This document shows positions 1 through 25,425 of a stretch of 25,425 bases of DNA, in pieces (the first letter of the stretch is position 1; every line of letters begins with the position of its first letter). Made by a program: the position numbers and the translations under genes. This stretch comes from a virus: positions 1 to 25,425 of IMG/VR virus record IMGVR_UViG_3300043256_000092; one strand, written 5' to 3'. Under the pieces are notes generated by a model, which ran no database searches, was not told where the DNA came from, and was given only the letters and a program-made list of their open reading frames with translations.

Positions 1-259
1 TTTCTCTCTGTACTGATTAATATTTACCACCTCGTCCCACTATCACAGCTCACTCGTACTGGCTTATCTCGCTGCCTTAGTACTCCAAGCCCTGAGGCTT
101 AAATCTACTGCCGTGTACACCTCCTTTATGTTCGACACCATAGATTAGTCCCATTGTCTGCTAAATCTTTTTACTAAAGTCCTTCAGTAGAGATCCGATC
201 CCCTGCATCACGCACACCTGAAGGTGTCCAGAGGAAAACCACTTCCTCCAACCAAAATA
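1..259. other. Left-edge non-coding stretch with two small hairpins
   Basis: No convincing gene is visible; only minus-strand open stretches of about 15 to 25 codons occur. Two adjacent inverted repeats lie just beyond the 3' end of the minus-strand gene at 260-646: ACACCT/AGGTGT (214-227) and GAGGAA/TTCCTC (231-248). They could fold in the 3' end of that transcript, but neither is followed on the minus strand by a T run, so a terminator is not demonstrated. Confidence 0.4.
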
Positions 260-646
260 CTATTCTTCAGCTCGTTTAATAGAATCAATAATACCTTTCG
301 CACTATCCATCAAGGCTGTTTCATGAATCGATAGCTTCCCTTTATCTGTCATTGCTTCAATGTAATCAATAATGAACGTATACATGGACTGATTGATCTT
401 ACCGTTCTCTAGTAGGGTAGAGGGATGATCAGGAAGCACTCCTCCTCCTCCTGGCACTTCGCTAATTACTCCTTTCAAGAAGTCATACAGTTCAGCTGAT
501 CCAAGATCCTCTTCTCCCGACTCTGCCACTAGTACAGTAAGCGCATCAGCTAGATTGTCAATAGGGTTATCTGCATCATACTCTGGATAGTCCATAAAGC
601 TGGCCTTTGCCACCTTGTTTGCTGTTTTAATTATTTGATCTTTCAT
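260..646 (-). CDS. Hypothetical protein, 128 aa
   Basis: Not recognised. A soluble, acidic protein with a run of four glycines near the middle (about residues 66-69) that may be a linker between two helical halves. No membrane segment, cysteine cluster or catalytic motif is visible. It is the last gene of the left minus-strand operon (2170 to 260), about 100 bases after the preceding gene. The start has an A-rich lead rather than a Shine-Dalgarno site, as is usual in Bacteroidota and their phages. Function unknown. Confidence 0.7.
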   Translation of the reverse strand: MKDQIIKTANKVAKASFMDYPEYDADNPIDNLADALTVLVAESGEEDLGSAELYDFLKGVISEVPGGGGVLPDHPSTLLENGKINQSMYTFIIDYIEAMTDKGKLSIHETALMDSAKGIIDSIKRAEE

Positions 647-748
647 TTTCCTTGGTTTTTTGGCTAATTAAGCCTGGTTTCAATTTAAAACTTTCTTTTT
701 CGCTGCCTGATTCAAATATGCGATCTTACAGCCTGTCAGAGACAAGAT

Positions 749-1312
749 TTACGCTTGTTGATTATTGTGCCATTTAATGAATACGATCACAGCCTTGTAA
801 GTAGCCTCTAGTAAGCTAATTCCATACTCACAAATACGATCATCTAACTCGCTATTCTTATTATAAGCAAGAATTTCACAATAATCAGACTCCTCATCAC
901 CCACAATACTAACTTTGTGAAAGTCGTTATTAATCTTCTCCACTACTGGCATAAGCCAATCCCAGGACGTTGCAAATTTCAAATAACTACACTCTCCTGT
1001 AATTAGCCTCCCCTGAATAGGTAATAGATGATCCTTGCTAGGCTTTGTTTCTCCACAATCCCATGCATACCCGTTATTACATTGAGCAGGCTTATAACCC
1101 ATAAACTCAGCTATCAGCTTATTGCCGTGTCCTGTGCTGTCTTCTTCAAATTCTGGTACTCCTGCTGCCTCTAGTAGTTCCACATCACCAGGATCAATGT
1201 ATTCTTTCAGTGATTGCAGTTCAGTCAATTCGCACGTACTGATTCGCTCAGCTCGTAGCTCTGCTCTTAGATATTCTAATCTGTTTTTAATTTCTTGTGT
1301 TTTAGTTGTCAT
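749..1312 (-). CDS. Hypothetical phage protein with Trp/Gly-rich small domain, 187 aa
   Basis: I place the start at the internal ATG at 1312: it avoids overlap with the upstream gene (which ends at 1338), has an A-rich lead, and removes a low-complexity N-terminus. The N-terminal third is a charged helix. The C-terminal part carries 'NKLIAEFMGY' and 'SWDWLMPVVEKI', a motif pair I associate with a recurrent family of uncharacterised proteins in Bacteroidota and their phages. Function is unknown in that family; nothing catalytic is visible. Probably a small accessory protein of the left minus-strand operon. Confidence 0.75.
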   Translation of the reverse strand: MTTKTQEIKNRLEYLRAELRAERISTCELTELQSLKEYIDPGDVELLEAAGVPEFEEDSTGHGNKLIAEFMGYKPAQCNNGYAWDCGETKPSKDHLLPIQGRLITGECSYLKFATSWDWLMPVVEKINNDFHKVSIVGDEESDYCEILAYNKNSELDDRICEYGISLLEATYKAVIVFIKWHNNQQA

Positions 1313-1337
1313 TTTCTTAGTTGTTAATTGGTTCGTA

Positions 1338-1964
1338 TTATTTAGTTGGACTTTCACATATCACCCCGTTGCAGCTGATATTATAATTATCAACAACTAA
1401 CTCAGTAAATGAACAGTTGAAGGTTTTGTTTATCAGGTTCAGGATGTTTACCTTCGTGTACTTGCCTAAACCGTTGTTTCGTTCCAATCCTTTGTAATTA
1501 TAGAACTCACTTTGTCTATCATGACTATCATTCAGGCGATTCTGGGTAGTTCTATCAATAGAAAAATCGCAGTGTATAGTTTCGTAGTCTCTCATCGTTC
1601 CAAACTCAACAAAAACGACTTTATCATCATTAGTCCTGAACTCTGTTCTGATCCTGTGATTTAAAATATCATCATTGTACTCCTCCTTGGTGTATGTCAT
1701 GCCCATACCAACAAACAAAAGGACATTTTTATATTTCTTGTACGCCTCCTTGGTTGCTCTCTCTCGCTCCTTGGTTGCCTCTTCGATCTGGGCATCGGAA
1801 ACGTTAATGTACGTAACAGGAAATGAGCAAGTCTGCTTGTACTTAAACACCCCGTTTGAATCGCAGCATCCATGTGCATGGGCTACTTGGTTGCGGAACT
1901 TCTCATTTGTGTAAATCTCTTGAAACTTCTCATTTGTGAGTGTTTCGGTTGTTTTGTTCATCAT
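1338..1964 (-). CDS. Hypothetical protein, 208 aa
   Basis: Not recognised. The N-terminus holds two copies of a short motif, TNEKFQEIY and TNEKFRNQV (about residues 10-28), a local duplication. A segment rich in Glu, Arg and Lys (about 60-78) looks like a surface helix, and the C-terminal half is mixed alpha/beta by eye with several Cys residues. No signal peptide or membrane segment. It lies second in the left minus-strand operon, 38 bases after the small DNA-binding gene at 2003-2170, suggesting co-transcription from the promoter at 2194-2224. Confidence 0.7.
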   Translation of the reverse strand: MMNKTTETLTNEKFQEIYTNEKFRNQVAHAHGCCDSNGVFKYKQTCSFPVTYINVSDAQIEEATKERERATKEAYKKYKNVLLFVGMGMTYTKEEYNDDILNHRIRTEFRTNDDKVVFVEFGTMRDYETIHCDFSIDRTTQNRLNDSHDRQSEFYNYKGLERNNGLGKYTKVNILNLINKTFNCSFTELVVDNYNISCNGVICESPTK

Positions 1965-2002
1965 AATTTTGGTTGTTTTAAGCCTTTCGACTCTGGTTTA
2001 TA

Positions 2003-2170
2003 CTACTTCTTAAAGCTTTTTGGTGGATAAATACTTTTATCAATAAACTTTCGATTACCTACTATTACTGTCTTGATCTTCTGCGGCGTAGTTAATCTTG
2101 TTACTTCGTCGGGCCGTAGTCCTGACTCCCTAGCGAAGTCTGCTAGTGATATTAAATTGTCTGTGTTCAT
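2003..2170 (-). CDS. Small HTH/excisionase-like DNA-binding protein, 55 aa (paralogue 1)
   Basis: Start chosen at the ATG at 2170, about 20 bases below a good promoter. The protein reads as a compact helix-turn-helix ('SLADFARESGLRPDEVTRL') followed by a beta-hairpin wing ('KFIDKSIYPPKSFKK'), the layout of AlpA/excisionase or MerR-like N-terminal domains. It is clearly paralogous to the protein encoded at 5159-5323: shared SLA-FAR, L-P-(D/S)(D/E)VT-L, R-PQ/TPQ, (V/K)-ID, YPP--FKK. Both genes lead an operon and share promoter architecture, so a regulator acting on this phage's own operons is a reasonable inference. The exact fold and targets are not proven. Confidence 0.75.
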   Translation of the reverse strand: MNTDNLISLADFARESGLRPDEVTRLTTPQKIKTVIVGNRKFIDKSIYPPKSFKK

Positions 2171-2193
2171 CTGGTTTGTTGTTAATGATAGTG

Positions 2194-2224
2194 CAAGTAT
2201 AGGCAATATTTCTGACTCTTGCAA
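2194..2224 (-). promoter_or_regulatory. Bacteroidota-type promoter of the left minus-strand operon
   Basis: Read on the minus strand: TTG (2224-2222), 20 bases, then TATACTTG (2201-2194), one mismatch from the Bacteroidota -7 consensus TAnnTTTG at ideal spacing. The -33 box sits in the context AACTTGCA, the same octamer as at the promoter at 5110-5140. The expected transcription start is some 15-20 bases before the ATG at 2170. Confidence 0.7.
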
Positions 2225-2236
2225 GTTTATTGGCAA

Positions 2237-2460
2237 CTATCTTTCTAATGATACTTAACACGAAACCCTCTCCATCTGGTAGCCATCAACATAAGAATGA
2301 CGGTAAAAAAATGCGATTTCGGGCTTTTTATCTAATTTCGGGCTTTTGGTACTTATTCACTACATAGCCCAACACAGGTGCTCCGCGCGTTCTCCCGCTC
2401 CGCGTTGGACCTAAAAACACCATTTCCCCATCTGGTAGACCACATTCACACCTATTTCAC
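2237..2460. repeat. Intergenic stretch with short direct repeats
   Basis: No gene seen. It contains a 13-base direct repeat ATTTCGGGCTTTT at 2316-2328 and 2335-2347 (19 bases apart, nearly two helical turns) and an 11-base direct repeat CCATCTGGTAG at 2272-2282 and 2428-2438. The first pair is spaced like tandem protein-binding sites; the second flanks it. Function unknown. The far end may belong to the degraded HNH reading frame that follows. Confidence 0.45.
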
Positions 2461-2849
2461 CCTATTTACACCACACTACAGGCAGTACAAGCACTATTCG
2501 CAACAGATCCAGGTTTATGCGGTGGGGTAGGTGAGGCATATTGATGGTAACAAGGAAAATAACTTCGCTACCAACTTGGAATGGTCGCAAAGCTCCATCA
2601 GGCAAGGACCACCACGCAACCGGTACAAAGGCTAGTAAGGACACGAAGCGTCTAATGCGTATGGCCAAGTTAGGCAAGAGACACCCAAAGTATAAGGGAT
2701 ACTATCAGGTACTAGGCCGAAGGTTTTATAGTTCACGTGTAGCTGGTGAGGTGATGAATGTATCAGATAGGACTATACAACGCAGATGCAGCAACCCTGA
2801 CAAGTTCCCAGACTATAACTTTATCCCCGACCCAGAGAGATTAGGATAG
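2461..2849 (+). pseudogene. Frameshifted HNH homing endonuclease remnant
   Basis: The hallmark HNH core 'HIDGNKENNFATNLEWS' is encoded at about 2537-2587, but its frame meets a TAG just upstream (2528-2530) and another stop about 15 codons downstream. A preceding piece resembling the lead-in of such enzymes (VQALFATDPG) is in a second frame (about 2479-2508). The C-terminal DNA-binding tail, with a NUMOD3-like stretch (KLGKRHPKYKGYY) and a NUMOD1/HTH-like stretch (YSSRVAGEVMNVSDRTIQRR), is in a third frame ending at 2849. Assembled, these pieces give the order of an HNH homing endonuclease. It lies on the plus strand between two minus-strand operons, consistent with a decayed selfish gene. 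Sequencing error would be the alternative cause of the frame changes. Confidence 0.7.
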
Positions 2850-3017
2850 CATCATCCTACTATCAGTTTTCCCACCACAGGCGCAGCAGGGCGTAATAGC
2901 GAGATGATCTAGGCGCAGAGCAAGGTAATGTACTGCAATAGAGTTAAACGGCCTTAAATCGGCTTACCTGGATCCAAAATGCAATTACAGAGAGAATATC
3001 TAAGGGAGGAATCAGAA
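2850..3017. other. Non-coding stretch after the HNH remnant
   Basis: No open frame or repeat of note is seen. It separates the 3' end of the plus-strand HNH remnant from the hairpin at 3018-3064. Confidence 0.4.
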
Positions 3018-3064
3018 AGACCCACCCCCGCTTACCCCAATCCAATCAGAGCGGGGGTGGGTCT
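3018..3064. terminator. 15-bp perfect GC-rich inverted repeat, likely bidirectional terminator
   Basis: AGACCCACCCCCGCT (3018-3032) pairs perfectly with AGCGGGGGTGGGTCT (3050-3064) around a 17-base loop. It lies 52 bases beyond the stop of the long minus-strand operon (last gene 3116-3571) and after the plus-strand HNH remnant, where converging transcripts would meet. The flanking T runs are weak (TCTTTCTGATT on the minus strand), so it may act as a terminator or as an RNA 3'-end stabiliser. Confidence 0.6.
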
Positions 3065-3115
3065 AAGGGGTGGTTCAGACGCTTATAAATATCGAGTCAA
3101 AATTTTTTAGGAATT

Positions 3116-3571
3116 TTATTTTTTTCTATTCCTCTCCCACATAGCGCCTTCTCTCTTAGCCTTCTGTAGTCCATTGGCCACCTGATGCCCCAAAATAAGG
3201 TTAGGATCACCCTTTGGGGATATATACCCTTTAATCACCTCATTCAAGTAAGGAAATTGATCTTTGATATCCTGATCTATCTCCGAAGGATCCTCAGCGT
3301 TGGTAGTTAAGGTCTTCAGAATCCTTGGATCAGTGCCCTTTAGATGAATTCTTGCCGCATCCAGTACAGCTTCCGGCACTCTCTTGCTCCTAATAAAATC
3401 CAGGGAACTAGGCTCTATGCTGATTTCAAAATCCCGATTATCCGGCAGATCACGTCTTTTTCCCTCGGTAAAGATGTGTGGCTGGCCGTCATCTGGCGTT
3501 TTAAATACCTCTCGGAGAACACCTCTTACTTTATAAGGGGTAATGAATGCTGTTTCTTTACTTTTATTCAT
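3116..3571 (-). CDS. Hypothetical protein, 151 aa
   Basis: Not recognised. Soluble and charged, with a very basic C-terminus (KAKREGAMWERNRKK). A central segment (about 55-110) appears helical, and 'YISPKGDPNLILGHQVANGLQKAKREGA' lies close to the end. No cysteine cluster or membrane segment. It is the last gene of the minus-strand operon that starts at 5053, and its start lies 11 bases after the stop of the 50-residue gene upstream. Function unknown. Confidence 0.7.
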   Translation of the reverse strand: MNKSKETAFITPYKVRGVLREVFKTPDDGQPHIFTEGKRRDLPDNRDFEISIEPSSLDFIRSKRVPEAVLDAARIHLKGTDPRILKTLTTNAEDPSEIDQDIKDQFPYLNEVIKGYISPKGDPNLILGHQVANGLQKAKREGAMWERNRKK

Positions 3572-3582
3572 GATTTTTAAGA

Positions 3583-3735
3583 TTACTCTTCAATAATTAT
3601 CCCCAAGCTAGCTGCTCCTTCACGTATCTTCTTATTTACGGTCCAGGCAAGCATAGTTGTGGGGTTCTGTATTATCAGGCCACGGAGAATAGTCTCTACG
3701 GTCTTTTTGTTTACAAGTGCCTGCGGCTTACTCAT
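3583..3735 (-). CDS. Hypothetical small protein, 50 aa
   Basis: A short gene whose ATG overlaps the stop of the upstream gene (ATGA overlap at 3735-3732), which argues strongly for translation by coupling. The sequence begins MSKPQALVNKKTVETILRGL and ends LGIIIEE. It is basic at the N-terminus, likely all-helical, with no cysteine. It resembles the kind of small host-takeover or regulatory protein found in phage early operons, but no family is recognised. Confidence 0.65.
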   Translation of the reverse strand: MSKPQALVNKKTVETILRGLIIQNPTTMLAWTVNKKIREGAASLGIIIEE

Positions 3736-3974
3736 ACTTCTATAAAATTAGGATTATCCTTACTCGTATCCACTATCTTGAATCGCTTATACTTCCTTCC
3801 GATCAGTTTTGGCGCTTCTCCACCAAGGGAGCTATCCCAGATAGCGATACCTGTAAGGTGAATAAGGTAATTCAACTGGGCTAAGTCCATGTATTTAGGA
3901 ACGGATTTTAGGTCCATTACTAATATCCCTGTCTTGAGTGCTGAGCACTTCTTAATCTTTCTTGGTGTTTTCAT
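3732..3974 (-). CDS. Hypothetical protein, 80 aa
   Basis: Not recognised. Basic N-terminus (MKTPRKIKKCSALKTG), then a hydrophobic centre with alternating aromatic residues suggesting a small beta-rich domain. The ATG overlaps the end of the 182-residue gene upstream, and its own stop overlaps the next ATG, placing it in a translationally coupled run of genes on the minus strand. Function unknown. Confidence 0.7.
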   Translation of the reverse strand: MKTPRKIKKCSALKTGILVMDLKSVPKYMDLAQLNYLIHLTGIAIWDSSLGGEAPKLIGRKYKRFKIVDTSKDNPNFIEV

Positions 3975-4519
3975 ACGAACTGTGCTAAGTATTTAATTGG
4001 ATCCTTCTCCATAACCATTTGTTGCAGGTGGAATCTCCAGGCGCTTTGATTAAACCTGATATGTACATTATCCCGCTTATAATTCCCGGATAAGTTAATG
4101 TGACCATTAGTTCGATGCCAATGCGGGGCATCCTTCATAAGCGGATCTTGCTCATGCTGAGCTATATAGTTTGGCTGTACATGCGTAATATGTCTACCCT
4201 CGGGATCAGTAACGTTTACTATAATCTCAGGGGTATCGCTAATATCTCCTTGAATCCCATTTAGTAGAGGCACTTCAAATAACTCTCCATGGAAGGCCTC
4301 AGAAAACGAATGGTTGAAGATTAACAGAGCTGCCGGGATGATGTCTACGTAATTACTCGAATCCCCAGGGAAGGTATACACCACGGAGACTTCTATCTTA
4401 TCGTTCGCAACAACCGCCCCTGCGTTAATAACCGTATCCCTACCCCCGATACTATAACCGGCCCAACCGTTGTTTAGCGCCTTCTGGAGGGCTTTTTCTA
4501 TTATCTCTTTATTTGTCAT
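3971..4519 (-). CDS. Hypothetical protein, 182 aa
   Basis: Not recognised. The N-terminus is a helix (NKEIIEKALQKALNNGW), followed by probable beta strands. The C-terminal third has several His and Trp residues (APHWHRTNGHINLSG), which could be structural or metal-binding but match no motif I can name. 'EKALQKALNNGW' followed by a conserved-looking aromatic recalls phage proteins annotated only as hypothetical. Both ends overlap neighbours by 4 bases (ATGA), so it belongs to the coupled minus-strand operon from 5053. Confidence 0.75.
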   Translation of the reverse strand: MTNKEIIEKALQKALNNGWAGYSIGGRDTVINAGAVVANDKIEVSVVYTFPGDSSNYVDIIPAALLIFNHSFSEAFHGELFEVPLLNGIQGDISDTPEIIVNVTDPEGRHITHVQPNYIAQHEQDPLMKDAPHWHRTNGHINLSGNYKRDNVHIRFNQSAWRFHLQQMVMEKDPIKYLAQFV

Positions 4520-4644
4520 AGTTCCAGTTCTTGTTCATGATACTCCTTTAGCAACTTAGCTAAGATAGAGGGGTTGCGAAGGTTAAGCCTGTCTACATGG
4601 ATGGCTTTTACTGCGAATTGTCTGGCTGTTAGCTTCTTACTCAT
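4516..4644 (-). CDS. Hypothetical small protein, 42 aa
   Basis: Starts MSKKLTARQFAVKAIHVDRL and ends KEYHEQELEL. The ATG comes one base after the upstream stop (TGATATG), and the stop overlaps the next ATG (ATGA at 4519-4516). Coupling at both ends supports a real gene. It has a basic, then acidic, helical character and no membrane segment. Function unknown. Confidence 0.65.
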   Translation of the reverse strand: MSKKLTARQFAVKAIHVDRLNLRNPSILAKLLKEYHEQELEL

Positions 4645-4645
4645 A

Positions 4646-4747
4646 TCAACAGTTTTCAACCCCCAGCACAATCAATGCAAATAGGATCAGTATTATCACC
4701 AACTCTCTAAATTCAGGGTTCTTGTGTATATTTAAGCTTATTGCCAT
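4646..4747 (-). CDS. Single-pass membrane miniprotein, 33 aa
   Basis: Reads MAISLNIHKNPEFRELVIIL and continues with a hydrophobic stretch (ILILFALIVLGV) that forms one plausible transmembrane helix at about residues 17-30, ending GVENC. The ATG shares a base with the upstream stop (TAATG), so it is probably coupled to it. Small membrane proteins of this type in phage early operons may act on the host envelope or lysis timing, but that is speculation here. Confidence 0.6.
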   Translation of the reverse strand: MAISLNIHKNPEFRELVIILILFALIVLGVENC

Positions 4748-4914
4748 TAGAATAGCTGTGCTAAAAATTGTCTTGCCCTTTTCACCCTAGAGGGCTTCTC
4801 TTTTGAGCTCAGGGAGATCTTCTCTGGGTGACAGGGCATACATATCAGGAAGTTTACTATCTCTTTGTGAGAAGTAAAGGTGCGACACTTTGTACAGAAC
4901 ATCTGGTGAGTCAT
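4747..4914 (-). CDS. Small zinc-ribbon-like protein, 55 aa
   Basis: Start chosen at the ATG at 4914, one base after the stop of the upstream gene; an in-frame TTG ten codons earlier is possible but would overlap that gene. Two CxxC knuckles (CTKC near residue 7, CMPC near residue 26) make a likely zinc-binding site, followed by a basic tail (SRVKRARQFLAQLF). This fits a nucleic-acid or protein-binding adaptor. No specific family recognised. Confidence 0.65.
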   Translation of the reverse strand: MTHQMFCTKCRTFTSHKEIVNFLICMPCHPEKISLSSKEKPSRVKRARQFLAQLF

Positions 4915-4915
4915 G

Positions 4916-5053
4916 TTAATTGCAATGTACTTCGAATGATCCAAGGAGCCCCCTATAATACGATAGTCGGTACTCTACTACATGATTACTCCAGGTTGTG
5001 CGTTTAGGAAGTTCATCCAGTAAGCAGATATATACGACTTTAGGCTTGTTCAT
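4916..5053 (-). CDS. Hypothetical small protein, 45 aa, first gene of the minus-strand operon
   Basis: Reads MNKPKVVYICLLDELPKRTT and ends GSFEVHCN. The ATG at 5053 follows an A-rich leader and the divergent control region, and the stop is separated by one base from the next ATG. 'YICLLDELPKRTTWSNHV.EYRLSYYRGLLGSFEV' looks like one compact alpha/beta unit. Position as the operon leader and tight coupling downstream support it being real. Function unknown. Confidence 0.6.
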   Translation of the reverse strand: MNKPKVVYICLLDELPKRTTWSNHVVEYRLSYYRGLLGSFEVHCN

Positions 5054-5055
5054 TT

Positions 5056-5108
5056 TTAGTTTAAAACTAATAGGTTTGGGACAAAAGTAATAATTATTTC
5101 GAAAATAA
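5056..5108. promoter_or_regulatory. Divergent control region: two inverted repeats and a minus-strand -7 box
   Basis: Contains TTAGTTT-A-AAACTAA (5056-5070), a perfect 15-base inverted repeat just before the minus-strand ATG; a minus-strand TAnnTTTG box, TACTTTTG (5089-5082), with no good -33 TTG; and TTATTT-CGA-AAATAA (5094-5108), a second perfect inverted repeat lying between the two divergent promoters. The second one abuts the -33 box of the plus-strand promoter, so a bound protein could control both directions. Operator function is inferred. Confidence 0.5.
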
Positions 5109-5109
5109 C

Positions 5110-5140
5110 TTGCATAAATCTTTCAAAAGGTATATTTTTG
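5110..5140 (+). promoter_or_regulatory. Bacteroidota-type promoter of the plus-strand early operon
   Basis: TTG (5110-5112), 20 bases, TATTTTTG (5133-5140): a perfect TAnnTTTG -7 box at ideal spacing from the -33 TTG. The -33 context AACTTGCA is identical to that of the minus-strand promoter at 2194-2224. The ATG at 5159 lies 18 bases beyond the -7 box, so the leader is very short. Confidence 0.75.
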
Positions 5141-5158
5141 TTGCCGTAATAAGAAACT

Positions 5159-5323
5159 ATGACTCAAGTATCATTAGCAGAATTTGCAAGGTTAGCTAGC
5201 CTACATCCATCGGACGTAACGGCTCTTATCCGCCCACAGGCGATAGTACCAGACATTATTGGTGGCCATAAGGTTATCGATACAGATAAGTATCCGCCTG
5301 AGGATTTTAAAAAGAAAGTATGA
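5159..5323 (+). CDS. Small HTH/excisionase-like DNA-binding protein, 54 aa (paralogue 2)
   Basis: Starts MTQVSLAEFARLASLHPSDV and ends YPPEDFKKKV. Layout is helix-turn-helix then a short wing, like AlpA/excisionase or MerR-type N-terminal domains. Paralogous to the protein at 2003-2170 on the other strand, with matching residues from SLA-FAR to YPP--FKK. It leads the long plus-strand operon and its stop overlaps the next ATG (ATGA at 5320-5323). Being the first product of the operon, and close to the inverted repeats in the divergent region, it is a good candidate for an autoregulator or genetic switch component; direct evidence of binding is lacking. Confidence 0.75.
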   Translation: MTQVSLAEFARLASLHPSDVTALIRPQAIVPDIIGGHKVIDTDKYPPEDFKKKV

Positions 5324-5625
5324 GAATACCTGAAGAATTCCAATTATTCGGAGAGACCATTAAGGTTATTTGGGATAACGAGAAGTGCGATAAAGAAAAT
5401 GCATATGGGTTAGCTATTTATCAGGATAATGAAATATTACTAACAAATAAGTGTGAAGGCAAGGTGTTATCAAAGCAGAAGATAGAGGTCACCTATCTTC
5501 ATGAAATGACGCATTTTATCATAAAAAAGGCAGGATATGACAAGCTGTCTAGGGACGAGAAATTTGTGGAATTATTTTCCAGAATGCTGCACCAGATATT
5601 AACGACTCAAAAATTTAAGAAATGA
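5320..5625 (+). CDS. Small HExxH zinc metallopeptidase-like protein, 101 aa
   Basis: The zincin signature HEMTH is at residues 61-65, preceded by 'VTYLHEMTH' and followed by a Glu (E84, in KFVELFSRML) that could be the third zinc ligand, as in minimal gluzincins such as the ImmA/IrrE-type metallopeptidase fold. An N-terminal beta-rich half (FGETIKVIW, NEILLTNKC) fits that fold. At 101 residues it is just the catalytic domain, without the HTH of many ImmA/IrrE proteins. ImmA cleaves repressors in mobile elements; the adjacent gene here encodes a small putative regulator, so repressor cleavage is an attractive but unproven role. Confidence 0.75.
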   Translation: MRIPEEFQLFGETIKVIWDNEKCDKENAYGLAIYQDNEILLTNKCEGKVLSKQKIEVTYLHEMTHFIIKKAGYDKLSRDEKFVELFSRMLHQILTTQKFKK

Positions 5626-5939
5626 CACTAGACACACCAGAAGAGCTCGTTGGGTTTTTAGAAAGCGCAGCAGGTAAATATTCAATCATTACCGGGGAAC
5701 GGGGATATGTAGCTTATCTTCTTGCTATAGAGTCCGACAATTCTAGGATTAACGCTAAGATTAACAATAAGTCTCTATATATACTCAAGGAGCACCTAGA
5801 AGTCTTCATCACTATAAACGACGCTAGGGATAGTCATGAGAAGTGGGAGACGCCAGTACCTCACGATCAAGGGGGTTTCGAGAAGTCATACAAGTATCTA
5901 ATCTTTGAAGATAGGACATGGACGCCCACCTCACAGTAA
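5622..5939 (+). CDS. Hypothetical protein, 105 aa
   Basis: Not recognised. It appears to be a single alpha/beta domain: an N-terminal helix (TPEELVGFLESAA), then strands around 'YSIITGERGYVAYLLAIES' and a helix 'KSLYILKEHLEVF'. No catalytic signature. Start overlaps the metallopeptidase stop by 4 bases, and its end overlaps the next gene by 22 bases, consistent with one polycistronic message. Confidence 0.7.
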   Translation: MTLDTPEELVGFLESAAGKYSIITGERGYVAYLLAIESDNSRINAKINNKSLYILKEHLEVFITINDARDSHEKWETPVPHDQGGFEKSYKYLIFEDRTWTPTSQ

Positions 5940-6151
5940 CAACCACTACTAGTGGACTGGTACCATCAACCAGGTACATGCTTAAGCCTGAGGACCCGCA
6001 TGCGATCAAGAGGCACGATATAGTAACCATTGACAATCACCGCTTCTTTATAAAGGAGTTTGACGGGATCTATGCCAGTATTAATCCAATAGGTGAGCCG
6101 TCCAAGAAGTTTAAAAGCGGCAAAGTAGAGTTTGTGAAAGAATTAAATTAG
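5918..6151 (+). CDS. Hypothetical protein, 77 aa
   Basis: Not recognised. The C-terminal 55 residues look like a small beta barrel (HDIVTIDNHRFFIKEFDG, KSGKVEFVKEL), as in SH3-like or KOW-like modules. The first 20 residues are low complexity (TVTTTTSGLVPST) and overlap the preceding gene; an internal ATG at 5978 would give a 57-residue product without overlap and is an equally possible start. Confidence 0.6.
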   Translation: MDAHLTVTTTTSGLVPSTRYMLKPEDPHAIKRHDIVTIDNHRFFIKEFDGIYASINPIGEPSKKFKSGKVEFVKELN

Positions 6152-6181
6152 AACTAATAATCATTAATTAAATATAAACTA

Positions 6182-6838
6182 ATGAAGCTAGAAGCAGTCA
6201 AAGAACCAGAAATTGAGATAAAAGAAACTGTAGGCGAAGCAGAGGAGCAAGGTTATCTGCATGGAAGCAAGCGTAGAGAGTATAACGGCAACCCTTACAG
6301 TGCGGCAGATCAGTGGGATCTATGCCAAGCGTTTAGTAGGGGGGTAAAGAGGGCAGCCCTTGAATTTGACGAGAAGACAACTAAGGAGGTTGGAAAGATC
6401 AGGATTCCTGAAGGACCCAATTCAGAGAACTGTATAGAAGAGCCAATAATTACCCCAGACGAGCTAACAGAGCTTAAGGGCCAGATAATGCGGGACCGGG
6501 ATGTTATAGCTGACTTACGTAACTTCCGCGACAGGACGCTAGCTGAGCGCGATTCCCTGATGATTCTAGTGGAGAGAATCAACCATGGCTGTAAAAAGAA
6601 AGAGCTGGATTGGGATTTCTTTGAACAAAGAACTACTTTAGCTATTCAATCCCTAAGATTGAAGCACTCAGAATTGAAGTCTGATATTCAGGATTCGATA
6701 ATAAGAGAAGGAGAGATGTCATTCACGGCAGAGGGAAAGATAAAGGATTCCTGGTTGATTAAAGGGGATGGGCAAAATTATATGTATGTTGACGAATTGG
6801 AATATGTCAATGATACTGAAGTATTAAATATTAACTAA
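6182..6838 (+). CDS. Hypothetical protein with RMF-like N-terminal motif and coiled coil, 218 aa
   Basis: Residues about 22-58 (GYLHGSKRREYNGNPYSAAD, then QWDLCQAFSRGVKRA) resemble the pattern of ribosome modulation factor (RMF)-like domains: repeated Gly-spaced aromatics, NPY, and a Trp before a final Gly. RMF binds ribosomes and promotes hibernation in bacteria. Residues about 90-135 are strongly charged and helical (a coiled-coil candidate), and a C-terminal domain follows. The RMF resemblance is by eye only. A 30-base AT-rich gap precedes the ATG, and no promoter is obvious there. Confidence 0.6.
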   Translation: MKLEAVKEPEIEIKETVGEAEEQGYLHGSKRREYNGNPYSAADQWDLCQAFSRGVKRAALEFDEKTTKEVGKIRIPEGPNSENCIEEPIITPDELTELKGQIMRDRDVIADLRNFRDRTLAERDSLMILVERINHGCKKKELDWDFFEQRTTLAIQSLRLKHSELKSDIQDSIIREGEMSFTAEGKIKDSWLIKGDGQNYMYVDELEYVNDTEVLNIN

Positions 6839-6859
6839 TTAGTTTAAAACTTAAAGAAG

Positions 6860-7054
6860 ATGCCAATTAAAGGATTCAGTAAAAAGAGATCATTCAACAG
6901 CCGGAAAAAGGTTGTAAAGAAAGTGGTTGCTAAAAAGACTGCAGTTAAGAAGAAGACACCTTGGCTTCAACACTTAGCTGATTACATAGTGACACATCCA
7001 CGTACTAAGTATGCCTCCGCTTTAAAACAGGCTAGTAAGACCTATAAGAAGTAG
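6860..7054 (+). CDS. Very basic small DNA-binding-like protein, 64 aa
   Basis: The first 33 residues are rich in Lys, Val and Ala (KKVVKKVVAKKTAVKKKT), like histone H1-type tails. The second half (PWLQHLADYIVTHPRTKYAS followed by ALKQASKTYKK) resembles a short module with the pattern W..H...Y....P...Y..ALK.AS.TYKK that I associate with small basic viral DNA-associated or virion proteins. It probably binds nucleic acid, for example in genome condensation. An inverted repeat AACTAATTAGTT and a copy of TTAGTTTAAAACT sit just upstream (6832-6851). Confidence 0.7.
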   Translation: MPIKGFSKKRSFNSRKKVVKKVVAKKTAVKKKTPWLQHLADYIVTHPRTKYASALKQASKTYKK

Positions 7055-7270
7055 ATGGCTACAGAAACTGTAGCTGGTACTGGGAATGAATCATTTACGC
7101 TAGTATTTAAAGAGGGCTTCTTCAAAAAAGGAGACTTGTTGAATGGTGAATATCTTGTAGTATTAAATCTCAGAATGGTGTGGTGGCGTAGACTTCTGCG
7201 GTTCTTTGGAATTGAAACAATGCTTGAATGGAAATATAAGGTTAAGCCCCAGAAATCAGAAATAACATGA
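7055..7270 (+). CDS. Hypothetical protein, 71 aa
   Basis: Not recognised as a known family. Pattern: a beta-rich small domain (FTLVFKEGFFKKGDLLNGEY, then LVVLNLRMVW), a Trp/Arg-rich turn (WWRRLLRFFGI) and a final strand (EWKYKVKP). The WWRRLLRFFGI stretch could be an amphipathic helix for membrane contact. Starts directly after the stop of the basic protein and overlaps the next start by 4 bases. A similar layout occurs in short uncharacterised phage proteins. Confidence 0.65.
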   Translation: MATETVAGTGNESFTLVFKEGFFKKGDLLNGEYLVVLNLRMVWWRRLLRFFGIETMLEWKYKVKPQKSEIT

Positions 7271-7857
7271 TAGAAATATTAGCAACACTCCTTCTATACG
7301 TAGTACTAGGTCTCTTAATAGGAAAATCAGGCCTTTTCTTCAACTCATCTTCTTCAGATACTAAAAGTAATATCACTAGGATAGACGACAAGAACTGGAT
7401 TGTAAACAACAAATTTGTATCATTTGAGGAAGATACCCCAATCCTAAGGCTTGAGCAAGAACAGGAGGATACTAAGCATTACCGTGGATATGAGAGGGCT
7501 AAGCTTAGTGCTGATCGGGAACGAATAGGTGATGAGTACCTAAAAACCATATTCGCTATACAGGACCACTCTGACCTGAAAGATTGCGTAACAGAAGAGA
7601 AGCTTCTTGAGATTACCAAGAAGTATGAGGAGTATACCTTTATGTGCGGAAAGCTAAAAGAGGACTTGATGGTTCTGACTAAAGAGGAGTTTCTGATTAG
7701 GCAGGAAAATCCAATTTATTGCGCCAGCTTTAAGATGAATATAATGAACCCTATGGCAAGCGGTTGCTACATGATCCATAACGAGAAAACTGCTAAATAT
7801 GCAGGGGGTAATGTGAATGAGATGATTGCAGCTGAATTTAAAGAGAAATGGTATTAA
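7267..7857 (+). CDS. Membrane-anchored hypothetical protein, 196 aa
   Basis: One N-terminal transmembrane helix (about residues 3-25: ILATLLLYVVLGLLIG and on), no obvious signal-cleavage site, then a soluble charged region with a long helical segment rich in Glu and Lys (about 60-140) and a C-terminal domain. It is probably an inner-membrane protein with the bulk on one side of the membrane. No family recognised; spanin or lysis roles are conceivable but unsupported. Coupled to its upstream neighbour by ATGA overlap. Confidence 0.7.
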   Translation: MIEILATLLLYVVLGLLIGKSGLFFNSSSSDTKSNITRIDDKNWIVNNKFVSFEEDTPILRLEQEQEDTKHYRGYERAKLSADRERIGDEYLKTIFAIQDHSDLKDCVTEEKLLEITKKYEEYTFMCGKLKEDLMVLTKEEFLIRQENPIYCASFKMNIMNPMASGCYMIHNEKTAKYAGGNVNEMIAAEFKEKWY

Positions 7858-7865
7858 ACTAAGAT

Positions 7866-8144
7866 ATGACAGAAATAATTACATTTTTTCTTCTGGGCGG
7901 CTTTATAGGCTACTTGATCGCCAATTGGCCAAAGCGCAAAAAGAAGACTTTCTTGATTGAAGAGGTTTGGATAGAGACGATAGCCGGTAAATCCGTGGGA
8001 TTCAATAGACCTATTGGATTTGTAAATGATATACGACAAGCTGAGCATATTGTATCCAGGCATAGAGATAAGAATTACAGCTTTACAGAAATCACTCATT
8101 GTAAGTTTAAAGCCGTTCCTGTTGGCACTTTAGTTATTAAATAA
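7866..8144 (+). CDS. Membrane-anchored hypothetical protein, 92 aa
   Basis: An N-terminal transmembrane helix (about residues 3-20, IITFFLLGGFIGYLIANW) is followed by a basic stop-transfer-like stretch (PKRKKK) and a soluble domain of about 65 residues. The positive charges suggest the C-terminal part stays in the cytoplasm. Adjacent to another N-terminally anchored protein, so the two may act at the same membrane site. Its stop overlaps the next ATG (TAATG). Confidence 0.7.
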   Translation: MTEIITFFLLGGFIGYLIANWPKRKKKTFLIEEVWIETIAGKSVGFNRPIGFVNDIRQAEHIVSRHRDKNYSFTEITHCKFKAVPVGTLVIK

Positions 8145-8500
8145 TGGACTTCCTAGTCAAAACCAAGCCAGAGGACTACTTCGAGAATCTATTCAAGATA
8201 CTCCACCTTGTCAAGCCCCTACGGCCCAAAGAGATAAAGGTGCTGTCTTCTATACTGCTAGTTCACTACCTCAATAAAGACAAGTACGACGAAAAGGAGC
8301 TTAGTGAAAAGCTCTTCTCAAAAGGACTGAGGGTGAAAATCGCAGATGCGCTTAAAATGACTGAGGGGGCGGTAAATGTGACTATTACCGCATTGAGGAA
8401 AAAGGGGCTGATAAAAGGTAAAGTAATCAGTCCGGACCTGGTTAAGTTATACCCGTCCAAAAAACCTCTAGAGATCAATTACCGTCTTGTTTTGAAGTAG
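8144..8500 (+). CDS. Winged-helix DNA-binding protein candidate, 118 aa
   Basis: Residues about 26-95 look like a winged helix: LRPKEIKVLSSILLVHYL (helix 1), ELSEKLFSKGLRVKIADAL (helix 2), KMTEGAVNVTITALRKKGLI (recognition helix), then a wing (KGKVISPDLVKLYP) and a final strand. 'EGAVNVTITALRKKGLI' is typical of HTH recognition helices preceding the wing. Similar short proteins recur in phages of Bacteroidota. Likely a transcription regulator. Context: last but one gene of the plus operon, followed by the IHF/HU-like gene. Confidence 0.7.
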   Translation: MDFLVKTKPEDYFENLFKILHLVKPLRPKEIKVLSSILLVHYLNKDKYDEKELSEKLFSKGLRVKIADALKMTEGAVNVTITALRKKGLIKGKVISPDLVKLYPSKKPLEINYRLVLK

Positions 8501-8505
8501 ATTCT

Positions 8506-8868
8506 ATGGCTAAGCTTGTAGTCAATCACTTCCCTGTAACAAGGTCCCGACCTGAACCTTTTGAACCAGGACTTGAAAAGATTGTGAGTAAGATCGCCGC
8601 AGAACAGGGGCTCTCCGTGACTGTGGTTCGGTCCATAATTAGGAAGACACTCAACTTTACTGCTAGTCAAATGGCTATAGAAAAGAGGCTTGTGTGGATT
8701 CCTGGATTTGGTAGCTTCTGCTTGTCTCAGCGTAGGAGAGTAGCCTGGGCTGATCGGAAACAAATCACTAGGGAGATGTTTAAAGATCAACTAGCAGATC
8801 AAGCAGAAGAGAAGACTGAGGCAGAAAAGTGTATAAAGATCTTTGGTGACCCGCTGGATCCGCTTTAA
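8506..8868 (+). CDS. IHF/HU-like DNA-bending protein, 120 aa
   Basis: Residues about 33-80 match the HU/IHF pattern: helix-turn-helix dimerisation part (EQGLSVTVVRSIIRKTLNFT) and the start of the saddle (KRLVWIPGFGSFCLSQRR; compare the conserved Gly-x-Gly-x-Phe of the family). It bends or wraps DNA. The arm after the saddle is shorter than in bacterial HU, and a charged C-terminal tail replaces it. IHF-like genes of this sort are known near the structural genes of crAss-like phages, which supports the taxonomic guess. Its 3' end is followed by a promoter-like box and a terminator. Confidence 0.75.
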   Translation: MAKLVVNHFPVTRSRPEPFEPGLEKIVSKIAAEQGLSVTVVRSIIRKTLNFTASQMAIEKRLVWIPGFGSFCLSQRRRVAWADRKQITREMFKDQLADQAEEKTEAEKCIKIFGDPLDPL

Positions 8869-8874
8869 ATTCAG

Positions 8875-8882
8875 TATATTTG
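8875..8882 (+). promoter_or_regulatory. TAnnTTTG box upstream of a short transcript unit
   Basis: GTATATTTG (the TAnnTTTG part at 8875-8882) matches the Bacteroidota -7 box and recurs at 11294-11301 and 13902-13909. No TTG lies at the usual -33 distance. Seven to ten bases on begins a short unit (with a 16-codon open frame, ATG 8894 to TGA 8944) that ends in the terminator at 8934-8965. Confidence 0.45.
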
Positions 8883-8933
8883 ATTACCCGTAGATGGGTG
8901 CTGCAAGAAGTAGCTCTAATGTTAAATTTGTGC

Positions 8934-8965
8934 AAGCCCTCTGATTATTCAGGGGGTTTTGTAAT
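8934..8965 (+). terminator. Intrinsic terminator after the early plus-strand operon
   Basis: An 11-bp stem with some G-T pairs (AAGCCCTCTGA at 8934-8944 with TCAGGGGGTTT at 8949-8959), loop TTAT, then a T-rich tail. It ends transcripts from the early operon (last gene 8506-8868) and any short transcript started at 8882. The TGA of the 16-codon frame lies inside its stem. Confidence 0.75.
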
Positions 8966-9024
8966 TTACCCTTGTATGTTAAATATATAATGCTTTACTT
9001 TGTAGTCAGAGAAAATAACTATTA

Positions 9025-9128
9025 AGCCAGCTAATTCTCGAATGACATTATAACGTAGAAGGGATACCCCTGATACCGTGAAAGAATTTCCCGATGTGCT
9101 GGCTCTAGTTTGCATCGGGATTCTTTTT
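9025..9128 (+). ncRNA. Structured RNA candidate with possible pseudoknot, ending in a terminator
   Basis: A terminator stem TCCCGATG (9089-9096) / CATCGGGA (9113-9120) is followed by TTCTTTTT. Its loop contains GCTGGCT (9098-9104), exactly complementary to AGCCAGC at 9025-9031, so the 5' part of the transcript can pair with the terminator loop. No open reading frame of note. Either a small RNA or a leader with conditional termination ahead of the tRNA island. No known family recognised. Confidence 0.5.
9089..9128 (+). terminator. Intrinsic terminator, 8-bp stem with T run
   Basis: TCCCGATG / CATCGGGA with a 16-base loop, followed by TTCTTTTT. Strong by eye. It separates the unit from 8990 onward from the next structured stretch. 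Confidence 0.75.
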
Positions 9129-9149
9129 GTCCGATACTTTCTCATTGTT

Positions 9150-9330
9150 CTTTAAATATTGATAACCTGCTCTTTGATTCAATATATTAATAGATGCTCT
9201 TAAAAAGCAGTATTGAGATAAGTTTTACAGCAGTTGATAGGAGAGGTACACGCGAGGGTGGAAGGAGGCTGAAAGTTATGCCGACCCTTTGTACTTTAAT
9301 CCTTCTGTAAGGGATTAACAGGTTATCATA
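9150..9330 (+). ncRNA. Structured non-coding stretch upstream of the first tRNA-like gene
   Basis: No open frame. Three foldable units follow one another: TCAATA (9179-9184) / TATTGA (9211-9216) with an inner TGCT/AGCA; a nested stem GTAC/GTAC, GGGT/ACCC, GGC/GCC (9246-9294); and TAATCC/GGATTA (9297-9317). The middle unit is a three-step nested stem, more than chance folding would usually give. It may be the 5' leader of the tRNA precursor or an unrecognised RNA. Boundaries are uncertain. Confidence 0.35.
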
Positions 9331-9331
9331 T

Positions 9332-9410
9332 GGGGAGTTAGCTCAGTTGGTAGAGCAGCGGTGCGCACGGTTAAGACAGCAGGTCGGAGGTTCGAGTCCT
9401 TCACTCTCCA
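9332..9410 (+). tRNA. tRNA-like gene with expanded anticodon loop, identity not assignable
   Basis: Acceptor stem GGGGAGT/ACTCTCC, D arm GCTC/GAGC, variable loop AGGTC and T arm (GGAGG, loop TTCGAGT, CCTTC) are all normal. Between D arm and variable loop there are about 6 extra bases: stem GCGGT / ACAGC (one mismatch) encloses a 13-base loop GCGCACGGTTAAG instead of 7. A GTT or TTA anticodon can be read in it but not fixed. It may be a degenerate tRNA or one needing processing. Confidence 0.55.
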
Positions 9411-9657
9411 CTAATATCGGTTCTTACAACCCAACCGAAGTACCGCAAGAAGGTAGAAACAAAAGGGTTATCTAAGATTGAAGAAGGGAAAGGTGGGAAC
9501 CTTCCTGGGAATACCTCGACAACTGAGGACGGTTAAGCTGAAAATTCGACGACCTATTCCACTAATCGTACAGAGGATTAGGAGTAAATGATTAGATTAT
9601 AGTAGAACTAAACAGGTTTTAAACTGCTGAATAAGGGATTTCAGAGAAAGAGTTGGT
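9411..9657 (+). ncRNA. Possible group I intron core preceding an HNH endonuclease gene
   Basis: A gene-free 247-base stretch dense in short stems: TACC/GGTA, GGA-AAGG/CCTTCC (9487-9505), CCTC/GAGG (9514-9528), CTAATC/GATTAG (9562-9581). TTCGACGACCTATTCC (9545-9560) resembles the conserved R element of group I introns (core ACGACTA); the CTAATC stem is where P8 would lie; and ATAGT (9599-9603) can pair with ACC-TAT as a P7 with one bulged base. An HNH gene follows at once, the usual arrangement in phage group I introns. Splice sites and the interrupted exon are not identified, so this is tentative. Confidence 0.35.
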
Positions 9658-10137
9658 ATGGTAGTGATGACCCAGGATATTATGGATGCCGCAAAGAGTC
9701 GTCATGGCGGATGGTCTAATGCTCAATTCAGGGCGTTAGGCGTTTTTAAGTTTACTCCTAAAGGATGGAAAAAGCAATTGATCGGAAAGGAGTATACCGA
9801 GAACGCTATGCAGGAGTTTTTGGACCTAAGGAATAAACATTTAACCGGGAAGCCGTGTAGAAAGAAAAGAAGTAAGTTTAAAAACAAAAAGGTTAGATTT
9901 ATACCTGTAGCGGAGCCCTTAACATGGAAAGAGCAGTACAGGCACCCGAATTGGCAGCGGAGAAGGCTACAGATACTAGAGAGAGACAAATTTACTTGCA
10001 GGAGGTGTGGTGATAAAGACAGTATGCTGCATGTTCACCATCTTAAGTATCGAAAGAATAGTTATATATGGGAAGCGAAAGGAAAGGATATGATAACTCT
10101 TTGTGAGAAGTGCCATGATGAGGAGCATGGTAAATAG
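9658..10137 (+). CDS. HNH homing endonuclease, 159 aa
   Basis: C-terminal HNH nuclease: CRRC (C114, C117), HVHH (125-128), then LCEKCHDEEH with C149 and C152, the zinc-stabilised HNH form. The lead 'YRHPNWQRRRLQILERDKFT' is typical of this nuclease group. The N-terminal part (about 16-57: GGWSNAQFRALGV, KGWKKQLIGKEY) matches a small DNA-associated module that also occurs in standalone phage proteins. It probably nicks or cuts a target site to spread itself. It follows a possible group I intron core, so it may be intron-encoded; a free-standing endonuclease in the tRNA island is the alternative. An internal ATG at 9667 is another possible start. Confidence 0.85.
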   Translation: MVVMTQDIMDAAKSRHGGWSNAQFRALGVFKFTPKGWKKQLIGKEYTENAMQEFLDLRNKHLTGKPCRKKRSKFKNKKVRFIPVAEPLTWKEQYRHPNWQRRRLQILERDKFTCRRCGDKDSMLHVHHLKYRKNSYIWEAKGKDMITLCEKCHDEEHGK

Positions 10138-10212
10138 TGAGTATAAACTAATGACGGTTGTGGCGTATTACTAACCATTACTAATAATTATCAAATTAGT
10201 AATTAGAATATA
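10138..10212 (+). other. AT-rich spacer after the HNH gene
   Basis: No gene or stem with a T run is seen. It contains several copies of ACTAA/TTAGT-type words (ACTAATG, ACTAACC, ACTAATAA, TTAGTAATTAG) that could form weak hairpins before the next ATG at 10213. Confidence 0.3.
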
Positions 10213-10416
10213 ATGAACTACGATATTAAAAAACTCAAGAACGCTAGTTGGTGGGATAAAGGAAAGCCTACTAAGTGTATTCTTATTGGTTCTGGTTCAA
10301 ATATAAATGCGGAATGGTTCAGGGAGGTTAAAGGGAAATACGAACTTACAGAGGCGGGTATAGAAGCATATAAACGACTTTTAGCCAATGATCATTCGAT
10401 CAAAAAGAGAAATTAG
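10213..10416 (+). CDS. Hypothetical protein, 67 aa
   Basis: Not recognised. Single small domain, 'SWWDKGKPTKCILIGSGSNI' then 'YELTEAGIEAYKRLLANDHS', the latter like the final helix of a winged-helix unit (ELTEAGIEAYKRL is a common pattern there). Could be a small DNA-binding protein. It lies between two HNH genes in the tRNA island and may have arrived with one of them. Confidence 0.6.
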   Translation: MNYDIKKLKNASWWDKGKPTKCILIGSGSNINAEWFREVKGKYELTEAGIEAYKRLLANDHSIKKRN

Positions 10417-10461
10417 AAGAGTTAGATATGGATAATACGCTCAAAAAAGCAACCTTAGAGG

Positions 10462-10827
10462 ATGAGTAAAGCAAGCGATAGAAAGTTTATATTTGATAAG
10501 TACGGAGGTAAGTGCGCCTACTGTGGTTGTGAATTACAGAAGGGTTGGCATGTAGACCATATCGAAGCTCATTGGCACAACATGACACTAGAGGAATGTG
10601 AAAAGTATAAGTTAAAAAAGGGTGCTGATACTTTAGAAAACTCAAATCCTAGCTGCCCTAGATGCAATAGGTGGAAGGACACTTTTACCATTGAGAAATT
10701 CAGGGAAGAGCTTCAGAAACAATGTGAACGGCTCCAGAGGGATTCAAGTGCATATCGAATGGCAAAAGATTACGGACTTATCAAAGAAACAGGAGTTAAA
10801 GTAAAATTCTATTTTGAAACACTTTAA
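10462..10827 (+). CDS. HNH endonuclease, 121 aa
   Basis: Compact HNH nuclease: CAYC (C18, C21), WHVDHIEA (H30 and H33), then 'LENSNPSCPRCNRWK' with Asn residues and C65/C68 completing the zinc-bound HNH fold; a helical tail follows. This subgroup (HVDHI...N..P.C..CN..K) includes restriction-like and homing endonucleases of phages. No extra DNA-binding module apart from the charged C-terminal half, so it is probably a free-standing endonuclease. Not closely related to the neighbouring HNH at 9658-10137: spacing of the motifs and flanking sequence differ. Confidence 0.85.
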   Translation: MSKASDRKFIFDKYGGKCAYCGCELQKGWHVDHIEAHWHNMTLEECEKYKLKKGADTLENSNPSCPRCNRWKDTFTIEKFREELQKQCERLQRDSSAYRMAKDYGLIKETGVKVKFYFETL

Positions 10828-10831
10828 GAAG

Positions 10832-10981
10832 ATGCCAGAAACCGAATTATCAGGGATGTTTCATTATTATTGGGAAGACGGTAAGAGGCAATGCGATCTC
10901 TTGACAGATAGGCCCTGTCCAGTAGATCATCATTCAGGTAAAGACTGTACGAGTTGTGCAATTAATCCAGACAGGAGCTAG
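10832..10981 (+). CDS. Small Cys/His-rich protein, 49 aa
   Basis: Starts 5 bases after the HNH stop. It reads MPETELSGMFHYYWEDGKRQ and continues with QCDLLTDRPCPVDHHSGKDC and TSCAINPDRS. Four Cys and two His in about 25 residues suggest a zinc knuckle. The short distance and A-rich lead imply coupling to the HNH gene. Function unknown. Confidence 0.6.
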   Translation: MPETELSGMFHYYWEDGKRQCDLLTDRPCPVDHHSGKDCTSCAINPDRS

Positions 10982-10991
10982 GCAAAGAAGA

Positions 10992-11279
10992 ATGAAGGCT
11001 ATTCTATATGAAGAGTTAGAAAAACATTTTACGGAACCTAAAACAAAACACTGTCTTAGAGAGAATCCTAGAATATCCAGAAAGCTTAAAAAGAGAATAA
11101 AAGATTATTGGGGGATTTTTTATAAGGTTAAATCTCATAAACTAAAGGGAAAAGCTAATTCTATGCATTTACTTGGATACAGACAAAAAGTTAATCCGGA
11201 TTATTGTAGGTTTTTGACTAAACAAATTTGTAAGGGAGTAGATTATGATAAAATAAAAAGAGAGGCGTTTTTAAAATAA
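10992..11279 (+). CDS. Hypothetical basic protein, 95 aa
   Basis: Start set at the ATG at 10992, after the stop of the preceding small gene; an earlier in-frame ATG at 10956 would overlap it. Highly basic and Lys/Tyr-rich, for example KLKKRIKDYWGIFYKVKSHK, with predicted helices; likely nucleic-acid binding. No motif recognised. Its base composition is clearly more A-rich than the neighbouring HNH gene, so it may have a separate origin. Confidence 0.6.
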   Translation: MKAILYEELEKHFTEPKTKHCLRENPRISRKLKKRIKDYWGIFYKVKSHKLKGKANSMHLLGYRQKVNPDYCRFLTKQICKGVDYDKIKREAFLK

Positions 11280-11293
11280 TCGAAAAAGAGTAG

Positions 11294-11301
11294 TATATTT
11301 G
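11294..11301 (+). promoter_or_regulatory. TAnnTTTG box of the small RNA at 11305
   Basis: GTATATTTG (TATATTTG at 11294-11301) matches the Bacteroidota -7 box. No -33 TTG at standard distance. The structured RNA starts a few bases downstream, and it ends in a terminator, so the three parts form one unit. Confidence 0.55.
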
Positions 11302-11304
11302 CAT

Positions 11305-11425
11305 CGTGATTCAACAACTCTTACATAGTCGCTATTCGCTGCCGAACGCAAGTCCGGGGGATACGCCTATGTAAGATTCACGACATATATAGGAAAAGCC
11401 TCGGATAACCTCCGGGGCTTTTTTT
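11305..11425 (+). ncRNA. Small structured RNA with own promoter box and terminator
   Basis: About 120 bases. An outer stem CGTGA (11305-11309) / TCACG (11378-11382) and a 10-bp inner stem TCTTACATAG (11319-11328) / CTATGTAAGA (11367-11376) enclose a 38-base GC-rich loop. The intrinsic terminator at 11396-11425 follows. The 5' end implied by the -7 box falls at the outer stem. No open frame of note. It stands just before the main tRNA run. No Rfam family recognised by eye; a regulatory RNA or a processing-related RNA are options. Confidence 0.6.
11396..11425 (+). terminator. Intrinsic terminator of the small RNA
   Basis: 10-bp stem AAGCCTCGGA / TCCGGGGCTT (one G-T pair), loop TAACC, then seven T. 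Only 12 bases before the tRNA-Pro gene, so it separates the small RNA from the tRNA cluster. Confidence 0.85.
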
Positions 11426-11437
11426 GTGGAATAATAT

Positions 11438-11510
11438 CTGGGTGTGGCACAGTTGGTAGCGCGGGGCATTTGGGATGCTCAGGACGGGAGTTCAAGTCTC
11501 TCCACTCAGA
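11438..11510 (+). tRNA. tRNA-Pro(UGG)
   Basis: Acceptor CTGGGTG/CACTCAG with the C1-G72 pair typical of bacterial tRNA-Pro, anticodon stem GGGCA/TGCTC, loop TTTGGGA, T arm GGGAG/CTCTC, discriminator A. No encoded CCA. Confidence 0.9.
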
Positions 11511-11515
11511 CAAAC

Positions 11516-11604
11516 GGAAGGTGAAGCAGTGGCAATGGAGCTGCGGCTAGTCTTGAAAACTAGAAGGCATTAAGTTGTCTGGGGGTCGGGTCCTCCGCTT
11601 TCCG
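11516..11604 (+). tRNA. tRNA-Ser(UGA)
   Basis: Class II with a long variable arm; acceptor GGAAGGT/GCTTTCC, anticodon stem CTAGT/ACTAG, loop CTTGAAA, discriminator G as expected for serine. Separated by 5 bases from the next tRNA. Confidence 0.9.
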
Positions 11605-11609
11605 CATAC

Positions 11610-11691
11610 GGAAGATAAACCTACCTGGGTAGGCTCTCTTTGCTAAAGAGGTGGATCTGAAAGGATTGGGGATCGTGGCCTCTGTTTTCCG
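11610..11691 (+). tRNA. tRNA-Ser(GCU)
   Basis: Acceptor GGAAGAT/GTTTTCC, anticodon stem TCTCT/AGAGG, loop TTGCTAA, long variable arm, discriminator G. Its acceptor stem resembles that of the preceding Ser tRNA, so the pair may have arisen by duplication. The T arm (GGGG, loop ATCGTGG, CCTC) is unusual but pairable. Confidence 0.85.
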
Positions 11692-11696
11692 CTAGA

Positions 11697-11768
11697 TGGG
11701 GTGCAGCGTAGGTTGTGCCGGAAGGGTTGTAACCCCTAACCGCCAAGGTTCGAATCCTGGTACCCCAC
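11697..11768 (+). tRNA. tRNA-Tyr(GUA)-like, atypical
   Basis: Acceptor TGGGGTG/TACCCCA, anticodon stem AAGGG/CCCTA (one mismatch) with loop TTGTAAC reading GUA, T arm CAAGG/CCTGG with loop TTCGAAT. Bacterial tRNA-Tyr normally has a long variable arm; this one has a short one, and its D arm is weakly paired. If the loop were shifted by one it would read UGU (Thr), but pairing is then poor. Amino acid identity is therefore moderately uncertain. Confidence 0.55.
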
Positions 11769-11772
11769 GAAT

Positions 11773-11847
11773 GCCGGTGTGGGCAAAATGGTAAAGTCGC
11801 CTGACTTAGGATCAGGAGTTCTGGGGGTTCGATTCCCTTCACCGGTA
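11773..11847 (+). tRNA. tRNA-Leu(UAG), short variable loop
   Basis: Acceptor GCCGGTG/CACCGGT, anticodon stem CCTGA/TCAGG, loop CTTAGGA reading UAG, T arm GGGGG/CCCTT, discriminator A. Unlike the neighbouring Leu(UAA), it lacks the long class II variable arm (about 6 bases here). Confidence 0.8.
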
Positions 11848-11851
11848 CTAT

Positions 11852-11936
11852 GCCGAGGTGGTGAAATAGGTAAACGCATCAGGTTTAAGCCCTGACGGTC
11901 ATTGCGATCTTGCGGGTTCGAGGCCCGCTCTCGGTA
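11852..11936 (+). tRNA. tRNA-Leu(UAA)
   Basis: Class II with long variable arm; acceptor GCCGAGG/TCTCGGT, anticodon stem TCAGG/CCTGA, loop TTTAAGC, discriminator A. No intron. Confidence 0.9.
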
Positions 11937-11941
11937 CAAAT

Positions 11942-12013
11942 GCCTCCGTAGTTCAACGGATAGAGCTCCTGGCTTCGGACCAGGGAATGCGCGTTCGAAT
12001 CGTGCCGGGGGTA
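11942..12013 (+). tRNA. tRNA-Arg(UCG)
   Basis: Acceptor GCCTCCG/CGGGGGT, anticodon stem CCTGG/CCAGG, loop CTTCGGA, T loop TTCGAAT, discriminator A. Confidence 0.9.
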
Positions 12014-12019
12014 CTATAT

Positions 12020-12093
12020 GGTGTCACTAGCTTATATGCGTAAAGTGCCAGACTGTGAATCTGGAGAACAGGGTTCGAGTCCCGGTGTCACCC
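12020..12093 (+). tRNA. tRNA-His(GUG)
   Basis: Anticodon stem CCAGA/TCTGG, loop CTGTGAA; acceptor GGTGTCA/TGTCACC with one T-T mismatch; discriminator C as in tRNA-His. The base before position 1 is T rather than the usual encoded G(-1), so the histidine identity G may have to come from another process, or the 5' end is one base different. Confidence 0.8.
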
Positions 12094-12125
12094 AAAATAA
12101 ATTAGGATATTAAATCCAAGGGTTG

Positions 12126-12133
12126 TACGTTTG
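12126..12133 (+). promoter_or_regulatory. TAnnTTTG box between tRNA-His and tRNA-Thr
   Basis: GTACGTTTG (TACGTTTG at 12126-12133) fits the Bacteroidota -7 box; -33 TTG not seen. The downstream unit is a 28-codon open frame and a terminator. Confidence 0.45.
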
Positions 12134-12152
12134 TACTGTTAATAAAAACAAA

Positions 12153-12239
12153 ATGACTTCAATAAGGAGAAATACGATAGCGAGAATGGCTGCCACGGTG
12201 ATTAAGTCACAAGGGGGCACCGGTGTATGTATAACCTAA
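12153..12239 (+). CDS. Possible 28-residue small protein in its own transcript unit
   Basis: ATG after an A-rich lead (AAAAACAAA) about 20 bases beyond the TAnnTTTG box, with a stop 21 bases before the terminator at 12261-12292. It reads MTSIRRNTIARMAATVIKSQ and ends GGTGVCIT. Basic and helical, with a glycine-rich end. The promoter-frame-terminator layout is compact and sits inside the tRNA cluster. The same RNA could instead be non-coding: CACGGTG and CACCGGTG stretches inside it can pair. Confidence 0.35.
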   Translation: MTSIRRNTIARMAATVIKSQGGTGVCIT

Positions 12240-12260
12240 CGAAGCAATTTACGATACTGG

Positions 12261-12292
12261 AACCCCAAGTGAGAAATTGCTTGGGGTTTTTT
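12261..12292 (+). terminator. Intrinsic terminator
   Basis: Perfect 9-bp stem AACCCCAAG / CTTGGGGTT with a 10-base loop and a run of six T. It ends the unit started at the TACGTTTG box, 4 bases before tRNA-Thr. Confidence 0.85.
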
Positions 12293-12295
12293 AAT

Positions 12296-12369
12296 GCCGC
12301 GTTAGCTCAGATGGTCAGAGCTGTTGATTTGTAATCAACCGGTCACAGGTTCGAATCCTGTATGCGGCT
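12296..12369 (+). tRNA. tRNA-Thr(UGU)
   Basis: Acceptor GCCGCGT/ATGCGGC, D arm GCTC/GAGC, anticodon stem GTTGA/TCAAC, loop TTTGTAA, T arm ACAGG/CCTGT, discriminator T. Confidence 0.9.
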
Positions 12370-12377
12370 CAATATAT

Positions 12378-12451
12378 AGCGGGATGGAGCAGTTGGTCAG
12401 CTCGGTAGGCTCATAACCTACAGGTCCACGGTTCGAATCCGTGTCCCGCTA
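12378..12451 (+). tRNA. tRNA-Met(CAU), initiator-like body
   Basis: Anticodon loop CTCATAA with stem GTAGG/CCTAC; acceptor AGCGGGA/TCCCGCT, discriminator A. The D arm GAGC/GCTC with A11-U24 and the lead TGGAGCAGTTGGT are those of bacterial initiator tRNA. It differs in having an A1-U72 pair in place of the C1xA72 mismatch, and AGG/CCU in place of the three G-C pairs of the anticodon stem. Confidence 0.85.
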
Positions 12452-12456
12452 CATAT

Positions 12457-12529
12457 TGGCGAATAGCTCAGCGGTGAGAGCACCGTCCTGATAAGGCGGG
12501 GGTCATTGGTTCAAATCCAATTTTGCCAA
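12457..12529 (+). tRNA. tRNA-Ile(GAU)
   Basis: Acceptor TGGCGAA/TTTGCCA, D arm GCTC/GAGC, anticodon stem CCGTC/GGCGG, loop CTGATAA, T arm ATTGG/CCAAT, discriminator A. Confidence 0.9.
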
Positions 12530-12534
12530 CAATA

Positions 12535-12610
12535 AGCGAGTAACGCATAAACGGTGGTGCGTCTGCCTTCCAAGCAGAAATAGAGTCGGTTCGATCCCGA
12601 CTATTCGCTC
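12535..12610 (+). tRNA. tRNA-Gly(UCC)
   Basis: Acceptor AGCGAGT/ATTCGCT, D arm CGCA...TGCG, anticodon stem TCTGC/GCAGA, loop CTTCCAA, T arm GTCGG/CCGAC, discriminator C (T is usual for glycine). Confidence 0.85.
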
Positions 12611-12612
12611 AG

Positions 12613-12686
12613 TGACCCTTAGCTCAATTGGTCAGAGCGCCCGGCTCATAACCGGAAGGTTAAAGGTTCAATTCCTTTAGGGTCAA
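12613..12686 (+). tRNA. tRNA-Met/Ile2(CAU), elongator-like
   Basis: Acceptor TGACCCT/AGGGTCA, D arm GCTC/GAGC, anticodon loop CTCATAA, T arm AAAGG/CCTTT, discriminator A. The elongator-type D arm sets it apart from the initiator-like tRNA at 12378. If the C34 is modified to lysidine it would read AUA (Ile); this cannot be settled from the sequence. Confidence 0.85.
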
Positions 12687-12693
12687 CTATGAT

Positions 12694-12779
12694 AATCATG
12701 TCTCCCTGAAGAATGTGAAATCCATCGGGGTGGTGAGCGGGCATAGTCCTGTGCAGATACTCCACAGGGAGGCATGATT
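12694..12779 (+). ncRNA. Stem-loop RNA element between tRNA genes
   Basis: A 15-bp stem with one G-T pair, AATCATGTCTCCCTG (12694-12708) and CAGGGAGGCATGATT (12765-12779), encloses a 56-base loop (12709-12764). It is precisely placed between tRNA-Met (ends 12686) and tRNA-Ala (starts 12785), filling the gap as a tRNA gene would, but it has no tRNA arms. No open frame. A processed small RNA from the tRNA precursor is a fair reading. Confidence 0.6.
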
Positions 12780-12784
12780 AAAAT

Positions 12785-12860
12785 GGGTTTGTAGCTCCAA
12801 TTTGGCTAGAGCGTCTGTTTTGCACTCAGAAGGTTATCGGTTCAAGTCCGTTCAGATCCA
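12785..12860 (+). tRNA. tRNA-Ala(UGC)
   Basis: Acceptor GGGTTTG/CAGATCC, anticodon stem TCTGT/TCAGA (one mismatch), loop TTTGCAC, T arm ATCGG/CCGTT, discriminator A. The G3-U70 pair, the alanine identity element, is present in the acceptor stem. Confidence 0.85.
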
Positions 12861-12866
12861 CTACAT

Positions 12867-12943
12867 GCTTGCTTAGCTCAGCGGTTAAGAGCGTCTCGTT
12901 TACACCGAGAGGGTCAGGAGTTCGAATCTCTTAGCAAGTACCA
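12867..12943 (+). tRNA. tRNA-Val(UAC), CCA end encoded
   Basis: Acceptor GCTTGCT/AGCAAGT, D arm GCTC/GAGC, anticodon stem TCTCG/CGAGA, loop TTTACAC, T arm AGGAG/CTCTT, discriminator A followed by an encoded CCA (12941-12943). Confidence 0.9.
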
Positions 12944-12954
12944 ATAATAATTAG

Positions 12955-12962
12955 TATCTTTG
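12955..12962 (+). promoter_or_regulatory. TAnnTTTG box before the HTH/LAGLIDADG-like gene
   Basis: GTATCTTTG (TATCTTTG at 12955-12962) matches the Bacteroidota -7 box; no -33 TTG at the usual distance. It is 29 bases ahead of the ATG at 12992, so the mobile-type gene appears to bring its own promoter. Confidence 0.5.
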
Positions 12963-12991
12963 TCTTATATATTAATAAGACAGAGGTTCGG

Positions 12992-13669
12992 ATGAAGAAA
13001 AAAGAAAATGAGCAAAAAGAGGCTAGGCGGCTTCGTGGATTGGGATTAAGCCTGTTTAAGATCGCTAAAAAACTTAGAGTGTCAAAAAGCTCGGTTAGTT
13101 TATGGGTTCGGGATGTAAAGTTAACAGAAGATCATAAGCGAACTTTAGAAAATAACCGCTTAAATGCAGGTATAGATAAGCTCCTAGTGCAGTCTAGAAT
13201 CAATAAAACAAAAGCACAAGAGAGAAGATTAGGCTACAGAAAGAATGGTTTTGAGAGGGCAAAAACAGATGAGCCTTTTAGGTTGATATGCGCTCTTTAT
13301 TGGGGTGAGGGCTCCAAGGGTAGGAATATATTTTCTTTCGCCAACTCAGACTTGCCGATGATTAAGGTGGTGGGGGAGTGGGTTGATGAGAATGTAAAAA
13401 ATAAATCATGCAAAATACGGGTATGTTATTATGGAGAAAACGGGTTGTCGGAATACCAAATAAGGAGACGATGGATCAAAGAGTTTCCGAAGCTTAAAAA
13501 CAAAAAATGGACACTGTTATGCTCAAAGAATAAAATAAGAAGGGATACTCAGAGAAAAGGAATTGGAAAGCTCCCGTATGGAACAGGAACTCTATATGTG
13601 TGCTCAACCGAATTAGTACAAAACGTTTATGGAGGAATTGATTACATAAGAACAAAAACATTAGCATGA
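12992..13669 (+). CDS. HTH plus LAGLIDADG-like protein, 225 aa
   Basis: N-terminal resolvase-like HTH (about residues 10-42: 'ARRLRGLGLSLFKIAKKLRV' and 'SKSSVSLWVRD'), a basic linker, then a domain with 'ALYWGEGSKG' (101-110) and 'FSFANSDLPMIKVV' (114-127). These recall the LAGLIDADG helix (LAGL-x-x-G-D/E-G) and the following strand. I have seen the pattern HTH + LYWGEGSK..NSD in uncharacterised bacterial and phage proteins; endonuclease activity is not demonstrated, and only one motif copy is present, so any nuclease would act as a dimer. The gene interrupts the tRNA cluster between Val and Lys, has its own -7 box, and is A-rich, all signs of a late insertion. Confidence 0.7.
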   Translation: MKKKENEQKEARRLRGLGLSLFKIAKKLRVSKSSVSLWVRDVKLTEDHKRTLENNRLNAGIDKLLVQSRINKTKAQERRLGYRKNGFERAKTDEPFRLICALYWGEGSKGRNIFSFANSDLPMIKVVGEWVDENVKNKSCKIRVCYYGENGLSEYQIRRRWIKEFPKLKNKKWTLLCSKNKIRRDTQRKGIGKLPYGTGTLYVCSTELVQNVYGGIDYIRTKTLA

Positions 13670-13731
13670 GAAGTAAGAGGAAATATAAACAGGTGATCAG
13701 GCGTAGATAACGTCCTGGTATTCCTATATAT

Positions 13732-13804
13732 TCCTCTGAAGCTCATGTGGACGGGCTTCCCGCTTTTAACGGGAAAGTAGTGGGTTCGAGGCCCACCAGG
13801 GGAA
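13732..13804 (+). tRNA. tRNA-Lys(UUU)
   Basis: Acceptor TCCTCTG/CAGGGGA, D arm GCTC/GGGC, anticodon stem TCCCG/CGGGA, loop CTTTTAA, T arm GTGGG/CCCAC, discriminator A. Positions 8-9 are AA rather than the usual T8. Confidence 0.8.
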
Positions 13805-13807
13805 CAT

Positions 13808-13881
13808 GGTTCCGTAGCTCAACTGGATAGAGCATCTGCCTTCTAAGCAGAGGGTTGTGAGTTCGACTCTCACCGGAATCA
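13808..13881 (+). tRNA. tRNA-Arg(UCU)
   Basis: Acceptor GGTTCCG/CGGAATC, D arm GCTC/GAGC, anticodon stem TCTGC/GCAGA, loop CTTCTAA, T arm GTGAG/CTCAC, discriminator A. Confidence 0.9.
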
Positions 13882-13901
13882 CGTTATTAAAAAAAGAATT
13901 G

Positions 13902-13909
13902 TATATTTG
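13902..13909 (+). promoter_or_regulatory. TAnnTTTG box before tRNA-Glu
   Basis: GTATATTTG (TATATTTG at 13902-13909), the same 9-base string as at 8874-8882 and 11293-11301. It would drive tRNA-Glu and a 21-codon open frame (14034-14099) before the terminator at 14126-14155. Confidence 0.5.
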
Positions 13910-13950
13910 CAAGATGAAAGCAACGGTAGATATTGAAGCTGAGGAGACTT

Positions 13951-14023
13951 GTCCCTGTGGGCAAGTTGGTCAAGCCGTTACCCTTTCAAGGTAAAGTCGC
14001 CAGTTCGAATCTGGTCTGGGATA
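13951..14023 (+). tRNA. tRNA-Glu(UUC)
   Basis: Acceptor GTCCCTG/CTGGGAT (one T-T mismatch), anticodon stem TTACC/GGTAA, loop CTTTCAA, T arm GCCAG/CTGGT, discriminator A. A 26-codon open frame (ATG 13914 to TAA 13994) runs into it but is probably chance. Confidence 0.85.
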
Positions 14024-14125
14024 CTAAGAAATTATGAGAAGAGTACAGCAAAATTGGTTTAACTGTGATTTTGATTTTAATCAAGATACAGGGGGCTAAT
14101 GCGCTAACTTTAAAGAATAGTCGAG

Positions 14126-14155
14126 GCCCTTTGTTAATAGCGAAGGGCTTTTTTT
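14126..14155 (+). terminator. Intrinsic terminator between tRNA-Glu and tRNA-Asp
   Basis: Stem GCCCTTTG (14126-14133) / CGAAGGGC (14141-14148) with a 7-base loop, followed by seven T. Ends the unit started at 13909, 4 bases before tRNA-Asp. Confidence 0.85.
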
Positions 14156-14159
14156 ATAT

Positions 14160-14233
14160 GGTGCCGCATCATGTTGGTGTATGTTGCCTCCCTGTCACGG
14201 AGGAGATCGTGGGTTCAAATCCCATCGGTACCG
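14160..14233 (+). tRNA. tRNA-Asp(GUC)
   Basis: Acceptor GGTGCCG/CGGTACC, anticodon stem CCTCC/GGAGG, loop CTGTCAC, T arm GTGGG/CCCAT, discriminator G as expected for Asp. The D arm is weak. Confidence 0.85.
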
Positions 14234-14238
14234 CACAA

Positions 14239-14312
14239 GGCCAGATGTCTGAGATGGTTATAGGTGGGGGTCTGCAAAACCCTTTACGCAGGTTCGAACC
14301 CTGTTCTGGTCT
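14239..14312 (+). tRNA. tRNA-Cys(GCA)
   Basis: Acceptor GGCCAGA/TCTGGTC, anticodon stem GGGGT/ACCCT, loop CTGCAAA, T arm GCAGG/CCTGT, discriminator T, the cysteine identity base. Confidence 0.9.
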
Positions 14313-14318
14313 CAATAA

Positions 14319-14392
14319 GGTACGGTAACTCAGTTGCGTAGAGTGGTAGATTGAAGATCTGCTGGCCGCTGGTTCGAGTCCAGCCCGTACCG
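14319..14392 (+). tRNA. tRNA-Phe(GAA)
   Basis: Acceptor GGTACGG/CCGTACC, D arm ACTC/GAGT, anticodon stem GTAGA/TCTGC, loop TTGAAGA, T arm GCTGG/CCAGC. Discriminator G, where A is usual for phenylalanine. Confidence 0.85.
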
Positions 14393-14398
14393 CTATAC

Positions 14399-14468
14399 GC
14401 AGGAACGTATTGGTGTACTAAGCGGATTCCAAACTCGTGACTTGTGGGTTCAACTCCTGCTTCCTGTG
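14399..14468 (+). tRNA. tRNA-Trp(CCA)
   Basis: Acceptor GCAGGAA/TTCCTGT, anticodon stem GCGGA/CTCGT (one mismatch), loop TTCCAAA, T arm GTGGG/CCTGC, discriminator G as in bacterial tRNA-Trp. At 70 bases it is short, the D arm being reduced. Confidence 0.75.
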
Positions 14469-14473
14469 CAAAA

Positions 14474-14547
14474 TGCGAGTTAGCTGAGTTGGTTACAGCA
14501 GCTGCCTGTTAAGCAGAAGATCCTGAGTTCGAGTCTCAGACTCGCAG
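14474..14547 (+). tRNA. tRNA-Asn(GUU)
   Basis: Acceptor TGCGAGT/ACTCGCA, D arm GCTG/CAGC, anticodon stem CTGC/GCAG around loop CTGTTAA, T arm CTGAG/CTCAG, discriminator G as expected for Asn. Confidence 0.9.
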
Positions 14548-14553
14548 CAATAT

Positions 14554-14628
14554 TGCCCTTTCGTCTAACTGGCAGGACACCTCCCTTTGAAGGAGTGAAT
14601 CGTGGTTCGAATCCACGTTGGGCAACCA
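14554..14628 (+). tRNA. tRNA-Gln(UUG), CCA end encoded
   Basis: Acceptor TGCCCTT/TTGGGCA with the U1-A72 pair of tRNA-Gln and two T-T mismatches at the base of the stem; anticodon stem CTCC/GGAG, loop CTTTGAA; T arm CGTGG/CCACG; discriminator A followed by encoded CCA (14626-14628). Last gene of the tRNA island. Confidence 0.85.
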
Positions 14629-14705
14629 CTTAATCCGTATTTTCTTAGGTTTACCCCCGCACTATTCCTAATTTTACAGTAACACAATTTCTATATTGTC
14701 GTTAA
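14629..14705 (+). promoter_or_regulatory. Leader of the late structural operon, weak promoter candidate
   Basis: AT-rich spacer between tRNA-Gln and the first gene of the late module. CTATATTG (14691-14698) is close to TAnnTTTG but one base short, with no -33 TTG. It may be a late promoter read with a phage factor; no stem followed by T is present, so read-through from the tRNA unit is also possible. Confidence 0.35.
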
Positions 14706-14909
14706 ATGGGTAAGTTACAAGACATCTACGACGGCTGGAAGAACGTAATTTGGAAGAATCCCAAGGTAGAGCAGATGGCGAAATCAAGGGCTGTCATGTG
14801 TGCTCCATGCCCTTCTAACTGGTATAATATCTGTAAGGAGTGTAATTGCCCGATACCAATGAAAACTAGGGCCCCTAAAGTGATTTGTGAATTAAAGAGA
14901 TGGAAGTAG
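14706..14909 (+). CDS. Small zinc-ribbon protein, 67 aa
   Basis: Contains CAPC (about residues 32-35), CKECNC (about 43-48) and a final ICELKRW, giving the pattern C..C...C..C.C..P.KTRAP...C...KW. This pattern recurs in small proteins beside terminase genes of Bacteroidota phages. It would bind one or two zinc ions. Probably an adaptor in head assembly or packaging; precise role unknown. First gene of the late operon. Confidence 0.75.
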   Translation: MGKLQDIYDGWKNVIWKNPKVEQMAKSRAVMCAPCPSNWYNICKECNCPIPMKTRAPKVICELKRWK

Positions 14910-14910
14910 T

Positions 14911-15102
14911 ATGACCAAGAAAAAAACCGAATACGTAACAAAAGAGGAATTTTACACTACAGTAAGGATTCTTGAGTCAAGGATACGCTATCTAATATCT
15001 TATATAGGCGAAGATGAACCCAGTTTTGACATTACCTATTCAGAGGAAAGCTCGACCATAACCGGGGTCCCCGATGCTCCCCAAGTAATCAGCAGTACAT
15101 GA
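14911..15102 (+). CDS. Hypothetical protein, 63 aa
   Basis: Not recognised. N-terminal helix (VTKEEFYTTVRILESRIRYL) and an acidic, flexible C-terminal half. Begins one base after the previous stop and overlaps the next ATG by 4 bases. Between a zinc-ribbon gene and the small terminase candidate, so probably part of the packaging/head module. Confidence 0.65.
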   Translation: MTKKKTEYVTKEEFYTTVRILESRIRYLISYIGEDEPSFDITYSEESSTITGVPDAPQVISST

Positions 15103-15626
15103 ATCTATTAAGCTTAGACAGTAACAAGGAACTCACAATAAATCCTGCAGCACTTTCAATACCGGAATTTGCCGCCATTTGGAAACATGATACCTCTCCA
15201 AAAAAGGAACTTGCTATTAAATACTTATCATACATCTATTTTCTGTGTGACTATTCTTCCGTATATCAATCCTATCTTATTGAAGAGCGAGAGGATACGT
15301 TAAGGAAAGATTTCGACATACGGCAGATTAGTGTTGTTTTAAGGGCAGGAGTAGAAAAGTACAGGATACTGCAGTCAACCCCAGCGTTGAGGTTCCTGGA
15401 AAGCGCTATTGAGGCTCTTGAGGCTACAACTGACTACTTTAGTAATGTCAACTATGATCCCGATAACGGCAAGCCCTTATATAAGCTAAAAGAGGTCACA
15501 TCAGGACTAAAGGACGCAAGTGGTATTATGGATAGTCTTGAGAGCCTACATGAGAAGGTAAAAAAAGAACTACAGAGTGACACCAGAATTCGTGGCGGAG
15601 GAAGCGCCGGGGCATTTGAAAGCTAA
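15099..15626 (+). CDS. terS: Small terminase subunit candidate, 175 aa
   Basis: Located directly upstream of TerL (6-base gap), the usual place of the small terminase subunit. Mostly helical: helices around 'PKKELAIKYLSYIYFLC', 'VYQSYLIEEREDTLRKDF', then 'LRFLESAIEALEATTDYF', and a charged helix before the tail RIRGGGSAGAFE. No HTH with clear recognition helix is visible, so the call is by position and size only. Small terminases bind the packaging start site and regulate the TerL ATPase. Gene name is tentative. Confidence 0.5.
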   Translation: MNLLSLDSNKELTINPAALSIPEFAAIWKHDTSPKKELAIKYLSYIYFLCDYSSVYQSYLIEEREDTLRKDFDIRQISVVLRAGVEKYRILQSTPALRFLESAIEALEATTDYFSNVNYDPDNGKPLYKLKEVTSGLKDASGIMDSLESLHEKVKKELQSDTRIRGGGSAGAFES

Positions 15627-15632
15627 AGTACT

Positions 15633-18600
15633 ATGCTAGAAAGGGTACAAGAATTTAGACCGGCTGCTGCTCATTTCGAGGAGCATGGAGTCTATACTAA
15701 ACATCCCTTTAATGATTTACCCTCCAGTGGGTATATGAAGTTTTGGGAAGAGGAGAAAAGAAGATCTATAGAAGGCTATGATTTGGGATTTGATAAGATA
15801 TCTGGATACTACTACTTTTATTTGAATTATTGCCAGATCCCTGTTGTAGAAGCAATAGAGGATATAAAGGAAGATGAAAGGGTCCAGGGCGATAGGCCTA
15901 TGTTGTTCCCTAAAGTATGGGACGGGGATTATAAGTATTTTAATTACCTAGAAGATGCTGAAAAAAATGGGAAGCATGGAGTGGTTCTTAAGGCGCGTGG
16001 GCGCGGATTTTCGTACAAAGGAGCCAATATGCTGTGTCGTAATTATTTTCTTATTCGAGGATCCAAGTCTTATGCTATGGCATTTGAGAAAGAGCACCTA
16101 ACCTCAGATGGATTATTGACAAAGGCGTGGGATAATATAGATTTTATAAACGAACATACCGCCTGGACAAAAAGAAGCTCTACTAACAAGGAGATGCGCA
16201 GAAAGGCTAGTTTTACAGAGCTAGAAGATGGCCAAAGTATAGAGAAGGGCTATAAGTCTGAAATTATAGGAGTCTCCCTAAAAGATAACCCAAATAGATC
16301 GAGAGGAAAACGTGGGAAACTGATTCTGTTCGAGGAGGCTGGTCTTTTCCCGAAACTATTAACGGCCTGGGGAATTACTAGAAGTTCGATGGAGCAGGGT
16401 CCAATTACGTTCGGATTACAAGTTGCATTCGGATGTGTTTGTGCTGGAACAAAGGTCTGGAATAATAGAGGAGACTTAGTGAAAATAGAAGACCTTAAGC
16501 CGCGGCAGGGAATATTGGGGTATAATAAAGAAGAAGGCAGGATATCAAAAGAGGAAGTAACTCACTGGAACCCGCCAGCTAAAAAGCTTTGCTATCGAAT
16601 AACCACCCATACCGGAAGAGTGCTGGAGTGCAGTGAAGATCATCCAATATTATGGAGTAAACTCTGGCATGGTTCTCAGCCTAGAAAACCAAAAGGTAAT
16701 ATTCGTAGACCATTCATAAAAAAAACAGAGTTTGTTGAGGCTAAGAATATTAAGGCTAGTGATCAAATAGCAGTGATTGATGTTGTGCCCATATCCAGGC
16801 GTAAGGAATTACCTGATGCGAGGCTTTTGGGATGGTTAATTGGAGATGGTAGCTATGGGATTAATAAGACCCCCATCCTTTCTAATTGTGAAGGCGAGAT
16901 AAACACTGCTATTGATTCCAATTACGACACCGTTATTGAGAAGCAGTACATAACAAAAACAGGCAAGATTTACAGAGAGACACGAATTAGAGGAATCTGC
17001 CCTAAATTAAGAGCGGTAGGAATATATGGTCAAACTAAACTATCAAAAACTCTTCCTAGGAATATCCATTCTTACTCAAAAAAAAGTATTTGTGAATTAC
17101 TGGGTGGTCTTTTCGACACGGATGGATATGTTGAAAAGAAAAGAGGTAGGATAAGCATAACCTCTATGTCCTTTACCTTATTAGATGAAATAAGATTTTT
17201 ACTTCAGAGAATAGGTGTTCATGGAGCTATTCAGAGGATAAAAAAGAGTGAAAAAAATCCTAAAGACAAAAACGACCATTTTAGATTTGAAATTGCTGAC
17301 AAAAGAAGCGTTTTAGCATTCGTGAAGAATATTAAATTATTTCCAGCAGAAAAACAAAGAAGACTAAATACATTTAAGGAGATGTATAGAGATAAGAAAG
17401 AGGGGATATCTGCTAATGTGCATGGGCTGAGATTAGAGAGAGTAATTAGTGTTGAGGAGATTGGAATGAGGGATATTTATAATTTAACAGCCGGTACGAC
17501 AAGCACATATATTGCCAATGGAATTATTACCCATAATACAGGCGGAACTGAAGGAAGCAACTTTGATGGACTAGAAGAACTGTTCTATTACCCCAAAGCC
17601 TATAATATCCACCATACTCCTAACATCTGGGATGACGGGAAAGGAGATACGGAGTGTGGATACTTCGGACCTGAATACCTAAATATGGAGGGCTACTATG
17701 ATGAGAATGGGAACTCTAATATCGAGGCTGCAATAGAGCGTGAAATGAAGGAGCGTAAGCTGATAGCTGATAATGCTAAGGATCGGAATGCAGTGGTTCG
17801 ATACGTGGCAGAAAAGCCATTCAGTCCTTCCGAGGCTGTCTTGCGAACAGAGGGAATGATCTTTGCCGTTGCTGAGCTAAAACAACACCTGGGGTATTTG
17901 GAATCGAACGAGAGGATTAGGAATGCAGATTTTATTGGAGACTTAGTTACGGATAATTTAGGCGATATTGTCTGGAAGGAGAATACGGACCTGGTACCAA
18001 TTATCGATTTCCCAATGAGAGCTGGGCAGGACGCTACTGGGTGTATAGTTATTTTCAACCATCCGTATCATGATGAGTCTGGCAGGCCACCAAGAGGAAT
18101 GTACGCGGCCAGCGCGGATCCATACGATCATGATAAGTCCAGTACCGGATCACTGGGATCTACTTTCGTCTATGATAGAGTGAATCATAAGATTGTTGCC
18201 GAGTATTCTGGCAGGCCAGAGACTTCTAAAATTTACTACGAGAATGTACGTAAACTACTCCTGTATTATAATTGCCAGATTCTTTATGAAAATGAAAGGA
18301 AGGGATTATTTGACTATTTCGACTCCCAGAACTGCACGTATTTATTGTTAGATCAACCTGTTGAGATCATCCAAGATGTTATTGATGATTCTAAGGTAAG
18401 TAGAAAAAAAGGAATACACATGACTACTGGGTTAAAGGAGTTTGGTGAAGAAATGGTGAAAACTTGGTTGATAGAAAAACGAGAAGATGATGAATTATTG
18501 TTAAATTTGCAGAAAATTAGGTCAATTCCGTTTTTGAAAGAATTGATCGCGTACACTGAAGATGGGAACTATGACAGGGTAATGTCATTTCTCGTTTTAA

Positions 18601-18737
18601 TGTATTACTTAGCACAGATAAGGAAACAGAGAGTGATCAAGCAAGAAAACGTAAGAACAGTACTGGACGATCCGTTTTTTAAGTCCGATCCGTTTGGAAA
18701 GAAAGAACAACGTCCACAACCAGACTGGTTCCAGTAA
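15633..18737 (+). CDS. terL: Large terminase subunit (TerL) interrupted by an intein, 1034 aa precursor
   Basis: Motor of DNA packaging: ATPase plus nuclease at the portal. The N-extein (1-267) holds a divergent Walker A (ARGRGFSYK, residues 121-129) and Walker B (LILFEEAG, 230-237). Residues 268-635 are an intein (see its own entry), leaving a 666-residue mature protein. The C-extein starts TGGTEGS, restoring FG-TGGTEGS around the coupling motif of the ATPase, then carries the RNase H-type nuclease: 'ASADPYDHD' with acidic residues, 'LYENERKG', and a late Asp in 'NYDRVMSFLVL'. It is followed without a gap by the portal gene. Without protein splicing the ATPase and nuclease would be separated, so activity depends on the intein. 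Confidence 0.95.
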   Translation: MLERVQEFRPAAAHFEEHGVYTKHPFNDLPSSGYMKFWEEEKRRSIEGYDLGFDKISGYYYFYLNYCQIPVVEAIEDIKEDERVQGDRPMLFPKVWDGDYKYFNYLEDAEKNGKHGVVLKARGRGFSYKGANMLCRNYFLIRGSKSYAMAFEKEHLTSDGLLTKAWDNIDFINEHTAWTKRSSTNKEMRRKASFTELEDGQSIEKGYKSEIIGVSLKDNPNRSRGKRGKLILFEEAGLFPKLLTAWGITRSSMEQGPITFGLQVAFGCVCAGTKVWNNRGDLVKIEDLKPRQGILGYNKEEGRISKEEVTHWNPPAKKLCYRITTHTGRVLECSEDHPILWSKLWHGSQPRKPKGNIRRPFIKKTEFVEAKNIKASDQIAVIDVVPISRRKELPDARLLGWLIGDGSYGINKTPILSNCEGEINTAIDSNYDTVIEKQYITKTGKIYRETRIRGICPKLRAVGIYGQTKLSKTLPRNIHSYSKKSICELLGGLFDTDGYVEKKRGRISITSMSFTLLDEIRFLLQRIGVHGAIQRIKKSEKNPKDKNDHFRFEIADKRSVLAFVKNIKLFPAEKQRRLNTFKEMYRDKKEGISANVHGLRLERVISVEEIGMRDIYNLTAGTTSTYIANGIITHNTGGTEGSNFDGLEELFYYPKAYNIHHTPNIWDDGKGDTECGYFGPEYLNMEGYYDENGNSNIEAAIEREMKERKLIADNAKDRNAVVRYVAEKPFSPSEAVLRTEGMIFAVAELKQHLGYLESNERIRNADFIGDLVTDNLGDIVWKENTDLVPIIDFPMRAGQDATGCIVIFNHPYHDESGRPPRGMYAASADPYDHDKSSTGSLGSTFVYDRVNHKIVAEYSGRPETSKIYYENVRKLLLYYNCQILYENERKGLFDYFDSQNCTYLLLDQPVEIIQDVIDDSKVSRKKGIHMTTGLKEFGEEMVKTWLIEKREDDELLLNLQKIRSIPFLKELIAYTEDGNYDRVMSFLVLMYYLAQIRKQRVIKQENVRTVLDDPFFKSDPFGKKEQRPQPDWFQ
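16434..17537 (+). mobile_element. LAGLIDADG intein inside TerL, 368 aa
   Basis: Starts at Cys268 (motif A: CVCAGTKV) and ends at THN (633-635); the next extein residue is Thr. Motif B is 'VLECSEDHPIL', motif F 'RDIYNLTAGTTSTYIANG', motif G 'IITHN'. The endonuclease part has two LAGLIDADG helices: LLGWLIGDGS (398-407) and LLGGLFDTDG (489-498), both with the catalytic acid, so it looks active. A full-length intein with intact splice residues (Cys1, penultimate His, Asn, Thr+1). It sits at a highly conserved site of the TerL ATPase, as expected of homing elements. Confidence 0.95.
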
Positions 18738-21131
18738 ATGAGCGTATCCACTTTCATATCGTCAATGCCACGTCAAAAAAAGACGATTGGAGCAAAGAAT
18801 ACTGAATGGCGCAAGCAAAATGTAGACGGCGGCCTTAAACTCCTCGGGCTAAATGAAACAAACCGCAGATCAAATGCTAAAGACAAGCTAAGGAACTACA
18901 AACTCTACAATGGCCACTTCGATAAAAATGACATGGATACTGAGCTTCAGTCCATTAGCATCGAAGGAATGTCATTCCCGGCCTCACCACAATACAGAGA
19001 CGTAACCTCACCTATTTTTAATCTACTGTTTGGCGAAGAGGCTAGAAGGGGTACCGAATTTATTATGCGTGGCTCCGGTGATGAAATTCATAGTTCCAGG
19101 GAGGATACGCAAAGAGATTTAGTGCTACAGATGCTCGATGGAGAGGGCCAGTTCAAAGATATAGAGGAGATAGAGAAGTACATGACCTACTCATACGAGG
19201 ACATGAGAGAGTCTATAGCCTCAAAAACACTCAAATACCTATACCAGGACCAAAAGATGGATCAGGTGTTCGCTAAGGCGTGGGAAGATGTTCTGTTGGC
19301 AGGAGAAGAAATTTACAGGGTTGATATGATCTCAAACGAGCCTGTTGCTAGAAGAGTCAATCCTTTAGACGTATACTTTTTATTGGATCCAAATTCTGAC
19401 CTGATTGACGATGCAGACCTGATTGTTGACGTTCAGTACATGCCTGTTGGTAAAATTATTGACGACTTTTATGAGGACCTATCACAAACAGAGATCGATG
19501 AGCTAGAAGAGCTGGGAGAGGATAGGGTACCTTTTGGAAATGCAGCGTTTAACCAATTACCGCAAAAAGAGTTTATTGGCACTGAAGATGACATAAGTCA
19601 TAGAATGGGTGAATGGGGGTATCTGGATTCAGAGGGTAATGTTCGGGTGGCCAGGGTTATTTGGAAGTCAAGAAAGAGAGTAGGATTCCTTACTTCTATA
19701 GATGAAAATGGTGACGAGCAGGAAGAGTTGGTGAGTGAAGAGGCTAGAGCGGATAAAAGCATAGGTGAGAGCATAGATTGGTTTTGGATAAACGAATACT
19801 GGGAGGGAACCTTAATCGCTGAAGATATATACATTAATATGCGCCCACGTAAAAATCAGTTCCGGCGCATGGATAACATTTCGTACTGCAGGAGTGGGTA
19901 TGTGGGTACTATATATAATGCCAATAACTCTAAGTCCGTCTCTCTTATGGACAGGCTAGTACCCTGGATATACCTTCATATAACGCTTTGGTACCGTACC
20001 GAGCTCTTAATTGCAGCCAACTTAGGAAAGATAGCCTTAATTGATATTTCTCTAATCCCTACCAGTGAAATGTCCATGGAGAAATGGATGTACTATGCAT
20101 CTACTTTAAAATTTGCATTTGTAAATTCTTTTGAGGAAGGAGTGAAGGGGCAGTCTACAGGCAAGCTTGCGGGTAATATAACCGATCATAACAAAGTCTT
20201 GGATTTAGAGACCGGACAGGCTATTGCTGGACATATCAGCTTACTAGTATATGTAGAGGAAAAGCTAGACGCACTTTCAGGTGTTACTCAACAAAGAAAA
20301 GGAGCTATCTCAGCAAGAGAGGCCGTTGGTAATGTAGAGAAAACCATAGACCAGTCTTCTTTAATAACAGAAAAGTGGTTTCAGATTCATAACTGGACCA
20401 AGCAAAGGGTTCTGGAAACACTGATGGAGGTTGCCAAGGATGCCTATGTGGACCAATCAAAGAAGTTCCGCTATGTTAATGATGACATGGCTTCGATTTA
20501 TTTCGAGCTAGACGGGAATGAGTTTATTAACTCTGAGTTTGGTGTATTCGTTACGGATGCATCAGAGGATCAAGAGGCCCTGCGCTCACTTAAGCAGCAT
20601 TTCAATATAGCGCTACAAAACGATAAGGTTGCGTTCTCTGATGCTGCTACTCTTTTCGGAAATAAATCTATTGCCGACATTACCAACAAACTTAAGCAGT
20701 CTGAAGCAAAACGTGCCGAGGAACAAAACCAACAAGCTCAGGCTACGATACAGGCTCAAGCAGCGGAAGGAGAGGCTACTAGAGCCCAGGAGGACAAGAA
20801 ACTCGGTCTTGAGAGTAAGGATAAAGCTAAGGACCGGGAGAAAGATATACTGGTAGCTAATATTAATGCTGATAACAAGCTGAAGACCGCCGACAAGAAC
20901 AGGAACGGGATTCCTGATATCATCGAGAAGGAAGGTAAGTTAGCGGAGTCAAAGGAGAAGATCGCCTTAGATAAAGAAAAAGAGACCAATAAGAAGTCTC
21001 AGGAAGAGGAGAAGCTACGACTACAGAGAGAGAAGCAGGATTCTGACGTTAAGTTAAAAGACCGGGAGCTAGATATTAAGGAGAAGGACGTGAAGAAGAA
21101 GGCTGAAACTAAAAAGAAGACCGGTGAGTAG
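18738..21131 (+). CDS. Portal protein, 797 aa
   Basis: A large protein directly downstream of TerL. An N-terminal and central region with portal-like features (ring-forming wing and stem regions such as 'ASPQYRDVTSPIFNLLFGEE', 'VARRVNPLDVYFLLDPNS', 'YVEEKLDALSGVTQQRKGAI') is followed by a long Lys/Glu/Ala-rich coiled-coil tail from about residue 655. That tail contains 'DKNRNGIPDIIE' (719-730), a Ca-binding-loop pattern. The portal forms the dodecameric ring through which DNA is packed and ejected. Size and position match portals of crAss-like phages. The ATG directly follows the TerL stop. Confidence 0.85.
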   Translation: MSVSTFISSMPRQKKTIGAKNTEWRKQNVDGGLKLLGLNETNRRSNAKDKLRNYKLYNGHFDKNDMDTELQSISIEGMSFPASPQYRDVTSPIFNLLFGEEARRGTEFIMRGSGDEIHSSREDTQRDLVLQMLDGEGQFKDIEEIEKYMTYSYEDMRESIASKTLKYLYQDQKMDQVFAKAWEDVLLAGEEIYRVDMISNEPVARRVNPLDVYFLLDPNSDLIDDADLIVDVQYMPVGKIIDDFYEDLSQTEIDELEELGEDRVPFGNAAFNQLPQKEFIGTEDDISHRMGEWGYLDSEGNVRVARVIWKSRKRVGFLTSIDENGDEQEELVSEEARADKSIGESIDWFWINEYWEGTLIAEDIYINMRPRKNQFRRMDNISYCRSGYVGTIYNANNSKSVSLMDRLVPWIYLHITLWYRTELLIAANLGKIALIDISLIPTSEMSMEKWMYYASTLKFAFVNSFEEGVKGQSTGKLAGNITDHNKVLDLETGQAIAGHISLLVYVEEKLDALSGVTQQRKGAISAREAVGNVEKTIDQSSLITEKWFQIHNWTKQRVLETLMEVAKDAYVDQSKKFRYVNDDMASIYFELDGNEFINSEFGVFVTDASEDQEALRSLKQHFNIALQNDKVAFSDAATLFGNKSIADITNKLKQSEAKRAEEQNQQAQATIQAQAAEGEATRAQEDKKLGLESKDKAKDREKDILVANINADNKLKTADKNRNGIPDIIEKEGKLAESKEKIALDKEKETNKKSQEEEKLRLQREKQDSDVKLKDRELDIKEKDVKKKAETKKKTGE

Positions 21132-21132
21132 A

Positions 21133-21279
21133 ATGCGCGATCTATCTTTAATTGAGAAGCGGAGAAGACGCGTAAAGCGGGCTGTCGAAAAATCTACAGA
21201 CACCTCTAAGACTGTAAGGAAGTGGGCAGATAAACTTTGTGTTTCTGAGTCTACTATTTGGAAGGACCTGGCTAGTTAG
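21133..21279 (+). CDS. HTH miniprotein, 48 aa
   Basis: Reads MRDLSLIEKRRRRVKRAVEK and ends VSESTIWKDLAS. The C-terminal half (TVRKWADKLCVSESTIWKDL) is a helix-turn-helix with a preceding very basic helix. The ATG lies two bases after the portal stop. Too small to have other functions; likely a DNA-binding regulator, possibly for late gene expression. A -7-like box for the next gene lies downstream (21393-21400). Confidence 0.6.
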   Translation: MRDLSLIEKRRRRVKRAVEKSTDTSKTVRKWADKLCVSESTIWKDLAS

Positions 21280-21392
21280 TCGCCCATACCCAAAACACCA
21301 CCATTAAATAATTACTGCTTTACCTCTGGTAGATTCTTTTAAATTCTACTGTAACGTAGAACCTTCCGCGAATCTCGCACTTACTTTCCTTT

Positions 21393-21400
21393 TACTTTTG
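21393..21400 (+). promoter_or_regulatory. TAnnTTTG box before the scaffold candidate
   Basis: TACTTTTG (21393-21400) fits the Bacteroidota -7 box; no TTG at about -33. The gap from 21280 to 21431 has no other gene, and the ATG at 21432 is 31 bases downstream, so a separate promoter for the capsid genes is plausible. Confidence 0.45.
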
Positions 21401-21431
21401 TGTCATAATAATCTAACGCAATAGCTTATTT

Positions 21432-22829
21432 ATGCCAGAAGTAATAAAAGAGGAAGTAACCGCACCAATTATCGGAGAAGGCCTGTTTGATGACATGACA
21501 GCTGGTTTAGATATCAGTTTACTTGACCCTGAGAGTAAGGAAAAAGAAGTCGAGACCCTACCACCCGTAAAAACTGTTAGCGGTATTCCTTTAGAAGAGA
21601 CAGCAATTGAGGAGGATTTTGAACCCACTGATGAGCAGAGAACTGAACTTATTGATAAAGGATTTACTGAGGACCAACTTAAAGAGGCTACTCCTGAAGC
21701 CTTAAAGAAATTAACTGAAGAAGACCTGTCACCTGACAAGGTTTCTTTTGAAGACGGAGAGCTAAAGATCGAAGATGCTGATGAAGACTTCATCCCTACC
21801 GACGAGCAGAGAACAGAACTGATCGAAAAAGGATTTACCAAGGAGCAGTTAGACGGAGCTACGCCAGAGGCATTAAAAAAACTAACAGAAGAGGACATAG
21901 ACCCTGAAAAGACCTCTTTTACCGAAGCTGGGGAATTAGAAATTGAAGATGAGGAACAGGAAGAAGAGAGCGGAGAGGCAGAATCTGCTTACAAGACTAT
22001 CGCTGACCTACTTCATGCTGGCGGGTCTATAGGAGAAGTACCGGAAGACTTCAGTAATACAAGTGACGGGCTTCATGAATTAGTAGAAACTGAAATTGAA
22101 GCAAGGAAGCAGGCGTGGATTGATGAACTTCCAGAGACTGCTAAATACCTTATTAACTCTTATAAGGAAGGAACTCCACTAGATGCATTGATCCAGCACG
22201 AATCTACTATTCAGAACTACGAAAAGATTTCTACAGAGAATCTGGAAGGTAATGAAGAGCTTCAAAAGCGCATTATCTCAGACTACAATACTAGGCTTGG
22301 ATGGGATGAGTCCGAAAAAGCTGCCGACATTAATGAAAGCGTTAATTCCGAGGATGAGGACGCTTTAGGCAAGAAGGCTAAGAATAGATTATCTAAACTA
22401 ATCAAGCTAGAAAAAACTGAGCGCGACCAACTGGTTACTCAAAAGGCTGATGAGTTGAAGCAAAGAAGCGATGATCGTATCGAGCAGATTGCTGGACTAA
22501 AAAAGACTTTAAAAAATACTGCTGAAATTATCCCCGGGATTAAATTAACTGACGGAGATCGAAACGTACTGTTTAACGGTATCACCAAGTTTGATAGAGA
22601 GGGAAAAAATGCATACGCAAGATACAGGGAGCAAAACCCAGAACACGATCTCGTCTCTGCATACACAGCATTGATATTAAAAGGTGATTATGCAAAGCTG
22701 AATAAGGCTGCAATCAATAAAGCCACCAAAAAAATTAAAAGTAAACTAGGTAAACCCGCAAAGGAAAAAGAAGAGAAAGCGGTTGATACGGATGTGATGA
22801 AAAAAGCACTCGCCAACCAAATATTCTAA
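21432..22829 (+). CDS. Scaffold / capsid assembly protein candidate, 465 aa
   Basis: Very acidic, largely helical protein between portal and major capsid protein, the normal place of the scaffold. It has two tandem copies of a 57-residue repeat (residues 63-119 and 120-176) containing 'PTDEQRTELI-KGFT--QL' and 'ATPEALKKLTEED'. A charged helical region follows (about 215-370) and a basic C-terminal end (residues 425-455) that could contact the capsid protein. No protease motif is visible. The role is inferred from location and composition. Confidence 0.6.
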   Translation: MPEVIKEEVTAPIIGEGLFDDMTAGLDISLLDPESKEKEVETLPPVKTVSGIPLEETAIEEDFEPTDEQRTELIDKGFTEDQLKEATPEALKKLTEEDLSPDKVSFEDGELKIEDADEDFIPTDEQRTELIEKGFTKEQLDGATPEALKKLTEEDIDPEKTSFTEAGELEIEDEEQEEESGEAESAYKTIADLLHAGGSIGEVPEDFSNTSDGLHELVETEIEARKQAWIDELPETAKYLINSYKEGTPLDALIQHESTIQNYEKISTENLEGNEELQKRIISDYNTRLGWDESEKAADINESVNSEDEDALGKKAKNRLSKLIKLEKTERDQLVTQKADELKQRSDDRIEQIAGLKKTLKNTAEIIPGIKLTDGDRNVLFNGITKFDREGKNAYARYREQNPEHDLVSAYTALILKGDYAKLNKAAINKATKKIKSKLGKPAKEKEEKAVDTDVMKKALANQIF

Positions 22830-22847
22830 TAATCAAATAAGCTCATT

Positions 22848-24302
22848 ATGGCATCTCAAAAGGTCAACACATTACAAGTATATCAAGCGAAAAGCTGGTC
22901 AGGATTAACTGACGAAAACAATCTTGGAACAATATTTCAAGAGCAGCCCTATTTAGCATCTTCAGTTATGTCGAGGGCTTTCGGGATATATGACTATATC
23001 GGAATGGATGCATTCTTCTCTTTTATGGGTGCAGAGGAAGAAGCTCCGGATGACAGAGACTTTGTTTGGAGCCTAAAAGGTGATGATGAGAAAGCCATCC
23101 CTGTTGTTTCTTATACTGCTACTGATTCAGCTCGGCCAGGTGTAAATAACACTGTTTTTAAAATCACTTTTGCAGAACAATTGTTTTCCAAAAGAGACAA
23201 ACTAATCCCGGACGACAGAGACTTCGCTGTTCGTGTAGTAAGCGATCCTGAGTCTGATGGAACAAACTGGGTATATAAGGTTGAGTTAATGACGGGTAAC
23301 CCTGACAAGTTTATGGCTCCTACGCTTCTTACTTCAGGAAGCCAGTTCTCAAAAGAGTACTCACCGGTTTCCAACACCCTGTCAAAAGGTGGCGGACAAA
23401 CGAGCTTCACTTCACCGTTCAAGTTCAGGAATACTTTCAATACTATCCGAAAGGAGAATGAAATTCCTGCCAACATGCTTAACCGCGCACCAATGGTGGT
23501 TGAGATGCTTGACCCTCGCACTAATAAGAGCACGAAGATTTGGATGCAGTATATGGACTGGGTGTTTATGGCACAGTGGCAGAGAGAAAAGTCTCGCGCA
23601 CTTCTTTATAGCACCTCAAACAAAACATCAGGTGGTCAATACCTTATGAAGGATGATTCAGGCCGAATTATCAAGGAAGGTGCAGGACTGCATGAGCAAA
23701 TTGCTCCATCACACAGATTCAATTACTCAACCTTTACGATTGATTACTTGGAAGATGTACTGCTTAATCTTTCTATCCATATCTTGCCTGAAGATCAGCG
23801 ACACTTTGTTGCGTTGACAGGAGAGAGAGGATTCGTACAGCTCCACAGAGCTCTTGAAAACCAAGTTGCAAGGTTCCAGCCTATTGACGCTCATAGAGTT
23901 GGTGGATCAGGACAAAACCTACGCTTCGAGGGTCAATTCAGAGAGTACTGGGGACCACAAGGAGTTAAGTTCACTTTGCTTCACATGCCTGAGTACGACA
24001 ACCAAGTTACTAACAGAATTCCTCATCCTGATGGCGGATTCACTGAGAACTACCGTTACACGATCCTTAACTTTGGTACTACAGACGGTAAGAAAAACAT
24101 TAGACGACTGTATCCTAAAGGTGAAAAGGAGAAGATGTGGCATATCCCAGGTTCTTGTAGCCCAATGGGACATCACACGTCCTTCAAGACTGCTTCTGCT
24201 AGTTCAGTAGATGGGTACGAGATTCACGCTTTAGCTAAGCAAGGCTTGCTAGTTGCAAACCCACTTTCATGTGCGGAATTAATTTATTCAAGTACCATAT
24301 AG
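22848..24302 (+). CDS. Major capsid protein, 484 aa
   Basis: Follows the scaffold candidate by 18 bases. Length and composition fit a HK97-fold capsid protein; 'ALTGERGFVQLHRAL' (about residues 322-336) and 'REYWGPQGVKFTLLHMPEYD' read like the A domain of crAss-like capsid proteins, in which such a TGE-G motif recurs. N-terminal 'FQEQPYLASSVMSRAFGIYD' would be the N-arm. Self-assembles into the icosahedral head. Identification rests on position, size and these motifs; I rate it secure as MCP and moderately secure as crAss-like. Confidence 0.85.
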   Translation: MASQKVNTLQVYQAKSWSGLTDENNLGTIFQEQPYLASSVMSRAFGIYDYIGMDAFFSFMGAEEEAPDDRDFVWSLKGDDEKAIPVVSYTATDSARPGVNNTVFKITFAEQLFSKRDKLIPDDRDFAVRVVSDPESDGTNWVYKVELMTGNPDKFMAPTLLTSGSQFSKEYSPVSNTLSKGGGQTSFTSPFKFRNTFNTIRKENEIPANMLNRAPMVVEMLDPRTNKSTKIWMQYMDWVFMAQWQREKSRALLYSTSNKTSGGQYLMKDDSGRIIKEGAGLHEQIAPSHRFNYSTFTIDYLEDVLLNLSIHILPEDQRHFVALTGERGFVQLHRALENQVARFQPIDAHRVGGSGQNLRFEGQFREYWGPQGVKFTLLHMPEYDNQVTNRIPHPDGGFTENYRYTILNFGTTDGKKNIRRLYPKGEKEKMWHIPGSCSPMGHHTSFKTASASSVDGYEIHALAKQGLLVANPLSCAELIYSSTI

Positions 24303-24340
24303 AGCTTAAAATCAGCTACTTAACAGAAAAACGATAGATA

Positions 24341-25300
24341 ATGCCAAAGGGAAAGAAGAATCCACCGAAAAATCCAGCTCCAATGAAGGAGCTTAGCACT
24401 GAGTCTAGTACTGAAACTAAAGTTTTGGATGCTCCTGCAGCTACTGTGGTAGAAGAGCCATGGAACGACTTGCCTGATAAAGTTACTATTCGACAGGTCA
24501 ATACAAGTGATTGGTTAGAAGTTGGACATGACGGACATGACCGTTATACCAATACTGCTGAGTATCTAACACCACAAAACAGGAGAGGTACACGGGAATT
24601 GATTACTGGACTTACTCCTAAGCTAGAGGCTCGTTTGGAGGCCCTATTGAACTTGCCTGGAAGAAGCGCTGTAATGCCCCAGGGGACACTATCTAAGTAT
24701 AACCTGGATTTCTGGTCAACATTTAGAGTTGAGATTCCTAAGGGCGGAAAGACACTATACCTAAGCGACCCACGACAGGAGCTTGAATATCACGTATTGT
24801 TAGCGCATCAACGAGTTGCCGGTTCACGGGAAGAACTGAGAACGAATGCGTTTGCGCACTATGTTATAAGCTCTGAAGAGGAAGAAGCTAGTGAAGTCAA
24901 CAGAACTATTTCGGCTAAAGGCCAGGCGTTTGCTAAGTTCAGAGCTATGCACCAAGCTACTATGCGAGGATACTTGCGAGTCTATAATAGATTAAACAAT
25001 AGCCAAACTAAAATATCAGAAAACAGCTCAATCAGCTATATCGAGGCTGCTGTAGGAACTATCGTTGATGAGCAGCCAGAAAAGTTTTTAGAGGTTATCG
25101 ATAACGAGGATTATAAAATCCTATTGTTTATAGACGACTGTATAGAGGCAAGGGTTATCCGACAGGAGAGAACAAAGTATCTCCTACAAGGAGGTGACTT
25201 GCTAGGAACGACACTTGAAACGACTATTGATTATTTGAAGGACATTAATAATCAAGACGTTTATATCACTTTAAAGTCACAAGTAGAAGCGAATAGATAA
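24341..25300 (+). CDS. Virion-associated protein candidate, 319 aa
   Basis: Follows the major capsid protein in the head module. The first 45 residues are Lys/Pro/Ser/Thr-rich and probably disordered. The rest is mixed: 'YTNTAEYLTPQNRRGTRELI' (about 69-88), 'FWSTFRVEIPKGGKTLYLSD', then a charged helix (about 180-220) and a helical C-terminal end. Not recognised. Its stop overlaps the next ATG (TAATG), so it is translated with the downstream gene. Candidate for capsid decoration or head-neck completion, by position only. Confidence 0.6.
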   Translation: MPKGKKNPPKNPAPMKELSTESSTETKVLDAPAATVVEEPWNDLPDKVTIRQVNTSDWLEVGHDGHDRYTNTAEYLTPQNRRGTRELITGLTPKLEARLEALLNLPGRSAVMPQGTLSKYNLDFWSTFRVEIPKGGKTLYLSDPRQELEYHVLLAHQRVAGSREELRTNAFAHYVISSEEEEASEVNRTISAKGQAFAKFRAMHQATMRGYLRVYNRLNNSQTKISENSSISYIEAAVGTIVDEQPEKFLEVIDNEDYKILLFIDDCIEARVIRQERTKYLLQGGDLLGTTLETTIDYLKDINNQDVYITLKSQVEANR

Positions 25301-25425
25301 TGACTGTTGCACAAATGCATACGGAAGTAAAGATAGGAGTTGATAAAGTTGATAGCTTTTCTACAGCTAACCTTGATCCCGAGGAGATTGATGTGTTTCT
25401 GAATAATGAGCAGGGTGAGTTCATC
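25300..25425 (+). CDS. Head-neck structural protein, 5' part only
   Basis: Open to the window edge (42 codons visible). It begins MTVAQMHTEVKIGVDKVDSF and continues with ANLDPEEIDVFLNNEQGEFI. The pattern 'M(T)V.(E/Q)MH....LG..K..S....N..PEEID..LN..Q..F' is one I associate with a structural/head-to-tail connector family of Bacteroidota phages. Its ATG shares the last base of the previous stop. Function inferred from that resemblance and context. Confidence 0.65.
   Translation, partial: MTVAQMHTEVKIGVDKVDSFSTANLDPEEIDVFLNNEQGEFI

Follow-up and report, generated by a model that had tools for sequence, protein, structure and literature searches.

The window analysed here, a 25.4 kb fragment of a virus record, carries a one-strand island of 24 assignable tRNA genes, plus one gene without a readable anticodon, in which all 20 amino acids are represented by anticodon with one tRNA per codon box. 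We lean towards the view that the island is a replacement tRNA set of a crAss-like phage, which would allow phage proteins to be made even after host tRNAs have been depleted or cut. Nearly complete private decoding sets of this type have precedents, among them those of phage T5 and Vibrio phage Ceto.

ARAGORN at default settings called 22 tRNAs between positions 9332 and 14628, all on one strand, and 21 Rfam tRNA matches above the gathering score were found in the island; the coordinates of the original prediction thus held. Lowering the ARAGORN threshold to 90% added exactly three genes (Ser-GCU, Tyr-GUA and Trp-CCA), all on the + strand and in gaps. Background at this relaxed threshold was low: dinucleotide shuffles of the island averaged 0.03 calls, 300 shuffles of each gap gave none, and the 19.9 kb outside the island gave a single call, on the minus strand and without a proper anticodon. 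The two settings together reproduced all 24 anticodons and the one unassigned gene proposed beforehand, and the Tyr gene did not score as Thr. The proposed coverage of all 20 amino acids stood at the level of anticodons, with two reservations: the set has no elongator tRNA-Met, and for Tyr as for Trp there is a single, degenerate-looking gene.

By its major capsid, portal and intein-carrying TerL proteins, the virus is crAss-like. A profile search assigned the major capsid protein to the crAss type, the top matches among the 140 phage records found by a capsid search were crAss-like, and homologous portal and TerL genes in conserved order (phrog_6547, phrog_6681), syntenic with relatives, place it in Crassvirales. 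Genomes of this order are circular, about 90-190 kb long, and contain transcription and replication modules. The recoded-stop trait of the Zeta/Delta/Beta crAss groups (a suppressor tRNA or in-frame TAG/TGA in late genes) was not found: ARAGORN, default and relaxed, called no suppressor tRNA (CUA or UCA anticodon) in the island, and the window genes used for codon counts contained no in-frame stops.

In two relatives (L029 and L032) the HU-like gene directly overlaps the homologue of the gene at 14706, leaving an empty site. The island is a single insertion of ~5.8 kb that includes, besides the tRNAs, two HNH genes, an HTH gene and several orphan structured RNAs; the clean empty site shows that a conserved operon received the set in one piece. 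The sampled relatives are without the island, which suggests a recent gain; a search for a sister contig carrying the same island, by exact tRNA-Thr pattern, found none. The same absence from relatives would be expected if assembly had joined a host tRNA cluster to a phage contig. This we consider extremely improbable, as most of the tRNAs share 62-80% identity with Bacteroidota tRNAs and lie far from any sampled host set, the HNH genes and phage-type flanks are continuous, and other phages have similar islands.

Features of the tRNA island and its flanks, in window positions
Feature	Position	Strand	Evidence or remark
HU/IHF-like gene, left neighbour of island	8506-8868	+	PF00216 above cut-off
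Whole inserted island, from HU-like gene to small gene 14706-14909	8869-14705	+	Empty in L032, L029
TAnnTTTG promoter-like site, then structured RNA and terminator 8934-8959	8875-8882	+	RNA z -3.5
Orphan structured RNA, terminator-like hairpin at end	9040-9132	+	z -4.6
tRNA-like, 13-nt anticodon loop, anticodon unreadable	9332-9411	+	ARAGORN, Rfam 49.9 bits
HNH endonuclease gene, putative free-standing homing type	9658-10137	+	PF01844 E 2.8e-6, phrog_119 E 1.4e-14
HNH endonuclease gene	10462-10827	+	PF01844 E 7e-6, phrog_2118 E 8e-37
TAnnTTTG promoter-like site	11294-11301	+	21-nt block 90% repeated at 13891-13911
Orphan structured RNA, hairpin and T run at end	11303-11430	+	z -5.6
tRNA-Pro(UGG)	11438-11511	+	ARAGORN default, Rfam
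tRNA-Ser(UGA)	11516-11605	+	ARAGORN default
tRNA-Ser(GCU), class II cloverleaf fold	about 11609-11692 (ARAGORN 11614-11692)	+	Below default threshold
tRNA-Tyr(GUA), variable arm lost	11697-11769 (ARAGORN 11697-11768)	+	Below threshold, 18.4 bits
tRNA-Leu(UAG), 6-nt variable loop, class II arm lost	11773-11848	+	ARAGORN default
tRNA-Leu(UAA)	11852-11937	+	ARAGORN default, Rfam
tRNA-Arg(UCG)	11942-12014	+	ARAGORN default, Rfam
tRNA-His(GUG), C73	12020-12093	+	ARAGORN default, Rfam
TAnnTTTG promoter-like site, upstream of orphan RNA (to about 12290)	12126-12133	+	
tRNA-Thr(UGU), U73 like Bacteroidota	12296-12370	+	ARAGORN default, Rfam
Initiator tRNA-fMet(CAU)	12378-12452	+	A11:U24, 77% to E. coli fMet
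tRNA-Ile(GAU)	12457-12530	+	ARAGORN default, Rfam
tRNA-Gly(UCC)	12536-12610	+	ARAGORN default, Rfam
CAU tRNA, most likely Ile2 (AUA after lysidine)	12613-12687	+	Sequence comparison
Orphan hairpin RNA, 16-bp closing stem, between tRNAs	12688-12784	+	z -4.7
tRNA-Ala(UGC)	12785-12861	+	ARAGORN default, Rfam
tRNA-Val(UAC), CCA encoded	12867-12943	+	ARAGORN default, Rfam
TAnnTTTG promoter-like site	12955-12962	+	
HTH protein gene, conserved ICALYWGEG segment	12992-13669	+	
tRNA-Lys(UUU)	13732-13805	+	ARAGORN default, Rfam
tRNA-Arg(UCU)	13808-13882	+	ARAGORN default, Rfam
TAnnTTTG promoter-like site upstream of tRNA-Glu	13902-13909	+	
tRNA-Glu(UUC)	13951-14024	+	ARAGORN default, Rfam
Terminator-like hairpin	14123-14151	+	
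tRNA-Asp(GUC)	14160-14234	+	ARAGORN default, Rfam
tRNA-Cys(GCA), U73	14239-14313	+	ARAGORN default, Rfam
tRNA-Phe(GAA), G73 (Bacteroidota: A73)	14319-14393	+	ARAGORN default, Rfam
tRNA-Trp(CCA), A31-C39 mismatch, G73 as expected	14399-14469	+	Below threshold
tRNA-Asn(GUU)	14474-14548	+	ARAGORN default, Rfam
tRNA-Gln(UUG), CCA encoded	14554-14628	+	ARAGORN default, Rfam
Small gene, right neighbour of island	14706-14909		
Terminase large subunit with intein	15633-18737	+	
Portal protein	18738-21131	+	
crAss-type major capsid protein	22848-24302	+	PF23898 E 6.9e-130

The protein genes inside the island would suit a different history, in which homing endonucleases and recombination gathered the tRNA genes, which would help the phage little and in part be decaying already. 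Besides the two HNH genes, the HTH gene is probably mobile or homing: a relative of it also adjoins tRNAs in an unrelated 259 kb virus contig (L018). Its structure was predicted with confidence for the HTH part alone (mean pLDDT 50). The degenerate look of the Tyr, Trp and 9332 genes and the recent gain suggested by relatives without the island agree with such largely selfish or mutational accumulation. We nevertheless judge it improbable, since neither the absence of redundancy (one gene per box) nor a strongly isotype-conserved discriminator base is expected of drifting genes: N73 was the Bacteroidota isotype base in 21 of 23 genes, whereas 200,000 permutations averaged 9.1 with a maximum of 19. 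C74 is encoded as in 87 Bacteroidota tRNAs, and CCA is encoded in two of the 25 genes (Val and Gln) and unencoded in the other 23. C74 without CCA, together with the isotype-matching discriminator bases, indicates that the host belongs to the Bacteroidota and that the tRNAs have been selected for charging. A search of bacterial genomes for a portal homologue, aimed at finding the host, returned none.

Two tRNA genes look degenerate from their sequences: Tyr scored below the cut-off of 29 bits and Trp was found below the cut-off only. Almost all Bacteroidota tRNA-Tyr genes in tuf loci measure 82-86 nt, and the island copy is without a variable arm; short-armed tRNA-Tyr also occurs in two other viral tRNA islands (L229 and L309). 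Because host nucleases such as PtuAB cut the tRNA-Tyr variable arm, the arm might have been removed in response. The armless tRNA-Tyr would then escape cutting by PtuAB (Septu, retron-Eco7), the island would form a structurally cut-proof set and the 9332 gene might act as an anticodon-nuclease decoy, a combination that we regard as quite doubtful. Most island tRNAs show no obvious means of resisting anticodon nucleases, because 14 of 23 anticodon loops match those of sampled host tRNAs exactly. The armless tRNA-Tyr is a testable novelty all the same, as it offers a simple way to learn whether evasion of particular tRNA-cutting defences has shaped phage tRNAs. The short-armed tRNA-Leu(UAG), on the other hand, proved not to be peculiar to this phage, being present in at least 112 viral stretches.

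The gene at 9332-9411 combines excellent acceptor, D and T arms and a body 81% identical to Bacteroidota tRNA-Val with its enlarged anticodon loop, in which no 6-nt deletion yields a 7-nt loop with U33. Its interpretation as an intron-bearing tRNA-Leu (ARAGORN -i) was rejected, the anticodon stem being poor. A group I/II intron or a large phage RNA (GOLLD, ROOL) near this gene was likewise discarded, with no Rfam match up to E = 10; folding of the surrounding 781-nt stretch hardly beat shuffles (z -1.3).

We then consider decoding. The CAU gene at 12378 has initiator features, and that at 12613 (C32, C4:G69, C5:G68) is 80% identical to the Ceto CAU gene at 9436, and its anticodon arm is almost the same as in T5 Ile2 and in this Ceto gene; by these resemblances it is most likely Ile2, reading AUA after lysidine modification. 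With one CAU gene an initiator and the other Ile2-like, elongator tRNA-Met is missing; given also the degenerate Tyr and Trp genes, the set does not decode every sense codon without the host. Assuming four-way reading by U34, it would cover all sense codons of the window genes if elongator Met were supplied; by classical wobble it covers 81% of their codons.

Codon usage bears on why the set was kept. The tRNAs could supplement isoacceptors that are scarce in the host for the phage's codon usage, as U34 anticodons dominate and A/U-ending codons are favoured in most family boxes, AUA makes up 32% of Ile codons in window genes and an Ile2-like tRNA is present, and XacN1 tRNAs match phage-favoured codons (PMC5852040). 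Such compensation, possible but rather unlikely in our view, predicts a biased subset; the island instead covers each box once, including rare Cys, Trp, His and CGN. Codon frequencies in window genes range from 9.2% (Glu) to 0.9% (Cys), still with one tRNA per box, and this provision irrespective of frequency supports replacement. The one-per-box set thus argues for wholesale replacement over codon-by-codon compensation, an old open question. Against replacement, without elongator Met and with degenerate-looking Tyr and Trp genes the set cannot be a full substitute for that of the host, and the anticodon loops shared with sampled host tRNAs speak against a counter-defence role for most of the genes. 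The near independence from the host that was originally proposed is not borne out: in addition to these gaps, CCA is mostly unencoded, Ile2 needs host lysidine modification, and the scanned ORFs included no recognisable aminoacyl-tRNA synthetase or CCA-adding enzyme.

TAnnTTTG is a Bacteroidota-type promoter sequence. In the non-coding parts of the island it occurs six times on the transcribed strand (1.0 expected; 0 of 2000 shuffles) and never on the opposite strand; counts over the whole window showed no enrichment, which was confined to the + strand of these non-coding parts. Use late in infection had been suggested, but these host-type sites are no less compatible with transcription that is early or carried out by the host polymerase. 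No significant homologues of the island small RNAs, including 11303-11430 and 12688-12784, were found.

Replacement could be pictured as follows. The block of ~5.8 kb is a separate insertion between the HU-like gene and the terminase-portal-capsid operon, with promoter-like and terminator-like signals of its own; its tRNAs would be expressed and charged by host synthetases, with U34 reading four codons. Host shut-off may deplete the host tRNA pool, or tRNA-targeting defences may cut it, and one tRNA for nearly every codon box would leave phage mRNAs decodable despite this loss. By analogy with the T5 tRNA-rich region, the island may have a counter-defence role.

In T5-like phages, the tRNA region protects against tRNA-cutting defence (PMC11555353; PMC13096335). 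The T5 region (AY543070, 28-37 kb) shares with the island a dense block of near-all-isotype tRNAs, free-standing HNH genes, stable RNAs of unknown function, tRNA-like RNAs and many promoters, the last three being predictions in the island. T5 differs in being a gammaproteobacterial siphovirus with elongator Met, fMet and Ile2, an 88-nt Tyr gene and a tRNA region of about 9 kb with many small ORFs. By its gene content and architecture the island would work like a T5-type tRNA-rich region, without being descended from it. The claim that few phages carry a full set was too strong: Ceto, XacN1 and five of 120 tRNA-bearing viral stretches, retrieved by an unrelated tRNA pattern, cover all 20 amino acids. 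Vibrio phage Ceto (MG649966) has 25 tRNAs, one per codon box; it differs in a third CAU gene, an Arg anticodon ACG where the island has UCG and a normal-length Tyr, and those of its CAU genes that were read encode CCA. Xanthomonas phage XacN1 carries 26 canonical tRNAs per terminal repeat and, unlike our virus, is a jumbo phage with redundant isoacceptors, suppressor tRNAs and tRNA maturation enzymes. Zeta crAss-like phages such as Lera, also Crassvirales, have about 26 tRNAs and homing endonucleases (PMC12386605), but with suppressor tRNAs and recoded stop codons. Cellulophaga phage phi4:1 (Lightbulbvirus Cba41, NC_021788) resembles the island in its Bacteroidota host, about 22 tRNAs near one-per-box, located beside terL/portal genes, initiator and Ile2-like CAU genes and a Leu(UAG) without long arm; it differs in an island opposite to terL, uncalled Cys and Ser(UGA) and a normal-length Tyr, and is absent among the capsid or portal relatives listed. 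An environmental crAss-like phage joins the viruses with near-complete, non-redundant tRNA sets.

All tRNA genes of the 25,425-nt virus contig lie in one block of ~5.8 kb, flanked on the left by an HU-like gene (8506-8868) and on the right by a small gene (14706-14909). The contig also carries genes for a capsid protein and a portal of crAss type and for an intein-bearing terminase. Such terminase inteins have been reported for some crAss groups. ARAGORN at default settings called 22 tRNA genes in this island, and Rfam retained 21 above cut-off, missing the long-armed Ser-UGA. Lowering the ARAGORN threshold to 90% added exactly three genes: Ser-GCU, Tyr-GUA and Trp-CCA. Each sits on the array's strand, within one of the array's gaps, and fills an otherwise missing codon box. 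At this threshold, shuffled islands yielded 0.03 calls on average, none of the three gaps yielded any in 300 shuffles, and the remainder of the window gave one odd minus-strand call. Default and relaxed calls together reproduced the anticodons, and the one unassigned gene, of the original prediction. Ser-GCU can be folded into a proper class II cloverleaf, yet its energy is no better than that of its own shuffles. Tyr-GUA scored 18.4 bits against a cut-off of 29, and Trp-CCA carries an A31-C39 mismatch and a poor D arm; the Tyr and Trp genes are degenerate or highly derived. In the unassigned gene (9332-9411), the acceptor, D and T arms are strong (49.9 bits) and the body is 81% identical to a Bacteroidota tRNA-Val, but the anticodon loop has 13 nt. 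On direct inspection, removing six bases anywhere in this loop gave no 7-nt loop with U33. This gene is a pseudo-tRNA or a tRNA-like RNA.

The island is absent from this site in two relatives (L032 and L029): there the homologue of 14706-14909 and the HU-like gene (PF00216) directly overlap. No comparable tRNA island was found among the sampled relatives, many of them fragments: a lone tRNA-Gln occurs in one stretch, and one contig has just one tRNA, at another place. The most plausible reading is therefore that the island represents a single insertion into a conserved operon in this lineage, either acquired whole or built up on the spot. It also carries two HNH genes, an HTH gene and several orphan structured RNAs, with terminator-like hairpin ends or placed between tRNAs (z -3.5 to -5.6), for which a search found no homologues. 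A relative of the HTH protein (6007-6675 of L018, a tRNA-rich 259 kb virus contig) also adjoins tRNA genes, and we suspect homing-type mobility for this protein, found in two unrelated virus contigs. The Bacteroidota-type motif TAnnTTTG, scored as promoter-like consensus matches rather than mapped promoters, occurs six times on the transcribed strand of the island's non-coding parts against 1.0 expected (0/2000 shuffles) and never on the opposite strand; two sites fall within a common 21-nt block of 90% identity.

Features of the island and the terminase gene
Feature	Position	Remarks
Two small structured RNAs	8876-9132	terminator-like ends; upstream of tRNAs
HNH gene	9658-10137	
HNH gene	10462-10827	
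128-nt RNA	11303-11430	very stable, z -5.6; promoter-like site before it; terminator-like hairpin
tRNA-Leu(UAG)	11773-11848	6-nt variable loop, class II arm absent
97-nt RNA	12688-12784	16-bp closing stem; between two tRNAs; z -4.7
HTH gene	12992-13669	conserved ICALYWGEG segment
Structured RNA	14025-14160	z -4.7
Terminase large subunit intein	16434-17540	inside 15633-18737; LAGLIDADG-like domain

We then compared the island with 87 tRNA genes from two Bacteroidota genomes (Algoriphagus, Bacteroides), adding Tyr, Trp, Thr and Gly genes from tuf loci of other Bacteroidota. The sampled Bacteroidota tRNAs encode C74 but usually not CCA, and base 73 is fixed per isotype. Similarly, all island tRNAs have C74 (Tyr only with the acceptor register that also yields A73) and two genes only encode CCA. 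Of 23 testable genes, 21 have the Bacteroidota isotype base at position 73, against a mean of 9.1 and a maximum of 19 matches in 200,000 random reassignments; the exceptions are Phe (G, expected A) and Tyr. The matches include Thr U73 and Gln A73, both unlike E. coli. This pattern points both to a Bacteroidota host and to selection for charging. Compared with tRNAs of hosts, T5, Ceto or phi4:1, most of the tRNA bodies reach just 62-80% identity, and the set is thus divergent.

Of the two CAU genes, that at 12378 is an initiator tRNA, with A11:U24 and 77% identity to E. coli fMet. The gene at 12613 is most likely Ile2, judged from its sequence. Its identity to a Ceto CAU gene is 80%, and two positions separate its anticodon arm CCCGGCTCATAACCGGA from the arm of T5 Ile2. 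Position 32 is C, as opposed to U in both Bacteroidota elongator-type Met genes. The gene shares C32, C4:G69 and C5:G68 with the E. coli Ile2 gene, the C4:G69 pair alone not being decisive as T5 Ile2 lacks it. Ile2 would be of use to the phage, because AUA makes up 32% of the window's Ile codons. Coverage of all 20 amino acids, as originally predicted, thus holds by anticodon, but with 12613 as Ile2 an elongator Met would be missing, and Tyr and Trp depend on the weak genes. Under classical wobble, 81% of the sense codons in the window are readable by the one-per-box set; with four-codon reading by U34, and given a supply of Met, coverage is complete.

The set is full, non-redundant and independent of codon frequency, so replacement of a damaged host tRNA pool by the phage's own set fits better than codon compensation; we infer expression, charging and benefit. 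In T5-like phages, single tRNAs of such a region were shown experimentally to defeat tRNA-cutting defences (PMC11555353, PMC13096335), and loop changes in mycobacteriophage tRNAs are protective (PMC10264068). Nine of 23 island anticodon loops had no identical counterpart among the sampled host tRNAs, weak evidence given the few host genes per anticodon. The armless Tyr gene is striking, because PtuAB cuts tRNA-Tyr in the variable arm; the gene may instead simply be decaying. Other viral tRNA-Tyr genes (L229 1758-1829, L309 9122-9193; 72 nt) also lack the long variable arm.

The idea that few phages carry a full set was too strong. Vibrio phage Ceto likewise has one tRNA per box, 25 genes in all, Xanthomonas phage XacN1 covers all 20 amino acids, and a scan for short-armed tRNA-Leu(UAG), as present in this island, matched at least 120 viral stretches, at least five of which hold tRNAs for all 20 (L273, L242, L216, L295 and L197, under 15 kb with 28-38 tRNA genes). 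Leu(UAG) was called below 80 nt in at least 112 stretches; the short-armed form is widespread in viral tRNA islands. Escherichia phage T5 shares the architecture; the stretches read there cover 19 amino acids, all but Arg, and T5 likewise has 'tRNA-like' RNAs of unknown function, comparable to 9332-9411. The Bacteroidota phage phi4:1 (L036) has a similar island adjoining terL; its sole CAU tRNAs (8027-8100 and 8721-8794) are initiator and Ile2-like, and elongator Met seems missing there too. Published crAss-like phages already include some with about 26 tRNAs, and multiple tRNAs, inteins and introns have been described in crAss groups (PMC7886860). The near-complete tRNA island is therefore of a known kind, to which the window adds a new example.
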